The notes under the pieces: model-generated
Databases searched by the model: none
Told to the model about the DNA's origin: nothing
Seen by the model: the letters and a program-made list of their open reading frames with translations, nothing else
Position numbers and translations under genes: made by a program
In this document: piece by piece, positions 1-64,000 of the stretch
Numbering within the stretch: position 1 is the stretch's first letter
Layout of the letters: each line of letters starts with the position of its first letter
Source: Tepidicaulis marinus
Lineage (GTDB): Bacteria; Pseudomonadota; Alphaproteobacteria; Parvibaculales; Parvibaculaceae
Assembly: GCF_000739695.1 (NCBI RefSeq)
Contig: NZ_BBIO01000003.1
Coordinates: forward strand, 1-64,000
DNA length: 64,000 bases
Reading direction: 5' to 3'

Positions 1-641
1 CTGATGCGAAGGAAGCGGTAAACGGCGCGCTCGATCTGCCCGCCGGCTATTCTATTTCCTGGTCCGGGCAATATGAATATCTCTTGCGGGCACAGGAGCG
101 GTTGACGCTGCTGGGGCCCGTCATGGTGCTCATCATCGCCATGCTGCTTTATTTTGCCTTCAAGGATATCCGGGACGTGCTGATCATCATGGGCACTCTG
201 CCATTCGCCTTGGTGGGCAGCTTATGGCTGATCGACATTCTGGGATACAACCTCTCTGTCGCCGTAGCAGTCGGGTTCATCGCGCTGGCAGGGGTCGCCA
301 TCGAGGTGGGCGTGCTGATGATCATGTATCTGAGGCAGGAGCTGAAGGCCTTGCGTGAACTTGCATTGAACGAGGGCCGCGCCCCATCGCGCGAAGAAGT
401 GGAGAACGCCATCCGCCAGGGCGCATTGCGGCGCTTGCGCCCGATCGTCATGACCTTCCTGACGGTGATCGCAGGGCTCTTGCCTGTCATGCTCCTGGAA
501 GGAACGGGAACGGAGGTCATGGCCCCCATTGCAGCGCCGATGATCGGCGGCATCCTGAGCGCCACGGCACTAGCATTGATCGTCATTCCATCGATCTATG
601 CCCTTTGGCACGGCGGCGCAGCAGAACGCCGAGACGTCTAA
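1..641 (+). CDS. cusA: CusA-type heavy-metal RND efflux pump, C-terminal fragment (runs off left edge)
   Basis: This is the inner-membrane proton/metal antiporter subunit of a copper/silver tripartite efflux pump; only the last ~213 codons are in the window and the reading frame (third base onward) is open to the left edge. Visible are the end of the periplasmic docking region (GYSISWSGQYEYL), then four to five hydrophobic helices and the family's C-terminal signature RPIVMTFLTVIAGLLP followed by EVMAPIAAPMIGG, which matches the Cu/Ag (CusA/SilA) subgroup better than the Zn/Co/Cd subgroup. It ends convergently with the czc operon 345 bp away. Whether the rest of the gene is intact cannot be seen. 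Confident in family, fairly confident in subgroup. Confidence 0.85.
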   Translation, partial: DAKEAVNGALDLPAGYSISWSGQYEYLLRAQERLTLLGPVMVLIIAMLLYFAFKDIRDVLIIMGTLPFALVGSLWLIDILGYNLSVAVAVGFIALAGVAIEVGVLMIMYLRQELKALRELALNEGRAPSREEVENAIRQGALRRLRPIVMTFLTVIAGLLPVMLLEGTGTEVMAPIAAPMIGGILSATALALIVIPSIYALWHGGAAERRDV

Positions 642-671
642 ACACGCGCGCCCAAGACGACGGAGGTACGC

Positions 672-767
672 CTTATTCACAGGAACGAATGTCAAATCGT
701 TGAGCACGGCGCAGCCGTGCGAATAAGCAGGAGGCCGCATTAGCGGCGGCGGGTGGGCCCACCCGCC
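672..767. repeat. Nested inverted repeats plus 20-bp perfect palindrome
   Basis: Between the cusA fragment and czcA, CTTATTC (672-678) is complementary to GAATAAG (721-727), enclosing a hairpin of GCACGGC and GCCGTGC (704-720). Immediately after lies a perfect 20-bp palindrome at 748-767 (GGCGGGTGGG and its complement). No T-run follows either, so they are not ordinary intrinsic terminators for cusA, though they could still act as a convergent-gene transcription block or as a recombination or protein-binding site. Confidence 0.55.
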
Positions 768-800
768 ATATCCTGCCCCCGAAACGACAGGGTAATTTCG

Positions 801-880
801 TGCGATTTCATTCAAACTCGTGCGATCTAGTGCGAACCTATGCAAACTCGTTCAAACTCATTCAATCGCATGGAAAATCA
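801..880. repeat. Array of eight degenerate 10-bp direct repeats (array A)
   Basis: Eight consecutive 10-bp units read in register from 801, with approximate consensus T(G/T)C(A/G)AA(A/C)TC(A/G): for example TTCAAACTCG, TGCAAACTCG, TTCAAACTCA. The unit recurs in the same orientation at 6955-7014, so two such arrays flank the czc operon; the 15-mer TGCAAACTCGTTCAA is identical at 841-855 and 6995-7009. A 10-bp phase places every unit on the same face of the helix. The rest of the 642-986 gap holds only the palindromes listed separately. Confidence 0.75.
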
Positions 881-986
881 TACACTTAGAGCTTTGAGTG
901 GCTTTAGACGGGCTAGCTATTCGTCAGCGGCCGCGCAAAGCGAAAGGGAGGGCGAGATTTGCTGACCAAGCCCTCCCATAAGTCAC

Positions 987-3900
987 TCAAGCTTCCCTGG
1001 CGTGAGCCAGCCGGTAGATGGCAGGGAGCACGAGAAGCGTGAGAAGCGTCGAGGAGATGATCCCGCCGATCACCACGGTAGCAAGCGGACGCTGAACCTC
1101 GGCGCCTGCGCTTGTGGCGAGAGCCATGGGCACGAAGCCGAGCGAGGCAACCAGCGCTGTCATCAGCACCGGGCGGAGCCGCTTGGCGGCACCCTCCCAG
1201 ATCGCTTCATCCAGCTCCTTGCCTTGCTGGCGCAGGTTCTTGATGAAACTGATGATGACGAGGCCGTTCAGCACGGCAACGCCGGAAAGCGCGATAAAGC
1301 CGACCCCTGCCGAGATGGAAAGCGGCAGGCCCCGCAAGGCGAGGGCGGCCAGCCCGCCGGTCAGGGCGAGGGGAACGCCGGAGAAGACGAGCAGCGCGTC
1401 CTTTGCGTTACCAAGGCTGGCAAAAAGAAGCGCAAAGATGAGCACCAGCGCCGCCGGAACAACGATGCTGAGCCGCTGCGCTGCCGAGACGAGTTGCTCG
1501 AACTGCCCGCCCCATTCGAACCAATAGCCGGGGGGCAGGCTTACTTGGGCATCGACGGCGGCTTGTGCCTCCTCGACAAAGGAGCCGAGGTCCCTGTCTC
1601 TGATGTTGGCGGAAACGGTGATGCGGCGCTTGCTGTTTTCCCTGCTTATCTGGTTGGGGCCGGGTACGAGGCGGATATCCGCCACGGCCTGGAGCGGCAC
1701 GACACGCGGCATCGCCCCATCGAACGGCGAATAGGAGACAGGTTGCGCCGTTTCATCCTGATGCTCCGGCGGCAGGGGAATGGGCAGGTCCCTTAACCGG
1801 TCGATATCTTCCCGCAGATCTTCGGGAAGGCGGACGATGACGGGCGTGCGCCAATCTCCCTCATAAAACGTGCCCGCGCGCGCCCCGCCCATGGCAGCAC
1901 GCACCACCTCCTGAATATCCGCCACATTGAGGCCGAAGCGGGCCGCCATGTCCCGCTTGATCTCGATGGACAGCACCGGCAGGCCTGAAACCTGTTCCAC
2001 ATTGACGCCCGAGGCGCCCTCGATCTGCCGCATGACCGCTGCGACTTCATTGGCTGAGGCCAGAAGCGTGTCCATGTCATCGCCGTAGATCTTGATGCCG
2101 AGATCGGCGCGCACGCCGGAAATCAACTCATTGAAGCGCAGTTCGATGGGCTGGGAGATTTCGTAATTATTGCCAGGCAGTGTTGCCAGGATCGCATCTA
2201 TCTCTTCCAGCAGCGTTTCCTTAGACTTGCCGGAGTCCGGCCATTCGTCTCTCGGCTTAATCATGACATAGCCGTCGGAGATATTGGGGGGCATGGCATC
2301 TGTTGCCACTTCAGCCGTGCCGGTTCTTGCAAAGACTTCCCGCACCTCCGGCAGTTCCAGCAACGCCTTTTCGATTTTCTGCTGCATCTCAACCGATTGG
2401 GTGAGGCTGGTGCCCGGTGCACGCAGCGCCTGGACAGCGACATCTCCCTCATCGAGGCGGGGGATGAACTCCGTGCCGAAGCGTGTTGCACCCAACGCCG
2501 CGATAACGACAAGCACGACGGCTCCGGCCGCCACGGCCTTCTGATGCCGCATCGCCCATCCAAGCGCCGGGTCATAACCCCTTTGCGCCCAGCGCATGAC
2601 AGGACTTTCTTTCTCCACCACATCACCGCGAATGAAGATGGCGATAGCAGCTGGCACGAAGGTGAGTGCCAGCACCATGGCCGAGAGAAGCGCGATCACG
2701 ACGGTGAGTGCCATGGGGGTGAACATCTTGCCTTCAACGCCGGTGAGGGTGAGGACGGGCAGATAGACCACCGTAATAATGAACGAACCGAACATAGCCG
2801 GTGTCATCACCTCCCGCGTTGCGTCCGTCACAACAGCAAAGCGGTCCTTTATGCTCAGTGTATGGCCGAACCGTTTCTGCTCGTCCGACAACCGCCGCAG
2901 GCAGTTTTCGACAATGATAACGGCGCCGTCGACAATTAGCCCGAAGTCGATGGCGCCGAGGCTCATCAGGTTCGCGCTGATCTTGTATTCCACCATGCCG
3001 CTCACCGTAATGAGCATGGAAAGGGGAATAACCGCTGCCGTAATGAGCGCTGCACGGAAATTGCGCAGCAACACGAAGAGCACCACAATGACGAGGGCTG
3101 CGCCTTCCACCAGATTGGTGCGGACCGTGGCAATGGTTTTTTGAACCAGAGAGGTTCGGTCATAGAGCGTGGTGATCTTCACGCCGGGCGGCAGGCTCTT
3201 TTGTATGGATTCGAGCTTCGTGCCGACATCCGCCGCCACGTCCCGGCTGTTTTCACCGATCAGCATGACTGCGGTGCCCAGCACCGTTTCTTTGCCATTA
3301 TGCGTTGCTGCGCCGGTACGTAGCTCCTTTCCGAACGTAACGTCCGCCACATCATGCACATAGATGGGGCGTCCTTTATGTGTACCGAGCAGGATTTCGG
3401 CAAACTCATCCGCTTTTTCTGCCTGACCCGGTACACGGATGAGATATTGCTCGCCGCTGCGCTCGATATAGCCTGCGCCGACATTGATATTATTATGTTC
3501 GAGCGCACGCACCACGTCGTGGAAACTGAGATTATATGAGGTGAGTTTATAAGGATCTGGCACGATATGAAGTTGGCGCTCATACCCGCCAATCGCATTG
3601 ACTTCGACGACACCGCCTACGGTGCGCAGCTGCGGGCGCACCACCCAGTCATGCAGCGCCCGGAGGTCCGACAGCGTATAAGGCACGCCTTCTTCAGTCA
3701 GCACACCAGGTTCAGCCTCTACCGTGTACATGTAGATTTCGCCCAGGCCTGTTGAGATGGGCCCCATGGAGGTTTCGACATCGGCAGGAAGTTCGCCTGA
3801 TACAGCCTGAATGCGCTCGCCGATCAATTGACGCGCGCGGTAAATATCCGTTCCGTCCTCAAAGACAACCGTAATCTGGGAAAGGCCGTAGCGAGAAAGA

Positions 3901-4151
3901 GACCTTGTGTAGTCCAGCCCCGGAAGGCCGCCCATTGCCGTTTCAAGCGGGAAGGTCACGCGCTGTTCCACCTCCACGGGGGAATAGCCGGGAGCGGCGG
4001 AATTTATCTGCACCTGGATATTCGTGATATCCGGCACGGCATCGATGGGCAGGCGTGTGAAGTTGTAAATGCCGAAGGCGGCGACAAATGCTGTGGTCAA
4101 CAGGACCAGCCAGCGATGTGCCACACAGAAGGAAACGATACGGGAAATCAT
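987..4151 (-). CDS. czcA: CzcA-type heavy-metal (Co/Zn/Cd) RND efflux transporter
   Basis: Inner-membrane RND antiporter that drives divalent metal ions out of the cell through CzcB and CzcC. The 1054-residue length is standard for the family. The start fits (MISRIVSFCVAHRWLVLL gives helix 1), followed by the first periplasmic domain, and the essential transmembrane-4 motif DFGLIVDGAVIIVEN lies near residues 400-415; its two Asp and one Glu carry the proton path in CzcA. The second half repeats the architecture and ends with RPLATVVIGGIISSTLLTL. It is the last gene of the leftward czcCBA operon, 11 bp after czcB. Exact metal specificity (Zn/Co/Cd versus Ni/Co) cannot be decided from sequence inspection. 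Confidence 0.93.
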   Translation of the reverse strand: MISRIVSFCVAHRWLVLLTTAFVAAFGIYNFTRLPIDAVPDITNIQVQINSAAPGYSPVEVEQRVTFPLETAMGGLPGLDYTRSLSRYGLSQITVVFEDGTDIYRARQLIGERIQAVSGELPADVETSMGPISTGLGEIYMYTVEAEPGVLTEEGVPYTLSDLRALHDWVVRPQLRTVGGVVEVNAIGGYERQLHIVPDPYKLTSYNLSFHDVVRALEHNNINVGAGYIERSGEQYLIRVPGQAEKADEFAEILLGTHKGRPIYVHDVADVTFGKELRTGAATHNGKETVLGTAVMLIGENSRDVAADVGTKLESIQKSLPPGVKITTLYDRTSLVQKTIATVRTNLVEGAALVIVVLFVLLRNFRAALITAAVIPLSMLITVSGMVEYKISANLMSLGAIDFGLIVDGAVIIVENCLRRLSDEQKRFGHTLSIKDRFAVVTDATREVMTPAMFGSFIITVVYLPVLTLTGVEGKMFTPMALTVVIALLSAMVLALTFVPAAIAIFIRGDVVEKESPVMRWAQRGYDPALGWAMRHQKAVAAGAVVLVVIAALGATRFGTEFIPRLDEGDVAVQALRAPGTSLTQSVEMQQKIEKALLELPEVREVFARTGTAEVATDAMPPNISDGYVMIKPRDEWPDSGKSKETLLEEIDAILATLPGNNYEISQPIELRFNELISGVRADLGIKIYGDDMDTLLASANEVAAVMRQIEGASGVNVEQVSGLPVLSIEIKRDMAARFGLNVADIQEVVRAAMGGARAGTFYEGDWRTPVIVRLPEDLREDIDRLRDLPIPLPPEHQDETAQPVSYSPFDGAMPRVVPLQAVADIRLVPGPNQISRENSKRRITVSANIRDRDLGSFVEEAQAAVDAQVSLPPGYWFEWGGQFEQLVSAAQRLSIVVPAALVLIFALLFASLGNAKDALLVFSGVPLALTGGLAALALRGLPLSISAGVGFIALSGVAVLNGLVIISFIKNLRQQGKELDEAIWEGAAKRLRPVLMTALVASLGFVPMALATSAGAEVQRPLATVVIGGIISSTLLTLLVLPAIYRLAHAREA

Positions 4152-4162
4152 GCGCGCCTCCC

Positions 4163-5137
4163 TTAATGCGAATGGGAGGCGGCATTTTTGCCCGCCTCGG
4201 CTTTGAGAATGAACGCGTTGTCCGCCACATAGGGCTCGCCAGGCGCCAAACCATCAAGAAGTTCGACATGGGTGTCGTCCGCCTGGCCGAGTGTGATCCG
4301 GCGCTCTTCGAATTCCCCCGCTCCGGCAGGCACATATATGACGGGATCCGGCCCTTCATACTGGACGGCACTGCGTGCAATCACGATGGAAGCTTCGACC
4401 GGCTGCAAGCTAACCTTGGCGGTGACATAAAGACCTGGATTGAGATGGCCTTCAACATTTGGAATAACAGCGCGCGCTAACAGGCTTTGCGTGTCCTGCG
4501 CGGCAATTGGCGATACGTAACCGATTTCCGATGTAACGGGCTTGTCATCCACGCGCCCTTCGAAGGTGACGGCCTGCCCCTCCCGTATGAGATCAGCATC
4601 ATGCGTGTGGATCTGAAGATCAAGCCAGACTGAACCGAGGTCGGCAATCACCATCAAGGTGTCGCTGGTGCCCGCATATTGGCCTGGTGCAACATTCCAT
4701 TGTACGATCTGCCCGCTGCTTGGCGCGCGCAGGGTATAGGCGCGCAGGCTTTCATTGCTTTCCATCACGGCGAGCGCATCGCCTTCTTCGACCTTTTCGC
4801 CGAGCCGTTTTTTCACATCCAGAACGACACCCGAAAAGCGCGGCACGATGTGAACCAGTTTCTCCTGATTGGGGCGGATGAGGCCGAACACATTCAGTGA
4901 GGGGGTGATTGTTCCTGCCTCGGCCCGGCGGATGCCGAGCTCCGCCGTTGCAAGCTGATCTTCGGAGAGATGGATTGTTCCTTCCTCATGCTCTCCTTCT
5001 TTGTGCTCTTCTTCATGCTCCTTATCCTCGTGGTGGTCATCTTCTTCTTCGTGTGGCCCGCTGGCGTAGGCTGGAGCGGCAAGAAGGAGCAGAACGCTGA
5101 GGAACAGGAACATCTTCTTTGGGGTGGTATTTTTCAT
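4163..5137 (-). CDS. czcB: CzcB-type periplasmic adaptor (membrane fusion protein)
   Basis: Adaptor bridging the RND pump and outer-membrane channel. 324 residues from an ATG at 5137, chosen over longer frames because it is preceded by GGAGAG about 9 nt upstream and starts a clean signal peptide (MKNTTPKKMFLFLSVLLLLA...AYA). Directly after the cleavage region comes a very His/Asp/Glu-rich stretch (HEEEDDHHEDKEHEEEHKEG), a likely metal-binding flap, then the lipoyl/hairpin/barrel core: PRFSGVVLDVKKRLGEKVEEGD is the first half of the biotinyl-lipoyl motif and APSSGQIVQWNVAPGQYA the second. The C-terminus is again His-containing (ASHSH). czcC stops 5 bp before this start, implying translational coupling. 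Confidence 0.93.
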   Translation of the reverse strand: MKNTTPKKMFLFLSVLLLLAAPAYASGPHEEEDDHHEDKEHEEEHKEGEHEEGTIHLSEDQLATAELGIRRAEAGTITPSLNVFGLIRPNQEKLVHIVPRFSGVVLDVKKRLGEKVEEGDALAVMESNESLRAYTLRAPSSGQIVQWNVAPGQYAGTSDTLMVIADLGSVWLDLQIHTHDADLIREGQAVTFEGRVDDKPVTSEIGYVSPIAAQDTQSLLARAVIPNVEGHLNPGLYVTAKVSLQPVEASIVIARSAVQYEGPDPVIYVPAGAGEFEERRITLGQADDTHVELLDGLAPGEPYVADNAFILKAEAGKNAASHSH

Positions 5138-5142
5138 GTCAA

Positions 5143-6435
5143 TTACTCTCCGGCTTTGCGGCGGGATGCGGCGCCGGTATTCAGAAGGTCGAGACCGGTT
5201 AGCCCGGCGATTTCGGCAGCGGCATTGCGGCAAGCGAGCACAGCCTCTACAGCCTGAATTTCGCTTTCTATCTCCGTTTGCGTAGCACCTAGAAGATCGA
5301 GCACGCCGAAGCGCCCCCGGATATAGCCGTTGCGAATGGTCCGAGACGTCTGCTCTGCGGCAGGCAGGACAGAGCGGTGCAGGCGCTCCGCTTCACCACA
5401 CCGGCCAGTATAGGCCTGATAGGCTTCCTGCAGTTTCCGGCTCAACTCTGCGTGAGAAAGCCGTACACCAAGATCAGCTTGGGTAATGCGGCTCGCAGCT
5501 GCATCGATATTGCCTCTGTTCCGGTCGAAAACGGTGAGGGGGATCGAGAAGGAAACCAGAAAAGCGCTTTCATCCGTCGCATTGAAATACCTCGTGCCGG
5601 CACTGATAGTGGGGTCCGGTACGGCCTTTGCCCGTTCAAGGTCGAACGTGGCCCGGCGCTGCTCGACTTCCGCGCGTCTACTCTCAAGCAGGGGGTTTTC
5701 TTCAAGACGCGTATTCAGTTCCTCAAAAGACGGTAGATTACTGTCAGGCACGCCAAAGGTCCCGGCTGCCTCTACGGGACGGTAGGCAGGCTCGGACCAC
5801 AGGGCCAGAAGCGCCTGCTGCGCTGTGCGCAATTGTGTCTCGCTGTTCGATAACCGGATTTCGGCCAGATCGAGCGCGAGCTGTCCCCGGTTCAAGTCTG
5901 CTTCTGAAGATGCGCCCCGTTCCACCTTTTCGCGCAAGGCAGGCAAGAGACGCTTGATGGCCTCCGCTGCTTCTTTGGCGGCTTTTACCTGTTCCTGGGC
6001 GGCAAGCAGGTGATTGAAGGCAATCGAGACATCTTTCTGGAGGGCCCGTTCGGTTGCGTCCCGGGCCGCTTGCGATACGGCTTCGGCTTGTTGTGCCGCT
6101 TTCACGCGCGCCGCGCGTTTACCGCCAATCTCGATGCGCTGGGACAGGCTTACGGTAAAATCAGCTTCGTCCAGGCCCTCATAAGGGCCGGAGCCGAGAA
6201 TGTTTTCCGCCTCTGCCCCGATTTCGGGGTTGGGTAACACGGCAGCTTGCTGGGAGAGGGCTTTGCGCTCCTCAAGTCCCTGTGCCGCTCTTTCAACAGA
6301 GAGGTTCTGAGTGAGGGCAATTCGGACGGCTTCAGAGAGAGTGATGGGGTGAGCGGCAAGCGCGGGAACTGTCTGCGCAGAGAGCAGACACGCGCCAAGC
6401 AGCCCCTGCCGCAATAAGCGGGTACTGGCTTTCAT
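5143..6435 (-). CDS. czcC: CzcC-type outer-membrane efflux protein (TolC family)
   Basis: Outer-membrane channel of the tripartite metal pump; 430 residues with a signal peptide ending near ALAA (residues 25-28). Two outer-membrane efflux protein repeats are visible, each beginning with an amphipathic coiled-coil helix (for example LSEAVRIALTQNLSVERAAQGL and later FEELNTRLEENPLLESRRAEV). QRIEIGGKRAARVKAAQQAE is the CzcC-like motif joining strand to helix. First transporter gene of the operon, 56 bp after the small leader gene and 5 bp before czcB. Confidence 0.92.
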   Translation of the reverse strand: MKASTRLLRQGLLGACLLSAQTVPALAAHPITLSEAVRIALTQNLSVERAAQGLEERKALSQQAAVLPNPEIGAEAENILGSGPYEGLDEADFTVSLSQRIEIGGKRAARVKAAQQAEAVSQAARDATERALQKDVSIAFNHLLAAQEQVKAAKEAAEAIKRLLPALREKVERGASSEADLNRGQLALDLAEIRLSNSETQLRTAQQALLALWSEPAYRPVEAAGTFGVPDSNLPSFEELNTRLEENPLLESRRAEVEQRRATFDLERAKAVPDPTISAGTRYFNATDESAFLVSFSIPLTVFDRNRGNIDAAASRITQADLGVRLSHAELSRKLQEAYQAYTGRCGEAERLHRSVLPAAEQTSRTIRNGYIRGRFGVLDLLGATQTEIESEIQAVEAVLACRNAAAEIAGLTGLDLLNTGAASRRKAGE

Positions 6436-6491
6436 GGATCACCTGTAGATAGAAGGATATCTCAGAGCGCCCAGCGTGGGGCGCAGTGCAT

Positions 6492-6818
6492 TCAGGCGAT
6501 CAAATCTTGAGGAGGTGGCCCATCGGGAGTGTGGGCAAGGCTTTCAGCATCAGCTGCACGACCTGGGGATACGCAGGCTTCACCGAAAAAAGCCCGCGCA
6601 AGCTGCGGGGCCGGCACGTCCATGTGCTGGAAAATGTGGCAGACTTCGCATTTATCGGCACCGGGCGCAGCATTGCTGTGGTCAACACTTTCGCCACTGG
6701 CGCTTAAGCCCTGCGTCGTTCCGTCAAGAATCACATCATGCGCGCTAGCCAGCGAAAGCAGGCTGAGCAAAATGCTGATCATAACGATTCTAGAGGTTAG
6801 CCTGACCATGGCAATCAT
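6492..6818 (-). CDS. Small secreted Cys/His protein leading the czc operon
   Basis: 108 residues (105 if the ATG at 6809 is used). Not assigned to a named family with certainty. A hydrophobic signal segment (IVMISILLSLLSLASA) is followed by a short mature domain with CEVCHIFQHMD near residues 57-67 and one further Cys, a layout seen in small periplasmic proteins encoded at the head of metal-efflux operons. The position, 56 bp upstream of czcC on the same strand, suggests a periplasmic metal-binding or sensing role; this is inference. No strong ribosome site separates the two possible starts (GGCGGG lies about 11 nt before 6818). Confidence 0.6.
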   Translation of the reverse strand: MIAMVRLTSRIVMISILLSLLSLASAHDVILDGTTQGLSASGESVDHSNAAPGADKCEVCHIFQHMDVPAPQLARAFFGEACVSPGRAADAESLAHTPDGPPPQDLIA

Positions 6819-7192
6819 TATGCGCAGCAGCCCGCCAAAAGCAATATGAGTCCTTTGCTGTGGCTAACGGTCGCAAGTGCGAACTCCTCATGGGAATAGC
6901 TCTGAACACTTTCTGGTGTGCTGCCTATATCGTGCGCAACGGACCGTGATCTCGTGCAATGACATGCAAACTCATGCAAGCACATTCAATCTTGTGCAAA
7001 CTCGTTCAATGGGTTCGAGAAAGCGTGCTTAGAAAATTCGAAAGCAATGGTGGGTTTGTTTGGTACCTATCTTCCCTATCAGAGCGGAATCGCTTATTTA
7101 GGATCACGTCCCCAGCTCATACCCCCGCTGCATGAGCCAGGCATCACATCAAAAGCAAGTTGTGGCCCAGCGTAATCCGGGCCGGTGAAGCC
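6819..7192. other. Divergent intergenic region between czc operon and recombinase
   Basis: 374 bp between the leftward czc operon and the rightward recombinase, containing repeat array B (6955-7014, listed separately). It must hold both promoters, but I see no near-consensus -35/-10 pair I would commit to. No czcR/czcS or MerR-type regulator is present on either side, so control of the efflux operon is not explained within the window. Confidence 0.5.
6955..7014. repeat. Array of six degenerate 10-bp direct repeats (array B)
   Basis: Six in-register 10-bp units (TGCAATGACA, TGCAAACTCA, TGCAAGCACA, TTCAATCTTG, TGCAAACTCG, TTCAATGGGT) matching array A at 801-880 in sequence and orientation. It ends about 180 bp before the recombinase start and lies about 140 bp upstream of the first czc operon gene, so it could be a recombinase or regulator binding platform. 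Confidence 0.75.
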
Positions 7193-8863
7193 ATGCGCAT
7201 TGCAATCTACGCTCGATATTCGAGTGACCTTCAGAATCCTGCATCCATTGAGGATCAGGTTGCCCTTTGTACCTCCTTGATGGAGCGTCATTTCGGCGAA
7301 GCGAAAGCCAAAGCTGTCTTTAGTGATGCGGCGCTTTCTGGCTCTACAATGTCGCGCCCTGGCTTAACTGCTTTGCTTGAAGCTGCGGAAAACCGTGACA
7401 TTGATCTTATTGTTGCTGAAGGGCTTGACCGTATATCGCGATCCCTGTCGGACATTGCGTCGATCTATGAGCTTTTGCAGCATTATGGCGTAAAGGTTTG
7501 GACGGCACACGAGGGTGAGGTGAGTGATCTGCATGTTGGGTTCAAGGGAACGATGAATGCGCTTTATCTGCGCGACATGAAAGACAAAGTGCGCAGAGCA
7601 CATAGAGCGATAGCGACGGCCGGAAGGGCAACCTCAAGTGTGGCTTATGGATATAGAGCTGTTCGCGGGGTTGTGGATGAGCGCGGTAAATACGTAAATG
7701 GCCTGCGCGAGGTGGACCCAAATCAGGCTGTGATTGTGCGCCGAATTTTTGAAGAATTTACCTCCGGTATCCCTGTCAGGCAGATTGTGCAATCGCTGAA
7801 TGATGAGGGCGTTCCCTCGCCGGGTGGAGGATTGTGGCGTACGGCTGCGATAAGTGGGGAGGCAAGCCGGTTTCGCGGCATTCTGTATAATGATCTTTAT
7901 CGTGGATTGCTGGTATATAACCGAACGCATCGAGTCATGGACCCGCGCACCGGGCGGAAAAAGTATGTTGTCAATCCAATCGGAGATTGGGTCAAGGTGC
8001 CGGTTCCGGAATTGCGGATTGTTTCTGATGGTCTTTGGTCAAAGGCGCAGAAGATTATTGGAGAGCGGCGGCGAAATCGAAGTGTTTCCAATAAGGCTTC
8101 TGTTAGGCGGCATAAGGTGCCCGTCAAGGGTGCGCAAAATGTTCGCCCTCTGACGGGATTGGTCAAGTGTGGATGGTGTGGTGGTATAAAGAACCTGGCT
8201 AACAGCACAAGATATGTTTGTGTGACGCATAGGTTTGAGAAGAAATGCAAAAACTCGCGTGGATGGCGAGAGGACCGGCTCGCGTCGGTGTTTCTTGCTG
8301 AACTTTCCAACTTTATTGCCAGTGTCGATGATTGGAATGCGATGTTTTCGGGCGGTATTGAACGAGAGCTAAGAGAGCGGCGTGAGCTGGAAAAGGAGGC
8401 GGCAGCGCTTGAGCTTCGTATTGCCAGGCTTCTGGATGCTATCGAGCATGGCGTCAAAGTTGACTATAATCGGCTGACGGAGCTGCAGGAGCGACGTGAT
8501 TATATTTTGGCATTGCCGCCAGTGCCAAAGGCTGGCGTATCGACAACCACAATCAAGCGTCACCTTGTGCGCGCGGTCGATGTGATTGGATATGAGTGGG
8601 GTAATCGCAAATATGCTGCATCAATTCGGATGCTTTTGCATTTAATCACGGACAAGATTGTGTGCACGCCGATAAAGGACAAGCGGACGGGTGAGCACGT
8701 TGAAATCATGTTCAAACCGCCTGCACAATGGCTTCAGTTTTACATGCGCGTTCATGCTGATTGGCCGTATGTCGGCAAGACATCTTCGGGAGAGGTTATT
8801 AAGCGTCCGGCGCCCGCACGCTCAGTTCTGCGCAACACATATCTGGCAGTACCGGGAGATTAG
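7193..8863 (+). CDS. Large serine site-specific recombinase
   Basis: 556 residues from the ATG at 7193 (GGTGAAG just upstream); the longer frame back to 7160 lacks resolvase homology. The N-terminal resolvase domain opens with RIAIYARYSSDLQNPASIEDQ, where Ser10 is the expected nucleophile and Arg8 its partner, and contains AEGLDRISRSL. The recombinase domain follows (AYGYRAVRG, IVRRIFEEFTSG, ILYNDLYRGLLVYNR), then a zinc ribbon (CGWCGG at about residues 325-330, with further Cys at YVCVTHRFEKKC) and a coiled coil (about residues 385-430). This is the layout of enzymes that integrate or excise phages and mobile islands. Codon choice is visibly richer in A/T than in the housekeeping genes to the right, consistent with transfer. 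No recombination directionality factor is recognised nearby. Confidence 0.9.
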   Translation: MRIAIYARYSSDLQNPASIEDQVALCTSLMERHFGEAKAKAVFSDAALSGSTMSRPGLTALLEAAENRDIDLIVAEGLDRISRSLSDIASIYELLQHYGVKVWTAHEGEVSDLHVGFKGTMNALYLRDMKDKVRRAHRAIATAGRATSSVAYGYRAVRGVVDERGKYVNGLREVDPNQAVIVRRIFEEFTSGIPVRQIVQSLNDEGVPSPGGGLWRTAAISGEASRFRGILYNDLYRGLLVYNRTHRVMDPRTGRKKYVVNPIGDWVKVPVPELRIVSDGLWSKAQKIIGERRRNRSVSNKASVRRHKVPVKGAQNVRPLTGLVKCGWCGGIKNLANSTRYVCVTHRFEKKCKNSRGWREDRLASVFLAELSNFIASVDDWNAMFSGGIERELRERRELEKEAAALELRIARLLDAIEHGVKVDYNRLTELQERRDYILALPPVPKAGVSTTTIKRHLVRAVDVIGYEWGNRKYAASIRMLLHLITDKIVCTPIKDKRTGEHVEIMFKPPAQWLQFYMRVHADWPYVGKTSSGEVIKRPAPARSVLRNTYLAVPGD

Positions 8864-8868
8864 AAACT

Positions 8869-8891
8869 GCCCCGGAGACAAGCTCCGGGGC
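8869..8891. terminator. GC-rich hairpin between convergent genes
   Basis: GCCCCGGAG and CTCCGGGGC form a 9-bp stem just after the recombinase stop and before the end of the leftward small gene. There is no T-run on either strand, so it is only a possible terminator. Confidence 0.45.
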
Positions 8892-8901
8892 CAGGCTCTG
8901 A

Positions 8902-9087
8902 TCATTCCTCGTCGTCTTTCTCGATGCGGCGGATGACCATGCGGCCGTCGAGAGGAAAGCTGTTCAGGCTCAGATTGAAGCCGTCGCCGTCTTCATGCTC
9001 CCAGGCGCCGCCAATGCGGTTCCAGAACTTCTTGCCCTTGCCGGTTTCGATCACCTGAAAGACGCGGTGTGTCGGTTTGTTGCTCAT
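8902..9087 (-). CDS. Small conserved-looking hypothetical protein (61 aa)
   Basis: Start at 9087 is supported by GGAGAC about 8 nt upstream; a METN start at 9099 is possible. The product (MSNKPTHRVFQVIETGKGKK..., then FWNRIGGAWEHEDGDGFNLS, ending in acidic IEKDDEE) is compact, with no signal peptide or membrane segment. The WxHxDGxGFxLxLxxxPLDGR pattern looks like a structured domain seen in small proteins carried by alphaproteobacterial plasmids and islands, but I cannot name a function. It is leftward, like repC and its companion. Confidence 0.7.
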   Translation of the reverse strand: MSNKPTHRVFQVIETGKGKKFWNRIGGAWEHEDGDGFNLSLNSFPLDGRMVIRRIEKDDEE

Positions 9088-9151
9088 GTTCGTCTCCATC
9101 GAATGGGGTGTCCGTCTATGGCTGCCGGAAGGGCGGACAGCGGGACGGGGC

Positions 9152-9373
9152 TCAAGCGACGGCAGGAGCGGCCTCAAAATGGCGCCTGGCGCGGGCAGCG
9201 GCCGGAACGGCCGCAACACGGGGCGCCTCTTTGGGGTTGAGCACCGGCACGGGAGCGCCCAAGCAGACAAGCCGGGACGGACAGCCCGATGTGAGGCGCA
9301 GCTGACATGAGCCCGACAGCGGAATTGCTGACCAGATCGCGGCAAGCAGCACGACGACGCATAGGCGAGGCAT
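9152..9373 (-). CDS. Doubtful small secreted protein
   Basis: The only candidate in the 312-bp gap 9088-9399. 73 residues beginning with a plausible signal peptide (MPRLCVVVLLAAIWSAIPLSGS), then a Pro/Ala/Arg-rich tail that resembles random GC-rich translation. No clear ribosome site precedes it. It may not be a real gene; the remaining bases of the gap show nothing else I recognise. Confidence 0.25.
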   Translation of the reverse strand: MPRLCVVVLLAAIWSAIPLSGSCQLRLTSGCPSRLVCLGAPVPVLNPKEAPRVAAVPAAARARRHFEAAPAVA

Positions 9374-9399
9374 GGGGCAAGAGGCTGGATGAGAAATAA

Positions 9400-9858
9400 T
9401 CAGCCAACCGGCCGTTCCGGCCCGCTACGCGCCATCTCGCGCAGAATGGCATCGATCCGGGCCTTCTCCTCCGCCCGCTCCTCGGTAGGCGGCTCCTCAA
9501 GCTCCCAGAGCAGGGGCAGGCGCTGCAGAACCGGGTCCAGATCGACCGCCACAAGGTTCTTGCCTGAGCGGTCGTAGATGCATCTCAGCCATCGCCGCCG
9601 CTCGAGACGGCGCAGTGTGCGGCGGATCGCTTTGGGTGTCTTGCGGTGTAGCCCGCTCCAATACCGAAGCCGTGCCGGAATCACCAGGTCCCGGCGGCGC
9701 CACTTCTCCTGATCCTCTTCGAGCGTTACCAGAAGCGTCAAAAGGTGCCATTCCTCATCGGATTGCCAGCGGGAGACCTTGGAGAAAGTCAGCACCAGCA
9801 TCCGCATCAGCTCAAGCTGAGGATTCACCACGCGCAGCATATGCTCAAGCTCATGCAT
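9400..9858 (-). CDS. Winged-helix-like protein following repC
   Basis: 152 residues, all-helical in appearance and strongly charged. The middle (RYWSGLHRKTPKAIRRTLRR, then LERRRWLRCIYDRSGK, about residues 66-101) looks like a winged helix-turn-helix: a recognition-type helix followed by a basic turn and short strands. It overlaps the end of repC by 8 bp on the same strand, so the two are almost certainly co-translated, suggesting a replication, copy-control or partition accessory. No family name can be given. Confidence 0.7.
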   Translation of the reverse strand: MHELEHMLRVVNPQLELMRMLVLTFSKVSRWQSDEEWHLLTLLVTLEEDQEKWRRRDLVIPARLRYWSGLHRKTPKAIRRTLRRLERRRWLRCIYDRSGKNLVAVDLDPVLQRLPLLWELEEPPTEERAEEKARIDAILREMARSGPERPVG

Positions 9859-10930
9859 TGCCGCCTCCCTGCCTGCAAAGCGATCGCAGGTTGTGATGGA
9901 TCGTTTGTCTCAAAATCGAGGATTGCAGCATGGAGAAGAGGTAGGCCCCGGGGTTTTTGATCCCCTGCCGGTCCACGGCCACCAGAACGGCCGCAAGCGC
10001 CGCCCAGCCATGCCGCTCGACGGCTTTCTGCCAGGCGTCCGGCCTGATCCGCACGTATTGGCGCACCAGCCAGCCGATGGACCGCGATACGTCCTGCAGG
10101 GCCGTATGCGAGGGTTCTCCGCAAAGCAGCTCCTCCAGATGCGCTGACTCAAGCTGGCGCTGCAGGGTGGGGGAGGCCTCCGCCATGAGGCAAACCAGAT
10201 CCTTGTCGCTGGCCAGAGGCTCTGTCTGCGAGGGGGCTGGAGGAGGACACGGCCGGCACCCTTCTGCCTGCTCTTGTACAAGGTCTGTAAGACCAGAGGT
10301 TTTATTGTAGAGGTTTAGGTTGTCCCTCATGTCATGTCTGGATGCACTGGTAACCTTCCCGGGTTCCGGATCCTCTGCACTTTCCACAGGGGCCGGGATA
10401 TCGAGGCGCTCCTCGTGCAGCCGCTCCCGCTCTTCCCTCAGCTCCTCATTGAACCGCGCATAGGCCGCCTCGAGCTCCGGCAGGCGCCGGGCGAGGGGGC
10501 GCAGGTCAATGCCGCCCGCCCCGTAGCGCTGATTCGCCCTGGTATAGCGGCGCACCAGCCAGCCGCGCTCTTCCAGCAGGGCCAGCAGGCGCACAACGCT
10601 GCGCTTGTTGAGGCCGCACAGCCCCGCGATTCGTGCGTTGCTCAATGTGCATTTGATGGTCTTACCGCTCTTCCAGGCCTCGCGCGGCGTGTGCTGGACG
10701 AGCACATGCAGGACCTTTTCGGCTTTCCCCGGCAAGTCCGGTTCCACAAGCACAAAGGCTGACCCGACCAGTGACCCTGCCCTGATCGATGCGTAGTGGG
10801 GATCCCCCTCAAACTGTTCGGCAAGCATGTTCACGCTCTCGAAATTCTCCGCGCGCTTGGCGAAGCCCCTTGCATGAACAGCTTCGTGTCCGACGTGCGT
10901 TTCAGTTGCAGCTACTTGTTCCATATGCAT
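9851..10930 (-). CDS. repC: RepC-type plasmid replication initiator
   Basis: 359 residues. The N-terminal half carries the RepC-type helix-turn-helix region (VLHVLVQHTPREAW, then ARIAGLCGLNKRSVVRLLAL, LEERGWLVRRYTRANQRYG, IDLRPLARRLPELEAAYARF). The C-terminus has the RP-C C-terminal pattern (WQKAVERHGWAALAAVLVAV, then NPGAYLFSMLQ). RepC starts replication of repABC-family plasmids of Alphaproteobacteria, usually at an origin inside its own gene. No repA or repB lies upstream; instead there are ~250 bp and then tRNA-Ala. A counter-transcribed RNA locus precedes it on the opposite strand (10970-11067). The alternative start at 10924 (MEQ) is possible. Whether it is active in the chromosome cannot be judged. 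Confidence 0.82.
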   Translation of the reverse strand: MHMEQVAATETHVGHEAVHARGFAKRAENFESVNMLAEQFEGDPHYASIRAGSLVGSAFVLVEPDLPGKAEKVLHVLVQHTPREAWKSGKTIKCTLSNARIAGLCGLNKRSVVRLLALLEERGWLVRRYTRANQRYGAGGIDLRPLARRLPELEAAYARFNEELREERERLHEERLDIPAPVESAEDPEPGKVTSASRHDMRDNLNLYNKTSGLTDLVQEQAEGCRPCPPPAPSQTEPLASDKDLVCLMAEASPTLQRQLESAHLEELLCGEPSHTALQDVSRSIGWLVRQYVRIRPDAWQKAVERHGWAALAAVLVAVDRQGIKNPGAYLFSMLQSSILRQTIHHNLRSLCRQGGGNA

Positions 10931-10969
10931 TTCGGCATCGGCTTAATGCCCTGCGCACTGCCCAGGCAG

Positions 10970-10997
10970 TTGACAACAGGGTTCCGTCGCCTAAAAT
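10970..10997 (+). promoter_or_regulatory. Strong sigma-70-type promoter for antisense RNA
   Basis: TTGACA at 10970-10975, a 16-bp spacer, and TAAAAT at 10992-10997, on the strand opposite repC and pointing away from it. No open reading frame follows before the terminator at 11041-11067. Confidence 0.75.
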
Positions 10998-11002
10998 GCA
11001 CT

Positions 11003-11067
11003 CACAGTTCAGGCGAGCGCATTCAAAGCGTTTCTCAAAGCCCCGCAGTTCCCGCTGCGGGGTTTTT
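11003..11067 (+). ncRNA. Counter-transcribed RNA (incompatibility ctRNA-like) antisense to repC leader
   Basis: A ~65-nt transcript is predicted from the promoter at 10970-10997 to the terminator at 11041-11067. It is antisense to the untranslated leader of repC, which starts at 10930 and is read leftward. In repABC plasmids a small antisense RNA in exactly this position, with a strong promoter and a terminal hairpin that is its only prominent structure, represses repC expression and sets copy number and incompatibility. Promoter, length, orientation and terminator all fit; homology to known ctRNAs could not be tested. Confidence 0.7.
11041..11067 (+). terminator. Intrinsic terminator of the repC antisense RNA
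   Basis: Stem CCCCGCAG / CTGCGGGG with a 6-nt loop followed by TTTTT at 11063-11067; the T-run is on the + strand, matching the antisense promoter and not repC. Confidence 0.85.
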
Positions 11068-11180
11068 ACTTTTCGGAAAGCATCAAGCCTAAATCACAGC
11101 CGTTCCCTCATTTAGGGCTTGTCGGCTCCAAGGTGGTTCATGCTAGAATCACCATGTCAGCGCGTGATGCGACGGGGATA

Positions 11181-11256
<76 letters not shown>

Positions 11257-11447
11257 ATAAGGCGGGCGGCGGGCGCCCGGAATTCGGGTTCTTTAGGGCC
11301 GGGAGGCGGGCGCTGTCAAGAGGCGAGGCAAGAGCGTGCGCCCGCCAAAGCGGCGCCAGGCGCGGCGGCGGGCATCTTGCGCAAGGGGGCCAGCGCGTTT
11401 ACATCTAAGCCTCGGGATTTTCTCACAGATTCGCAAGGCGGCGGCAT

Positions 11448-11741
11448 ATGCCCTTTCTCAATATCATCATGCTCGTTATCCAGCTTTACATCTGGATCGT
11501 GATCGCGAGCGCTATCTTAAGCTGGCTCATCGCCTTCAATGTGGTGAACACGCAGAACCGTTTCGTCTTCACGGTGGCCGATATGCTTTACCGGATGACG
11601 GAACCTGCCATGCGGCCGATCCGCCGGGTCTTGCCGGATCTGGGCGGCCTCGACCTTTCGCCAGTGGTGCTCATTCTGGGACTTATCCTGCTGCAGGACA
11701 TCATCGCCTATTATGTCGCCCCGGCGCTGATGGGCTATTGA
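11448..11741 (+). CDS. YggT family membrane protein
   Basis: 97 residues with two hydrophobic segments (about 5-29 and 70-93) separated by the family's basic loop containing [16 protein letters not shown]. YggT proteins are small inner-membrane proteins linked to osmotic stress and, in some bacteria, to division-site or photosystem organisation; the molecular role is unclear. It is followed, with a 4-base overlap, by a DUF167 gene, a pairing (yggT-yggU) conserved in many bacteria. First gene of the likely operon yggT-DUF167-folD. Confidence 0.9.
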
Positions 11742-12097
11742 GCGGCGGGCCGGAGAAAGCAGGGGAGAAGGGCGCGGGGCTGCGCTCTCATCCCGAAGGC
11801 CTCGCGCTTACCTTGAAAGTAGTGCCGGGGGCCAAAGCCAGCCGGATCGATGGCTGGGAGGAAGATGCGGACGGGTCACCTCTCTTGCGGCTGCGTGTGA
11901 GCGCGGCGCCGGAAAAGGGAAAAGCGAACGGGGCCGTTTTGAAACTGCTTGCCAAGTCGCTCGGTCTGCCCGCCGGGCGTCTTCGCGTTTTGAGCGGGCA
12001 AACGGGCCGCACGAAAGTGGTATTGATTGAAGATGCGCAGCGGCAAGAGGGCGGGGCTCTGACGGCCCGGCTCGAGGCGGCTGCCAGGAAAAAATGA
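11738..12097 (+). CDS. DUF167 (YggU) family protein
   Basis: 119 residues if read from the TTG at 11738, which overlaps the yggT stop as TTGA and would be translationally coupled; no ATG lies in frame before the conserved domain. The domain core is clear: [16 protein letters not shown], then [20 protein letters not shown], then [14 protein letters not shown]. Small alpha/beta fold of unknown biochemical function. Its stop overlaps the folD start (ATGA at 12094). The family is certain; the exact start is a judgement. Confidence 0.85.
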
Positions 12098-13005
12098 CGG
12101 AAGATGGGATGACGGCACGGATCATCGACGGCAAAGCCTATGCGGCGGGCCTGCGCGGGCGCATCGGCGACCATGTGGCGCGGCTTCAAAAAGACCATGG
12201 GCTGACGCCGGGCCTTGCGGTTGTGCTGGTGGGCAACGATCCGGCAAGCGAGGTCTATGTCCGCAACAAGGGCATTGCGACGAAGGAAGTGGGCATGAAC
12301 TCCTTCGAGTTCAAACTGCCTGCGGATACGAGCGAAGAAGACTTGCTTGCGAAAGTCCGCGAGCTCAACGCCGATCCGTCCGTGCACGGCATTCTTGTGC
12401 AATTTCCGGTGCCGGATCAGATCAGCCAGCAGAAAGTCATCGATACGATTTCGCCGGACAAGGACGTGGACGGGCTGCACCCCGTGAATGCCGGGCGCCT
12501 TGCCAGCGGGCTTGACGGGCTTGTTTCCTGCACGCCGCTTGGCTGCCTGATGCTGATCAAGGATGTCATGGCGGATATTGCAGGCAAGAACGCGGTGGTG
12601 ATCGGCCGCTCCAATCTTGTCGGTAAGCCGGTGGCGCAGCTGCTTTTGAAAGAGAACTGCACCGTCACGATCGCTCATTCGCGCACGGCGGATCTTGCCA
12701 AGGTGGCCGCCAGCGCGGACATTCTCGTTGCCGCGGTCGGACGCGCAAAGATGGTGAAAGGCGACTGGGTGAAGCCCGGCGCAATTGTCATCGATGTCGG
12801 CATGAACCGCATTCCCGCGCCGGAAAAAGGCGAAGGCAAAACCCGCCTTGTGGGGGATGTGGATTTTGAAGCGGCAAAGGAAGTGGCCGGCGCCATTACG
12901 CCGGTGCCCGGCGGCGTCGGTCCCATGACGATCGCTTGCCTCTTGCACAATACGCTCATTGCCGCTTGCCGCCAGGCCGGGATCGCCGCGCCAGAAGGAT
13001 TGTAA
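12094..13005 (+). CDS. folD: Bifunctional methylenetetrahydrofolate dehydrogenase / cyclohydrolase
   Basis: Cytosolic one-carbon enzyme interconverting 5,10-methylene-, methenyl- and 10-formyl-tetrahydrofolate with NADP. 303 residues (298 if begun at the second Met, 12109). The catalytic region [13 protein letters not shown] carries the active-site Tyr/Lys pair. [20 protein letters not shown] and [11 protein letters not shown] are family motifs, [15 protein letters not shown] is the NADP-binding loop, and the C-terminal signature PGGVGPMT is intact. Coupled to the DUF167 gene by a 4-base overlap; the next gene starts 15 bp later. Confidence 0.96.
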
Positions 13006-13020
13006 GGAAGGCCTATCGAT

Positions 13021-14022
13021 ATGGAACAGCGCCCGCTCGGCTCTTTATGGCCCGTCAGTCTGCTCACCCTCGGGGGCGGAGGGCTCGGTCAGGTCTGGGG
13101 TGAAACGGACCGCGAAGAAGCGGTGGCAACGGCGCGCGAGGCGGCCGGTCTCGGCATTACGCTGTTCGATATGGCCCCGCTTTATGGGCGCGGGGAAGCG
13201 GAAGCCGTCATGGGCGAGGCATTTGGGGGAAAGCTGCCCGAGGGCACGCGGGTGACGACGAAATGTTTTCTGGGCTCGCCAGAGCCCGGCGATGTTTACG
13301 GCAAGCTCGAAGCCTCGCTCCGCCGCAGCCTTGACGCGATGAAGCTGGAGCGCGTCGACCTCTTTTTCCTCCACACGAATATCTGTCCGGACGATTACGT
13401 CTATCAGCACGATGCGCAAACGCAGACGCGCTGGGCAACGCGCTGGAGCCTTTACGTGGACAGCGTTATTCCGGCGATGGCGAAGCTGAAGGCAGAAGGA
13501 CTGATCGGCGATTGGGGGATCACGGGCACGGGCCTGCCGAAATCCATCATGGATGCGCTGCGCCATGAGGAAAAACCCGCCGCCGTCCAGGCCGTAACCA
13601 ATCTTCTCGATTCTCCTGGGTCCATGCGCCGCTATGACGAGCCGCCGGAGCCGCGCAATATCATCCGCACGGCGAAAAATAACGGTGTCGGGGTGATGGG
13701 TATCCGGGCGGTGCAGGCCGGCGCGCTGACAAAGGCGCTCGACCGGGACTTGCCGGCCGATCATCCGGAAGTGCGCGATTATGAAAAAGCGGCCCCTTTT
13801 CGCAAATTATGCGCGGAGCTTGGCGGGGACCCGGCGATCCTTGCGCATCGCTATGCGCTTTCCATGGACGGGGTGGATACGGTCGTGCTCGGCGTGAAAA
13901 ACCGCGAGGAGCTGCGCGCCTGCGCCAAGGCGGCGGAGGCGGGCGTTCTGGAGCCGGAGCTGCGCCAGAAGATCGACGGGCTGCGGCTCAATTTTCAAAT
14001 CCCGCGCATGCCGATCGATTGA
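13021..14022 (+). CDS. Aldo/keto reductase
   Basis: 333 residues, (beta/alpha)8 NADPH-dependent oxidoreductase. LGGGGLGQVWG opens the barrel. FDMAPLYGRGEAEAVMGEAF contains catalytic Asp and Tyr, the Lys is in VTTKCFLG and the His in FFLHTN. The pattern resembles D-threo-aldose / L-fucose dehydrogenase-like AKRs, but the substrate is not predictable. A 15-bp gap after folD and the same strand suggest co-transcription. Confidence 0.9.
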   Translation: MEQRPLGSLWPVSLLTLGGGGLGQVWGETDREEAVATAREAAGLGITLFDMAPLYGRGEAEAVMGEAFGGKLPEGTRVTTKCFLGSPEPGDVYGKLEASLRRSLDAMKLERVDLFFLHTNICPDDYVYQHDAQTQTRWATRWSLYVDSVIPAMAKLKAEGLIGDWGITGTGLPKSIMDALRHEEKPAAVQAVTNLLDSPGSMRRYDEPPEPRNIIRTAKNNGVGVMGIRAVQAGALTKALDRDLPADHPEVRDYEKAAPFRKLCAELGGDPAILAHRYALSMDGVDTVVLGVKNREELRACAKAAEAGVLEPELRQKIDGLRLNFQIPRMPID

Positions 14023-14041
14023 GCGGCATCGAGGGGTAAGG

Positions 14042-15565
14042 ATGAGGGGGCCAATGGGGCGGATTTTTTCAGCGGGTTGTGCGCGCCTCTCACCGGTGCT
14101 GTCCTCTTTTCTGTTTCTCGCGTTATTCACGCTGGCCTTGCCGGCCGCCGCCGACCGCTACCGCGAGGGGCAAGGCATGCTTTCCTGGCCCCAGGAAGAG
14201 ATGGTTCAGGCGATGGAGCTTTATGTGCCCCGCCGCCTTGCCGAGCTTGATGTGCCGGGCGCGGCCATTGCCGTGGTGCGGGACGGGCAGCTTGTCTATG
14301 AAGGCACGTTCGGCCTTGCCGACACCTGGAACGGCGCGCCGGTGACGAAGAAGACGCTCTTCGAGGCGGCCTCGCTCGGCAAAAGCGTCAGCGCTTACGG
14401 CATTCTCATTCTGGCGCGGGAAGGTTTCCTGCCGCTGGATGCGCCGCTTCAAAAAGCACTGCCCCGGCCCTGGCCCATGGAAGGGGGCGATGTTTCCGCC
14501 CTGACGGCGCGCCAATTGCTCACCCACACATCCGGTCTCGGCAATAATACCGCCGCGCCCGACAGCGAGCTTGCCTTCGCGCCGGGGCGCAAGTTCTCCT
14601 ATTCCGGTATCGGCTATATGTATCTGCAACATGCCGTGGAAGAGATTGCGGCGGCGGATTTTCAAACCGTGATGCGCGATCTTGTCTTCGCGCCTTTCGG
14701 CATGGAGGAAAGTTATTTTGCGCTGCCGCCGGCCTCGCTCGGAGCCCTGGCGCGCGGCTATGTGCCGGTGCTGCAGCCGGTGCTGATCATTCTTCTGCCT
14801 TTCCTTGCTCTCAGCCTGATCTTTATCGGCGCGGGCTGGGCGCTTTACCGCTTCGCGCTCGACCGGCCCAAATATTATTGGACGGATGCTTTACCGCCTG
14901 CAGGCCTTGCCTTTGTCACTGCGGTGGCGCTGGTCTGGCCCTATATCGGGACGGGGCGCATGCCGTTCATCCTGATCGTGACGATCGCTTATCTTGCCGC
15001 CCTTGCCGTTCTCTATTTTATTGTCAGTTTTCTTGCCGGGGTGCTCGGCTTTTACGGACCGCGCGACGGCACGCTTTCGCGCGGGGATGAGGGGAGCGGG
15101 CGGCTTGTCAGCGCTGTTTCCTTTCTTATTGCCATTGGTCTCAGCGTCGCTCTTTTGAGTCAGCATATTCCGGTGCCGCGCATGCCGGCGGGCGAGCTCA
15201 ATGCGGCAAACTCTTTGCGCAGCACGGCGGGCGATCTTGGCCGCTTCGTGGCGGGCTTCATTCAGGCGCGCCGTCTGGGGACCGAATGGCGCGAGCGGAT
15301 GGTAAGCGAAACCGTACCCGTGAGAGATGGGATGGAATGGGGGCTCGGCATCGGCATGCGCGAAGCGGAAGGGCGCAAGACCTATTGGCAGTGGGGCGCC
15401 AATCCGGGCTTTGCCTCGCTCATGGTGATCGATCCGGCGCGCCGGGGCGGCGTTGTCATTCTCACCAATTCATCCGATGGCGATAAGCTTGCTCAGGAAG
15501 TCGCGGGCCAGGTGCTGGGGCTTCAGCCGGGCTGGGAATTGCCCGCTGCCGCCGTTCCCTTTTAA
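14042..15565 (+). CDS. Beta-lactamase-fold serine hydrolase with an internal membrane block
   Basis: 507 residues. After an N-terminal hydrophobic segment (about 17-36, signal or anchor) comes a class C beta-lactamase/PBP-like domain: SxxK as SLGK at 111-114, LLTHTSGLG, and the YxN-equivalent YSG near 178. Four strongly hydrophobic helices then occupy about 240-385, and the hydrolase fold resumes with NSLRSTAGDLGRFVAGF and the third motif WGANPGF near 450. Likely acts outside the cytoplasm on peptidoglycan-related or ester substrates; function inferred only at fold level. 19 bp after the aldo/keto reductase. Its last 4 bases overlap the convergent next gene. Confidence 0.85.
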   Translation: MRGPMGRIFSAGCARLSPVLSSFLFLALFTLALPAAADRYREGQGMLSWPQEEMVQAMELYVPRRLAELDVPGAAIAVVRDGQLVYEGTFGLADTWNGAPVTKKTLFEAASLGKSVSAYGILILAREGFLPLDAPLQKALPRPWPMEGGDVSALTARQLLTHTSGLGNNTAAPDSELAFAPGRKFSYSGIGYMYLQHAVEEIAAADFQTVMRDLVFAPFGMEESYFALPPASLGALARGYVPVLQPVLIILLPFLALSLIFIGAGWALYRFALDRPKYYWTDALPPAGLAFVTAVALVWPYIGTGRMPFILIVTIAYLAALAVLYFIVSFLAGVLGFYGPRDGTLSRGDEGSGRLVSAVSFLIAIGLSVALLSQHIPVPRMPAGELNAANSLRSTAGDLGRFVAGFIQARRLGTEWRERMVSETVPVRDGMEWGLGIGMREAEGRKTYWQWGANPGFASLMVIDPARRGGVVILTNSSDGDKLAQEVAGQVLGLQPGWELPAAAVPF

Positions 15566-15981
15566 GAAGGGGGCCTTCCCTTTTCCAGCGCCGCCTTTGC
15601 CTTCGTCACTGCCTTTTCCATGCGCGCGCGGAAAAGCGCGCCGGCATTCGGCGGGCGCAGCATCACCTCGATCAGTTTGATCTTATTGTCCTCGCCCAGC
15701 GTGATGAGGTCGATGCCTTTGAATTCAATGTCATCGATCTTGCCGGAAAATTCGAGCGCCCAGTCCTTGCCGTCGATCCATTCACGCACATACTTGATGG
15801 GGCCGAGCGCTTCGGGTACGCAGCTCATGATGACGAAAACCTCGATGCCCTTGCGCTCTTTCCAGTAAACCGGCGTGCGCAGTACCGCATCTTCGGCAAA
15901 GAGCGCGGGCAGAAATTTCGCATCGCCCGTTTCGACGAATTGATGCCAGAGTTTGTAGGTCTCTTCGGCGCTTTGCGGCAT
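15562..15981 (-). CDS. SnoaL-like / NTF2-fold protein
   Basis: 139 residues. The sequence begins ETYKLWHQFVETGDAKFLPA and LFAEDAVLRTPVYW, the typical start of the SnoaL-like NTF2 fold (helix followed by a strand with a conserved aromatic/proline), and ends with LIEVMLRPPNAGALFRARME. Such proteins form small cone-shaped dimers acting as isomerases, hydrolases or binding proteins; no catalytic Asp/His set can be assigned. Tail-to-tail with the serine hydrolase (4-bp overlap). Confidence 0.8.
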   Translation of the reverse strand: MPQSAEETYKLWHQFVETGDAKFLPALFAEDAVLRTPVYWKERKGIEVFVIMSCVPEALGPIKYVREWIDGKDWALEFSGKIDDIEFKGIDLITLGEDNKIKLIEVMLRPPNAGALFRARMEKAVTKAKAALEKGRPPS

Positions 15982-16084
15982 GACTTTCTCCCTTCAGCGG
16001 ATGCAAGCATGCGCAAGAGGGCGCAGGCCGCGCAAGGGGGCGGGCGGTTCAGTTTTGCAAAAGTACAAGTGCGGGGGCGGGCAA

Positions 16085-16119
16085 CAAAAAACCGGCCCGT
16101 TTTTCAGGGACCGGTTTTC
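16085..16119 (-). terminator. Intrinsic terminator of ppa
   Basis: On the minus strand AAAACCGGTCCC pairs with GGGCCGGTTTT and is followed by a T-rich tail, about 25 bp after the ppa stop. The A-rich arms also allow function on the other strand. Confidence 0.75.
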
Positions 16120-16140
16120 AAATCTTTAAAGAAGCCGGAC

Positions 16141-16686
16141 TTACTCGGCGGCTTCTTTTGCGTTCTTCGCCGCTTCGATGCCGGTGACGATGAGGCCCGC
16201 GGCTTCTTCCGGACCGCCCCAGCGGTTGACCTTCACCCATTTGCCGTCTTCGAGGTCTTTATAATGCTCGAAGAAATGCGCGATGCGTTTGATCAAAATT
16301 TCCGGCAGGTCTTCGTAAGACGCAACATTCTTGTAATAAGGATTGAGCGCATCGACGGGCACGGCGAGAAGTTTTTCGTCCTGGCCCGCTTCATCTTCCA
16401 TCATCAAAACGCCGATGGGCCGGCAGCGCATGATGGCGCCGGGCACGACCGGAATGCGCGAGACGACGAGCACGTCCACCGGATCACCGTCATCGGACAG
16501 CGTGTGGGGCACGAAGCCGTAATTGCAGGGATAATTCATGGAGGTGTGGAGGAAACGGTCCACCACCAGTGCGCCCGATGCCTTATCAAGCTCGTACTTC
16601 ACCGGATAGCCGCCATGGGGGACTTCGATCACGACATTGATGTCGTAGGGCGGGTTCTTGCCAATCGGGATGGCGTCTAGACGCAT
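16141..16686 (-). CDS. ppa: Inorganic pyrophosphatase
   Basis: Family I soluble pyrophosphatase hydrolysing PPi to two phosphates and pulling biosynthetic reactions forward. 181 residues, as expected for the bacterial hexameric enzyme. The signature [10 protein letters not shown] (near residue 66) carries the metal-binding aspartates. [32 protein letters not shown] and [11 protein letters not shown] are all standard. argG starts upstream on the same strand and ends 10 bp before ppa begins, so the two may share a transcript, which would be fitting since argininosuccinate synthase releases PPi. Confidence 0.97.
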
Positions 16687-16696
16687 GATACCTCTG

Positions 16697-17926
16697 CTAT
16701 GACTTTACGCGGTTGTTACGGGAGCGAAGAAGACGCAGGCGCAGCGCATTCAGCTTGATGAAGCCTTCCGCATCGCGCTGGTCGTAAACGCTGTCTTCTT
16801 CGAAAGTGACGTGCTCCATGGAATAGAGCGAATAGGGCGAGGAACGCCCGACAACGGTGGCATTGCCCTTATAAAGTTTGACGCGCACGGAGCCCGTCAC
16901 CATTTCCTGGCTCTTGTCGATCAGCGCCTGCAGCATCTCGCGCTCCGGGCTCCACCAGAAACCGTTATAGATAAGCTCGGCATAGCGCGGCATGATTTCA
17001 TCTTTCAGATGCATGGCGCCCCTATCGAGGGTCAGACTTTCCATGCCGCGGTGGGCGGCAAGCAGCACCGTGCCGCCCGGCGTTTCGTAAACGCCGCGGG
17101 ACTTCATGCCGACGAAACGGTTTTCCACAAGGTCGAGCCGGCCGATGCCATTGTCCCCGCCTAGCTTATTTAGCTTGGTGAGAAGGGCGGCGGGGGACAG
17201 CTTTTCCCCGTCGATGGAAACGGGATCGCCTTTTTCAAAACCGATCTCGATATAGGTCGGCTTGTCGGGCGCCTCTTCCGGGGAGACGGTGCGGCTGTGG
17301 ACGTATTCGGGCGCTTCTTCGGCCGGGTCTTCCAGCACCTTGCCTTCGGCGGAGATGTGCAGAAGATTCGCGTCCACCGAGAAGGGCGCTTCGCCGCGCT
17401 TGTCTTTGGCGATCGGGATCTGATGCTTTTCGGCGAATTCGATGAGCCGCGTGCGCGAGGTCAGGTCCCATTCGCGCCAGGGGGCGATGACCTTGATCTC
17501 CGGGTTCAGCGCGTAATAGCCGAGCTCGAAACGGACCTGGTCGTTGCCCTTGCCGGTTGCCCCGTGGCAGACGGCATCGGCGCCCACTTCGCGCGCAATT
17601 TCGATCTGGCGCTTGGCGATGAGGGGGCGGGCGATGGAGGTGCCGAGCAGGTAGATGCCTTCATAAAGGGCATTGGCGCGGAACATCGGGAAGACGTAGT
17701 CGCGCACGAATTCCTCGCGCAGATCCTCGATATAGATTTCCTTGATGCCGAGCATTTCGGCCTTCTTACGGGCCGGCTCCAGCTCTTCGCCCTGGCCGAG
17801 ATCGGCGGTGAAGGTGACGACCTCGCACTCATATTCTTCCTGAAGCCATTTCAGGATGATGGAGGTGTCGAGCCCGCCGGAATAGGCGAGCACCACTTTA
17901 TTGACGTTTTTCTTGCTGTCGCGCAT
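16697..17926 (-). CDS. argG: Argininosuccinate synthase
   Basis: Ligates citrulline and aspartate with ATP (releasing AMP and PPi) in arginine synthesis. 409 residues from the ATG at 17926, preceded by AAGGGA; the open frame further upstream is not conserved. The PP-loop AYSGGLDTS is at 14-22, and [24 protein letters not shown] and [16 protein letters not shown] are the expected substrate-binding segments. A promoter candidate lies about 95 bp upstream (18025-18052). Followed within 10 bp by ppa. Confidence 0.97.
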
Positions 17927-18024
17927 GGCGTGTCCCTTCGCTAAGGGTGGCGGCTTGCCGGTGTTTCCGGCCATGTCCCTAAGGCCGGTGCCGGGACGCT
18001 GGGCGGCCCTTCGTGTTGCGGCGC

Positions 18025-18052
18025 ACTATAGGCAAAAGCCCCCTAGAGACAA
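18025..18052 (-). promoter_or_regulatory. Promoter candidate for argG
   Basis: On the minus strand TTGTCT (18052-18047), 16-bp spacer, TATAGT (18030-18025). It overlaps a hairpin at 18038-18058 (GCCCCCT/AGGGGGC followed by TTTT on the minus strand) that could also terminate the upstream DUF3422 transcript, so the two signals are interleaved. Confidence 0.55.
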
Positions 18053-18150
18053 GGGGGCGCAAGGTCTTTCAGCGTCTTTCCGGGGCTTTCGTGTGCCGTT
18101 TGGCCACTCTTTCAGCCGCGGCGGGCCGGAGGGCCGCATTTTTTCCTCAC

Positions 18151-19449
18151 TCAGCTACCTTTCAGGCGTTTTCTCACCGAGCGCACGCCCAGATAAACCG
18201 CCACCAGCATGAGGGGGGCGAGGATGCCGACCGCCAGATTGGGATGGACGGGCAGGCCCGCCTCATGGGCGGCCTCAAGCGCATAGTGAATGATGCCGAG
18301 CAGGTAATAGGAAATGGCGACGGCGGAGAGCCCTTCCACCGTCTCCTGGAGGCGCACTTGCAGGCGCACGCGGCTTTCCATGGATGACAGCAGGCTCTGG
18401 TTCTGTTCCTGCACCGCGATTTCCACCCGTGTGCGCAAGAGGCCGCTCGCCCGCGCGATATGCTGGGAGAGCGTATCGAAGCGGCGGTCCATCGCCTCGC
18501 TGGTGCTCATAGCCGGCGCCAGGCGGCGCTCCATGAAGGTGGAGATTTGCTGGATGCCGGGCAGCTTTTGCTCATCGAGCTCGCCGATGCGCCGCACCAC
18601 AAGATCGTAATAGGCCCGGCCAGCGGAAAAGCGGAAATCGGTGCGTGCGGTCAGCTGCTCGACGCGGGCGGCAAGGGAGGTAAGCTCCTGCAATTGGCGC
18701 TGCTCGTCCGCCAGGCCCTTGATCGAGGCGGTTTCCGTCGCGATCCGGGCAAGCTCCTGTTCCATATTGGAAATTTCAGGGGCAAGCGCGCGGGCGAGCG
18801 GGAAGGCCAGAAGCGCCATCATCCGGTAGGTTTCGATTTCCAGAAGCCGCTGCACGAGGCGGCCCATGCGCCCCGGCTTTAAAGACTGGTTGGCGATGAG
18901 AATGCGCGACAATCCGTCTTCATGCAGCGTGAAGTCGGTCCAGGCCGCCGCTGCGCCGCCCGCCACCCGCGCGCCGATGAGGCGCTGGGGATCGAAAAGC
19001 GTATTCAGATGCGGGTCGATTTCTTCGCTCGGCGCGCTGACCACGGCGAGATTAATGGCGACGAGCAATTCGCCGGAGAGTTTCTCTTTCCAGTTTTCCG
19101 GCAGCGCGCTTAAAGGCGGATGGGCGAAAGCCTCTTCCGGTTTCCGGTTCTCGCTCAGATATTCGAAAAACGTATAGGTGGAAAATTCCGTATGCCGCTC
19201 CCAGACGAGCTTACGGTTGCCGAGCTCCAGCACCAGGTGGTTGCCGAATTTTTCCGGGGCTTTCGCGCCGAACAGCGCGGCCAGTTCGCGCAAGTGAATG
19301 CGCTCGCCTTCAAAGCCGTTTTCCCCGGTGAGCAGCGCCAAATGGGTGCAGATCATCGGTCCCGGCACTTCGGCGGGCGGGCGCGAATGCACTTCGTTCG
19401 TCAGCTTCTCGCGCTGGGGATGTTCGTGAAACGGGCTGAGTTTGACCAC
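18151..19449 (-). CDS. DUF3422 family membrane-associated protein
   Basis: 432 residues if begun at the GTG at 19449; the frame is open to an ATG at 19575 but that stretch looks non-coding, and the shorter form matches the usual family length. Conserved N-terminal HEHPQREKLTNEVHSRPP is the family hallmark. The middle is helical with a coiled-coil tendency (ELARIATETASIKGLADEQR), and two transmembrane helices close the protein (GLSAVAISYYLLGIIHYAL and VGILAPLMLVAVYLGVRSVR). Function unknown. Transcribed toward argG; its own ribosome site is weak, so the start is uncertain. Confidence 0.88.
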   Translation of the reverse strand: MVKLSPFHEHPQREKLTNEVHSRPPAEVPGPMICTHLALLTGENGFEGERIHLRELAALFGAKAPEKFGNHLVLELGNRKLVWERHTEFSTYTFFEYLSENRKPEEAFAHPPLSALPENWKEKLSGELLVAINLAVVSAPSEEIDPHLNTLFDPQRLIGARVAGGAAAAWTDFTLHEDGLSRILIANQSLKPGRMGRLVQRLLEIETYRMMALLAFPLARALAPEISNMEQELARIATETASIKGLADEQRQLQELTSLAARVEQLTARTDFRFSAGRAYYDLVVRRIGELDEQKLPGIQQISTFMERRLAPAMSTSEAMDRRFDTLSQHIARASGLLRTRVEIAVQEQNQSLLSSMESRVRLQVRLQETVEGLSAVAISYYLLGIIHYALEAAHEAGLPVHPNLAVGILAPLMLVAVYLGVRSVRKRLKGS

Positions 19450-19678
19450 GGCAGGTGTTCCGGTGGGGTTGAAGGCCGGTGGGGTTGAAGGAAAGGCCGG
19501 TATAGAGCGGATCGGGTGCTTTCCGCAAGGGCGGGCTGGTGATGCCGCGTGGGCGTTGCATACGTTCTTCTTCATTTCCGCAAGTCAGGCGGCGCCCTTG
19601 AAGGATCGCCGCGCAGGGCTCCGCGTGCTAGGAAAAGGGCAATAGTGAGCCTTTAGTAAGCCTTTTGCGGGGATGGAT

Positions 19679-20272
19679 ATGGCGAAAATCGAGTTCTGGT
19701 ACGAGTTTGCGAGCACCTATTCTTATCCTGCCGCGATGCGGGTGGATGAATTTGCCAAAAAGGCGGGGGTGGAGGTTATCTGGCGGCCCATGCTGCTCGG
19801 GCCGATCTTTTTCGAGCAGGGGCTGCAGGATTCCCCATTCAATGTCTATGAGGTGAAGGGGCGCTATATGTGGCGCGATCTTGAGCGGCTCTGCGCGGCT
19901 TATAAGCTGCCCTTCAACAAGCCCTCACACTTTCCGCAGAATGGGCTGAAAGCCGCGCGCCTCGCGCTTGCCGGCATGAAGGAAGGCTGGGGCGAGGATT
20001 TTAGCCGCGCCGTTTACCGGGCGAATTTCGTCGACGGGCTGACGATTTCCGATGACGCGGTGCTCGCCGAAGTGCTCGATCTTGTCGGCGTCGAGCCCGA
20101 AGAAGCCTTTGCCGCCGCTTTCACGCAGGAAAATAAAGACGCGCTGCGCGCGCAGACCGATGAAGCCTGGGAGCGCGGCATTTTCGGCGCGCCGAGCTTT
20201 ACGGTCGCAGACGAGCTCTTCTGGGGCCATGACCGTATGGAGCAGGCCTTCAACTGGGCGAAGGGGAAGTGA
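19679..20272 (+). CDS. 2-hydroxychromene-2-carboxylate isomerase / DsbA-family oxidoreductase
   Basis: 197 residues from the ATG at 19679, chosen because GGGGA lies 8 nt upstream; the ATG at 19673 would sit on the ribosome site. Thioredoxin-fold GST-kappa-like enzyme: IEFWYEFASTYSYPAAMRV is the substrate/GSH site with the expected Ser, and RGIFGAPSFTVADELFWG is the cis-Pro and closing helix motif. In naphthalene degradation such enzymes isomerise 2-hydroxychromene-2-carboxylate, but in general genomes the true substrate is usually unknown. No aromatic-degradation genes are adjacent. Confidence 0.9.
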   Translation: MAKIEFWYEFASTYSYPAAMRVDEFAKKAGVEVIWRPMLLGPIFFEQGLQDSPFNVYEVKGRYMWRDLERLCAAYKLPFNKPSHFPQNGLKAARLALAGMKEGWGEDFSRAVYRANFVDGLTISDDAVLAEVLDLVGVEPEEAFAAAFTQENKDALRAQTDEAWERGIFGAPSFTVADELFWGHDRMEQAFNWAKGK

Positions 20273-20347
20273 GGCGTCTATGCCTCGTGATGCAGGTGCC
20301 GAATAAGAGGCCTCTGCCGGCTTTCGAACTTGCAGCAAGCATTGGTA

Positions 20348-20447
20348 TGGACCCCGGGACAAGCCCGGGGTGACAGCATCGGTAAGATAACAGGCACTGT
20401 CTGACTTCACATACCAAGTGTCACCCCGGCCCCCGAGCCGGGGTCCA
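20348..20447. repeat. Pair of REP-like palindromic elements in inverted orientation
   Basis: ATGGACCCCGGGACAAGC...CGGGGTGACA at 20348-20374 and TGTCACCCCGG...CCGGGGTCCAT at 20419-20448 are reverse-complement copies of the same imperfect palindrome, bounded by GGTAT and ATACC. This is the dispersed repetitive hairpin common between genes of Alphaproteobacteria. They fill most of the gap between two convergent genes and may act as transcription terminators. Confidence 0.75.
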
Positions 20448-20509
20448 TGTGGCGTCTCTTCTCATTGCAACTTCTGCATGGGTTCTTCGTGCCGAGCGCT
20501 GAGGCGAGG

Positions 20510-21400
20510 TTATACCTGCACCTCATCCCCAACCTTCACCGCGCCGGGGCTTGCGACATTCGCATAGACGGAGAGATTGTGTTTCGTCTCGCGCACCAGC
20601 GTGCGCATGATTTCCGGATCGCGCGGAATGGCACCTTGTCCATGCGGGGCCTGCTCGCGCGTCGTCATCACGCAGCGCATGCATTCGATGGCAATGTCGA
20701 GAGCCGCGCCGCCGAGCGTGACCTTGTTGCCCACCCAGGAAAATTCGGCGAGCGATGAAAGTTTTTCATCGTCGGCGATCAGAAAGTTCGGGCGGAAGCG
20801 GCGTACATCGAGCTTCGAGGAAGGGGTGAGTTCCTGAAAGCGGCGCAGCGAGGCTTCGGTGAGAAGGTTCACCGGATAAAGATCGAAATAGGTGCCGCGC
20901 GGGCTTGCATATTCCATGACTTCCGACAAAAGCTCGCCCGGAATGGCGCTGAGATCGGGCAGTGTTTCATCTTCGCGCACGCCGAACATGGCGCGCATAT
21001 TCGCCTCGAGCTCTTTCTGGGAAGCTGCCGTTTCATTGATGCGGTAATGGGCGCTGTCTTCGGCCGGCTGCAGCGGCCAGAGCGTGACTTCCCGCTCCAG
21101 CGCTTTGGAGAGACGGGCATTGACGTCTTTTTCCTGCGAGCCCGTCTTGCTGCCGTCGGGCAGTGTGATTTCGACATGCGGCACGGTGCCTGCCGAGGTG
21201 CCTTCAAGGTAGCGGGCCGAGCAATGCAAGAGGCCGGGAATATGTTTGGCGCCGCGAATGGTCCGGCTCTGCTCATCGCGCACCGCCCAGCCCCGGTCGA
21301 AAGGAATACCGCCTTTCGTGAGCACGGTTTCCTCCAGCCGCTCGCCCTGCATGGACTTGACCGGATAGCGCCAGATTTCTTTCACACTGAATGCGGTCAT
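20510..21400 (-). CDS. MOSC domain protein (MOSC N-terminal barrel + MOSC)
   Basis: 296 residues. VKEIWRYPVKSMQGERL opens the N-terminal beta-barrel domain. The MOSC domain follows with FDLYPVNLLTEASLRRF, VRRFRPNFLI and the conserved Cys in CMRCVMTTREQ, near residue 235, expected to hold a sulfur or molybdenum cofactor. Related to mARC/YiiM-type proteins that reduce N-hydroxylated compounds or handle molybdopterin sulfur. Standalone gene; the physiological substrate is unknown. Confidence 0.92.
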   Translation of the reverse strand: MTAFSVKEIWRYPVKSMQGERLEETVLTKGGIPFDRGWAVRDEQSRTIRGAKHIPGLLHCSARYLEGTSAGTVPHVEITLPDGSKTGSQEKDVNARLSKALEREVTLWPLQPAEDSAHYRINETAASQKELEANMRAMFGVREDETLPDLSAIPGELLSEVMEYASPRGTYFDLYPVNLLTEASLRRFQELTPSSKLDVRRFRPNFLIADDEKLSSLAEFSWVGNKVTLGGAALDIAIECMRCVMTTREQAPHGQGAIPRDPEIMRTLVRETKHNLSVYANVASPGAVKVGDEVQV

Positions 21401-21511
21401 GACGGCCTCCCTCCCTTTTCTCTTCGCGTTTGGCGGAGCGTAACGCGGAAAAAGGGGTGCTGTCGCCTCACAATCGGGAAAGGACCTGTTGCCGGAAAGG
21501 AAAGATAGGGC

Positions 21512-22687
21512 CTATTGCGCCGCGCGCAGGCTGGCTTTCAGCCGTTCGCTTTCGGACTTTAGCTGGCCGCAGGCGGCCATGATGTCGCGCCCGCGCGGGG
21601 TGCGGATGGGGCTGGCATAGCCTGCGCGGTTGACGATATCGGCGAAGGTTTCGATCGCCTCCCAGTCCGAGCATTCATAAGGCGCGCCGGGCCAAGCATT
21701 GAAGGGAATGAGATTGATCTTAGCCGGAATGCCTTTCAGAAGCCGCACGAGTTCTTTTGCGTCTTCCTTGCTATCATTCACGCCTTTCAGCATCACATAT
21801 TCGAAGGTGATGCGCCGGGCGTTGGACAGGCCGGGGAAGTTCCGGCAGGCGTCCAGAAGCTCCGCAATCGGATATTTTTTGTTGAGCGGCACCAGCATGT
21901 CGCGGGTGGGATCGTTCACCGCATGAAGCGAGATGGCGAGCATGCAGCCGATTTCCGAGCCCACTTTCTCGATCATCGGCACGACGCCGGAAGTGGAGAG
22001 CGTGATGCGGCGCTTGGAAATGGAAAGGCCTTCGCCGTCGGAGAGAATGTCGATGGCGTCTTTCACATTGTCGAAATTGTAAAGCGGCTCGCCCATGCCC
22101 ATGAGCACGATATTCGTGATCTTGCGCCCTTCCTTCGGCGTCGGCCATTCGCCGAGCGCATCGCGCGCGATGAGGATCTGGGCGACGATCTCCTCGGCGG
22201 TCAGGTTGCGCACCAGCTTTTGCGTGCCCGTATGGCAGAAGGTGCAATTGAGCGTGCAGCCGACCTGCGAGGAAATGCAGAGCGTGCCCCGGTCGGGTTC
22301 GGGAATATAGACGGCCTCGACTTCGGGCGCCGGTGCCCGCGGGTCGCTGGAGGCAAGACGGATCAGCCATTTGCGGGTGCCGTCGCTGGAAATCTGCTCG
22401 GTGACGATTTCCGGGCGCTTCAGGGTAAAGCGGCTCGCCAGCTCCTCGCGCAGCGCCTTGGAGAGCGTGGTGATCCCGGCGAAATCGGTGAGGCCCTGAT
22501 GGTAGAGCGCGGTCCAGAGCTGGCCGGCCCGCATCTTTGTCTGATTGGCGGGAATACCCGCTGCCTCGAGCGCTTCTTGGAGTTTGGGGCGCGGCAGGCC
22601 GATGAGGTTCGCGCGGGCAGCTTGATCCGCCGGCGGGCTTTCGCCCGCGCCTTGCACTTCATGGGAAATGTCCAGTGTCACGCTCAT
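21512..22687 (-). CDS. rlmN: Dual-specificity rRNA/tRNA adenine-C2 methyltransferase
   Basis: Radical-SAM enzyme methylating A2503 of 23S rRNA and A37 of some tRNAs. 391 residues. The N-terminal helical accessory domain includes [17 protein letters not shown]. The radical-SAM triad CTLNCTFC binds the iron-sulfur cluster. [14 protein letters not shown] and [11 protein letters not shown]-like segments follow (here [11 protein letters not shown]), and [12 protein letters not shown] contains the conserved methyl-carrying Cys near residue 375. Upstream is an IalB-like gene separated by a terminator. Confidence 0.97.
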
Positions 22688-22809
22688 TGGTCTACCCGGT
22701 GCCTATACGGCATTTTCTCGAGGAGTTGGGGAGGCGGGGCTTTGCCGGAATTCTGCCGGTTTTTGGGCCCGCGCGCCTGCCACTTCACTTGGGGCTGCTA
22801 TAGCACAAG

Positions 22810-22849
22810 AAAAGGCCGCCGCGCCATCTTTCGAGGCGCGGCGGCTTTT
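22810..22849 (-). terminator. Terminator after the IalB-like gene
   Basis: AAAGGCCGCCGCGCC pairs with GGCGCGGCGGCTTTT across an 8-nt loop; the A and T arms make it usable in both directions. It separates the IalB-like gene from rlmN. Confidence 0.85.
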
Positions 22850-22879
22850 CGGGGCCTTTCAGGCCCTTAATTCAGGCGC

Positions 22880-23419
22880 TTAGCGGCAGGCGTCGTCGAT
22901 CTTGCCGATGGCGGCGGTGACGCCGGACAGAGAATAGGTGTCGGTCGTCAGCGTGCCCCGGTTCGAGGTGCCTTTGACGATCATGTCCGAGCCGCGCTTC
23001 ATGGCATTGACCATGCGGCTTTCATCGGAGGAATTTTCCAGCCAGGCCCAATGGCGCGCTTCCCCGCCTTCATTGACGCCGGTGAACATCTGGAAATTGT
23101 CCGAGCCGATCTCCGAATAGGGCCGGCTCTTTTCATCGAAAACATAGCCTGCGCGCATGGAGATCTCATTGCGCACGTTCTGGCCCGGCCGGTGCGTGAC
23201 CATCACGAAGACGTCGCCGCGGTTGGCGCCGCGCGGGCGCTGTTCCTTCGGCTCCGACATGACGTAGCAGATCCGGTCCTTGCCGGAGTCATAGGTATAA
23301 GCCGTCCAATCGTTGAACTTGCCGAGCAGTTTGGGCGCTTCGGCTAGCGCCGGGGCCGCGCTCATCAGCAGGGCCGCTAAAATCGTACCTTTAAGGAAGG
23401 CTCTTTCTCGTTTGCGCAT
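22880..23419 (-). CDS. Invasion-associated locus B (IalB) family protein
   Basis: 179 residues from the ATG at 23419; a TTG at 23443 would add eight residues. Basic n-region then signal peptide (FLKGTILAALLMSAAPALA), so periplasmic or outer-membrane located. The mature part has the IalB pattern FNDWTAYTYDSGKDRICYVM, then GDVFVMVTHRPGQNVRNEIS, and MVNAMKRGSDMIVKGTSNRG. IalB was named for erythrocyte invasion by Bartonella, but homologues are universal in free-living Rhizobiales and the general role is not known. Two conserved Cys may form a disulfide. Confidence 0.9.
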   Translation of the reverse strand: MRKRERAFLKGTILAALLMSAAPALAEAPKLLGKFNDWTAYTYDSGKDRICYVMSEPKEQRPRGANRGDVFVMVTHRPGQNVRNEISMRAGYVFDEKSRPYSEIGSDNFQMFTGVNEGGEARHWAWLENSSDESRMVNAMKRGSDMIVKGTSNRGTLTTDTYSLSGVTAAIGKIDDACR

Positions 23420-23638
23420 CTTCTTCCGACTCGATTCTTCCAATGGGGTCCGGGCGCAGCTTACCCAAGCCCCTCATACTTTTCCACCTATGTCCCCGAT
23501 CCGCCGCCGCCGCGTTAAGGGGCGGGCCTCAAGCGGCGTCCGGAGAAAGCTTCAAAGGCGAAGCTGCAGGCGGGATGCGGCCAAAATATGTCCGCACCGG
23601 GTGAGCGCCTCATCCGGCCATAAACTTTCCGGGAGTAG

Positions 23639-24229
23639 CTAGTCCGCGTCCTTTTCTTCCTCGTACGGGCGTTTCATCGGCATTTTGATGCCGCCGCGCC
23701 GCATGATCGGGCCGCCATGGGTGTGCTCGCGCGCGCCGTCCACGGGCCCGCCCGGCATCAGCGCTCTTGGGGCGTAATTGCCCATGGAGCGCAGCCGGTC
23801 ATACATGATGACGGCGCCGGCGATCTGCACGTTGAGGCAGAATTTCGTGGGGATCTTGACCACGAAGTCGCATTTTTCCGTCATTTCTTCCGAAAGGCTG
23901 CCGCGCTCGGGTCCCATAATATACGCCGCATTAAGAGGATGGCGGAAACTGGGCAGATCGACCGCCTCCTCGGTCAGCTCCACCCCGACAAGATGGCAGC
24001 CGCGCGGCAGGATCATGTCGCCCGCCCGGTCCCATTCATAATAGGGAACATGCTGCGGAGTTTTGGAGGTATCGGATTTGGCGGCCCGCACCTTGTGCGC
24101 CGCGCCCACGGTGAAAACGAAGCTTGCGCCGAAGGCATGGGCGGAGCGGATGAGGCTGCCCATATTCATCGGCTTGGAAATGCCTTCCACGCCGAAGCCG
24201 AAATATCCTCTCGGTCCTTTTTGGCTCAT
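23639..24229 (-). CDS. TrmH/SpoU-family RNA 2'-O-methyltransferase
   Basis: 196 residues from the ATG at 24229 (AAGAAGAG just upstream); the longer open frame has no homology. SPOUT motifs: motif 1 NMGSLIRSAHAFGASFVF with the catalytic Asn/Arg, motif 2 YIMGPERGSLSEEM, motif 3 IPTKFCLNVQIAGAVIMYDR. The usual Ser of motif 3 (SLNV) is Cys here. Target (tRNA or rRNA ribose) cannot be assigned. The C-terminal tail is basic and Gly/Met-rich (GGPIMRRGGIKMPMKRPYEE). Confidence 0.88.
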   Translation of the reverse strand: MSQKGPRGYFGFGVEGISKPMNMGSLIRSAHAFGASFVFTVGAAHKVRAAKSDTSKTPQHVPYYEWDRAGDMILPRGCHLVGVELTEEAVDLPSFRHPLNAAYIMGPERGSLSEEMTEKCDFVVKIPTKFCLNVQIAGAVIMYDRLRSMGNYAPRALMPGGPVDGAREHTHGGPIMRRGGIKMPMKRPYEEEKDAD

Positions 24230-24323
24230 CTCTTCTTGCCTGCTCGTTTCCTGCCGCAGCAAGGGATAAGGGCTTGGGCGGGGCTTGGCAAGAAGGGCGG
24301 GCGTCAAGGACCCGAACGAGAAG

Positions 24324-24354
24324 AACCGGAGATGCGCCCCCCGCATCTCCGGTT
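24324..24354 (-). terminator. Hairpin after secreted repeat protein 1
   Basis: AACCGGAGATGCG / CGCATCTCCGGTT, 13-bp perfect stem with a 5-nt loop, downstream of the gene ending at 24416; the tail is only moderately T-rich on the minus strand. Confidence 0.6.
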
Positions 24355-24415
24355 CCCTTGAGCGGCGGCGGCATGATACGCAACCGCGCCGCGCTTCCCC
24401 TGCTTGGCAGCAGGA

Positions 24416-25054
24416 TTACTTGCCCACGATCACACTGTTGCCGACGGCGCTGGAGGAGGCATTGAGGCTGCCTGCATAGCCGACATAGATGTTCGAGACG
24501 GCGCTCATCTTGGAATTGTTGATCTGCTGGGAATTGATGTTGGTTCCCGGCGCGTTGTTATAGACGTTCAGCGAGTTGGCAACGGCGGTGGTGGAGCTGT
24601 CCAGCGTGCCCACGCCGTCAACGGCGATGAAGGTCTTGGCATCGTCATAACAGGAATCGCAGCTCGGATCGGCTTCCTGATAATTGTTCACGGCTACGCC
24701 GCCCGTGCCATCGCCTTTGATCGTGGCGGAGTTCGTGAAGGATTGGGAGACCGTCGTCGCCTCGCCTTCGATCCAGCCGGCTTCGAGGTTGAGGTCCGCT
24801 TCGACGTTGGAATGGTTGATCTGGTAGGTGTCCACTGCGGAAGCGCCGTCCAGTTCCGCTTCGAAGCTGTTGCCCTGGGCGCTTGCGGTCTGGCCGAGCG
24901 AACCGGCGTCATCGATATAGATGTTCAGTTCACCGACGATGTTCTTAAGGTTGATCTGACCGTTCAGCACGGTGTGGTCCGGGTCCCCGGCCAGAGCCGG
25001 CGCGGCGCAGAACGTTGCGAGGGCGGCGCTGAGAAAAAGACGGGTCGGTTTCAT
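24416..25054 (-). CDS. Secreted repeat protein 1 (paralogue of the next gene)
   Basis: 212 residues from the ATG at 25054, with an excellent GGAGG 7 nt upstream. Signal peptide ending near APALAG, then a low-complexity mature domain rich in Asn, Ser, Ala, Val and Gln with irregular short repeats such as QINHSNVEADLNLEAGWIEG and QQINNSKMSAVSNIYVGYAG, ending SSSAVGNSVIVGK. The pattern resembles secreted beta-solenoid or curlin-like adhesins of Alphaproteobacteria. A single Cys pair (CDSC) lies mid-protein. No named family recognised. The paralogue upstream (25254-25922) shares its C-terminal block and N-terminal signal. Confidence 0.75.
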   Translation of the reverse strand: MKPTRLFLSAALATFCAAPALAGDPDHTVLNGQINLKNIVGELNIYIDDAGSLGQTASAQGNSFEAELDGASAVDTYQINHSNVEADLNLEAGWIEGEATTVSQSFTNSATIKGDGTGGVAVNNYQEADPSCDSCYDDAKTFIAVDGVGTLDSSTTAVANSLNVYNNAPGTNINSQQINNSKMSAVSNIYVGYAGSLNASSSAVGNSVIVGK

Positions 25055-25191
25055 GTCGTGCCTCCAATAGGGCGGCTGCTGTTTCAATATGAGCCTGAGA
25101 GCGGGCCTTGATCACGGTATTGCGAGAGCCGTGCCAAGCGCCGAAAACTGCGGAAAATCGGGCCGAGTCCCGAATTGGGACGGGCATTTGG

Positions 25192-25225
25192 GTAAAAGAA
25201 AACCGGGAACCTCCAAGGTTCCCGG
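25192..25225 (-). terminator. Terminator of secreted repeat protein 2
   Basis: CCGGGAACC / GGTTCCCGG stem with 5-nt loop; on the minus strand it is followed by TTTTCTTTT. Confidence 0.85.
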
Positions 25226-25253
25226 TCTTTTGCGCGCCTGAAATGCGGGCGGT

Positions 25254-25922
25254 TTACTTGATGGCGATCGGGGCGATGGAGACCTGATTGCCGATGGCAA
25301 CGCTCGAGCTTTTCAGCGCGTTCGTATAGCCGATGCTGACATTGGAGACGGCGGTGGTCAGCGAATTGTTGAGCTGCACGCTGGTCAGATTGATTTCCGG
25401 CGCATTGCTTTCCAGCGCAAAAGCGTTGGAGACGGCGAGAGCGGAGACGTCCACCTTCGCGGCGTTTTCGATGATGACGTTGGAGACCGCTTCCGGGTCG
25501 ACCGGGCGCGGGGCCTGCCAGCCGGTCACTTGCGAGTTGTGCGCGTTCACGAACTGCGCGTCCGCGACGGAGGCGGTGACATTGTTGCCGATCGCCTGGG
25601 TGTTGATGGTGGCTTTGCCGCCGATCCATTCCGCTTCCACGAGGGTTGCCGCTTTCACATCAGCTGCTGTCCCCAGCACCTGGCTGTTTTCCAGATAGGT
25701 ATTGCCTTTCAGCTCGGCGGAGAGCGAGTTGGCAATGGCAGCGGTGGAAACATCGACTTTCGTGTCGACGGCTTTCACCCACAAGTTCGTGTCGGCGGTG
25801 ACATCCTGCAGCGTGGTCTGGCTGTTGGTGATGGCGTTGTTGAGATCGTAAGCCCCCGCACCGCCCGTCAGCGCAACGGTCACAAGACCGGCAATGGCAG
25901 TGCCTTTCACAATCGAATTCAT
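25254..25922 (-). CDS. Secreted repeat protein 2 (paralogue)
   Basis: 222 residues from the ATG at 25922 (AGGGGAA upstream); the open frame back to 26249 is spurious. Signal peptide IVKGTAIAGLVTVALTGGAGA. The mature domain has the same Asn/Ser/Ala/Val-rich texture: ATINTQAIGNNVTASVADAQ, VDVSALAVSNAFALESNAPE and the C-terminal block QLNNSLTTAVSNVSIGYTNA, which aligns with QINNSKMSAVSNIYVGYAGS of the neighbour. No Cys in the mature part. Probably secreted or surface-exposed; function unknown. Own terminator, so it is transcribed separately from paralogue 1. Confidence 0.75.
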   Translation of the reverse strand: MNSIVKGTAIAGLVTVALTGGAGAYDLNNAITNSQTTLQDVTADTNLWVKAVDTKVDVSTAAIANSLSAELKGNTYLENSQVLGTAADVKAATLVEAEWIGGKATINTQAIGNNVTASVADAQFVNAHNSQVTGWQAPRPVDPEAVSNVIIENAAKVDVSALAVSNAFALESNAPEINLTSVQLNNSLTTAVSNVSIGYTNALKSSSVAIGNQVSIAPIAIK

Positions 25923-26144
25923 CTTATTCCCCTTGGGTTGTACCGTTCTGAGCCACGCCCTTGCGGATTGTCCGGGCTCGGGGGCGAAAGAGCGATTTTC
26001 GTGCCAAGGGGATAAAATGACCCGTGCCGGGAGCGCGCCTGCTAGCGGCCATCGGGCAGGCTGTGCTATGGGAAGGTTAACGGGAATTTCCAAACGCAAT
26101 CCTGGCGCAATCCTGGAAACAACAGTCAAAACAGGGAGAAAGAC

Positions 26145-27146
26145 ATGAAAGCCGTCCTCTGCAAGGAATACGGGCCGCCGGAAAAACTGGTCATCGAAGA
26201 TGTGCCGAGCCCCGAGCCGAAAGATGGGGAAGTGGTGATCGAGGTGCATAGCGCCGCGGTGAATTTCCCCGACGTGCTGATCATTCAGAACCTTTATCAG
26301 TTCAAGCCGCCGCTACCCTTCTCGCCGGGCGGCGAGGTGTCCGGCAAGGTGACCAAGGTCGGTGCCGGCGTGAAAAAGATCAAAGTCGGCGACCGGGTCA
26401 TCGGCTCGTGCGGCTGGGGCGGCTTTGCCGAGGAAATCGCGCTGGAAGAAGCCCGTGCGCTGCCGATTCCGGATGAGATGGATTATGAGACGGCTTCCGC
26501 CTTCCTCATGACCTATGGCACCTCGCACCATGCGCTGAAAGACCGCGCCGAAATCAAGCCCGGCGAAACGCTGGTCGTTCTGGGCGCGGCCGGCGGTGTC
26601 GGCCTTGCCGCCGTCGAGCTTGGCAAGGCGATGGGCGCGAAGGTGATTGCCGGGGCCTCGTCGGAAGACAAAGTCGCGGTCGCCAAGGAACACGGCGCCG
26701 ATGACGGGTTTGTCTATCCTTCGGGCCCGCTCGACCGGGATCAGCAAAAGGCGCTTTCGGAAAAGATCAAGGAACTGACGGGCGGCCAGGGCGCCGACGT
26801 CCTCTACGATCCGGTGGGCGGCGATTACGCGGAACCGGCGCTGCGCGCCATGAACTGGAACGGGCGTTATCTCGTGGTCGGTTTTGCCGCGGGCGACATT
26901 CCCAAAATTCCGCTCAACCTCGCGCTGCTTAAAGGCTGCCAGATCGTCGGCGTTTTCTGGGGCGCCTTCACGGGCCGTGAGCGCGCGCGCCACGAAGAAA
27001 ACCTGCGCGAGCTGATGGAGATGTTCAAGGCGGGCAAGATCAAGCCGCATGTCTCCAAAAGCTACAAGCTCGAAGACGTGGCCTCCGCGCTGAACGACAT
27101 GGCGGGCCGTAAAGTGAAGGGCAAGGTCGTCCTTCGGGTCCGCTAA
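26145..27146 (+). CDS. NADPH:quinone oxidoreductase-type medium-chain reductase
   Basis: 333 residues. Zinc-free MDR enzyme: N-terminal GroES-like domain (EVHSAAVNFPDVLIIQNLYQ, FSPGGEVSGKVTKVG), then the Rossmann domain VVLGAAGGVGLAAVELGKAM, and the family segment LYDPVGGDYAEPALRAMNW. It lacks the catalytic and structural zinc cysteine clusters of alcohol dehydrogenases. Probably reduces quinones or 2-alkenoyl substrates with NADPH. ATG preceded by CAGGGAGAAAG, a clear ribosome site. Confidence 0.92.
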   Translation: MKAVLCKEYGPPEKLVIEDVPSPEPKDGEVVIEVHSAAVNFPDVLIIQNLYQFKPPLPFSPGGEVSGKVTKVGAGVKKIKVGDRVIGSCGWGGFAEEIALEEARALPIPDEMDYETASAFLMTYGTSHHALKDRAEIKPGETLVVLGAAGGVGLAAVELGKAMGAKVIAGASSEDKVAVAKEHGADDGFVYPSGPLDRDQQKALSEKIKELTGGQGADVLYDPVGGDYAEPALRAMNWNGRYLVVGFAAGDIPKIPLNLALLKGCQIVGVFWGAFTGRERARHEENLRELMEMFKAGKIKPHVSKSYKLEDVASALNDMAGRKVKGKVVLRVR

Positions 27147-27182
27147 GCGGCGGGCTGAGGCACGAGAGGGAGCGGCGGGCAT

Positions 27183-27911
27183 ATGGGGCGCATCGCAATC
27201 AGTTGGGCCGCGCTTATCGGCGGCACACTTGTGCTTCTGTTCGGCTTTCTCGTCTATGTGCTCTTCGCCTCCGGCGAGCCTTCTTACTGGGAAGGGGATA
27301 TCGCGGCCTTCGAGCGCCGCGATATCTCCAACCCGCCGGAGAAGGGCGCGGTGCTTTTCATCGGCGGGCGCGATGTCCGGCTATGGGAAACGCTGGGCGC
27401 CGACATGATGCCTTTCGATGCGCTCAACCGCGGCTTCGGCGGGGCGCGCATCGCTCATCTCACCCATTATGCCGCGCGCATCGTCAAACCTTATGAGCCG
27501 AGCCTCATTGTAGTGATGGCCGGCGATGAGGACCTTGCGGATGTGCGCGGGCGGCGGCCGGAAGACGTGCTTGCGCAAATGCAAATCTTTCTGGCGGCCA
27601 TTCGCGCCCATGAGGTGGAGGCGCCGGTGCTGATCGTTTCCGTGCCGCCCGCGCCGATGCGCATGTCGCGCTGGCCGGGCGCGAAACGCACCAATGCGCT
27701 GCTCCGGCAGCTTGCCGAGGACCGCGCGCCGGTTCATTTCATCGATTTGACGCCCGGTTTCTTCACCGAAGAAGACGAGCTGAAAGACGAGCTTTTCCGC
27801 TGGGACGGCATGTCGCTGTCAAAGCAAGGCTATGCCTATCTGACGCGGCAGCTCAAACCGAAAATCAGGGAAATTCTGCAAAGCCGGAAATCCGGCGCGC
27901 AAACACAATAA
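27183..27911 (+). CDS. SGNH-fold protein with all catalytic motifs altered
   Basis: 242 residues: N-terminal membrane anchor (about 5-29), then an SGNH/GDSL-type domain. Fold markers are clear: VLFIGGRDVRLWETLGADM corresponds to block I, NRGFGGARIAHL to block II, VVMAGDEDLADVRGRRPEDV to block III, and RWDGMSLSKQGYAYL to block V. In active relatives these read GxSS, GxND and DxxH; here the Ser is Gly/Arg, the Asn is Glu, and the His is Ser. The protein therefore looks like a catalytically dead, membrane-tethered paralogue. 36 bp after the quinone reductase. Confidence 0.75.
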   Translation: MGRIAISWAALIGGTLVLLFGFLVYVLFASGEPSYWEGDIAAFERRDISNPPEKGAVLFIGGRDVRLWETLGADMMPFDALNRGFGGARIAHLTHYAARIVKPYEPSLIVVMAGDEDLADVRGRRPEDVLAQMQIFLAAIRAHEVEAPVLIVSVPPAPMRMSRWPGAKRTNALLRQLAEDRAPVHFIDLTPGFFTEEDELKDELFRWDGMSLSKQGYAYLTRQLKPKIREILQSRKSGAQTQ

Positions 27912-27946
27912 GGCGCATGAAGGCGCTGCAGAAACGGGGAAACGTC

Positions 27947-29188
27947 ATGACCATGCAGAAGATCGAGCAAGAGGCCGGCAAGGCCGTTATCCGGGGCAGC
28001 TGCGCCAGCGGCTTTGAAGGCGTGGCGGCGGCCTTTGCGGAAAATTTCATCTCGCGCGGCGAGGTGGGCGCGAGTGTCTCTATCACCCATGAAGGCAAGA
28101 CCGTTGCCGATCTATGGGGCGGGCATAAGGCAAAAGACGGCGCGCCTTGGGAAGAAGACACCATCTCCGTCGTCTTTTCCTGCACCAAGGGCGCCGCGGC
28201 GCTTTGCGCGCATATGCTCGCCGACCGGGGCGCGCTCGATTTCAATCAGCCGGTAAAAGAAATCTGGCCCGAATTTGCGGTGAATGGCAAGGAAGAGGCG
28301 ACAGTCGGCATGATGCTCGATCATTCCGTCGGCGTGCCGCATATCCGCGCGCAACTGAAAGACGGCGCCTATTACGACTGGGATTATATGACGGATCTCG
28401 TGGCGCGCGAGGAAGCCTTCTGGAAGCCGGGTACGCGCAACGGCTATCACGGCGTCACCTTCGCCTGGACGGTGGGCGAGATCGTGCGCCGCGTGGCGGG
28501 CAAGCCTTTGGGGCAGTTTTTTCAGGAAGAAGTGGCGGGCCCGCTCGGTCTCGATTTCTGGATCGGGCTGCCGGAAGATAAAGAGCCGCGCGTGGCGGGC
28601 ATGATCAATGCGCCGCTCGATCCTGAAGCGCCGGTCGGTAAATTCACGCAGGCTATTCTTTCCGATCCCGCCTCGCCCTCTTCGCTTTTCCTGATGAATA
28701 ACGGCAAGGCGGATTTCAATTCGCGCGCCGCCCATGAAGCCGAAATCGGCTCGGCCAACGGCATTACCAATGCGCGGGGCCTTGCGGGCATGTATGCGCC
28801 CCTTGCCAATGGCGGCACGCTGGGCGGCGTCAAACTCGTTTCACCGGAAGCCGTGACGCGCATGAGCCGCGTTTCCATGGCAACGCGGGAGGATGCGACA
28901 TTGCTCATCCCGACCCGTTTCGGGCTCGGCTTCATGAAGTCGATGGACAACCGGGGCGAGACGCCGGGCAATCAATCCTCGGTCATTCTTTCCGAAGCCG
29001 CTTTCGGTCATGTGGGCATGGGCGGGTCCATCGGCTTTGCCGATCCGGAAGCTGGTATGAGCTTTGGCTATTCGATGAACCAGATGGGCATGGGCATTTT
29101 GCTCAACGAGCGCGGCCAGGCTGTGGTGGATGCCGCCTACCGCGCCATCGGCTACCGCACGAATGAGGGCGGCGCCTGGACGCGGTAA
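27947..29188 (+). CDS. EstB-like serine hydrolase (beta-lactamase fold)
   Basis: 413 residues from the ATG at 27947, chosen for GGGGAAA 5 nt upstream; the ATG at 27917 lacks a ribosome site. No signal peptide, so cytoplasmic. SxxK motif SCTK at 78-81 (VFSCTKGAAALCAHML), MLDHSVGVPH, the Tyr motif NGYHGVTFAWTVGEI, and the third motif FGHVGMGGSIGFADP. This set is typical of family VIII esterases, which hydrolyse short-chain esters. The active-site Cys next to the Ser is common in this family. Likely last gene of a three-gene rightward run. Confidence 0.92.
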   Translation: MTMQKIEQEAGKAVIRGSCASGFEGVAAAFAENFISRGEVGASVSITHEGKTVADLWGGHKAKDGAPWEEDTISVVFSCTKGAAALCAHMLADRGALDFNQPVKEIWPEFAVNGKEEATVGMMLDHSVGVPHIRAQLKDGAYYDWDYMTDLVAREEAFWKPGTRNGYHGVTFAWTVGEIVRRVAGKPLGQFFQEEVAGPLGLDFWIGLPEDKEPRVAGMINAPLDPEAPVGKFTQAILSDPASPSSLFLMNNGKADFNSRAAHEAEIGSANGITNARGLAGMYAPLANGGTLGGVKLVSPEAVTRMSRVSMATREDATLLIPTRFGLGFMKSMDNRGETPGNQSSVILSEAAFGHVGMGGSIGFADPEAGMSFGYSMNQMGMGILLNERGQAVVDAAYRAIGYRTNEGGAWTR

Positions 29189-29200
29189 GGACAGCGGCGC

Positions 29201-29629
29201 CTATTTGCCGGAGGGTTTGCCGGAAAGCTTATAAGTGACCGTCGCGTGGGCAATCTGCTTTCCCGCCTTGTCGCTGACCATGACGGTCGCCACATGCACC
29301 GAGCCGCCGCGGCGGATGACGCGGGCATCGGCGGTAAGGTCCGCACTCAAAGCGGCATCGAGATAATTGATGGAAAAGCCGATGGTCGAGCCGCGCGGAT
29401 TTTCCGGCAAATGGGACGTCGCCCAGCAAGCGGCGGTGGCGGCGGCATCGACGAGCGAGGCGATCGCGCCGCCATGCACCATGGTGCCGATCGTGGTCAG
29501 GTCCTCGCGGTAGGGCAGGGAAAGAAGCGCGCGGTCTTCTTCAAGACCCGTCAGCTCAAAGCCCAGGGTCTTGCCGTAAGGCGCGCCGGCAACGGCGCCG
29601 GCGATCATGTCTTGGAAGGTCTCGTCCAT
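29201..29629 (-). CDS. PaaI-type hotdog thioesterase
   Basis: 142 residues from the ATG at 29629 (GAGGA 8 nt upstream); the ATG at 29644 is an alternative. Single hotdog domain: YGKTLGFELTGLEEDRALL, then GTMVHGGAIASLVDAAATAA containing the HGG active-site loop with catalytic Asp/Ala helix, then SINYLDAALSADLTADARVI. Hydrolyses acyl- or aryl-CoA thioesters, subject to substrate test. Convergent with the hydrolase on its left, head-to-head with the transporter on its right. Confidence 0.9.
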   Translation of the reverse strand: MDETFQDMIAGAVAGAPYGKTLGFELTGLEEDRALLSLPYREDLTTIGTMVHGGAIASLVDAAATAACWATSHLPENPRGSTIGFSINYLDAALSADLTADARVIRRGGSVHVATVMVSDKAGKQIAHATVTYKLSGKPSGK

Positions 29630-29738
29630 GGGATGCGTCCTCATGTTCGTGAGGCTGATCTTGTGAAATGTGTGAGCGTTATGGGCCGTGCGCGTGTTTG
29701 GCGGCAATAACCTCGCAGGTAAGGAAAAGCGGAAATAC

Positions 29739-30677
29739 ATGAGCCGACGCGAAGAAATGACCGCCCGCCTCACGGCCCTGCCCGCCAATGTGCAAGGGGC
29801 GCTCTGGCTCTTGCTTTCTGCCGTGCTCTTTGTGGTGATGGCGGTGCTCGTCAAATATCTCGGCCAGACCTTCGATCCGTTTCAGGTCTCCTTCTTCCGG
29901 CAGCTTTTTCAGATCATCGTTATTCTGCCTTTCCTTATCCGGGCGGGCGGCGCGGAAGGCGGCATCCGCACCAAAGTGCTGCCGCTGCAAATGCTGCGCG
30001 GCTTTGTCGGCTCCTCGGCAATGATCTGCGGGTTCTATGCTTTTGCGCATTTGCCTTTGGCGGACGCTCAGGCCTTGAATTTCTCGCGCACGCTTTTTCT
30101 CGTGCCGCTGGCGGCGCTGCTGCTTTCTGAACCCATCGGCAAGCGGCGTGTCATCGCCGCCCTTGTCGGCTTTGGCGGCGTCCTCATCATGCTGCGCCCT
30201 ACCGGCGCTCTCGACCCGGCGGCGCTTGTGGCGCTTTTGGGCGCAGCGCTTGTGGCGCTCGCCACGGTGCTCGTCAAAATCGCCTCGCGCTACGACCAGC
30301 CCATCACGCTGATGTTCTATACCGGCGTGGGCGGGCTCATCGTCACGTCCATTCCTGCCTATCTCGTTTGGATCATGCCGAGCTGGGAGCAATTGGCGCT
30401 GCTTGCGATTATGGGCAGCGCGGGGGCGGCCTCGCATAATTGTTTCATTCGCGGCTACAGGGTGGGCGAGGCGACGGTGATTGCGCCGTTCGAATATTCC
30501 CGCCTCATCTTCCTTGCGCTTGCCGGGATCGTGATCTTCGGCGATATCCCCACGATTTGGACGCTTGCAGGCGCCGCCGTGATTATCGGCGCGGCGCTTT
30601 ACATCGTGCGGCGGGAATCGCAGGCGGCGAGGGAAGCCAGGGCTGCCGAAAAGACAGTGGAGCGCCTGCCCGAGTAA
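29739..30677 (+). CDS. DMT-superfamily (EamA) permease
   Basis: 312 residues with ten predicted transmembrane helices in two EamA repeats (first beginning GALWLLLSAVLFVVMAVLVK, second GAALVALATVLVKIAS). RQLFQIIVILPFLI and ALNFSRTLFLVPLAALLLSE are characteristic. Start ATG at 29739 after AAGGAAAAG. The tail after helix 10 is basic and acidic mixed (REARAAEKTVERLPE). Exports or imports small metabolites; substrate unpredictable. Confidence 0.92.
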   Translation: MSRREEMTARLTALPANVQGALWLLLSAVLFVVMAVLVKYLGQTFDPFQVSFFRQLFQIIVILPFLIRAGGAEGGIRTKVLPLQMLRGFVGSSAMICGFYAFAHLPLADAQALNFSRTLFLVPLAALLLSEPIGKRRVIAALVGFGGVLIMLRPTGALDPAALVALLGAALVALATVLVKIASRYDQPITLMFYTGVGGLIVTSIPAYLVWIMPSWEQLALLAIMGSAGAASHNCFIRGYRVGEATVIAPFEYSRLIFLALAGIVIFGDIPTIWTLAGAAVIIGAALYIVRRESQAAREARAAEKTVERLPE

Positions 30678-30686
30678 GCGGCGCTT

Positions 30687-31115
30687 CTAGCGGGGCTGGT
30701 TTTCCGAATTTTCTTGCGGTTCGTGCGGCGGCGTTTTGCCGAGCGCCTTGCGGGCTGCCGCCCGGTGCTTGTCGGTCAGATGGCCGGAGACGAGCGAGAG
30801 TGCCATCATCAGCACGGTCGCATCGTCGGTGAAGCCAAAGGCGGCGATGACATCGGGAATGAAATCGGCCGGGGTGACGAAATAGGCAAGCGCTGCCAGC
30901 AGCGTTGCGCGCACCCGGGTGGGTGTCTGGGGGTCGAGCGCGCAATAATAAGCCGCCGCCGCTTCTTCGGCGAAGGGCACGCGCCCGGCGACGCGCAGCA
31001 ATTTGCGCCAGAAGCCTTTTTTCACGCGCGTGCGGTTCTGCGCCACGGTGGCGGGCAGTTGATAGGCCGGATCTTCGAAATCCGGCAGGGCAGCGCTGTC
31101 GGGCCGTTTGCTCAT
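30687..31115 (-). CDS. DUF1232 (YkvA-like) protein
   Basis: 142 residues from the ATG at 31115. The DUF1232 core is evident: FWRKLLRVAGRVPFAEEAAA, then ATLLAALAYFVTPADFIPDV and GFTDDATVLMMALSLVSGHL. One hydrophobic segment suggests membrane association. Function unknown. Convergent with the DMT permease (9 bp apart) and divergent from the MarR gene. Confidence 0.88.
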   Translation of the reverse strand: MSKRPDSAALPDFEDPAYQLPATVAQNRTRVKKGFWRKLLRVAGRVPFAEEAAAAYYCALDPQTPTRVRATLLAALAYFVTPADFIPDVIAAFGFTDDATVLMMALSLVSGHLTDKHRAAARKALGKTPPHEPQENSENQPR

Positions 31116-31181
31116 GGGGTGAAATGTGGGCCCGCAAAATGGCAAAGACAAGGCTGGGAAGATGCGGGGAGGGCGGCGGTC

Positions 31182-31212
31182 TTGACATTCCGCTAATTAG
31201 GTGTATATACAC
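31182..31212 (+). promoter_or_regulatory. marR promoter with operator palindrome over the -10
   Basis: TTGACA (31182-31187), 16-bp spacer, TATATA (31204-31209). The perfect palindrome GTGTATATACAC (31201-31212) covers the -10 and ends 4 bp before the MarR start codon, an arrangement expected for autorepression. The same palindrome (one base changed) occurs at 31675-31686. Confidence 0.75.
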
Positions 31213-31216
31213 TTTT

Positions 31217-31648
31217 ATGAGCTTGAAAACCGCCGATCTGGCCTCGCCTGCCGCCTGTCTTTGCTTCAACCTGCGCCGCGCGGCGCGGCTGATTGCGCGC
31301 GATCTTGACGGGGCGCTGAAACCGGCCGGTCTTAGCTCGGCCCAGTTCGCCGTTCTTGCGGTACTGGAAGAGGCGGGGCCGCTCCCCATCGCCCAGCTTG
31401 CCGAGGCGCTCGGCACGGACCGCACGACGCTGACGCGCAATCTGGCACTTTTGGAGCGGGACGGGCTGATCGCCTACCGGCAGGGCCGTGACAAGCGCCG
31501 CCGCATCGCAGCTTTAAGCGCTGAAGGTGAGAAGGCCTATCGCGCCGCGCTGCCGCTTTGGCGCGCCTTTCAGGAAAAGAAAGTGGCCGGGCTCGGCCCG
31601 GAGCCTGCCCGTCAGCTCCTTTCGCTTCTGTCTCAAGCGGCGGGCTGA
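31217..31648 (+). CDS. MarR-family transcriptional regulator
   Basis: 143 residues. The ATG at 31217 directly follows the operator, so the leader is very short, possibly nearly leaderless. Winged-helix core: LSSAQFAVLAVLEEAGPLPI, AQLAEALGTDRTTLTRNLAL (recognition helix), LERDGLIAYRQGRDKRRRIA (wing). Probably represses itself and the adjacent membrane-protein gene, since the palindrome GTGTAT-TACAC precedes both. The ligand is unknown. The N-terminus carries two Cys (AACLCFNLRRA) which could make it redox- or metal-responsive. Confidence 0.93.
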   Translation: MSLKTADLASPAACLCFNLRRAARLIARDLDGALKPAGLSSAQFAVLAVLEEAGPLPIAQLAEALGTDRTTLTRNLALLERDGLIAYRQGRDKRRRIAALSAEGEKAYRAALPLWRAFQEKKVAGLGPEPARQLLSLLSQAAG

Positions 31649-31674
31649 GCCCCGCTTTTTATTTACCCCTAAAT

Positions 31675-31686
31675 GTGTATCTACAC
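31675..31686 (+). promoter_or_regulatory. Second MarR operator copy
   Basis: GTGTATCTACAC, differing from the site at 31201-31212 in one central base, lies 15 bp before the start codon of the membrane-protein gene at 31702, in the 53-bp gap after marR. Confidence 0.7.
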
Positions 31687-31701
31687 TTAATGGAGCCGCT
31701 C

Positions 31702-32343
31702 ATGACCGACACCAATATGCAAGCCGCCGCGCCTGCCTCCGGCCAGCCGCTTTTGAAACCGCTGGTCCTTATCCTGCTTGCCATTTGGGGCGTGACCGTC
31801 ATGACCGCCGCCAAGAACGGTGTGTTCGATGCGGTGGGCGACCGGCCGCCCTTCGCCATCGTGGTGGCCGCACTTCTGCCGCCCTCGCTCTTTCTTCTTG
31901 CCTACCGCATGCTTGGCGGGGTGAAGGCCTGGGTCGGCGCCATCGATCTTGGCCTTGTGACCGCCGTTCAGGGCTGGCGGGTGGTGGGCGCGGCTTTCGT
32001 CTTCACCTGGGGCTATGGGCTCCTGCCCGGCGCTTTCGCCATTCCGGCGGGTTATGGCGACATTCTGGTGGGTCTCGCCGCCCCTTTTGTGGCGCTGATG
32101 ATCTGGCAGAAAAGCGCGGGCTGGCGCAAAGCCGCCTATGGGCTCGTCATTATCGGTTTTCTCGATTTCATCAGCGCTTTTGCCATGGGCGTTGTCTTAC
32201 GGGAAAACGGGCCGGTCTATCAGGCAGGTGATCTGCATACGGGGCTTCTGGCGGAATTTCCGCTCACCATGATCCCCTCCTTTCTGGTGCCGGTCTTCAT
32301 GATCCTGCACATCATCGCGATCTTGAAACTGCGCGGGCGCTGA
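31702..32343 (+). CDS. MarR-linked multi-pass membrane protein, unknown function
   Basis: 213 residues from the ATG at 31702 (GGAG 6 nt upstream at 31692-31695); the ATG at 31690 is possible. Six hydrophobic helices are visible (PLVLILLAIWGVTVM; AIVVAALLPPSLFLLAYRML; VVGAAFVFTWGYGLLPGAF; ILVGLAAPFVALMIW; AYGLVIIGFLDFISAFAMG; MIPSFLVPVFMILHIIAIL). No transporter signature recognised. The shared operator suggests this is the gene the MarR protein controls, perhaps an efflux or stress-related membrane function; this is inference. Confidence 0.8.
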   Translation: MTDTNMQAAAPASGQPLLKPLVLILLAIWGVTVMTAAKNGVFDAVGDRPPFAIVVAALLPPSLFLLAYRMLGGVKAWVGAIDLGLVTAVQGWRVVGAAFVFTWGYGLLPGAFAIPAGYGDILVGLAAPFVALMIWQKSAGWRKAAYGLVIIGFLDFISAFAMGVVLRENGPVYQAGDLHTGLLAEFPLTMIPSFLVPVFMILHIIAILKLRGR

Positions 32344-32571
32344 TCGCCCGCCTTCCGGCTTGAGCCCGGCCCCCGCACTTTTGCAGGGCCGGGTTCTTTG
32401 CGAGGGGAACGTTGCGTCAAGCCGTCAAATGCGCGCTTTCGGGGCTGAAAAACTCGCCAAGCGCTTTGAAAATCTGCTAAATCGCATGCCAGCAAGAGCC
32501 GAAATGAATGAAAGCCGCCGCCGGGTTCCGGAGCTCTCCGGGCCCAAGCGCGGCAGAACAGGGAGAAGCAG

Positions 32572-33354
32572 ATGAAACTCGATTCCACTATCAGCGCCGT
32601 GATCACCGGCGGGGCCTCGGGCCTTGGTGAAGCGACCGCCCGCGCGCTGGCCGAAGACGGCGTGAAAGTCGCTATTTTCGACCTCAACGAGGAAAAAGGC
32701 GAAGCCGTTGCCAAGGAACTGGGCGGCGTGTTCTGCAATGTGAACGTGACGGACGAAGCCAGCGTCGATGCCGGTTTCGCCAAGGCGCGCGCCGCCATCG
32801 GCCAGGAGCGCATTCTGGTGAACTGCGCGGGCACGGGTAACGCCATCAAGACGGCGAGCCGTAACAAGGAAACGGGCGCGATCGACCATTTCCCGCTCGA
32901 TAAGTTCAACCTGATCATCCAGATCAACCTTGTGGGCACGTTCCGCTGCATCGCCAAATCGGCTGCGGGCATGATGTCGCTGGATCCGCTGGAAGGCGGC
33001 GAGCGCGGCGCCATGGTCAACACGGCTTCCGTTGCTGCCGAAGACGGCCAGATCGGCCAGGCCGCTTATTCCGCTTCCAAGGGCGGCGTTGTCGGCATGA
33101 CGCTGCCGATCGCCCGCGACCTGTCGCGCGAAGGTATTCGTGTGAACACGATCCTGCCCGGCATCTTCAACACGCCGCTTCTTGCCGGCGCGCCGGAAAA
33201 AGTGAAACAGGCGCTGGGCGCGCAGGTGCCGTTCCCGCCGCGCCTGGGTGAGCCGGCCGAATATGCGGCGCTTGCCAAGACCATGATCACCAATGGCTAT
33301 TTCAACGGTGAAGATGTCCGCCTGGACGGCGCCATCCGCATGGCGCCGCGCTAA
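32572..33354 (+). CDS. Short-chain dehydrogenase (3-hydroxyacyl-CoA dehydrogenase type II-like)
   Basis: 260 residues. Rossmann NAD site ITGGASGLGEATARALAEDG, NVNVTDEASV, VNCAGTGNAIKT, catalytic YSASKGGVVGMTLPIARDLS, and LPGIFNTPLLAG. Overall layout, including insertion KTASRNKETGAIDHFPLDKF, resembles the HSD10-type (17-beta-HSD10) 3-hydroxyacyl-CoA dehydrogenases active in branched-chain and fatty-acid oxidation. Ribosome site AGGGAGAAGC precedes the ATG. Followed by a terminator. Confidence 0.9.
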   Translation: MKLDSTISAVITGGASGLGEATARALAEDGVKVAIFDLNEEKGEAVAKELGGVFCNVNVTDEASVDAGFAKARAAIGQERILVNCAGTGNAIKTASRNKETGAIDHFPLDKFNLIIQINLVGTFRCIAKSAAGMMSLDPLEGGERGAMVNTASVAAEDGQIGQAAYSASKGGVVGMTLPIARDLSREGIRVNTILPGIFNTPLLAGAPEKVKQALGAQVPFPPRLGEPAEYAALAKTMITNGYFNGEDVRLDGAIRMAPR

Positions 33355-33398
33355 GCGGCGCAGGGAAGCCGCGCTTCCCGCGACCCCAAGAAAAGACA

Positions 33399-33425
33399 AA
33401 GGCCCGCGTCGAACGCGGGCCTTTT
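33399..33425. terminator. Bidirectional intrinsic terminator
   Basis: AAAGGCCCGCGT / ACGCGGGCCTTTT stem between the rightward SDR and the leftward small gene; T-run on + strand, A-run complement on the other. Confidence 0.9.
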
Positions 33426-33455
33426 GCATTTTTATATTTGCTTTTCAGGCGTGCT

Positions 33456-33644
33456 TTAAGCGGTCACATCGACCTTGCCGCCGACACCGGGCGGTGTTGC
33501 CGCCTGCAGCGCCTCGGTGCTTTGCTGCAGAAGCGCGACCAGCGAGGCATCCGCCTGATGCTGCTGCTTTTGAATGATCGTCGCAAGCTGGGCCTTGGTC
33601 TGGGCCTGATTGACGGCGACGGCGGTGGCGGCAAGTGAGCTCAT
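33456..33644 (-). CDS. Small YjfB-like putative motility protein
   Basis: 62 residues, begun at the ATG at 33644. Predicted mostly helical and Gln/Ala-rich: SLAATAVAVNQAQTKAQLAT, then IIQKQQHQADASLVALLQQS, ending with PGVGGKVDVTA. Length and the pattern of SLA..., AQ...LATIIQKQ and the C-terminal VDVTA/IDVYA-like end match the YjfB 'putative motility protein' family. No flagellar genes are nearby and the ribosome site is weak, so function and start are both tentative. Confidence 0.6.
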   Translation of the reverse strand: MSSLAATAVAVNQAQTKAQLATIIQKQQHQADASLVALLQQSTEALQAATPPGVGGKVDVTA

Positions 33645-33678
33645 GGGCCCAGCATGAAGGGGACCTCTTAAGACGGTC

Positions 33679-34014
33679 TTAAACCGCCTTGCCGGCTTTG
33701 CCCGCGAGCTTGTCCATGGCGCGGGCAAGGTGGATGTCCTTGTCCGTCACGCCGCCTGCATCGTGAGTGGAGAGCGTGACTTCCACAGTCTTGAAGACGT
33801 TGAACCATTCGGGGTGGTGATCCGCCTTTTCTGCGATCAGCGCGATGCGGCTCATCCAGCCGAAGGCCTCGTTGAAATCCTTGAAGACATATTTCTTCGT
33901 GATCGCCTCGCGCCCGCGCACCTTGCTCCAGCCTTTCAGGCCGTCAAGCGCGGTCTTGAGGGCGGGGCCTTTCATCTTTTCCGGCGGCTGATTGGCTTTG
34001 TTCGGGACGCTCAT
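33679..34014 (-). CDS. phhB: Pterin-4a-carbinolamine dehydratase
   Basis: 111 residues; recycles 4a-hydroxytetrahydrobiopterin formed by aromatic amino acid hydroxylases, or acts in molybdopterin-related chemistry. Conserved core: [20 protein letters not shown], then [20 protein letters not shown] with the catalytic His pair, and [21 protein letters not shown] slightly extended N-terminus compared with the minimal 95-residue form. No phenylalanine hydroxylase gene in the window. Confidence 0.95.
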
Positions 34015-34113
34015 GACTGCCTCCTTGTTTTCGCATTAGGGTGAGGTTTTCGCATTAGGATGGGTGTGTCTTAGCCATCCTTCTATTCATCCTTTCAGGG
34101 GAACGTCAAAAAC

Positions 34114-34572
34114 ATGGTCCGGGTTCTCTTTGTCTGTCTTGGCAATATCTGCCGTTCGCCCATGGCCGAAGGGGTGCTGCGCGTGAAGGCGCAAAGCGCG
34201 GGTCTTGCACTCGATGTCGCCTCCGCCGGCACCGGCGACTGGCATGTGGGGGAAGCGCCGGATCTGCGGGCGCAGGAAGCGGCGGCCGCGCGCGGCTATG
34301 ATATTACCGCGCTGCGGGGCCGCCTGGCCGTTCGCGCCGATTTTTCGCGCTTCGATTATCTTTTGGCGATGGACCGTAAGAACCTTGCGCATTTGCAGCG
34401 CCTTGCGCCGACCAGCTTCAACGGCACGCTGCGGCTCTTTCTCGATTATGCGCCGGATGCGCCTGTGCGCGAAGTGCCGGACCCTTATTTCGGCAGCGAG
34501 GATGGCTTCGCGCCGGTCCTCGATCTTATCGAAGAAGCGGCGGACGGGCTGATCAGGCACCTGCGAACATAG
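34114..34572 (+). CDS. Low-molecular-weight protein-tyrosine phosphatase
   Basis: 152 residues. P-loop VCLGNICRSP with nucleophile Cys8 and Arg14, and the acid loop VPDPYFGSEDGF supplying the general-acid Asp. SAGTGDWHVGEAPD is the usual second loop. Cytoplasmic; dephosphorylates phosphotyrosine on proteins, or in some bacteria acts in polysaccharide export control. No tyrosine kinase nearby. The stop overlaps the convergent next gene by 20 bp. Confidence 0.95.
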   Translation: MVRVLFVCLGNICRSPMAEGVLRVKAQSAGLALDVASAGTGDWHVGEAPDLRAQEAAAARGYDITALRGRLAVRADFSRFDYLLAMDRKNLAHLQRLAPTSFNGTLRLFLDYAPDAPVREVPDPYFGSEDGFAPVLDLIEEAADGLIRHLRT

Positions 34573-35161
34573 CTTCGAGAAACGCCTCTTCCTCTTCCAG
34601 CTCTTCTTCATCCAGGCCGCCCGGATTGGTGAAATCATAGTCGCGCTCGGTGATGTAAGGCCCGCCGCCCTGGCTGAGGCGGGAGGACATGAGCACGAAG
34701 CGGGAAACCGGAAAAGGCCCGGCGCGGAAGAGATTGTTGCGTTCGATATAGCGCATGACGTCCGCCGGGTCCGTGCCGCGCCGCAAACGGGCAAGCGTGG
34801 CATGGGGCGTATATTTGCGCCGGTCGGGGGCAAGGCCTGCGCGCTGCAGCGCCGTTTCCTGGCGTGCCTGCAATTGCATGAGATCGGGACTGTCGGCAAC
34901 GCGGGCCCAAACCGCATGGGGTTTGCGCCCGCCGAACTCGCCGATGCCGTCTAGCGTGAGGTCGAAAGGCGCGGCATAGATGCCGCTCAAGGCCCGGTCG
35001 ATATCATGGGCCATATCTTCGGGCACCTCGCCGATAAAGCGCAGCGTGATATGCATCGCCTCCGGATCGATCCAGCGTGCGCCTTTCAGTCCGGATTGCA
35101 GGGCCGTTAATTGACCGGCAATGGCTAAGGGAATTTCGAGGGCAGTAAAAAGACGGATCAT
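34553..35161 (-). CDS. thpR: RNA 2',3'-cyclic phosphodiesterase (2H family)
   Basis: 202 residues. Two HxT motifs define the active site: HITLRF with His37/Thr39 and HATLAR near residue 125, with the start RLFTALEIPLAIAGQLTAL typical of the family. Opens 2',3'-cyclic phosphates to 2'-phosphates (formerly called 2'-5' RNA ligase). The C-terminus ends in an acidic run (LDEEELEEEEAFLEAMFAGA) which is unusual. Tail overlap of 20 bp with the phosphatase gene. Confidence 0.93.
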   Translation of the reverse strand: MIRLFTALEIPLAIAGQLTALQSGLKGARWIDPEAMHITLRFIGEVPEDMAHDIDRALSGIYAAPFDLTLDGIGEFGGRKPHAVWARVADSPDLMQLQARQETALQRAGLAPDRRKYTPHATLARLRRGTDPADVMRYIERNNLFRAGPFPVSRFVLMSSRLSQGGGPYITERDYDFTNPGGLDEEELEEEEAFLEAMFAGA

Positions 35162-35215
35162 GGGGCCCTCCTCAAGAAATGCTCAAGGGATGCGGGCCTT
35201 GGCAGCCCGCGAATC

Positions 35216-35239
35216 AAAAAGGGACCTCTCGGTCCCTTT
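35216..35239 (-). terminator. Terminator of the Tas-like aldo/keto reductase
   Basis: AAAGGGACC / GGTCCCTTT with 4-nt loop and TTTTT on the minus strand, about 85 bp after the stop at 35325. Confidence 0.8.
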
Positions 35240-35324
35240 CAGAGTGCGCTTTGGCCATGTCGTTTTCAAGACAAAACCCGCGCGCCTTGCGCTCTCACTC
35301 AAGATGATGCGGGAACTGTCTCCA

Positions 35325-36371
35325 TCAGGGGCAAGGGTTGGGCTGTTCCTGATGGACGGCATTGATTTCTTTTTCAAGTTCATCCGTCCACGGTATATCC
35401 GCCGAGCCGATGGCGAGCTTCAGCTGCTCCATGCTGGTCGCCCCGATAATATTCGAGGTGACGAAAGGCCGGGTCGTGGCGAACTGATTGGCAAGCTGGG
35501 AAGCATCGAGCCCGTGCTTTTTCGCAATCGCCAGATATTTGTCGATGGTTGCCTCGGCAAACGGCGTTTCATAGCGCTGCAGGCGGTTGAAAAGCTGTTT
35601 GCGCGAGCCTTTGGGCAGCGCGCCGTTCTGATATTTGCCGGTGAGATACCCTTGAGCGAGCGGTGAATAAGCCAGAAGCCCGACCTGTTCGCGCAAGGCA
35701 ATTTCGGAAAGGCCGATCTCGAAGGTGCGGTTGAGAAGGTTGTAGGCGTTCTGGATGGACTGCACGCGTGGCTGGTTTTTCATTTCCGCATGATGCAGGA
35801 ATTTCATCGTGCCCCAGGGCGTTTCGTTGGAAAGACCGATCCAGCGCACCTTGCCGGATTTCACCACTTCATCCAGCGCGTCCAGAATTTCCCCGATTGG
35901 ATTTTTCTCTTCGCCCAAATGCTGATAGCTCGTGCCGCCCGCACCGAACATGGCCATGGGCCGGTCCGGCCAGTGCAGCTGATAAAGGTCGATATAATCC
36001 GTCTGCAGACGTTCAAGGGAGCTGTTCACCGCTTCCATGATCTGCCCGCGGGTTTGCTCGGTGGGCGAGCCGTCCTTGCGCAGCCAGTCGAAGGGCGCGC
36101 GGCCTGAGACTTTCGTTGCCAGAATGATCTTGTCGCGGTTCTTTTTCTTTTTGAACCAGGTGCCGATGATGCGTTCCGTCGCCCCTTGCGTTTCTTTGCG
36201 CGGCGGCACGGCGTACATTTCCGCCGTGTCGAAAAAGTTCACGCCCTGCTCGACGGCGTAATCCATCTGCTCGTGGCCTTCGGCCTCCGTATTTTGCTCG
36301 CCCCATGTCATGGTGCCGAGGCAAATAGCGGATACCTTTTGGCCGGTGCGGCCAAGCTCGCGATATTCCAT
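35325..36371 (-). CDS. Tas-like aldo/keto reductase
   Basis: 348 residues, NADP-dependent (beta/alpha)8 oxidoreductase. MEYRELGRTGQKVSAICLGT, TMTWGEQNTEAEGHEQMDYA and NFFDTAEMYAVPPRKETQGA match the Tas subgroup; the catalytic Tyr lies in EMYAVP, Lys in LATKVSG, His in YQLHWPDRP. Tas suppresses tyrosine auxotrophy in E. coli by an unclear route. Standalone leftward gene with its own terminator. Confidence 0.92.
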   Translation of the reverse strand: MEYRELGRTGQKVSAICLGTMTWGEQNTEAEGHEQMDYAVEQGVNFFDTAEMYAVPPRKETQGATERIIGTWFKKKKNRDKIILATKVSGRAPFDWLRKDGSPTEQTRGQIMEAVNSSLERLQTDYIDLYQLHWPDRPMAMFGAGGTSYQHLGEEKNPIGEILDALDEVVKSGKVRWIGLSNETPWGTMKFLHHAEMKNQPRVQSIQNAYNLLNRTFEIGLSEIALREQVGLLAYSPLAQGYLTGKYQNGALPKGSRKQLFNRLQRYETPFAEATIDKYLAIAKKHGLDASQLANQFATTRPFVTSNIIGATSMEQLKLAIGSADIPWTDELEKEINAVHQEQPNPCP

Positions 36372-36430
36372 GAATGTCCCCCTGTAGGTCTTATATTTAT
36401 CGTTGATGTTCGTTGCGGCGGATGCGGCGC

Positions 36431-37180
36431 TCAGCCTTCCCCGTCTTTATGCGTGATTTCTTTTGCCGTTTCACCGGCAGGGGCGGCTTTTTCCCGCGCC
36501 CGCGCGATCAATTTTTCGACGGCGGGGAAAATGCGGTCCACCATCACCTCGATGCCTTCCTCATTAGGATGCATCCCGTCGCCGAGATTAAGCTCCGGCT
36601 CCGCCGCCACGCCGTCGAGAAAGAAGGGATAAAGAAGCACGCCGTATTCCTCGGCGAGACCCGGATAGATGGGATTGAAGGCCCGCTCATACTCGGCGCC
36701 CATATTGGGCGGGGCGAGCATGCCGGCAAGCAGCACGGCAATGCCGCGGCTTTGTAATTCCTCGATGATCGCGGCAAGGTTTTGCCGGGTAAGCTCAGGA
36801 TCGATGCCGCGCAGGGCATCGTTCGAACCGAGCTCGAGAATAACGGCATCGGTCTCAGGCCCCACGGCCCAATCCAGCCTTGCAAGCCCGCCCGAGGAGG
36901 TGTCGCCGGAAACACCCGCATTCATCACGCTTGCGTTATAGCCTTTCTCGGCAAGAGTTTTGCCGAGCTGTTCGGCAAAGCCCTTGCCCGGCGGCAATTG
37001 ATAGCCTGCCGTCAGGCTGTCGCCCAAAGCCACGATTTCCAAGGGTTCTTTGGAGGTTTCGCCCGGCGTTTCTCCGGCTTCCGCCCAAACTGGACCGCCC
37101 GGTATAATCCAGATCAGGGCGGCCAGCGTAAAAGCCAATGACTTTAAGCACTTGCCTGAATACTTGTATGCCGCTTTCAA
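36431..37180 (-). CDS. SGNH arylesterase / TesA-like lysophospholipase
   Basis: 249 residues from a TTG at 37180, the only in-frame start that gives a good signal peptide (basic KAAYKYSGKCLK, then SLAFTLAALIWIIPGG). The much longer open frame continues across the ABC gene and is spurious. Catalytic blocks are intact: ALGDSLTAGYQLPPGKGF (Ser), NAGVSGDTSSGGLARLDW, LELGSNDALRGI, and DGMHPNEEGIEVMVDRI (Asp/His). Periplasmic esterase-thioesterase. Divergent from ybbA/ybbP-type genes, its usual genomic partners. Confidence 0.88.
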   Translation of the reverse strand: MKAAYKYSGKCLKSLAFTLAALIWIIPGGPVWAEAGETPGETSKEPLEIVALGDSLTAGYQLPPGKGFAEQLGKTLAEKGYNASVMNAGVSGDTSSGGLARLDWAVGPETDAVILELGSNDALRGIDPELTRQNLAAIIEELQSRGIAVLLAGMLAPPNMGAEYERAFNPIYPGLAEEYGVLLYPFFLDGVAAEPELNLGDGMHPNEEGIEVMVDRIFPAVEKLIARAREKAAPAGETAKEITHKDGEG

Positions 37181-37243
37181 GGCGCCATATGCGCTAGGAT
37201 GCGGCGCGGCTTTGGCGCGGTATCCCGGAAGATGCGGAGGAGA

Positions 37244-37957
37244 ATGGGTCACGTGGCGAATTCCATTATTGAACTGACCGGTGTCACTTTGACCCTGCCC
37301 AGCCTTGCAGGCGAGGTCAATATTTTGCGCGGCATCTCCCTTGATATAGCGCCGGGCGAAGCGGTTGGCATGGTCGGGCCCTCCGGATCGGGCAAAAGCA
37401 CGCTGCTCATGGTGCTGGCGGGGCTCGAAAGCCCGTCCGGCGGCTCCGTCAAGGTAGCGGGCGCGGAGCTCACCAAGCTCGATGAAGACGGGCTCGCCCG
37501 CTTCCGCCGGGATCATGTAGGCATTGTCTTTCAATCTTTCCACCTGGTGCCCACCATGACGGCGCTGGAAAATGTCGCGGTGCCGCTGGAACTTGCCGGC
37601 AGAGCGGATGCTTTCGAGCGGGCCGAGGAAGAGCTGAAACTCGTCGGCCTTTCGCACCGGCTCGATCATTATCCCGGCCAGCTTTCGGGCGGCGAGCAGC
37701 AGCGCGTGGCGCTTGCCCGCGCGGTGGCGGGGGATCCTGAAATTCTGATGGCGGATGAGCCGACCGGCAATCTCGATGCGGCAACGGGCGAGCAGATCGT
37801 CGAGCTGATGTTCGATCTGCACCGCAGGCGCGGCACGACCATGGTGCTCATCACCCATGACAATGAGCTTGCAGGCATGTGCGACAAGGTGGTGCGGCTG
37901 AAAGACGGCAAGGTCGAGAGCGTGCATCCGGGCGCCCGCCGCGCCGCCGCGCAATAG
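37244..37957 (+). CDS. YbbA-type ABC transporter ATPase
   Basis: 237 residues from the ATG at 37244; a GTG at 37253 (12 nt after the GGAGG) is equally possible and an upstream ATG at 37199 cannot be excluded. MacB/LolD-like ATPase: Walker A GPSGSGKST, Q-loop VFQSFHLVPTMTALENV, signature LSGGEQQRVALARA, Walker B ILMADEPTGNLD, switch His in LITHDNE. Works with the following FtsX-like permease; in E. coli YbbA-YbbP lie beside tesA and the arylesterase gene here sits in the corresponding place, divergently. Confidence 0.93.
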   Translation: MGHVANSIIELTGVTLTLPSLAGEVNILRGISLDIAPGEAVGMVGPSGSGKSTLLMVLAGLESPSGGSVKVAGAELTKLDEDGLARFRRDHVGIVFQSFHLVPTMTALENVAVPLELAGRADAFERAEEELKLVGLSHRLDHYPGQLSGGEQQRVALARAVAGDPEILMADEPTGNLDAATGEQIVELMFDLHRRRGTTMVLITHDNELAGMCDKVVRLKDGKVESVHPGARRAAAQ

Positions 37958-37967
37958 GCGCGGGATC

Positions 37968-40523
37968 ATGGCAGCATCTCTTTCCTCTTTCGATGAATTC
38001 AAGATCGCGGCCCGTTTCGCCCGGCGCGAGCTGCGCGCGGGGCTGAAAGGCTTCCGCATCTTTCTGGCCTGCCTGATGCTCGGTGTTGCGGCAATTGCCG
38101 GTGTGGGCTCGGTTTCCTCCGCCCTTGTCGAAGGGCTCTCGCAGGAGGGTCAGACGATTTTGGGCGGCGATGTGAGTCTGCGCCTCATTCACCGGGAGGC
38201 GCGCGAAGATGAGCTTGCCTATTTGCGCGCAAGCGGCGAAGTCTCGCAGGTTATTGAAATGCGCGCCATGTCCCACGCGCCGAAGACCGATGAGCGCTCG
38301 CTGGTGGAGCTGAAAAGCGTCGATGATCTTTATCCGCTTTATGGGACGCTTTCTCTTTCAAACGGCGCGCGGCTGCAGGAGGCGCTTACCAAAAAAGAAG
38401 GGGTTTGGGGCTCGGTTGCTGAGCAGACCTTGCTCGACAGGCTCGGTGTCGGCCTCGGCGACACCGTCAAAGTCGGCGATCTTGAAACGCAGATCCGCGC
38501 CATTATCGAGCGTGAGCCCGACAAGCTTTCCGGCGGCATGGCTTTCGGCCCGAGGCTTTTCGTAAGCGGGGAGGCGGTGCGCGCGAGCGGGCTCATCCGC
38601 CCGGGCTCGCTTGCTCAGTTCCATTACCGTGTGAAACTGCCCGAGGCGCAGCGCTCCAATGCCGCCGTTGCCGCCTTCGTCGATGAAACGGAAAGCCGTT
38701 TTCCGCAGGCAGGCTGGCGCATTCAGGACCGCTCGGATTCCGCGCCCTCCGTGCGCCGTTTCGTCAAACGCGTCGCGCTTTTCCTTACGCTGGTCGGGCT
38801 GACCGCGCTGATCGTCGGCGGGGTCGGCGTCGGCAATGCGGTGACGAGCTATCTCGATTCCAAGCGCGAGGTGATTGCGACGTTCAAATGCCTCGGCGCG
38901 CCGGGCCGGCTCGTCTTCCGGCTTTATCTTCTGCAAGTGGTTGCGCTTTCGCTGATCGGCATCGTGCTGGGGCTTGGGCTCGGCGCGGCCGTTCCCTTCA
39001 TCGTGCAAAGTGCGGCGGGTGATCTTATCCCCGTGCCCGCGCGCTTTGCGATTTATTCCGAGCCTTTGCTGCTGGCGGCGGCATACGGATTTTTGACGGC
39101 GCTTGCCTTTGCCATCTGGCCGCTTGCGCGGGCAAGGGAAATACCAGCGACGGGGCTTTTCCGCGATATCGTCGCGCCCGTGCGCCGCTGGCCGCGCCCG
39201 CCTTATGTCATTGCGACGGGCGGGGCGCTGCTTCTGCTTGCCGCCCTTGCCATTGGGCTCACCGATGAGCGGCTCTTTGCCGCCTGGTTCGTTGCGGGCG
39301 CGGGGCTGAGCTTCATAGTCCTGCGTTTTACCGGCCAGGGGCTGATGTGGCTTGCCCGCAAAGCGCCCCGCGTGCGCCAGCCGCAATTGCGCCTTGCGAT
39401 CGCCAATCTGCATAGGCCGGGGGCGGCTACGCCGAGCGTCGTGCTCTCTCTCGGCCTCGGCCTCACGCTGCTTGTCACGGTCTCGCTCATTGACGGCAAT
39501 ATCGAAGCGCAGGTCCAAGGCGAGCTGCCGGACCGCGCGCCTTCCTTTTTCTTTGTCGATATCGGCCCGGAGCAGGTGGAAGAGTTCGAGCGCATCGTGA
39601 ATGAGACACCGGGTGTCGAAGCGATGAACCGTGTGCCCATGCTGCGCGGGCGGATTACCGAAATCGCAGGCACGCGTTCGGAAGACATGGAAGTGCCGCC
39701 CAATGTTGCCTGGGCGCTGCAGGGTGACCGGGGCATTACCTATGCCGAAGATCTGCCCGACAATTCCACCCTGGTGCGCGGGGAGTGGTGGGGCCCTGGC
39801 TATGACGGTCCGCCGCTTGTCTCGCTCTCCGAAGAGCTGGCCGCCGGGTTCGGCATGGAAGTCGGCGATATGCTGACCGTCAATGTGCTGGGCCGGCCCT
39901 TGAGTGCGCGGCTTGCCAATACGCGCGAGATCGACTGGCAGTCGGTCGGCATCAATTTCGTGCTCGTCTTCTCGCCGGGCGCGCTTGCCGGCGCGCCGCA
40001 TACGCATCTGGCGACCGTCACCATGGAAGCGGAAAACGAGCTGCAATTGCAGCGCGATGTCTCGCGCGCCTTTCCGAATGTGACGAGTGTGCGCGTCAAG
40101 GAAGCGCTGGAGACGATCAATGCCATGATCGAAAACTTTGCCGTGGCGGTGCGCGCCACCAGCATCGTGACATTGAGCGCGGGCGTTCTCGTGCTGGCGG
40201 GTGCCATGGCAGCGGGGCACCGGCGGCGGGTCTATGACGCGGTGATCCTGAAGGTGCTGGGCGCTACAAGAGGCCGGGTGCTCGGCGCTTATGCGATGGA
40301 ATATCTGGCGCTCGGGCTCGGCACGGCGGTCATTGCCTCGGGCGCCGGGGCGCTTGCCGCCTGGCTCGTCATCACGCAAGTGATGGAAGCGCCCTGGACT
40401 TTCCTGCCCTGGACCTTGGCGGCGACGGTGCTGGGCGGGGCTGCGGCGACCCTCGGGCTTGGTCTTCTCGGCACTTATAGCGCGCTCTCGGCAAAGGCCG
40501 CTCCCGTGCTGCGGGCGGAGTAG
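37968..40523 (+). CDS. YbbP-type FtsX-family ABC permease
   Basis: 851 residues. One N-terminal transmembrane helix (FLACLMLGVAAIAGVGSVS), a large periplasmic MacB-like domain (about 60-240), then an FtsX core (LFLTLVGLTALIVGGVGVGN, with further helices through about 440), a second periplasmic part, and a C-terminal FtsX core (SIVTLSAGVLVLAGAMAAGH and onward). This ten-helix duplication is typical of YbbP. Probably extracts or exports lipids or lipoproteins rather than small solutes, by analogy. 10 bp after the ATPase. Confidence 0.93.
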   Translation: MAASLSSFDEFKIAARFARRELRAGLKGFRIFLACLMLGVAAIAGVGSVSSALVEGLSQEGQTILGGDVSLRLIHREAREDELAYLRASGEVSQVIEMRAMSHAPKTDERSLVELKSVDDLYPLYGTLSLSNGARLQEALTKKEGVWGSVAEQTLLDRLGVGLGDTVKVGDLETQIRAIIEREPDKLSGGMAFGPRLFVSGEAVRASGLIRPGSLAQFHYRVKLPEAQRSNAAVAAFVDETESRFPQAGWRIQDRSDSAPSVRRFVKRVALFLTLVGLTALIVGGVGVGNAVTSYLDSKREVIATFKCLGAPGRLVFRLYLLQVVALSLIGIVLGLGLGAAVPFIVQSAAGDLIPVPARFAIYSEPLLLAAAYGFLTALAFAIWPLARAREIPATGLFRDIVAPVRRWPRPPYVIATGGALLLLAALAIGLTDERLFAAWFVAGAGLSFIVLRFTGQGLMWLARKAPRVRQPQLRLAIANLHRPGAATPSVVLSLGLGLTLLVTVSLIDGNIEAQVQGELPDRAPSFFFVDIGPEQVEEFERIVNETPGVEAMNRVPMLRGRITEIAGTRSEDMEVPPNVAWALQGDRGITYAEDLPDNSTLVRGEWWGPGYDGPPLVSLSEELAAGFGMEVGDMLTVNVLGRPLSARLANTREIDWQSVGINFVLVFSPGALAGAPHTHLATVTMEAENELQLQRDVSRAFPNVTSVRVKEALETINAMIENFAVAVRATSIVTLSAGVLVLAGAMAAGHRRRVYDAVILKVLGATRGRVLGAYAMEYLALGLGTAVIASGAGALAAWLVITQVMEAPWTFLPWTLAATVLGGAAATLGLGLLGTYSALSAKAAPVLRAE

Positions 40524-40554
40524 CGGTATAACTATCTGAAAAGAAAGAGTTTTA

Positions 40555-40583
40555 AGCCGGGTTTCGTACCCGGTTTCTTCTCC
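40555..40583 (+). terminator. Terminator of the ABC permease
   Basis: CCGGGT / ACCCGG stem with TTCGT loop followed by TTTCTTCTCCTT; sits directly in front of the next promoter (40584). Confidence 0.75.
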
Positions 40584-40612
40584 TTGAAAAACATAGATAT
40601 CTATTTTATATA
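40584..40612 (+). promoter_or_regulatory. Promoter with palindromic operator for the Acg-like / MarR pair
   Basis: TTGAAA (40584-40589), 17-bp spacer, TATATA (40607-40612). The perfect 12-bp palindrome ATAGATATCTAT (40593-40604) occupies the spacer, where a bound repressor would block RNA polymerase. The MarR gene at the end of the transcript is the obvious candidate repressor. Confidence 0.7.
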
Positions 40613-40640
40613 TACCTATGAAACTACACAGGAGCTTGTC

Positions 40641-41810
40641 ATGATTACCCGCCGTGCCCTTCTTCTTACGGGCGGCGCCAGCCTTGCGGTTCTGGGCGGC
40701 GCCGGTACCTATGTTCTTTCCAAGGATATCGATCCTGCCCGCGCGCCCTGGGAAGCAGCGAGCCGGGGCTTCGGGGATATCCGCCTCGATGCGGCGGCCT
40801 ATGCCATTCTCGCGCCCAATCCGCATAACAGGCAGCCTTGGGCAATCGAGCTGAAGGGTGAGGACCGGTTGGTGCTGACCTGCGATCTTGATCGTCTTCT
40901 GCCCGAAACCGACCCGCCGAACCGGCAGATCACGATCGGGCTCGGCGCGTTTCTGGAGCTTCTGCGTCAGGCGGCATCGGAAAAAGGATATGAAGCGCGC
41001 ATCACCCCTTTCCCGGAAGGCGAACCTTATCCGCTGCTCGATGAGCGGCCCATCGCCGAGGTCGTCTTCACGCGCGCGAAAGTGAGGCGCGATCCTCTCT
41101 TCGGAGAGGCGCTTGCGCGGCGCACCTTGCGGGATAATTTTTCATCGAAGCCGGTTTCGCCTGAGGTGCTGGAAAAACTCCGGGCACTTGCCTTTGACGG
41201 CGCGCCGGATTGGGCGGGCGCGGCGCCCGGCCGCTTTGCCTGGAGTGTGGAAGAAGAAAGGGTCGAGGCGCTGAAAGCGCTTTGCCGGGAGGGCTGGCTT
41301 GCGGAAACCTCGGCGCCCGCGCCCCATGCGGAAAGCACGAAGCTGACGCGGATCGGGGCAAGCGAAGTCAATGCCAACCCCGACGGGATTTCCCTTACCG
41401 GCCCCATGATGGAAGCCATGCAGCTTACAGGGCTCCTTAGCCGGGAAAAGATGGATGAGAAAGGCAGCCTTGCCCATCAAGGCACGCTCAATTTTTATAA
41501 CGGGCTCATCGACAGCGCCGCCGCTTTCGGCTGGCTGACGAGCCCGGCAAACACGCGGGCCGATCAGCTCCAGGCGGGGGCGGACTGGCTACGGCTCAAT
41601 CTCGCCGCCACCAGGCTCGGCCTTGGGTTTCATCCCTTGAGCCAGGTGCTGCAGGAATTTCCGGAAATGGCGCCGCATTACGAGCGCTGCCACGCCATGC
41701 TCGGCATTTCTGCGCCCGCACGCGTGCAAGGGCTCTTCCGCTTCGGTTATGCTGCCTTTCCCGAGCCCGCGCCCCGCTGGCCGCTGCAATCGAGATTGAT
41801 CGCCTTATGA
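40641..41810 (+). CDS. Acg-family FMN-binding nitroreductase-like protein
   Basis: 389 residues; ATG at 40641 preceded by GGAG. The N-terminus MITRRALLLTGGASLAVLGG looks like a twin-arginine export signal. Nitroreductase-fold motifs: AILAPNPHNRQPWAIEL (FMN phosphate/ribityl contacts), RQITIGLGAFLELLRQAA, RRTLRDNFSSKPVSPEVL, and AAAFGWLTSPANTRADQLQA. Acg-type proteins in Mycobacterium bind FMN and are linked to stress and nitro-compound handling. Overlaps the MarR start by 4 bases (ATGA), so the two form an operon. Confidence 0.88.
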   Translation: MITRRALLLTGGASLAVLGGAGTYVLSKDIDPARAPWEAASRGFGDIRLDAAAYAILAPNPHNRQPWAIELKGEDRLVLTCDLDRLLPETDPPNRQITIGLGAFLELLRQAASEKGYEARITPFPEGEPYPLLDERPIAEVVFTRAKVRRDPLFGEALARRTLRDNFSSKPVSPEVLEKLRALAFDGAPDWAGAAPGRFAWSVEEERVEALKALCREGWLAETSAPAPHAESTKLTRIGASEVNANPDGISLTGPMMEAMQLTGLLSREKMDEKGSLAHQGTLNFYNGLIDSAAAFGWLTSPANTRADQLQAGADWLRLNLAATRLGLGFHPLSQVLQEFPEMAPHYERCHAMLGISAPARVQGLFRFGYAAFPEPAPRWPLQSRLIAL

Positions 41811-42307
41811 CCGGCAAAGACAAGCCCTCCAAGCCGGAGCCCTCACATAAAGACGCGGCCCCCGCCGGGCTGCCGGGGGACCCGCGCGCCTTTGCGGTGA
41901 TGACGGAAATCAGCATCATCGCGCATCTGGCCGACAATCTTTTTGCCCGGGTTTTGCCGGACGGGCTGACGGTCGCCCAGTTCGCGGTGCTCAATCATCT
42001 TCTGCGCCTCAAAAAAGAAGAAACGATCGGCGAGCTGGCAAGCGCCCATCAGGTCTCCCAGCCCACCATGTCCTCCACCGTGCGCAAGCTGGAAGACAAG
42101 AAGCTGGTGCGCCTCGTGCCGGACGCGGGGGACCGGCGCATCAAGCGTGTGGCCGTAACGAGGGCGGGCGAGGCCATGCGCGGGGAAGCGGTTGCCCGGA
42201 TGCGTCCTTTGGCAGGCGAACTTCTCGGCCAGATAGGGGAAGAAGACTGGGCGCGCATTCACCCGGTGCTCACCCGCCTGCGTATTCTGCTGGATAAGGC
42301 GAGGTGA
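41807..42307 (+). CDS. MarR-family transcriptional regulator
   Basis: 166 residues with a Pro/Lys-rich, disordered 25-residue N-terminus. Winged-helix core: LTVAQFAVLNHLLRLKKEET, IGELASAHQVSQPTMSSTVR (recognition helix), KLEDKKLVRLVPDAGDRRIK (wing). Translationally coupled to the Acg-like gene. Likely autoregulates the pair through the palindrome in the promoter spacer at 40593-40604. Confidence 0.92.
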   Translation: MTGKDKPSKPEPSHKDAAPAGLPGDPRAFAVMTEISIIAHLADNLFARVLPDGLTVAQFAVLNHLLRLKKEETIGELASAHQVSQPTMSSTVRKLEDKKLVRLVPDAGDRRIKRVAVTRAGEAMRGEAVARMRPLAGELLGQIGEEDWARIHPVLTRLRILLDKAR

Positions 42308-42479
42308 GTGGAGCCGGATGAGGCACCCGCCCCGGCGGAAATCTTCAGAAACCTTTAAAAATAAAGGGCTTTTTCCTTCTCCCTTGCCGAAGTTTCATCC
42401 GCTTGAGCTTGAAACGGCCACAATTCCAGACAATATTACTTGGGATTTCTTTCACTCCATGCAGAGAGGTGAAACACGC

Positions 42480-43241
42480 ATGGCTGGTTTTGACGAACGC
42501 AGAGTCTATTCGGGCGCTGCAGGCACGCGCGCGCAGGGCGCTGAAATCGATGCGGGCCTGCGCACCTACATGCTGCGGGTCTACAACTATATGGCTGGTG
42601 CGCTCGCGCTGACGGGTGTGGTTGCTTACGCCTTCTTCCAGATGAGCGTGGCGCCGAGCGCCGATGGCGGCCTTGCCCTGACGCAGCTGGGGCAGACGCT
42701 CTATGCAACGCCGCTGAAATGGGTGGTGATGCTGGCGCCGCTTGCCATGGTGTTCTTTCTGTCTTTCCGCATCCATAAAATGAGCGTGGGCGCGGCGCAG
42801 ACCACCTTCTGGCTCTATGCCGGCATGGTCGGCGTGTCGCTGGCCACGATCTTCATGATCTATACGGGCAACTCCATCGCGCGGGTCTTCTTCATCACCG
42901 CGCTCTCCTTCGGCGCTCTTAGCCTTTACGGCTATACGACGAAGCGGGACCTGTCGGGTATGGGCTCGTTCCTGTTCATGGGGCTGATCGGCATCATCAT
43001 CGCCATGGTGGTCAATATCTTCCTTGAAAGCTCGGCGCTGCAATTCGCGATCTCCGTGATCGGCGTGCTGGTCTTCGCGGGTCTGACCGCCTATGACACG
43101 CAGTCGATAAAGGAAATGTATTACGAGGGCGATGGCCATGCGGTGGCCGCGAAAAAGTCGATCATGGGCGCGCTGCGTCTCTATCTCGACTTCCTCAATA
43201 TGTTCCTCTTCCTCTTGCAGCTTTTCGGCAATCGGGAATAG
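42480..43241 (+). CDS. Bax inhibitor-1 / YccA family membrane protein
   Basis: 253 residues from the ATG at 42480 (GAGAGGTGA upstream). Seven hydrophobic helices: YNYMAGALALTGVVAYAFF first, FLFMGLIGIIIAMVVNIFL and AISVIGVLVFAGLTAYDTQS with the conserved AYDTQ signature, and LYLDFLNMFLFLLQLFGNRE at the C-terminus. In bacteria BI-1 proteins are proposed pH-sensitive calcium leak channels or modulators of FtsH. A leader motif (ybhL RNA) is described upstream of relatives, but I did not recognise it in the 172-bp gap. Confidence 0.95.
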   Translation: MAGFDERRVYSGAAGTRAQGAEIDAGLRTYMLRVYNYMAGALALTGVVAYAFFQMSVAPSADGGLALTQLGQTLYATPLKWVVMLAPLAMVFFLSFRIHKMSVGAAQTTFWLYAGMVGVSLATIFMIYTGNSIARVFFITALSFGALSLYGYTTKRDLSGMGSFLFMGLIGIIIAMVVNIFLESSALQFAISVIGVLVFAGLTAYDTQSIKEMYYEGDGHAVAAKKSIMGALRLYLDFLNMFLFLLQLFGNRE

Positions 43242-43265
43242 CGCCAAGGACACACGAATGTGAGG

Positions 43266-43293
43266 AAAACCCCGGCATATGACCGGGGTTTTT
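43266..43293 (+). terminator. Terminator of the Bax-inhibitor gene
   Basis: CCCCGG / CCGGGG with 7-nt loop, A-run before and TTTTT after. Confidence 0.9.
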
Positions 43294-43338
43294 CTTTATC
43301 ATCCCGCCATCTGCCATTCACCGAAACGGGGAGACCAC

Positions 43339-43971
43339 ATGATCCAGGTGCACCATCTCAACGAATCGCGCTCGCAGCGCATCCTCTGGCTTCTGGAAGA
43401 GCTGGAGCTGCCTTACGAGGTCGTGAAATATGAGCGCGACGCCAATACGCGCCGCGCGCCCGACAGTCTGAAAAAAGTGCATCCGCTCGGCAAATCGCCG
43501 GTGATCACGGACGGGGAGAAGACGGTTGCCGAAACCGGCGCGATCATCGAATACATCTTGCGCAAATACGGCAAGGGCAGGCTCATGCCGGCGCCCGACA
43601 CGGAAGACTATTTCACTTACGCTCAGTGGCTGCATTATGCCGAAGGCTCGGCCATGACGCCGTTCCTGATGACGCTCTTCAACGGCTTTCTGGGTGAGGC
43701 GGGCGCGCCGCTGCAGCCGATCCTCGATGCCGAATGTAAAAAGCAGCTCGACTATATCGACCTGACGCTCTCCAAGCAGCCTTACCTGATGGGCGCGGAG
43801 CTGACGGGGGCGGATATCAATCTTTCCTTCGTGCTGGAAGCGGCGGGCTCGCGCGGCTGGCTGAAGGACTATCCCGCGCTCACCGAATATGTGAAACGGC
43901 TGCAGGCCCGCGCGCCCTATCAGCGCGCGCTTAAAACCGGCGGGCCTTACAGCTTCGTTATGCAGGCGTAA
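43339..43971 (+). CDS. Glutathione S-transferase
   Basis: 210 residues from the ATG at 43339 (GGGGAGA upstream). N-terminal thioredoxin-like domain: VHHLNESRSQRILWLLEELE (Ser/Arg active-site region), HPLGKSPVITDGEKTVAETG and AIIEYILRKYGKG with the GSH-contacting Pro and Glu-Thr/Ser pair. All-helical C-terminal domain with TLSKQPYLMGAELTGADINL. Detoxification or maleylacetoacetate-like isomerisation; the class resembles fungal GTT1/YfcG-type. Confidence 0.93.
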   Translation: MIQVHHLNESRSQRILWLLEELELPYEVVKYERDANTRRAPDSLKKVHPLGKSPVITDGEKTVAETGAIIEYILRKYGKGRLMPAPDTEDYFTYAQWLHYAEGSAMTPFLMTLFNGFLGEAGAPLQPILDAECKKQLDYIDLTLSKQPYLMGAELTGADINLSFVLEAAGSRGWLKDYPALTEYVKRLQARAPYQRALKTGGPYSFVMQA

Positions 43972-43994
43972 GGCTTGGCATCCGTTCGAAAAAA

Positions 43995-44026
43995 GACGGC
44001 CCGGAATTCCCGGGCCGTTTCTTTTT
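43995..44026. terminator. Terminator between GST and DUF2794 genes
   Basis: ACGGCCCGG / CCGGGCCGT with 5-nt loop; followed by TTCTTTTT on the + strand and A-rich on the left, so usable for both convergent genes. Confidence 0.9.
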
Positions 44027-44038
44027 GGGGATTGCCTC

Positions 44039-44416
44039 TCACGCGCCGATGAGGCGGAACGTGTCTTTTTTCTTTTCCAGGACTTTGAGCACCTGGGCAA
44101 GGTCATGCCCGCGTTTCAAAATCGCGCCCGTCATGGAGATCACGCAATAGGCGCCTTGTTTGGCGGCCAGCGCCGGGCGCTTTTCGACACGGTAAAGCGG
44201 CATTTCGGCGGAGCGGCGGAAAATGGAAAAGGCGGCCCGGTCGCGCAGCATGTCGATGGCATAGTCGCGCCACTCCCCGGCGGCGACCTGGCGGCCATAA
44301 ACGCGTAAGAGCAAATCGAGTTCCTTGCGCGTCCAGGAAATTTCGCGGTCCGGGGTTGCCGTTTCCCCGCTTGCCGCCCGGTAGCCGTTGCCGACGATCA
44401 CAATGCTTTTTGCCAT
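44039..44416 (-). CDS. DUF2794 protein
   Basis: 125 residues from the ATG at 44416. Conserved alphaproteobacterial family of unknown function: ISWTRKELDLLLRVYGRQVA, GEWRDYAIDMLRDRAAFSIF, RRSAEMPLYRVEKRPALAAK and YCVISMTGAILKRGHDLAQV. Cytoplasmic, no membrane segment. The open frame continuing to 44554 overlaps sequence without conserved features. Confidence 0.9.
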   Translation of the reverse strand: MAKSIVIVGNGYRAASGETATPDREISWTRKELDLLLRVYGRQVAAGEWRDYAIDMLRDRAAFSIFRRSAEMPLYRVEKRPALAAKQGAYCVISMTGAILKRGHDLAQVLKVLEKKKDTFRLIGA

Positions 44417-44604
44417 GGCCGAATGATCGCCCGCTTGCCGCTTGCTGACAAGTCGGAAGAGGTGCTTGCGTGCCGCTTTGGAACAGCGTGGGCAGCGCAG
44501 TTTTTTGCAATTGGCAAAAGGATTTAGCGCCAAAATCGCGCGCCATGTGCGCAATCACAATATTGCCTTTTTTCAGCCCTTGGCCCGCCACATAAGACCG
44601 CCAT

Positions 44605-44799
44605 CTTGCAATCGTTGCCTCACTGGCCCGGTTCGAGAGTGGTTCGGAATAGTCAGCCCCCCAGCCCCACCGAGCTGCAAACGAACCGGGTCAACCCTCT
44701 TTCCCAATAGAGTGGCCGTTAAAAGCATCGGGCATATGCCTCACGCCCGGTGCAGGTCAGGCAGCAAGAGGAAAGGCGTTCCGATGGAGCGCCTTTTTT
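44605..44799 (+). ncRNA. Multibranched structured RNA candidate with intrinsic terminator
   Basis: In the 503-bp gap between the divergent DUF2794 and SDR genes the + strand folds into: a closing stem CTTGC/GCAAG plus TGCC/GGCA (44605-44619 with 44760-44768), an 11-bp stem GGCCCGGTTCG/CGAACCGGGTC (44625-44635 with 44682-44692), a hairpin GCATCGGGC/GCCCGGTGC (44725-44753), and a terminator (44774-44799). Length and shape suggest either a stand-alone small RNA or a riboswitch-like attenuator 120 bp before the SDR gene. It does not match 6S, SRP, tmRNA or RNase P landmarks I know. No promoter was pinned. The remaining 44417-44604 and 44800-44919 show nothing else. Confidence 0.5.
44774..44799 (+). 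terminator. Intrinsic terminator of the RNA candidate
   Basis: AGGCGTTCC / GGAGCGCCT with a 3-nt loop and TTTTTT at 44794-44799. No protein-coding gene on this strand ends nearby. Confidence 0.85.
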
Positions 44800-44919
44800 C
44801 ATGCGCGCTTTCTGCTCCCTGCTTTGCCTATCCTTTCGCTTTTCTGCTTCCGGGTCTTCTCGCGGACGCGTCCTGCGTTATGCTGCCGCCAACGAAAAGG
44901 AAAAACAGGGGAGGTGGCC

Positions 44920-45657
44920 ATGCGGCTGCAAGACAGAGGCGCCATCGTGACGGGTGCGGCATCGGGGATCGGCAAGGCGGCAGCGGAGCTTTTCGCGTCC
45001 GAAGGGGCGAAGGTGCTCGCCGTCGATCTCGATGCGGATAAGGCCGCCAAGGCCCATGAGGGCAATGAGCGAATCACGCCGCTCGGCCAGGATGTTGCCG
45101 CGCCGGATGCCGCCGAAAAGATCATCGGCGCAGCGCTCAAAGCCTTCGGGCGGATCGATATCCTGATGAATAATGCCGGGGTAGCGCTCGGCGCGCCGGT
45201 GGAAGAGTTTCCGGACGAGTATTGGGACAAGACCCTGGCGGTGAATGTCACCGCGCATTTCAAACTCGCCAAGGCCGCGATCCCGCATCTCAAAGCCTCC
45301 CCTGCCGGGCGCATCATCAATGTGGCCTCGGTCATGGCGGATGGCACCGATTACGGGCTTGCCGCCTATTCCGCCTCCAAGGCCGGGGTGGCGGGCCTCA
45401 CGCGCAATCTGGCGCTGGAGCTTGGGCGCTACGGCATTACCGCCAATTACATTCTGCCCGGCGCCATCCAGACCGGCATGACGGTGAATTTCGACGATCC
45501 GAAGATTGCGGAAATCTGGGCCAAGAAATCGCCGCTGAAACGGCTCGGCCAGCCCATCGATATTGCCCGCGGCGCGCTTTTTCTCGCCTCGGACGAGGGC
45601 GGCTTCGTCACCGGGCACGGGCTCAATGTCGATGGCGGGCTGATGCTCAGGGTTTGA
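44920..45657 (+). CDS. Short-chain dehydrogenase/reductase (FabG-like)
   Basis: 245 residues from the ATG at 44920 (GGGGAGG upstream). NAD(P) site VTGAASGIGKAAAELFASEG, NNAGVALGAPVEEFPDEYWD, Ser in INVASVMADGTDYG, catalytic YSASKAGVAGLTRNLALELG, and C-terminal GLNVDGGLMLRV. Acidic residue in AVDLDADKAAK suggests NAD preference. Substrate unknown. Possibly controlled by the structured RNA upstream. Confidence 0.92.
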   Translation: MRLQDRGAIVTGAASGIGKAAAELFASEGAKVLAVDLDADKAAKAHEGNERITPLGQDVAAPDAAEKIIGAALKAFGRIDILMNNAGVALGAPVEEFPDEYWDKTLAVNVTAHFKLAKAAIPHLKASPAGRIINVASVMADGTDYGLAAYSASKAGVAGLTRNLALELGRYGITANYILPGAIQTGMTVNFDDPKIAEIWAKKSPLKRLGQPIDIARGALFLASDEGGFVTGHGLNVDGGLMLRV

Positions 45658-45796
45658 ACTCTTCCGCATCATGACCGATTGTTCACTTGAAGGGGGCAGG
45701 GGGCTCCTTTATCAAGATTTTCAATAAACTGTCCCGGTTTGCACAAGATTCGGGACCGGAAACAAGGCGGGTCTGACCGCCGGGGAGCGGGTTCTT

Positions 45797-46792
45797 TTGA
45801 CGGCAGCGTCCAACTCCATGATCGCTATCGGTAATCTGGTAAAGAAGTTCGGGCCGTTCACGGCGGTGGACGGGGTCAGTTTTTCCGTGGCGAAGGGAGA
45901 AGTCCTGGGCTTTCTGGGGCCGAACGGCGCGGGCAAGTCCACCACCATGAAAATGGTGACGGGCTATCTTGCCCCGACCGACGGGACGATCTCGGTCTGC
46001 GGTCACAAGATGGATGAGGAAACCCTCGCCGCTCAGCGCCTGATCGGCTATCTACCCGAAGGCGCGCCTGCCTATACGGATATGACCCCGCTGGAGTTTT
46101 TGCGCTTCATCGCCAATGTGCGCGGTCTGAAAGGACCGGCGGCGAAAGCGGCGATCGACAAGGCCGTGGCGCGCACGGAAATCGGCGGCGTTTTGGAACA
46201 GGCGATCGACACGCTCTCCAAAGGGTTCCGCCGCCGCGTCGGCCTTGCCCAGGCCATCCTGCACGATCCCGCCGTTCTCATCATGGATGAGCCGACGGAC
46301 GGGCTCGATCCCAATCAGAAATATGCGGTGCGCAGGCTCATCGCGGAAATGGCGCCAGAAAAAGCCATCATCATTTCCACGCATATCCTGGAAGAAGTGG
46401 ATGCGATCTGCACCCGCGCGCTGATCATCGACCGCGGGCAGATCGTGGCCGACGGCACGCCGGCACAGCTCATGGCGCGCTCGCGCTATCACAATGCCGT
46501 TTCGCTGATCATGCCCGCTGCGCAGTCGGGCGGTGTCGCGGAAGTTCTGGGCGCGCTGCCGGGCGTTGCCGCTGTCGAAGCGCAGCCGCGCGGGGAGGAT
46601 GCCGCTTTCACCGTCTTCCAGCCGCAAGGGGCCGAAGGCGATACGCGCCTCATCGATGAGATCGCCAATCTTGCAAAGGAAAAAGGCTGGACGCTGCGCA
46701 CACTTTACCGCGAGCCCGGCCGTCTCGATGAAGTGTTCCGCAGGCTCACAAGGCCCGATACGGAAACGGATGCGAGCGGGGAGGCGGCCTGA
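45797..46792 (+). CDS. Gld-type ABC transporter ATPase
   Basis: 331 residues from the TTG at 45797, preferred because GGGGAGCGGG lies upstream; the ATG at 45818 lacks a ribosome site. Walker A GPNGAGKST, signature LSKGFRRRVGLAQAI, Walker B VLIMDEPTDGLDPNQ, H-switch ISTHILEEVDAIC. The C-terminal ~100 residues form an accessory domain. Closest in style to GldA/NosF/NatA exporters. First of a four-gene operon with GldF-like permease, GldG-like and DUF4340 proteins; the permease start overlaps the stop by one base. Confidence 0.92.
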   Translation: MTAASNSMIAIGNLVKKFGPFTAVDGVSFSVAKGEVLGFLGPNGAGKSTTMKMVTGYLAPTDGTISVCGHKMDEETLAAQRLIGYLPEGAPAYTDMTPLEFLRFIANVRGLKGPAAKAAIDKAVARTEIGGVLEQAIDTLSKGFRRRVGLAQAILHDPAVLIMDEPTDGLDPNQKYAVRRLIAEMAPEKAIIISTHILEEVDAICTRALIIDRGQIVADGTPAQLMARSRYHNAVSLIMPAAQSGGVAEVLGALPGVAAVEAQPRGEDAAFTVFQPQGAEGDTRLIDEIANLAKEKGWTLRTLYREPGRLDEVFRRLTRPDTETDASGEAA

Positions 46793-47526
46793 TGCGGGAA
46801 ATGTGGGCGATCTTCAAGCGCGAGCTGCAGGGCTATTTCGCAACGCCGCTGGCTTATGTCTTTATCATTATCTTTTTGTTCTGCACCGGCGCTTTTGCCT
46901 TTTATCTCGGCGGCTATTTTGAGCGCGAGCAGGCGGATCTGAAAACCTTTTTCGATTTCCATCCCTGGCTTTATCTCTTTCTCATTCCCGCCGTTGCCAT
47001 GCGGCTTTGGGCGGAGGAGCGCCGGGTCGGCACGATCGAGCTCTTGCTCTCGCTGCCGGTGCCGCTTTGGGCGGCGGTGCTGGGCAAGTTTCTCGCCGCT
47101 TGGGTCTTTATCGGCATCGCGCTGACGCTGACCTTCCCGATGTGGCTGACGGTTTCTTATCTCGGTGATCCCGATCACGGGGTGATTCTGGCAAGCTATA
47201 TCGGTTCCTTCCTGATGGCGGGCGGCTATCTGGCCATCGGCTCGTGCCTTTCCGCGATCACCCGCAATCAGGTCATCGCCTTTGTCGTCTCGGTCGTTGT
47301 CTGCTTCCTTTTCACGGTAAGCGGGCTTCCCATCGTCATCGACTTCTTTGCCGTCTGGGCGCCGCAAGCGGTCATCACCACCATTGCCTCTTTCAGCTTC
47401 CTCACCCATTTCGATGCGATTACGCGCGGCGTGATCGATCTGCGCGACATGCTTTATTTCGCCTCGCTGATGGGCGTCTGGCTGGTGGCGACGGCGGTCA
47501 TCGTCGATATGAAGAAGGCGGGGTAG
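46792..47526 (+). CDS. GldF-type ABC-2 permease
   Basis: 244 residues, six transmembrane helices; begins REMWAIFKRELQGYFATPLA, the usual ABC-2 amphipathic entry, then LAYVFIIIFLFCTGAFAFYL. EERRVGTIELLLSLPVPLWA is the conserved cytosolic coupling segment, FLMAGGYLAIGSCLSAITRN follows. Stop-start overlap TGATG with the ATPase gene. No flagellar or gliding genes nearby, so gliding itself is not implied. Confidence 0.93.
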   Translation: MREMWAIFKRELQGYFATPLAYVFIIIFLFCTGAFAFYLGGYFEREQADLKTFFDFHPWLYLFLIPAVAMRLWAEERRVGTIELLLSLPVPLWAAVLGKFLAAWVFIGIALTLTFPMWLTVSYLGDPDHGVILASYIGSFLMAGGYLAIGSCLSAITRNQVIAFVVSVVVCFLFTVSGLPIVIDFFAVWAPQAVITTIASFSFLTHFDAITRGVIDLRDMLYFASLMGVWLVATAVIVDMKKAG

Positions 47527-47530
47527 GGAT

Positions 47531-49456
47531 ATGAAACTTTCTCTGACGCGCCGGAACGTTTCGCTGATCACGCTGGCATTGCTCGCGGTATTCTTCGTCT
47601 CCTTCAATCTCTTCGCCAATCTGACGTTTCATTCGGCCCGGCTCGATCTGACCGAAAACCGTCTCTTCACGCTCTCGGAGGGCACGCGCGCGCTGCTCGA
47701 AAACATCGAAGAGCCGGTGACGCTGCGCTTCTTTTATTCCGAAAGCCTCGCGACCGATTATCCGCGCATCCGCACTTATGCGGGCCGGGTGCGCGACATG
47801 CTGGAAGAAATGCAGGCGGTGGCGGGCGATGAGCTCATTCTGGAAGTGATCGACCCCGAACCTTTCACGGAGGAAGAAGACCGGGCCATGTCGCTCGGCC
47901 TGAAAGGCGCGCCGACGACGGAAGGCGAGGTCATTTATTTCGGCCTGGCCGGCACCAACCTTGTCGATGGGCGCGAGGCCATTCCTTTCTTCTCGGACGA
48001 GCGCGAGGAATATCTCGAATACGATCTCATCCGCATGATCCAGAACCTCAGCGAGGCGGAAAAGCCGGTGCTGGGGGTGGTGACGAACCTGCCGCTCGAT
48101 ACCGGGGCAGGCGGGCTTCTCGCCGCCATGAAAGGCCAGTCGGTTTCCTTCATGATCTATGAGGAACTGCGCAGCCGCTTCGACATCGAATTTCTGGAGC
48201 AGAAATTTTCCCGTGTGCCGGACCGGGTGGACACGCTGCTCATCGCACATCCGCGCGATTTGAACGAGACGACGGAATATGCGGTCGATCAGTTCATCGT
48301 CAAAGGCGGTAAGGCGCTGATCTTCATCGATCCCCATTCCGAGGTCAGCCTGACGGCGGGGCCGAACGGGGAGCCGGTGCGCGGGTACACCGAAGCCTCC
48401 AATCTGCCGCGCCTCATGGACGCCTGGGGTGTTGAGATGCCGGCCGATGAAATCGTCTCGGACCGCGCGCTTGCCCAGCGCGTGCAGGCCGGCTTCGATG
48501 TGCGCCGCCAGGAAGTGGATTATCCGCTCTGGCTCGCCATCGGTCCGGAGCAGATGGATGAGAACGATCTTGTGACCGCGGATATCGACCGGCTCAATCT
48601 CGGCACGGCCGGCCATCTCGTCAAACGGGAAGGCGCCGAAACGCGCCTGACGCCGCTTGTCACCTCGTCCAAGGATTCCAAACTGCTCGATCTTGAATAT
48701 GTGAAAAGCGGACCGCGCCCGGACGAGCTGGTGCGCGATTTCGCTCCGACGGACGAGGCTTATATTCTAGCTGCCCGTGTGGATGGGGTTGTCTCTTCGG
48801 CTTTCCCCGATGGCCCGCCCGATCCGGCAGGCGATGAGGAGGCGGCGCGCGAGCAAACCGCCGATGCGCATGTGGCTAAGGGCACGGAAGAGGCCAATCT
48901 CATCATCGTCGCGGATTCGGATATTTTCGATGACAGGTTCTGGGTGCAGACGCAAAGCTATCTCGGCGAACGGGTGGCGCAGCCCATCGCGGATAATGCG
49001 AAATTCGTTTTGAACGCGGCGGAGAATCTTTTGGGTGCCGATGAGCTCATCTCGCTGCGCACGCGCGAGCGCTCCGAGCGGCCTTTCCTTGTGGTGCAGG
49101 ACCTGCGGCGGAAGGCCGAGGAACGCTTCCTTGAGGAGGAAGAAGCGCTGCAGGCCGAAATCCGCGCGGCGGAGGAACGCCTCACCCAGCTTCAAACCCG
49201 CGCGGGCAGCGAGCTTGGCGGACGCGATGTGCTCTCTCAGCGTGAGGCCGAAGAGATGCGCCGCATCCGCCATCAGCTTGCCGAAAGCCGTAGCGACCTG
49301 CGCCAGGTGCAGCGCAATCTGCGCCGGGAAATCGAGGTGCTGGGCGGCCAGGTGCGTTTCATCAATGTGGCGCTGATGCCGATCCTTGTGGCGTTTGCCG
49401 CGCTTGGCGTTGCCTGGTACCGGCGCCGGCGCCGGCTGAAATATTCGGGCCGCTAG
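47531..49456 (+). CDS. GldG-family ABC-associated periplasmic protein
   Basis: 641 residues anchored by an N-terminal helix (ISLITLALLAVFFVSFNLFA-like, residues 11-30) and a C-terminal helix (VALMPILVAFAALGVAWY). The N-terminal domain SARLDLTENRLFTLSEGTRA and LLENIEEPVTLRFFYSESL is the GldG/DUF7088 signature; a central IFT52/GIFT-like domain (VLGVVTNLPLDTGAGGLLAA ... GGKALIFIDPHSEVSL) follows, and a long charged coiled coil (about 520-610) precedes the last helix. Presumed extracytoplasmic subunit of the ABC complex; role unknown in Alphaproteobacteria. Confidence 0.9.
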   Translation: MKLSLTRRNVSLITLALLAVFFVSFNLFANLTFHSARLDLTENRLFTLSEGTRALLENIEEPVTLRFFYSESLATDYPRIRTYAGRVRDMLEEMQAVAGDELILEVIDPEPFTEEEDRAMSLGLKGAPTTEGEVIYFGLAGTNLVDGREAIPFFSDEREEYLEYDLIRMIQNLSEAEKPVLGVVTNLPLDTGAGGLLAAMKGQSVSFMIYEELRSRFDIEFLEQKFSRVPDRVDTLLIAHPRDLNETTEYAVDQFIVKGGKALIFIDPHSEVSLTAGPNGEPVRGYTEASNLPRLMDAWGVEMPADEIVSDRALAQRVQAGFDVRRQEVDYPLWLAIGPEQMDENDLVTADIDRLNLGTAGHLVKREGAETRLTPLVTSSKDSKLLDLEYVKSGPRPDELVRDFAPTDEAYILAARVDGVVSSAFPDGPPDPAGDEEAAREQTADAHVAKGTEEANLIIVADSDIFDDRFWVQTQSYLGERVAQPIADNAKFVLNAAENLLGADELISLRTRERSERPFLVVQDLRRKAEERFLEEEEALQAEIRAAEERLTQLQTRAGSELGGRDVLSQREAEEMRRIRHQLAESRSDLRQVQRNLRREIEVLGGQVRFINVALMPILVAFAALGVAWYRRRRRLKYSGR

Positions 49457-49478
49457 GGCCCCGCGAGCAGGAGAAGTC

Positions 49479-50585
49479 ATGGCCGATCAACCGCAAAAGA
49501 GCGCGCTTCGCTGGCTTGCCGGTCTTGCTATTGTGACGGGGCTGAGTGTCCTTGGCGCGGTGACGGCGGTTGTCACCCAGCAAAGTGCAACAGAGGTGCG
49601 CTTCGAACCCAAGCCGTTTTTCGAAGATCTGGAAACCGGTATCAACCGGGCCGAACGGATCGTTTATACGGTCGGCAAAGGCTTGAGCGGGGAATCCAAG
49701 ATCGCGCTGAAGCGCAAGGAAGGCGAGGGCTGGGTGCTCGAGCAGCGTTTCGATTTTCCGGCGAAACCCGAACTGGTGCGCAAGCTCATTGTGGGGCTTG
49801 TCGAGCTTGAAGCGTTCGAGCCGCGCACCGCCAATCCCGAATGGCACCGCCCGCTCGGGCTGACGGCGCCTGAAGATCTGGGCCGGGCCATCCGTATCGA
49901 GGTTCTGGACGGAGAAGGCGAGCGCCTTGCCGCGCTGCTTGCCGGCGAGGTGGTGGAAGACACGCAAGATGCGCAGGGGCGCGGGCTGCTCTATGCGCGC
50001 AAAGACGGGGAAGATCAGGCGTGGCTGGCGCGCGGACGTCTGCCGCTTCTCAAAAACGTTTCCGAATGGCTGGATCTGAAAGTGTTCGAGCTGCCGCGCG
50101 AGGAGGTCAAACGCACCGTGCTCTGGGCGGAAAGCGAGGAGCCCGTCATTATCGAGCGGGCAAGTCCGGAGGAGACGAATTTCACGCTGGCCAATGCGCC
50201 GGACGGGCGCGTGGGGCGCGGGGCGGCCATCGTCAATGGCAGCGCGACGGCGCTGGTCGGGCTCGTGCCGGAAGATGTGATCCCCGATACCAATCTTTCC
50301 TTCGAAGGCGGTCCGCTTGCCTATAGCGAAACCTTCAGCGGGCTGCGCCTCAATGTGCGCATGACCGGCAGCGCCGATGTGCTTTGGGCGAAAATTTCCG
50401 CCGAAGCGGACCCGGCGCTGGTGCCCGAAGGCGGCGATCTTGCAGCGGTGCGCGAGAGAGCCGAAGCGATCAATGCGCGCACTGAAGGATGGGCTTTCCG
50501 GCTCGATCAGCCGGCGGCGGTCAAGCTTGCTCAGTCCATGCAAGCAATCACGCGCCCTGCGGATGCGGACGGCCTGAAGAAATAA
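49479..50585 (+). CDS. DUF4340 protein of the Gld-type operon
   Basis: 368 residues. N-terminal helix (ALRWLAGLAIVTGLSVLGAV) then a periplasmic DUF4340 domain of repeated strands: LSGESKIALKRKEGEGWVLE, KLIVGLVELEAFEPRTANPE, LLYARKDGEDQAWLARGRLP, WLDLKVFELPREEVKRTVLW. DUF4340 proteins routinely follow GldG genes, supporting a complex of ATPase, permease, GldG and this protein. AGGAGAAG ribosome site, 22 bp after gldG. Confidence 0.9.
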   Translation: MADQPQKSALRWLAGLAIVTGLSVLGAVTAVVTQQSATEVRFEPKPFFEDLETGINRAERIVYTVGKGLSGESKIALKRKEGEGWVLEQRFDFPAKPELVRKLIVGLVELEAFEPRTANPEWHRPLGLTAPEDLGRAIRIEVLDGEGERLAALLAGEVVEDTQDAQGRGLLYARKDGEDQAWLARGRLPLLKNVSEWLDLKVFELPREEVKRTVLWAESEEPVIIERASPEETNFTLANAPDGRVGRGAAIVNGSATALVGLVPEDVIPDTNLSFEGGPLAYSETFSGLRLNVRMTGSADVLWAKISAEADPALVPEGGDLAAVRERAEAINARTEGWAFRLDQPAAVKLAQSMQAITRPADADGLKK

Positions 50586-50641
50586 GCGGTGTAATTGAAG
50601 CTGTAAGAGCCGGGTAGCCGTGTCGCCGGGACTATGTGCTT

Positions 50642-51430
50642 TTACATATCCAGCTTGGCGGCGCCCAAAATGGGGCCCTGGCCGTCGGTCTGCAGGATAA
50701 GGGCGCAGCCGTCATAACCCGGAGAGGCAAGGCTTTCCATCGCCACTTCCATATGCAAGGGCTCTCCCTTCCACATGCCGATGGGCACCATGTCGCGCAC
50801 GACATTGGTATAGGAAAGCTCGCGGCCGCGGTTTTCTCCGCGTTTGATTTCGACCGTCGCCTGGTCTTCGAAATAGACCATCCAAAGCGTCGCCTCGACA
50901 TTGCCGATGAGCGGATTGGCGCCGACGGAAATCTGTACCGAATTGCCGTCCTGCGTCAGGCTGACGGGGACCACCTCGCTCGGCGGGCGGCTTTGCTGGG
51001 CCTCGATGGCGCCGGTCACTTCCCCGCGCCGGGAGCCGACCACGTCTTCCATGCCGTTAATCACCATTTGCGGCGTATAGACCGTGCGTGCGCCCATATT
51101 GGCGGCATAGGTCTTCTGGCGGCGGGTATTGGAGGGCGAGGCGAGTGTGTCTTTCCAGCCCAGATAATCCCAATAATCGACCGGCAGGGACAGCGCCAGC
51201 ACGTCCGGGCGCTCGGCCAGCTCATGCAGGAGCGCATCTGCGGGCGGGCAGGAAGAACAACCCTGGCTTGTAAAGAGTTCCACAACAACGGGCATGGCCG
51301 TACTCTCCGCCGCGCTGGCGGCGGGGCCGGAGACGGCGGCGGCAAGCGGGCGCGGTAAAAGCGTCAAGGCTGCGCCGCCACCCAATCCGCGCAATATGGT
51401 ACGCCGGGACATCATCATGGTTGTTAACAT
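50642..51430 (-). CDS. DUF1223 thioredoxin-like exported protein
   Basis: 262 residues; start at 51430 supported by GGGAG 8 nt upstream. Twin-arginine signal (SRRTILRGLGGGAALTLL), so folded before export. VELFTSQGCSSCPPADALLH (Cys58, Cys61) is the DUF1223 active-site-like CxxC on a thioredoxin-type fold, followed by LPVDYWDYLGWKDTLASPSN and YTPQMVINGMEDVVGSRR. Probably a periplasmic redox protein; function unproven. Confidence 0.92.
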   Translation of the reverse strand: MLTTMMMSRRTILRGLGGGAALTLLPRPLAAAVSGPAASAAESTAMPVVVELFTSQGCSSCPPADALLHELAERPDVLALSLPVDYWDYLGWKDTLASPSNTRRQKTYAANMGARTVYTPQMVINGMEDVVGSRRGEVTGAIEAQQSRPPSEVVPVSLTQDGNSVQISVGANPLIGNVEATLWMVYFEDQATVEIKRGENRGRELSYTNVVRDMVPIGMWKGEPLHMEVAMESLASPGYDGCALILQTDGQGPILGAAKLDM

Positions 51431-51496
51431 AGGTCAGGCTCCCCACACGGGCGAGTCAACTTGGCTTGATGGCAAAAAGCAAGTGATCTCAAAGAA

Positions 51497-51526
51497 AACG
51501 GGGCGCTTTTTGAGCGCCCCGTTCTT
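51497..51526 (-). terminator. Terminator of acnA
   Basis: AACGGGGCGCT / AGCGCCCCGTT stem followed by TTCTTT on the minus strand, about 30 bp after the acnA stop. Confidence 0.85.
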
Positions 51527-51555
51527 TACCTTGATTTTGCGTGATCGCGGGAGGA

Positions 51556-54846
<3,291 letters not shown>

Positions 54847-55225
54847 GGTCCTCATCCTCATGCTTGATGCCGTCTGCGGGAGCGGCGCAGACATCGGTCT
54901 CGTATGCGTTCCCCATTGCCGCTTATGATGGCCGGAAACCGGTTTTAAGGTGACCGGCCAATGGGGCGCGGAAATCTTCAGCGGAGCTTTCGGGCTGCTA
55001 TAAAGCCCAAGCTCACGCGCTTGTCGATATACGCGGCGCGAAAAGACGGAAAACTCGTGCTAAAACTCATAAAACAAAAGTCTTTGCGCGGGCGCGACTA
55101 TAATAAGTTTCTCCGGCGGATGCTACGTCTGAGAGGATGAAAATAGACCGGCAAGGCATGGCGGAACGATGACATGCAGGCCGGTTTTTGACGAAGCCGC
55201 GCCCGGCCAGTTGCGAGGGAAATGC
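54847..55225. other. Divergent intergenic region acnA / crotonase-ccm
   Basis: 379 bp that must hold promoters for both directions. A perfect TATAAT at 55099-55104 points right toward the crotonase gene, but no good -35 lies 16-18 bp upstream. No other motif recognised; no open frame with coding character. Confidence 0.4.
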
Positions 55226-56038
55226 ATGACGACATCACAAGCGGTTCGTGTCGAGAAGAAGGGCCCCGTCACCACCATCATTTTGAACCGGCCGGAGGTG
55301 AAAAATGCCGTCGACCGGCCCACTGCCAAGGCGCTGGCGGAGGCCTTTGCCGCTTTCGAAGCGGATGAAGAGGCGTTGGCCGGTGTTTTTTGCGGCAGCG
55401 CGGGAACATTTTGCGCCGGCGCGGACCTCAAAGCCGTCTCGCAAGGGGGCGGCAACCGCGTGAGCCCGGTTGCAGCGGGAATGGAATTCGACCGTCTGTC
55501 GCAAGAAGGGCCCATGGGCCCCTCGCGCATGCTGCTCTCAAAACCCGTGATCGGCGCGGTATCGGGCTATGCGGTGGCGGGCGGCATGGAGCTTGCCCTT
55601 TGGTGCGACATGCGCGTCATGGAAGAGGATGCAACCTTCGGCATCTTCTGCCGCCGTTGGGGGGTGCCGTTGATCGACGGGGGCACGGTGCGCCTGCCGC
55701 GCCTTATCGGCCAGTCGCGGGCCATGGACCTTATTCTGACGGGGCGGCCCGTGGGCGCGCGCGAGGCGCTGGAAATGGGCCTTGCCAACCGCGTGGTGCC
55801 GCCGGGCAAAAGCCGGGAAGCGGCCGAGGAGCTGGCGCGGGAGATCGCCAAATTCCCGCAGCTTTGCCTGCGCCATGACCGGTTCTCGGCCTATGAGCAA
55901 TGGGACATGCCTTATGCCCAGGCCATGGCCAATGAAACGCGGCACGGGCTTGAGGTACTCTCCTCCGGCGAAACGCTGGAAGGGGCCAAGCGCTTTGTAG
56001 GCGGTAAAGGACGGGGCGGGCGTTTTGACGATATTTGA
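55226..56038 (+). CDS. Enoyl-CoA hydratase/isomerase (crotonase) family protein
   Basis: 270 residues from the ATG at 55226 (GAGGGA upstream). Crotonase fold: ILNRPEVKNAVDRPTAKALA, oxyanion loop AGTFCAGADLKAVSQ, then KPVIGAVSGYAVAGGMELAL and EEDATFGIFCRRWGVPLIDG. The second glutamate of canonical hydratases is not in its usual setting (RRWGVPLIDGG instead of PE.GL.PG), so the actual reaction is uncertain. Its last 14 bases overlap ccmA, tying it to the cytochrome maturation transcript. Confidence 0.9.
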   Translation: MTTSQAVRVEKKGPVTTIILNRPEVKNAVDRPTAKALAEAFAAFEADEEALAGVFCGSAGTFCAGADLKAVSQGGGNRVSPVAAGMEFDRLSQEGPMGPSRMLLSKPVIGAVSGYAVAGGMELALWCDMRVMEEDATFGIFCRRWGVPLIDGGTVRLPRLIGQSRAMDLILTGRPVGAREALEMGLANRVVPPGKSREAAEELAREIAKFPQLCLRHDRFSAYEQWDMPYAQAMANETRHGLEVLSSGETLEGAKRFVGGKGRGGRFDDI

Positions 56039-56687
56039 GGCAGAGCGCACTTATCCGCCGCTGGTTCTGAAGGGTGACAATCTTGCCTGCGAGAGGGGCG
56101 GACGGCTGGTTTTCGATGGGCTTTCCTTTGAGGCGCGCTCAGGCGACATCCTGCTTGTGACGGGGCCGAACGGTTCGGGCAAGAGCACGCTGCTGCGCCT
56201 GCTGGCCGGGCTTTTGGAAAAAAGCGCGGGCGAGGTATCGCTCGGGGGCATGGCGCCGGAAGGCGAGGTAAGCGATTATCTTCTTTATGCCGGCCATCTC
56301 GATGCGGTGAAGGGCGGGCTATGCGTTGCTGAGAATCTGGCCTTTTGGGGCGCGCTTTATGGCAGTGCGGTGCCGGGCGCGGCCCTTGATGCAGCTTTGG
56401 CCGTCTTTGCGCTCGATCACCTTGCCGATCTGCCTGCCGATGTGCTCTCCGCCGGGCAGAAGCGGCGGCTGGGGCTTGCCCGCCTTGCCCTGATCGAGCG
56501 GCCTCTCTGGCTGCTCGACGAGCCTTCCGTCTCTCTGGATGCGGAAAATGCGGGCCGTCTTGCCCGCCTCATTGAGGCGCATCGCGCGCGCGGCGGCATC
56601 GTGCTTGCCGCCACCCATGCCGATCTTGGCCTTGGCGGTGTCCGGCGGCTCGATCTCGGCGCGCTTGCGAGCGGGGCTGCGGCATGA
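56025..56687 (+). CDS. ccmA: Heme exporter ATPase CcmA
   Basis: 220 residues from a TTG at 56025 (GGGGCGGG just upstream) inside the end of the crotonase gene. Short ABC ATPase: Walker A GPNGSGKST, signature LSAGQKRRLGLARLAL, Walker B LWLLDEPSVSLD, H-loop AATHADLGL. With CcmB and CcmC it drives release of heme-loaded CcmE during c-type cytochrome assembly. The ccmB start overlaps its stop (ATGA, 56684). Confidence 0.93.
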   Translation: MTIFEAERTYPPLVLKGDNLACERGGRLVFDGLSFEARSGDILLVTGPNGSGKSTLLRLLAGLLEKSAGEVSLGGMAPEGEVSDYLLYAGHLDAVKGGLCVAENLAFWGALYGSAVPGAALDAALAVFALDHLADLPADVLSAGQKRRLGLARLALIERPLWLLDEPSVSLDAENAGRLARLIEAHRARGGIVLAATHADLGLGGVRRLDLGALASGAAA

Positions 56688-57358
56688 GCGCGGTACTGAC
56701 CCTTTTGCGCCGCGAGTTGAAGCTTGCTGCCCGGGCGGGCGGCGGCGGGGGCATGGCGGTTGCCTTTTTTCTCATTGCCGTTTCCATCGTGCCTTTGGGG
56801 CTCGGGCCCGATCTCAATTTGCTGGGGCGCATCGCGCCGGGCTTTCTTTGGGTGGCGCTTTTGCTTTCGGCGCTGTTGACGCTCGACCGGCTATTCCAGG
56901 CCGATCAGGAGGACGGTTCGCTCGATCTTTTGATGCTGGCGCCGCTTTCCCTGGAAGTGACGGTCTTCATCAAGGCGCTCGCCCATTGGCTGACGACGGG
57001 CCTGCCGCTCATTCTGGCCGCGCCTTTTTTGGGGCTGATGCTCAACCTGCCGGAAAATTCCATCCTGCCGCTTGTCGTCGCGATGCTTGTGGGCTCGCCT
57101 GCGCTATCGCTTTTGGGGGCGGTGGGGGCGGCGCTCACCGTTGCCATCCGCCGGGGCGGGCTTTTGATCTCGCTCCTCGTGCTGCCGCTCTATGTGCCGA
57201 CCCTGATTTTCGGGGTGAGCGCGGTTTCCAATGTGCTGATTTCCTCGCCGGGCTCCAGCGGGCAGGCCAGCCTCTTGCTCCTCGGGGCTGTGTCGCTGGT
57301 TGCCCTTGTGGTCGGGCCGCTGGGCGGGGCGGCGGCGCTCCGGGCGAATTTGCGGTAA
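56684..57358 (+). CDS. ccmB: Heme exporter membrane subunit CcmB
   Basis: 224 residues, six hydrophobic helices. LTLLRRELKLAARAGGGGGM is the standard entry, LFQADQEDGSLDLLMLAPLS the conserved cytosolic loop, LPLYVPTLIFGVSAVSNVLI the family marker. Overlaps ccmA by 4 bases. Confidence 0.95.
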   Translation: MSAVLTLLRRELKLAARAGGGGGMAVAFFLIAVSIVPLGLGPDLNLLGRIAPGFLWVALLLSALLTLDRLFQADQEDGSLDLLMLAPLSLEVTVFIKALAHWLTTGLPLILAAPFLGLMLNLPENSILPLVVAMLVGSPALSLLGAVGAALTVAIRRGGLLISLLVLPLYVPTLIFGVSAVSNVLISSPGSSGQASLLLLGAVSLVALVVGPLGGAAALRANLR

Positions 57359-57445
57359 AGGGGGGAGTTTTCATGATCGCGGCAAAATGCCCTCTCACAC
57401 CCGCTTGTCTTGCCGGAGGGGCGCTGCGGCGCTAAACCAGACCCC

Positions 57446-58192
57446 ATGGTCAGAAATCTTCATGCCCTTGCCAATCCGACCCGCTTTTTGCGGCTTTCCG
57501 GGCTTTTGCTGCCGGTGATCTGGGTTTTGGCTTTGGGGCTTCTCGGCGCCGGGCTCTATATGAGCTTTTTCACCGCGCCGCCGGATTATCAGCAGGGCGA
57601 AACGGTGCGGATCATGTTCATTCATGTGCCTGCCGCTTGGCTTTCGCTTTTCGGCTATACGCTGATGGCCGGGGCGAGCGCGACGGCGCTGATCTTCCGC
57701 CATCCGCTCGCTGATGTCGCGGCAAAATCCGCTGCTCCCGTCGGCGCGGCCTTCACCTTTCTGGCGCTCGTCACCGGCGCGCTCTGGGGCAAGCCCATGT
57801 GGGGCACCTGGTGGGTCTGGGATGCGCGGCTTACCTCCGTGCTGATCCTGTTCTTTCTTTACCTCGGCTATATGGCGCTTTGGGCGACGATCGAGGAGCC
57901 GGTGCGCGCGGCCCGCGCGGCAGCCGTTCTGGCGCTGGTGGGCTTCGTCAATGTGCCGATCATTCACTATTCGGTCGAATGGTGGAACACGCTGCATCAG
58001 GGCGCGAGCGTGCTTCGGCTCGATGGGCCGGCGATCCACCCTTCCATGCTCTGGCCGCTGCTCGTCATGGCGCTGGGCTCGACCTTCTTTTTCCTCGCCG
58101 TCATGCTGACGCGGATGCAGGCGGAGATTTACCGCCGCCGCGTGCGCCAGCTGCAGCTTGCCCGCGCCAGCACGGAAGCGGGAGCCTTTTGA
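57446..58192 (+). CDS. ccmC: Heme chaperone-lyase membrane protein CcmC
   Basis: 248 residues from the ATG at 57446 (an in-frame TTG at 57410 is possible). Six transmembrane helices; the tryptophan-rich periplasmic motif WGTWWVWDARLTS at about 119-131 binds heme, with the flanking His60 (IHVP) and a second His in WWNTLHQG as axial ligands. Loads heme onto CcmE. 88 bp after ccmB. Confidence 0.96.
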   Translation: MVRNLHALANPTRFLRLSGLLLPVIWVLALGLLGAGLYMSFFTAPPDYQQGETVRIMFIHVPAAWLSLFGYTLMAGASATALIFRHPLADVAAKSAAPVGAAFTFLALVTGALWGKPMWGTWWVWDARLTSVLILFFLYLGYMALWATIEEPVRAARAAAVLALVGFVNVPIIHYSVEWWNTLHQGASVLRLDGPAIHPSMLWPLLVMALGSTFFFLAVMLTRMQAEIYRRRVRQLQLARASTEAGAF

Positions 58193-58194
58193 GC

Positions 58195-58422
58195 ATGGCC
58201 GAATTTTTTCACATGGGCGGCTATGCGCCTTTTATCTGGCCAAGCTTTGCGCTCTGGGCGCTGGTGATGACGGGCCTTGCGCTTTGGGGCTTGGCCGACA
58301 AGCGCCGGCAAATGGCCAAGGCGAAAGAGCTTGAAGAAAAGCTGGGCGGGCGCCGCCGCGTATCAGGCTCGATGGCTCCCGGTCCCGGTGCTGCAAATTC
58401 CGGCGAAACGGGAGGGCGCTGA
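58195..58422 (+). CDS. ccmD: Heme exporter small subunit CcmD
   Basis: 75 residues, 2 bp after ccmC, ATG at 58195. MAEFFHMGGYAPFIWPSFAL is the CcmD signature, followed by one transmembrane helix (WALVMTGLALWGLAD) and a charged cytosolic helix. CcmD holds CcmC and holo-CcmE in the ABC complex. The last ~25 residues (Gly/Ser/Pro-rich) are longer than the minimal protein. Stop overlaps ccmG start (TGATG). Confidence 0.92.
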   Translation: MAEFFHMGGYAPFIWPSFALWALVMTGLALWGLADKRRQMAKAKELEEKLGGRRRVSGSMAPGPGAANSGETGGR

Positions 58423-58955
58423 TGCGCTGGACGGCCTTCATTCCCGCCGCGCTTTTTGCCGGTCTTGCCGCGCTTTTCTATTTTGCGATTTTTGCAGGCG
58501 ACCCTTCCAAGCTGCCTTCCGCGTTGATCGGCAAGCCGGTGCCCGAATTCGATCTTCCCCCCGTCGAGGGGCTGGAGACGCCCGGCCTTGCCACCAAGGA
58601 TCTGAAAACCGGCGAGATGACGGTGGTCAATGTCTGGGCTTCTTGGTGTGTGCCGTGCCGCCAGGAACACCCGCTGCTTGAAACGCTGCGCCGGCGCGGG
58701 GCGCGCCTTGCCGGTCTCAATTACAAAGACCAGCCGGAAGCCGCCCGCCGCTTCCTCGGCACGCTCGGCAATCCTTTCGAGCGGGTGGGGGCGGACCGCT
58801 CCGGGCAAGTCGGCATCGATTGGGGTGTTTACGGGGTGCCGGAAACCTTCGTCGTCGATGGCGAGGGCAACATCATCCATAAGCATGTGGGGCCGCTCGC
58901 ACCGAAGGATATCGAAGAGACGCTGCTGCCCCTCATCGAGGGCCGCGCCCGTTAA
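58422..58955 (+). CDS. ccmG: Thiol:disulfide interchange protein CcmG (DsbE)
   Basis: 177 residues; signal anchor (AFIPAALFAGLAALFYFAIF), thioredoxin fold with active site WCVPC (Cys76, Cys79), the specificity loop GVYGVPETFVVDGEGN with the cis-Pro, and GNIIHKHVGPLAPKDIE. Keeps apocytochrome c heme-binding cysteines reduced in the periplasm. Last gene of the ccmABCDG run. ccmE, ccmF and ccmH are not in the window. Confidence 0.96.
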   Translation: MRWTAFIPAALFAGLAALFYFAIFAGDPSKLPSALIGKPVPEFDLPPVEGLETPGLATKDLKTGEMTVVNVWASWCVPCRQEHPLLETLRRRGARLAGLNYKDQPEAARRFLGTLGNPFERVGADRSGQVGIDWGVYGVPETFVVDGEGNIIHKHVGPLAPKDIEETLLPLIEGRAR

Positions 58956-59014
58956 AGCTCTGTTAGTCCTATTTGTTTATTAACCGGGTATCGCCTTGGT
59001 GAAACCATGGATGC

Positions 59015-59485
59015 GTGCGCGTGCCGATAAAACCCTTCGTCAATCCTGTGCATATCGCGGCTCAAGCCTATGCGGGCCGGACCGAGCGTCCAGGCGTGCC
59101 GGCGGCCCGCGGCCAGGTGCCTGCGCAGACCCAGCGGGGGGATCAGGCGCAGGGGGCGGCCCAAGCCCAGGCTCAGAGCCAGGGATTGCGCCACAGCACC
59201 TCCGGCGTTCAGGTGGAAATCAGCGCCGCCGCGCTTGAAGCGGCCAAGCGCCAGCAGGTGCGCCTGCACGGCGATCAGCCGCGCCAGGCGGCAGAGGCGC
59301 GGGAAGCCCGCGAGGCCCGGGAGGCAAGCGAGACCCGTAAGGCCGAGCGCGCCGAACGTGCCGAGGAAGCCCGTTTCGAGGCCAGCCGCGAGGCCGGGCG
59401 GCGCGAGGCGCCTTTCGCGCATCTGCGCGGGGAGACGCCGGCGCCGCGTTCCAAGCTTGGGGCGCTTCTAGATATTACGGTCTAG
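59015..59485 (+). CDS. Hypothetical charged, disordered protein
   Basis: 156 residues from a GTG at 59015 (another GTG at 59021). N-terminus VPIKPFVNPVHIAAQAYAG, then a Gln/Ala/Gly-rich linker, a conserved-looking patch VQVEISAAALEAAKRQQVRL, an Arg/Glu/Ala helix with six-residue periodicity (about 93-130), and a folded-looking end (RSKLGALLDITV). No signal peptide or domain recognised. Being an uninterrupted frame with this ordered end, it is probably real, but no good ribosome site was found. Confidence 0.55.
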   Translation: MRVPIKPFVNPVHIAAQAYAGRTERPGVPAARGQVPAQTQRGDQAQGAAQAQAQSQGLRHSTSGVQVEISAAALEAAKRQQVRLHGDQPRQAAEAREAREAREASETRKAERAERAEEARFEASREAGRREAPFAHLRGETPAPRSKLGALLDITV

Positions 59486-59551
59486 GATTTGTCTTTGCCG
59501 GTCCGGCTTCACGTCCCGCTTCACGGCATTTTGTTCAGAAAATTTCCAACG

Positions 59552-59580
59552 AAAAACCGGCCCCTGTTTCCAGAGGCCGG
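59552..59580 (-). terminator. Terminator of the tailed MarR gene
   Basis: CCGGCC(A)CTG-type imperfect stem with CAG(A)GGCCGG, followed on the minus strand by TTTTT. Confidence 0.7.
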
Positions 59581-59604
59581 CTGCTTGCGTTACCGCCGCG
59601 CCCG

Positions 59605-60180
59605 TCAGGCTTTTTTGCGGGCGGTCTTCTTTTTTGCGGCGGTCTTCTTTTTTGCGGCGGTTTTTTTCTTCGCCGCGGTCTTTTTCTTGGCCGCTGCTTT
59701 TTTCGGCGCGGGGGCCGCAGCTTCATCGGCCGTAACTTTTTCAGCCGAACTGACGAGCTGGCCCAGCGCTTTGACGAGATCGCGCTGCACGGTTTTGGAG
59801 ATGAGACCGTTCAGCGCCTCTTCGGCTTTCGCCGCGCGCGGCATTGCCGCTTGCAGGGCTTTACGGCCTGCCGCCGTCAGGCGCACGGAATTGGCGCGCG
59901 CGTCTTCGGCGGTGCGCTTGCGGGCCAGATGACCGCGCTTGATCATGCGGCTGATCATATCGGCGAGGGTGGAGCGGTCGATGCCGGTGCGGTTGACGAG
60001 ATCGGTCTGGCTCAGACCTTCTTCTTCGCTGACAGCTAACAGCACGATGAACTGGCGTGACGTCAGGCCGGTATCTGCAAGATGTTGCGTATATTGGTCA
60101 TAGGCGAATTGCTGTGCCCGCCGGAGAAGATGGCTCAGCGAGCTATCAAGCTCAAAGCCGGTGGATTTACGCGGTGCCAT
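59605..60180 (-). CDS. MarR-family regulator with histone-H1-like Lys/Ala tail
   Basis: 191 residues from the ATG at 60180 (GGAGG upstream). The winged-helix core is ordinary: LTSRQFIVLLAVSEEEGLSQ, TDLVNRTGIDRSTLADMISR (recognition helix), KRGHLARKRTAEDARANSVR (wing). After about residue 155 comes an acidic linker (VTADEAAAPAPKK) and a tail of five AAKKKT units ending in ARKKA. The tail is encoded by an 18-bp tandem repeat (59631-59720). A basic tail would add non-specific DNA binding. Regulated targets are not evident; the nearby nudix gene is divergent. Confidence 0.9.
   Translation of the reverse strand: MAPRKSTGFELDSSLSHLLRRAQQFAYDQYTQHLADTGLTSRQFIVLLAVSEEEGLSQTDLVNRTGIDRSTLADMISRMIKRGHLARKRTAEDARANSVRLTAAGRKALQAAMPRAAKAEEALNGLISKTVQRDLVKALGQLVSSAEKVTADEAAAPAPKKAAAKKKTAAKKKTAAKKKTAAKKKTARKKA
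59631..59720. repeat. 18-bp tandem repeat coding the MarR tail
   Basis: Five 18-bp units in frame; the first two (59631-59648, 59649-59666) are identical (GCGGTCTTCTTTTTTGCG), the next three degenerate. Each encodes AAKKKT-like hexapeptide on the complement. Near-identical neighbouring units imply recent slippage and likely length variation between strains. Confidence 0.85.
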
Positions 60181-60635
60181 GCGGTGGAGACCTCCAACGT
60201 GTTTTTTGGGATGGGCCGTGAGACGGCGCGCAGAGAATTTTGACGGGCAAACATATGCACATTTATGGCGTCCGCGCCAAGTGTTTCGCGAAACTGCATC
60301 GCCGATTGCGGTCACTTTCATGATATTCTGCGCGCGAAGTGGTGCCATATTACAACGCGGGCACGGTCCAGGTGATGAGCGGCGTTTAATGTCCGTACCC
60401 GGAAAAGAGGTATTGGGGCGGACACGGCATTGTTTTACTGCATTGTTTTTATGCGTCCGCCCATTCGGCAGGCACCGGGTTCGAGAATCACGCAGCGGAA
60501 GATTTAATGCCGGGCATGTGAACGGTCATGTGAACAAGAGGCAGGATCGGCTGCCTGCGGGCCTGACTTTTTGACAAAGGCATCTATAAAAAAAGGCATC
60601 TATATAAAAAGATGTAGAAGCGCGGGAGAAACGAT
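60181..60635. other. Divergent gap with short tandem repeats
   Basis: 455 bp between the tailed MarR gene and the nudix gene. The frame 60161-60574 lacks coding character. Two short tandem repeats stand out: GCATTGTTTT at 60427-60436 and 60440-60449, and AAAGGCATCTATA at 60576-60588 and 60592-60604, the latter just 32 bp before the nudix start and following TTGACA (60571-60576). They may be operator sites; no proper -35/-10 spacing could be fitted. Confidence 0.5.
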
Positions 60636-61211
60636 ATGGCGTGGCGATCAGAAATCCCCGAACCCAAAGTGGATGTGTCTTTTACCGAGCGGGTGCCGGA
60701 GGGGGACGATGTCGCGCGCGATGTATGCGACACATGCGGTTTCATCCATTACGTCAATCCGAAGATCGTCGTCGGGTCCGTGGTCGAACATGAGGGCAAG
60801 ATTTTACTGTGCCGGCGCGCCATCGAGCCGCGCAAAGGATATTGGACATTGCCGGCCGGCTATATGGAAAAAGGCGAGACGACGGAAGAAGGCGCCAAGC
60901 GCGAGGCCCATGAAGAAGCGCTTGCGCATATCCGCATTCACGATCTGTTGGCCATCTACAATATTCCCCGCATCTCGCAGGTGCAGCTCATGTACCGGGC
61001 GAGCCTTTCGGTGCCGGAAATCGGTGCGGGGCCGGAGAGCCTGGAAGTCGCGCTTTATGATTGGGACGACATTCCCTGGGACGAGCTTGCTTTCCCCTCC
61101 GTCCATTGGGCGCTCACCCATTACCGCGCGGTGCAGGGTCAAGAGCGGATCGTGCCTTTCGGCAATCCGCCCGGCGAGCGCGGCAACCGGATGCCGCTGA
61201 AATCCGGGTGA
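60636..61211 (+). CDS. Nudix hydrolase with zinc-ribbon-like N-terminus
   Basis: 191 residues. N-terminal CDTCGFIHYVNPKIVVGSVV is the half zinc ribbon and NP motif seen in NudC/ADP-ribose-type Nudix proteins. The Nudix box is GYMEKGETTEEGAKREAHEE, with the metal-binding REAHEE intact and Leu in place of the usual Gly after it (EEALAHI), common in this subfamily. Predicted to hydrolyse nucleoside diphosphate derivatives such as NADH or ADP-ribose. Ribosome site GGGAGAA. Confidence 0.92.
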   Translation: MAWRSEIPEPKVDVSFTERVPEGDDVARDVCDTCGFIHYVNPKIVVGSVVEHEGKILLCRRAIEPRKGYWTLPAGYMEKGETTEEGAKREAHEEALAHIRIHDLLAIYNIPRISQVQLMYRASLSVPEIGAGPESLEVALYDWDDIPWDELAFPSVHWALTHYRAVQGQERIVPFGNPPGERGNRMPLKSG

Positions 61212-61215
61212 GGAC

Positions 61216-61938
61216 TTATTCGGCGGGGCCGTGTGCGGGCGCTTCTTTGCCCGTTTCTTCGTCTTGAAGCTGATGGCGGCTGACCACGGGCAGCTGCGCC
61301 AGCGCGAAGACCATGGTGATCGGCATGATGCCGAAGACCTTGAAGCTCACCCAGAAATCGGTCGAAAAATTCCGCCAGATCACTTCGTTGAGCAGAGCGA
61401 GGAACAGGAAGAAAAGTCCCCAGCGCAAGGTGAGCGTGCGCCAGCCTTCTTCGGTCAGGCTGAACGCGCCGTCGAAAAGATATTTCATCGAGGCTTTGCC
61501 GAAGGCGAGCCCGCCCAGAAGCCCGGCGGCGAAGAGCACATTGGTCAGGGTGGGTTTCAGCTTGATGAATTGATCGTCCTGCAAAAAGAGCGTCAGCCCG
61601 CCGAAGACCAGCACGAATGCGCCGGTTACGAGCGGCATCATCGGAATGCGGCGATGCAATGCGTAAGAGGCACTGAGCGAAATGACCGTCGCGACCATGA
61701 AGGCGCCCGTCGCATAAAAGATGCTGGCCTTGTCCGCTACACCCAGCCAGTCCGCCGCTTTGGCATTGACCAGGAAAAACACCACAAGCGGGCCCACTTC
61801 CAGCGCCATGCGCAGCCATTGGCTGCCGGTCATGCCGGTTCTGTTGGCAGGCGCGGCTGTTTTTTCGTCCGCCGCAGGGCTGTCGCCTGCGGGGGCCGGT
61901 TCCGCCATATCGTGCGGGCGCGTGTCATGCTTGTTCAT
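61216..61938 (-). CDS. yciB: Inner-membrane septation protein A (YciB)
   Basis: 240 residues from the ATG at 61938. N-terminal ~50 residues are Pro/Ala/Asp-rich and disordered. Five to six transmembrane helices follow: [60 protein letters not shown] and [40 protein letters not shown] carry the family signature. Involved in cell envelope integrity and intracellular septation. Gene order yciB near ftsY and ccm is common in Alphaproteobacteria. Confidence 0.95.
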
Positions 61939-62179
61939 GGCAGGCAATATAGGGTGGAGGAGCGGGGGCGGCAATGAAGGGCTGAAAAGAGCCTTAGCAG
62001 CGGTGCGGCGGGGGCGCGGGCGCGCGGACGCAAGGCCCCGTGAATGCCGGTCATATCGCAGGGACCGGTCATGTCGCAGGCAAGAGCGCGGAGGGGAAGG
62101 TGATCAGGGCTGCGCCGCCAATTCGGTGCCCTCCGCAAGGTTTTCGGAGGCGGCCTCTTCGGCGGCGCAGAAGCGTTAC

Positions 62180-62290
62180 TTACTTCTTGGCCTTTTTCGC
62201 TTTGGAAGCGGCGGCGCCGGCTTCCTTGGCGGGGGCTTTTGCGGTCTTGGCACCGGCGGCCTTGCCGCCTGCCTTCTGAGTCTTCGCCAT
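62180..62290 (-). CDS. Tiny Lys/Ala-rich protein (36 aa)
   Basis: ATG at 62290 with GGAGAG 9 nt upstream, giving MAKTQKAGGKAAGAKTAKAP and a further AKEAGAAASKAKKAKK. Composition (Lys, Ala, Gly, Ser) is that of a small histone-like/DNA-condensing peptide. No signal. It lies 250 bp after the H1-like gene on the same strand. The strong ribosome site argues it is real. Confidence 0.65.
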   Translation of the reverse strand: MAKTQKAGGKAAGAKTAKAPAKEAGAAASKAKKAKK

Positions 62291-62495
62291 ATCTGGCTCT
62301 CCAGTAAAGGGGCCCGCGTCCCTGGCACCATGCCGGCCGGAGGCCCGCTTAGTCATGCAGCATTCCGGGGCGTTGACGACGTGCCGCCCGGAAAATGCCA
62401 CCAGATGATTTCGCCTTTAAGTTGATGATTCCGTCAATCGGAAAATGCGTAAGCGGAGCTTTTTTCGCGCCCGGACAGTGGCCGCGGGCAAAATA

Positions 62496-62524
62496 AAAAG
62501 GGCCCGGCTGGCGGGCCCTTTTTT
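62496..62524. terminator. Terminator of the H1-like gene
   Basis: AAAAGGGCCCG / CGGGCCCTTTTTT, 10-bp stem with flanking A and T runs, 17 bp after the stop at 62541 (minus strand) and symmetric. Confidence 0.9.
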
Positions 62525-62540
62525 GGAAAGACGGAGTGTC

Positions 62541-62954
62541 TTAGACGGCGGGGGCGGCGGGCGCTGCCGGTGTGTCCATTTTCACCGGGGTCTTTTTGCG
62601 CACGGGGCCCTTTTTCTTCGCTGCTTTTTTCTTGGCGGCGGGCTTTTTCGGAGCGGCTTTCTTTTTGGCGGCCGCCTTTTTCTTCGGCGCTGCCTTTTTC
62701 TTGGCTACGGTTTTCTTCTTTGCCGCCGCCTTTTTCGTGGAAGCCTTTTTCGTTGCCGTTTTCTTGGCCGCAGCCTTCTTGGCTACTTTCTTTTTGGCGG
62801 TCTTTTTGGCCGGGGCCTTTTTCACCGCTTTCTTCGCTGCCTTCTTGGCAGCGGTCTTCTTTGCTGCCGTCTTCTTTTTCGGGGCTGCTTTCTTGGCAGC
62901 CGCTTTCTTCGTCGCCGCTTTTTTAACCGTCTTCTTGGCCGGTTTCGTTGCCAT
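62541..62954 (-). CDS. Histone H1-like DNA-binding protein
   Basis: 137 residues, ATG at 62954 with AGGAGG 8 nt upstream. Nearly pure Lys/Ala/Thr/Val with [15 protein letters not shown] and KKAPAKK repeats, a Pro in every second or third repeat as in eukaryotic H1 tails, and a short neutral C-terminus (MDTPAAPAAPAV). Similar to the AlgP/HctB/Hc1-type bacterial H1 homologues, expected to bind and condense DNA nonspecifically. Own terminator. Leftward, like ftsY. Confidence 0.9.
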   Translation of the reverse strand: MATKPAKKTVKKAATKKAAAKKAAPKKKTAAKKTAAKKAAKKAVKKAPAKKTAKKKVAKKAAAKKTATKKASTKKAAAKKKTVAKKKAAPKKKAAAKKKAAPKKPAAKKKAAKKKGPVRKKTPVKMDTPAAPAAPAV

Positions 62955-63012
62955 CGTCGTGGCCTCCTATAGAGGGGGGTGTCGCGCCACGCATGGCCAT
63001 CCTGCCCCCGCA

Positions 63013-63048
63013 AGTCACAGTGACTCACCTCTCAAAAAATTCTGAGAG
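63013..63048. promoter_or_regulatory. Two palindromes upstream of the H1-like gene
   Basis: AGTCACAGTGACT (63013-63025) and CTCTCA...TGAGAG (63029-63034 with 63043-63048) lie 60-95 bp upstream of the H1-like start. They could be operators or an mRNA leader hairpin. A TTGACA occurs farther upstream on the minus strand (63088-63083) but no matching -10 was found. Confidence 0.4.
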
Positions 63049-63121
63049 CTGCGGAATAAATTGGCAGTTACTTCTGCGAAGCTGTCAATCAAGAAGTGCC
63101 GGTCAGAGAGCCGATCGATGC

Positions 63122-64000
63122 TTATTTTTGCGCACCTGTGATCGCGCGAGCAAAGTTTTTGGCATTGAAGCTTTGAAGATCGTCGATGCCCTCGCCCACA
63201 CCGATGAGATGGACGGGCAGGCCGAAGCGTCCGGCGAGCGCGACGAGAATGCCGCCGCGCGCCGTGCCGTCGAGCTTCGTCATGATCAGGCCGGTCAGGC
63301 CGGCGGTCTCTTTGAAGACTTCCACTTGGTTGATGGCGTTCTGGCCCGTGGTCGCATCGAGCACGAGAAGGGAGAGATGCGGGGCTTCCGGATCGCGCTT
63401 CTTGATGACGCGCACGACCTTTTCAAGCTCGGCCATGAGGCCCGCTTTGTTTTGCAGGCGCCCGGCCGTGTCGATGAGAAGGACGTCGGTGCCTTCCGCC
63501 TTTGCCCGGTCGATCGCCTCGAAGGCAAGGCCGGCCGCATCGCCGCCGACTTTCGTTTCAACCACCGGGGCGCCGATGCGCTCGCCCCAGATTTTCAGCT
63601 GGTCGATGGCGGCGGCGCGGAACGTATCGCCTGCCGCGAACATGACGGATTTGCCCTCCGCCTTCAGCTTCGCGCCGATCTTGCCGATCGTGGTGGTCTT
63701 GCCCGAGCCGTTGACGCCGGTCACGAGCACGATGAAGGGCTTTTTGGAGCTGTCGATCTCGAAGGGCTTTTCGACGGGCGCGAGCACCGCGGCGATTTCT
63801 TCGGCGAGAATCTCGCGGATCTCTTCCGGGCTTACTTCCTTGTTGTAGCGGCCCTTGCCCACGGCCTCGGCAATCGCAGCGGCCTGATCGAGGCCCATAT
63901 CGGCCATGATCAGCAGGTCTTCGAGTTCCTGCAGCGTCTCCCCGTCCAGCTTGCGCTTGGTGAAGATGCCGCTCACCCCCTCGCTCAAGGCCTGGGTGGA
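63122..64000 (-). CDS. ftsY: Signal recognition particle receptor FtsY (5' end outside window)
   Basis: 293 codons visible; the frame is open through the right edge (first visible residues STQALSEGVSGIF), so the N-terminal part is cut. GTPase NG domain: GLDQAAAIAEAVGKG (N domain), G1 TGVNGSGKTTTIGKIG, FAAGDTFRAAAIDQL, DTAGRLQNK (G3), TKLDGTARGG (G4) and the closing FDLQ-type end GEGIDDLQSFNAKNFARAI. Docks SRP-ribosome complexes at the membrane. Followed downstream by the H1-like gene after ~165 bp. Confidence 0.97.
   Translation of the reverse strand, partial: STQALSEGVSGIFTKRKLDGETLQELEDLLIMADMGLDQAAAIAEAVGKGRYNKEVSPEEIREILAEEIAAVLAPVEKPFEIDSSKKPFIVLVTGVNGSGKTTTIGKIGAKLKAEGKSVMFAAGDTFRAAAIDQLKIWGERIGAPVVETKVGGDAAGLAFEAIDRAKAEGTDVLLIDTAGRLQNKAGLMAELEKVVRVIKKRDPEAPHLSLLVLDATTGQNAINQVEVFKETAGLTGLIMTKLDGTARGGILVALAGRFGLPVHLIGVGEGIDDLQSFNAKNFARAITGAQK

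Follow-up and report, generated by a model that had tools for sequence, protein, structure and literature searches.

A tRNA-linked island of Tepidicaulis marinus with a solo RepC gene and a predicted antisense RNA is probably a replicating, relaxase-less mobilizable element

The window analysed here, a 64-kb stretch (64,000 nucleotides) of the Tepidicaulis marinus genome (G000), contains an island that spans about 696-11257, from an oriT-like left end to a tRNA gene (Table 1). We consider it probable that this island is an integrative and mobilizable element (IME) without a relaxase, whose excised circle would replicate by RepC under the control of an antisense RNA. This reading draws on the homology of RepC and the selection acting on it, conservation of the antisense RNA and of the hairpin in the leader, constraint at silent sites within repC, linkage to tRNA genes, a recombinase, an oriT-like block and signs of recent movement. 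From these we infer excision, replication, action of the RNA and transfer of the element.

Table 1. Features of the island and its right-hand border in the window, as predicted from the sequence.
Feature	Position	Strand	Details
Left end, oriT-like	696-800	+	CGTTGAG, GTGCGAATAAG, 20-bp perfect palindrome GGCGGGTGGGCCCACCCGCC, nic-like ATATCCTG/CC, ACGACAGGGTAA
10-bp helically phased repeats	791-880	+	AAACTCGTTC type; downstream of nic-like site
CzcA-type RND pump	987-4151	-	NCBIfam TIGR00914, 1565 bits
CzcB/IhpB-like adaptor	4163-5233	-	IhpB model under its cut-off
IhpA/CzcC-like outer membrane protein	5143-6435	-	IhpA model under its cut-off
Second 10-bp phased array	6931-7010	+	No nic block; just upstream of recombinase
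Large serine recombinase	7160-8863	+	PF00239 77 bits, PF07508 70 bits, PF13408 Zn ribbon
ORF2	9400-9858	-	152 aa; overlaps repC stop; resembles RepC DNA-binding domain
repC, RepC-type replication initiator	9851-10930	-	359 aa; PF03428 38 bits
Candidate oriV in repC	10273-10309	-	TACAATAAAACCTCTGGTCTTACAGACCTTGTACAAG: dyad plus TTGTACAA, local A+T-rich part
Promoter of antisense RNA, TTGACA-N16-TAAAAT	10970-10997	+	Conserved CCgTCGCCTA before and in -10
Large hairpin in repC mRNA leader	10988-11030	-	Overlaps antisense RNA target
Predicted counter-transcribed antisense RNA, ~65 nt	11003-11069	+	Hairpin 11015-11033; terminator hairpin 11037-11066
tRNA-Ala(CGC)	11181-11256	-	ARAGORN; chromosomal side of island right end

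The predicted protein matched the RP-C N-terminal domain of Pfam (PF03428, cut-off 24.4 bits). Its RP-C C-terminal region scored 22 bits against PF11800 (cut-off 32.6 bits), and a C-terminal stretch matched PRK13824 weakly. The score against the RepC equivalog of RepABC (NF040974) was 50.9 bits, below the cut-off of 150 bits, so the protein is a divergent RepC. In a profile-profile comparison (hhalign), residues 69-182 aligned with six repABC RepCs at a probability of 96.8. The dN/dS of repC was 0.07-0.15, also between the copies on contig C30 of G000 and contig C1 of the sister species G001; as judged from these values, RepC is under purifying selection. The ATG at 10924, which aligns with those of the paralogs, is the more likely start.

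A preliminary description had called this a solo repC, and indeed neither repA nor repB lies beside it: its upstream neighbour is a tRNA gene, so it is not part of a repABC operon. No RepB scored above the cut-off in the genome, where the RepB model, which also gives signal in the E. coli and B. subtilis controls, picked up only one ParB-like protein, below threshold and on a different contig. We found no sigma-70 promoter for repC, and none of the tools supported read-through from the tRNA gene as its driver. In Thalassospira, a terminator-like hairpin was read by eye after the tRNA gene. ORF2 aligned with RepC residues 99-153 (36% identity over 58 aa, pairwise E 1e-4). It is 98% identical in the C17 copy of the element and may be an antagonist or partner of RepC; in the G001 C1 copy no counterpart was seen downstream of repC.

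The opposite strand carries the promoter and terminator that the preliminary description had taken to define an RNA of ~65 nt. The promoter, with TTGACA at 10970 and TAAAAT ending at 10997, has 11 of the 12 consensus positions, and TTGACA-N15-19-TANANT occurs only this once in the window. The terminator stem has 13 pairs, and the predicted RNA folds with -28.8 kcal/mol (z -4.1). Conservation in relatives supports the prediction. Promoter, RNA hairpin and terminator are kept in five RepC loci of the genus and in Thalassospira marina, whose RepC is 37% identical, and all five distinct sequences (5/5) retain the -35, the RNA hairpin, the terminator and, around the -10, CCrTCGCCTA. The Thalassospira terminator keeps 13/13 pairs with three double compensatory and three single changes, this covariation coming from one distant species. 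Across 40 genomes of the order, a covariance model of the RNA (R1) matched once per RepC, at E 2e-18 or better, and there were no orphan matches above 32 bits. A weak match at 25194-25298 on the reverse strand of the window (28 bits) is probably a chance promoter plus terminator.

The RNA had also been placed in the position of repABC ctRNAs. Its position and architecture are indeed ctRNA-like, yet it stands outside the described Rfam ctRNA family. The covariance search that had been suggested for the incompatibility RNA family gave no match to ctRNA_p42d (RF00489) even at E = 10, a model that a genuine repABC plasmid, pUSP2, matched as positive control (E 6.5e-8). Nor did any other Rfam family match the RNA at gathering thresholds or above chance. 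As in the solo repC family, the predicted RNA would be counter-transcribed and antisense to the repC leader. On the sense strand this leader folds similarly in 5/5 distinct copies (z -3.6 to -5.0), and the overlap of its large hairpin with the RNA target would explain why the -10 sequence is frozen. In repABC replicons a large leader stem-loop is disrupted by pairing with the ctRNA (PMC3155836). Masking the antisense target changed the accessibility of the repC start codon little. No clear Shine-Dalgarno sequence or intrinsic terminator was found before repC, and hence no signal for translation or termination that would fix the mode of repression by the RNA.

The repC gene itself contains a candidate oriV. 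A run of 37 nt in this region is identical between paralogs that are 69% identical, a length reached in 1 of 2000 codon shuffles, and the silent-site window test on the paralogs gave 16/5000. The linker of RepC has one conserved stretch, LNLYNKTSGLTDLVQ. In Thalassospira the dyad GGTCTTACAGACC is altered on both sides, to GGTTCTACGAACC, and ACCTTGTACAA is unchanged; the silent-site/identical-codon window with Thalassospira alone was not significant. The GC content at the candidate origin is 45%, compared to 60-75% around it, and the A+T-rich part falls at 57% of the length of repC (57-68% in the repABC controls). In p42d, oriV sits in the A+T-rich centre of repC (PMC3155836).

The window locus is one of three paralogous copies in the genome. 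The other two RepCs are encoded on contigs C17 (94% amino acid identity) and C30 (69%), and the conserved upstream region lies beside each of the three genes. The sister species G001, which shares its C3 locus with Rhodobiaceae bacterium UBA4490, has two RepC copies. Outside this genus, RepC was absent among the 40 genomes of the order, and a class-wide search of 385 genomes gave only two weak RepC-like hits, with no tRNA gene near them in the stretches examined. The search of plasmids returned one full-length relative (37% identity), on the 908-kb Thalassospira marina replicon pCSC3H3, and that of phages and viral contigs returned none.

In each case the distance from the repC start to the 3' end of a tRNA gene is 257-276 bp. 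The adjoining genes are tRNA-Ala(CGC), tRNA-Met and tRNA-Ala(GGC) and, in Thalassospira, a tRNA-Met that comes after tRNA-Ile and tRNA-Ala, apparently at the end of an rRNA operon. Because the module is thus a fixed part of a tRNA-linked family, found at three tRNA genes in the genus and in Thalassospira, the earlier suggestion of a recently captured plasmid is, in its simple form, unsupported. A decayed duplicate of a repABC system elsewhere does not fit either, as no repAB was found and the other two RepC copies are solo paralogs, each with its own RNA.

The copies differ in their state. The C17 copy is 5.7 kb long and has a different serine recombinase (35% identity). The C30 copy and its G001 C1 counterpart, at 93.4%, show normal core divergence and vertical inheritance. 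At the C30 locus (L011 11314-11378), homology to the G001 repC ends at the repC stop codon; the C30 frame runs past the lost stop into foreign sequence, an erythromycin-esterase-like gene, and the element is truncated at repC. On contig C4 of G001, a tRNA-Met site without repC has a degenerate copy of the terminator end (L040 6740-6900), likely a scar of element loss.

Divergence and homology place the left end of the island at ~690-696 and the right end at the tRNA gene. Compared to G001, the flanks diverge by 14% (1-690) and 8.6% (11258-20000), and the island by 2.4% (696-8200) and 0.26% (8201-11257), with the low-divergence tract ending immediately beyond tRNA-Ala(CGC). This difference indicates that the island was most likely swapped between the two species after their split, the RepC end last. 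G000 is a draft of 46 contigs, and its contig starts at base 1 of the window; just outside the island, at 1-641, a second pump of the CzcA family is truncated by that start to its C-terminal end.

The cargo is a CzcCBA-type metal exporter (987-6435, reverse strand). As an IME would, the island has its own recombinase, presumed to be the integrase/excisionase, and a recombinase is linked also in C17, G001 C1 and Thalassospira. The Thalassospira enzyme is a relative of the C17 type (38%), lies ~11 kb from repC and accompanies kdp genes as cargo; its frame (L078 16409-18025) is broken by a frameshift, and the annotation covers the second part only. No direct-repeat att sites were found at the island ends. 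A duplicated tRNA 3' end was sought at the left end and rejected, as none was found. A 13-nt inverted match in C17 is explained by the resemblance of ATCCTGCCCCCGC of tRNA-Met to the nic region. Sister genera keep the tRNA-Ala(CGC)-yggT locus but have unrelated genes downstream of it, so they did not give the exact att site.

The left end resembles an origin of transfer. CGTTGAG, GCGAATAA, a palindrome, TATCCTGCC and then 10-bp repeats are common to four element ends, aligned at window 696-800, L010 1383-1490, L041 7865-7975 and L078 15390-15490. The C17 variant of GCGAATAA is GCGACTAA, the last motif (TATCCTGCC) of L041 is interrupted by an 8-nt insertion, and the palindrome of Thalassospira is different, still perfect. 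The combination GCGAATAA-N25-55-TATCCTGCC occurs once in the window (expected 0.00). In the block, the motifs come in the same order as in the RP4 oriT (GCGAATAA, inverted repeat, CTATCCTGCC), and TATCCTGCC is common to the window, C17, Thalassospira and RP4. IncP/MOBP oriTs typically have an inverted repeat and, after it, a nic region with ATCCTG; the window block has this arrangement, its nic-like ATCCTG lying at 770-775. The RP4 query was identical to IncP plasmid records in PLSDB. A BLAST search of plasmids with the block gave chance hits only, and known RNA families gave no match to it at gathering thresholds and only chance-level ones below them.

No other period-10 signal in the 64 kb is as strong as that of the phased repeats at this end (0.66, compared to at most 0.51 in 20 Markov shuffles), and the same array is present in L010, L041, L017 and Thalassospira L078. 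The second array of the window may derive from an oriT that has decayed, or indicate that the island is composite. On contig C5 of G001 (L041 7865-9087), the block and array are found with a truncated serine recombinase (78% to that of C17) and no repC in the stretch examined, which may be a remnant or a RepC-less relative. On G001 C1 (L017 9640-10353), an opposite-strand array separates the repC stop from the end of a serine recombinase gene (44% to that of the window), and the contig ends there.

No relaxase was found on the island. Contig C24 of the same genome has genes for a MOBP-like relaxase, a coupling protein and VirB8/9/10. Just upstream of that relaxase gene is a nic-like site with 12 of 16 flanking positions as in the island, the best of 111 ATCCTG sites when the elements' own ends and tRNA-Met are set aside. 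A helper in the same cell is therefore plausible. Contigs C22 and C46 each have a relaxase gene (L083 8975-10471 and L084 9144-10442) near TrbB-like and TraG-like genes, as read by eye; the two relaxase genes are very similar and apparently belong to two related conjugative elements.

The above supports the proposal of the preliminary description that an integrated island has a RepC module under antisense control. Its suggestion that the island can replicate once excised is the reading we now prefer, given the recombinase, the oriT-like end, the candidate oriV and the purifying selection, with replication itself being inferred. Under this reading, the serine recombinase would excise the element as a circle, and RepC would bind the dyad and A+T-rich oriV within its own gene and start theta-type replication. 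The ~65-nt RNA would pair with the repC leader, disrupt its conserved hairpin and hold RepC low, keeping the integrated origin quiet and the circle at low copy number. Through the IncP-like oriT, a MOBP relaxase and a T4SS acting in trans could carry the circle and its metal-efflux cargo to another cell, where it would insert beside a tRNA gene.

Some points count against the IME reading. Serine recombinases seldom target tRNA genes, neither direct-repeat att sites nor an island-borne relaxase were found, the p42d-type ctRNA and S-element models had no match, the signals before repC do not point to a mode of repression, the covariation comes from one distant species, the identical-codon window is not significant with Thalassospira, and the genome is a draft. 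Three other explanations were weighed. The island could be a fixed, inactive remnant whose repC and RNA survive by recent ancestry, with no more excision or replication. Such a remnant would match the C30 copy, which retains neither its stop codon nor the remainder of the element, the G001 C4 tRNA-Met site that keeps only a degenerate right end, the frameshifted Thalassospira recombinase and the second array of the window island, which lacks a nic block. We nevertheless find it unlikely, since the low dN/dS of repC extends to the C30 and G001 C1 pair, the window copy is intact in every part, and between species with 8.6% divergence in the core its right end diverges by 0.26%. That RepC was domesticated as a tRNA-linked chromosomal regulator, with the RNA tuning a regulatory protein and not replication, is very improbable in our view: the silent-site dyad in repC is expected of an origin, in two orders an oriT-like block and a recombinase are linked to the gene, and it is present in one genus only of the order. 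The points in favour of domestication are the vertical C30/G001 C1 copy, at core divergence (93.4%) and under strong purifying selection, the second RepC-like DNA-binding domain in ORF2 and the constant distance to the tRNA gene.

The remaining alternative touches the transfer step only and is compatible with replication of the circle by RepC. Here the block at 696-800 would be an attachment or accessory site of the recombinase, not an oriT, and the element would be integrative, non-mobilizable and spread otherwise. Serine integrase att sites usually adjoin the integrase gene, as the block does in L010 and L041, where it is directly upstream of the recombinase gene, and it marks the element end. 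However, the window block lies 6.4 kb from the recombinase, and GCGAATAA, the inverted repeat and TATCCTGCC have the order and spacing of RP4. The phased repeats after the nic-like site also recall the bent TraK region of RP4. We regard an attachment site as rather unlikely, with a small but real chance of being correct.

An IME replicating by RepC has partial parallels. SGI1 integrates at trmE through a tyrosine recombinase, and the RepA and RepA/RepC proteins of the IncP island and GISul2 are, as far as is known, of other types than the window RepC. The RP4/IncP-alpha oriT shares GCGAATAA, the inverted repeat and the TATCCTGCC nic region with the island; overall similarity is low, the 10-bp array replaces RP4 sequence, and a relaxase would act in trans. 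SGI1, a replicating IME, is likewise chromosomal, with its own initiator and oriV and a need for a helper in transfer; its initiator, in contrast to that of the island, is of the Rep_3/RepA type and is activated by AcaCD/FlhDC with translational coupling, and an antisense RNA is unmentioned in that account (PMC7826253). The IncP island and GISul2 are also IMEs with plasmid-type replication genes, one of them alphaproteobacterial, but have tyrosine integrases at guaA and RepA or RepA/RepC (PMC5704250). Solo RepC with a ctRNA is known on the plasmids pRmeGR4a and pSmeLPU88b (repC2), where, as in the island, repC has no repAB in its operon and an antisense RNA lies upstream on the opposite strand; these repC-family replicons are plasmids and in rhizobia always occur together with repABC (PMC10194956). 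In contrast, the island is integrated beside a tRNA gene and has a recombinase, an oriT-like end and an RNA that RF00489 does not match. With repABC replicons such as p42d it shares the RepC N-terminal domain, the ctRNA position, the large leader hairpin and the A+T-rich part of repC (PMC3155836), but it lacks repA and repB, and its RepC is under the NCBIfam equivalog cut-off. The repC S-element model had no match at the island locus. In the open-licence literature we found no description of a RepC/ctRNA module in a tRNA-linked IME.

These elements may therefore represent a new alphaproteobacterial family of relaxase-less IMEs, each an antisense-RNA-controlled RepC replicon beside a tRNA gene, in which the similar RNAs of co-resident copies would silence each other's repC and that of incoming elements (RNA incompatibility or immunity). 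We put this forward tentatively, as a possibility more doubtful than not. The element would join repABC/repC plasmids with counter-transcribed RNAs to relaxase-less mobilizable islands, which are usually treated apart. It would make testable how a chromosome silences an integrated plasmid-type origin and how one genome can accommodate three related copies, with the 5.7-kb C17 copy as a near-minimal natural model.
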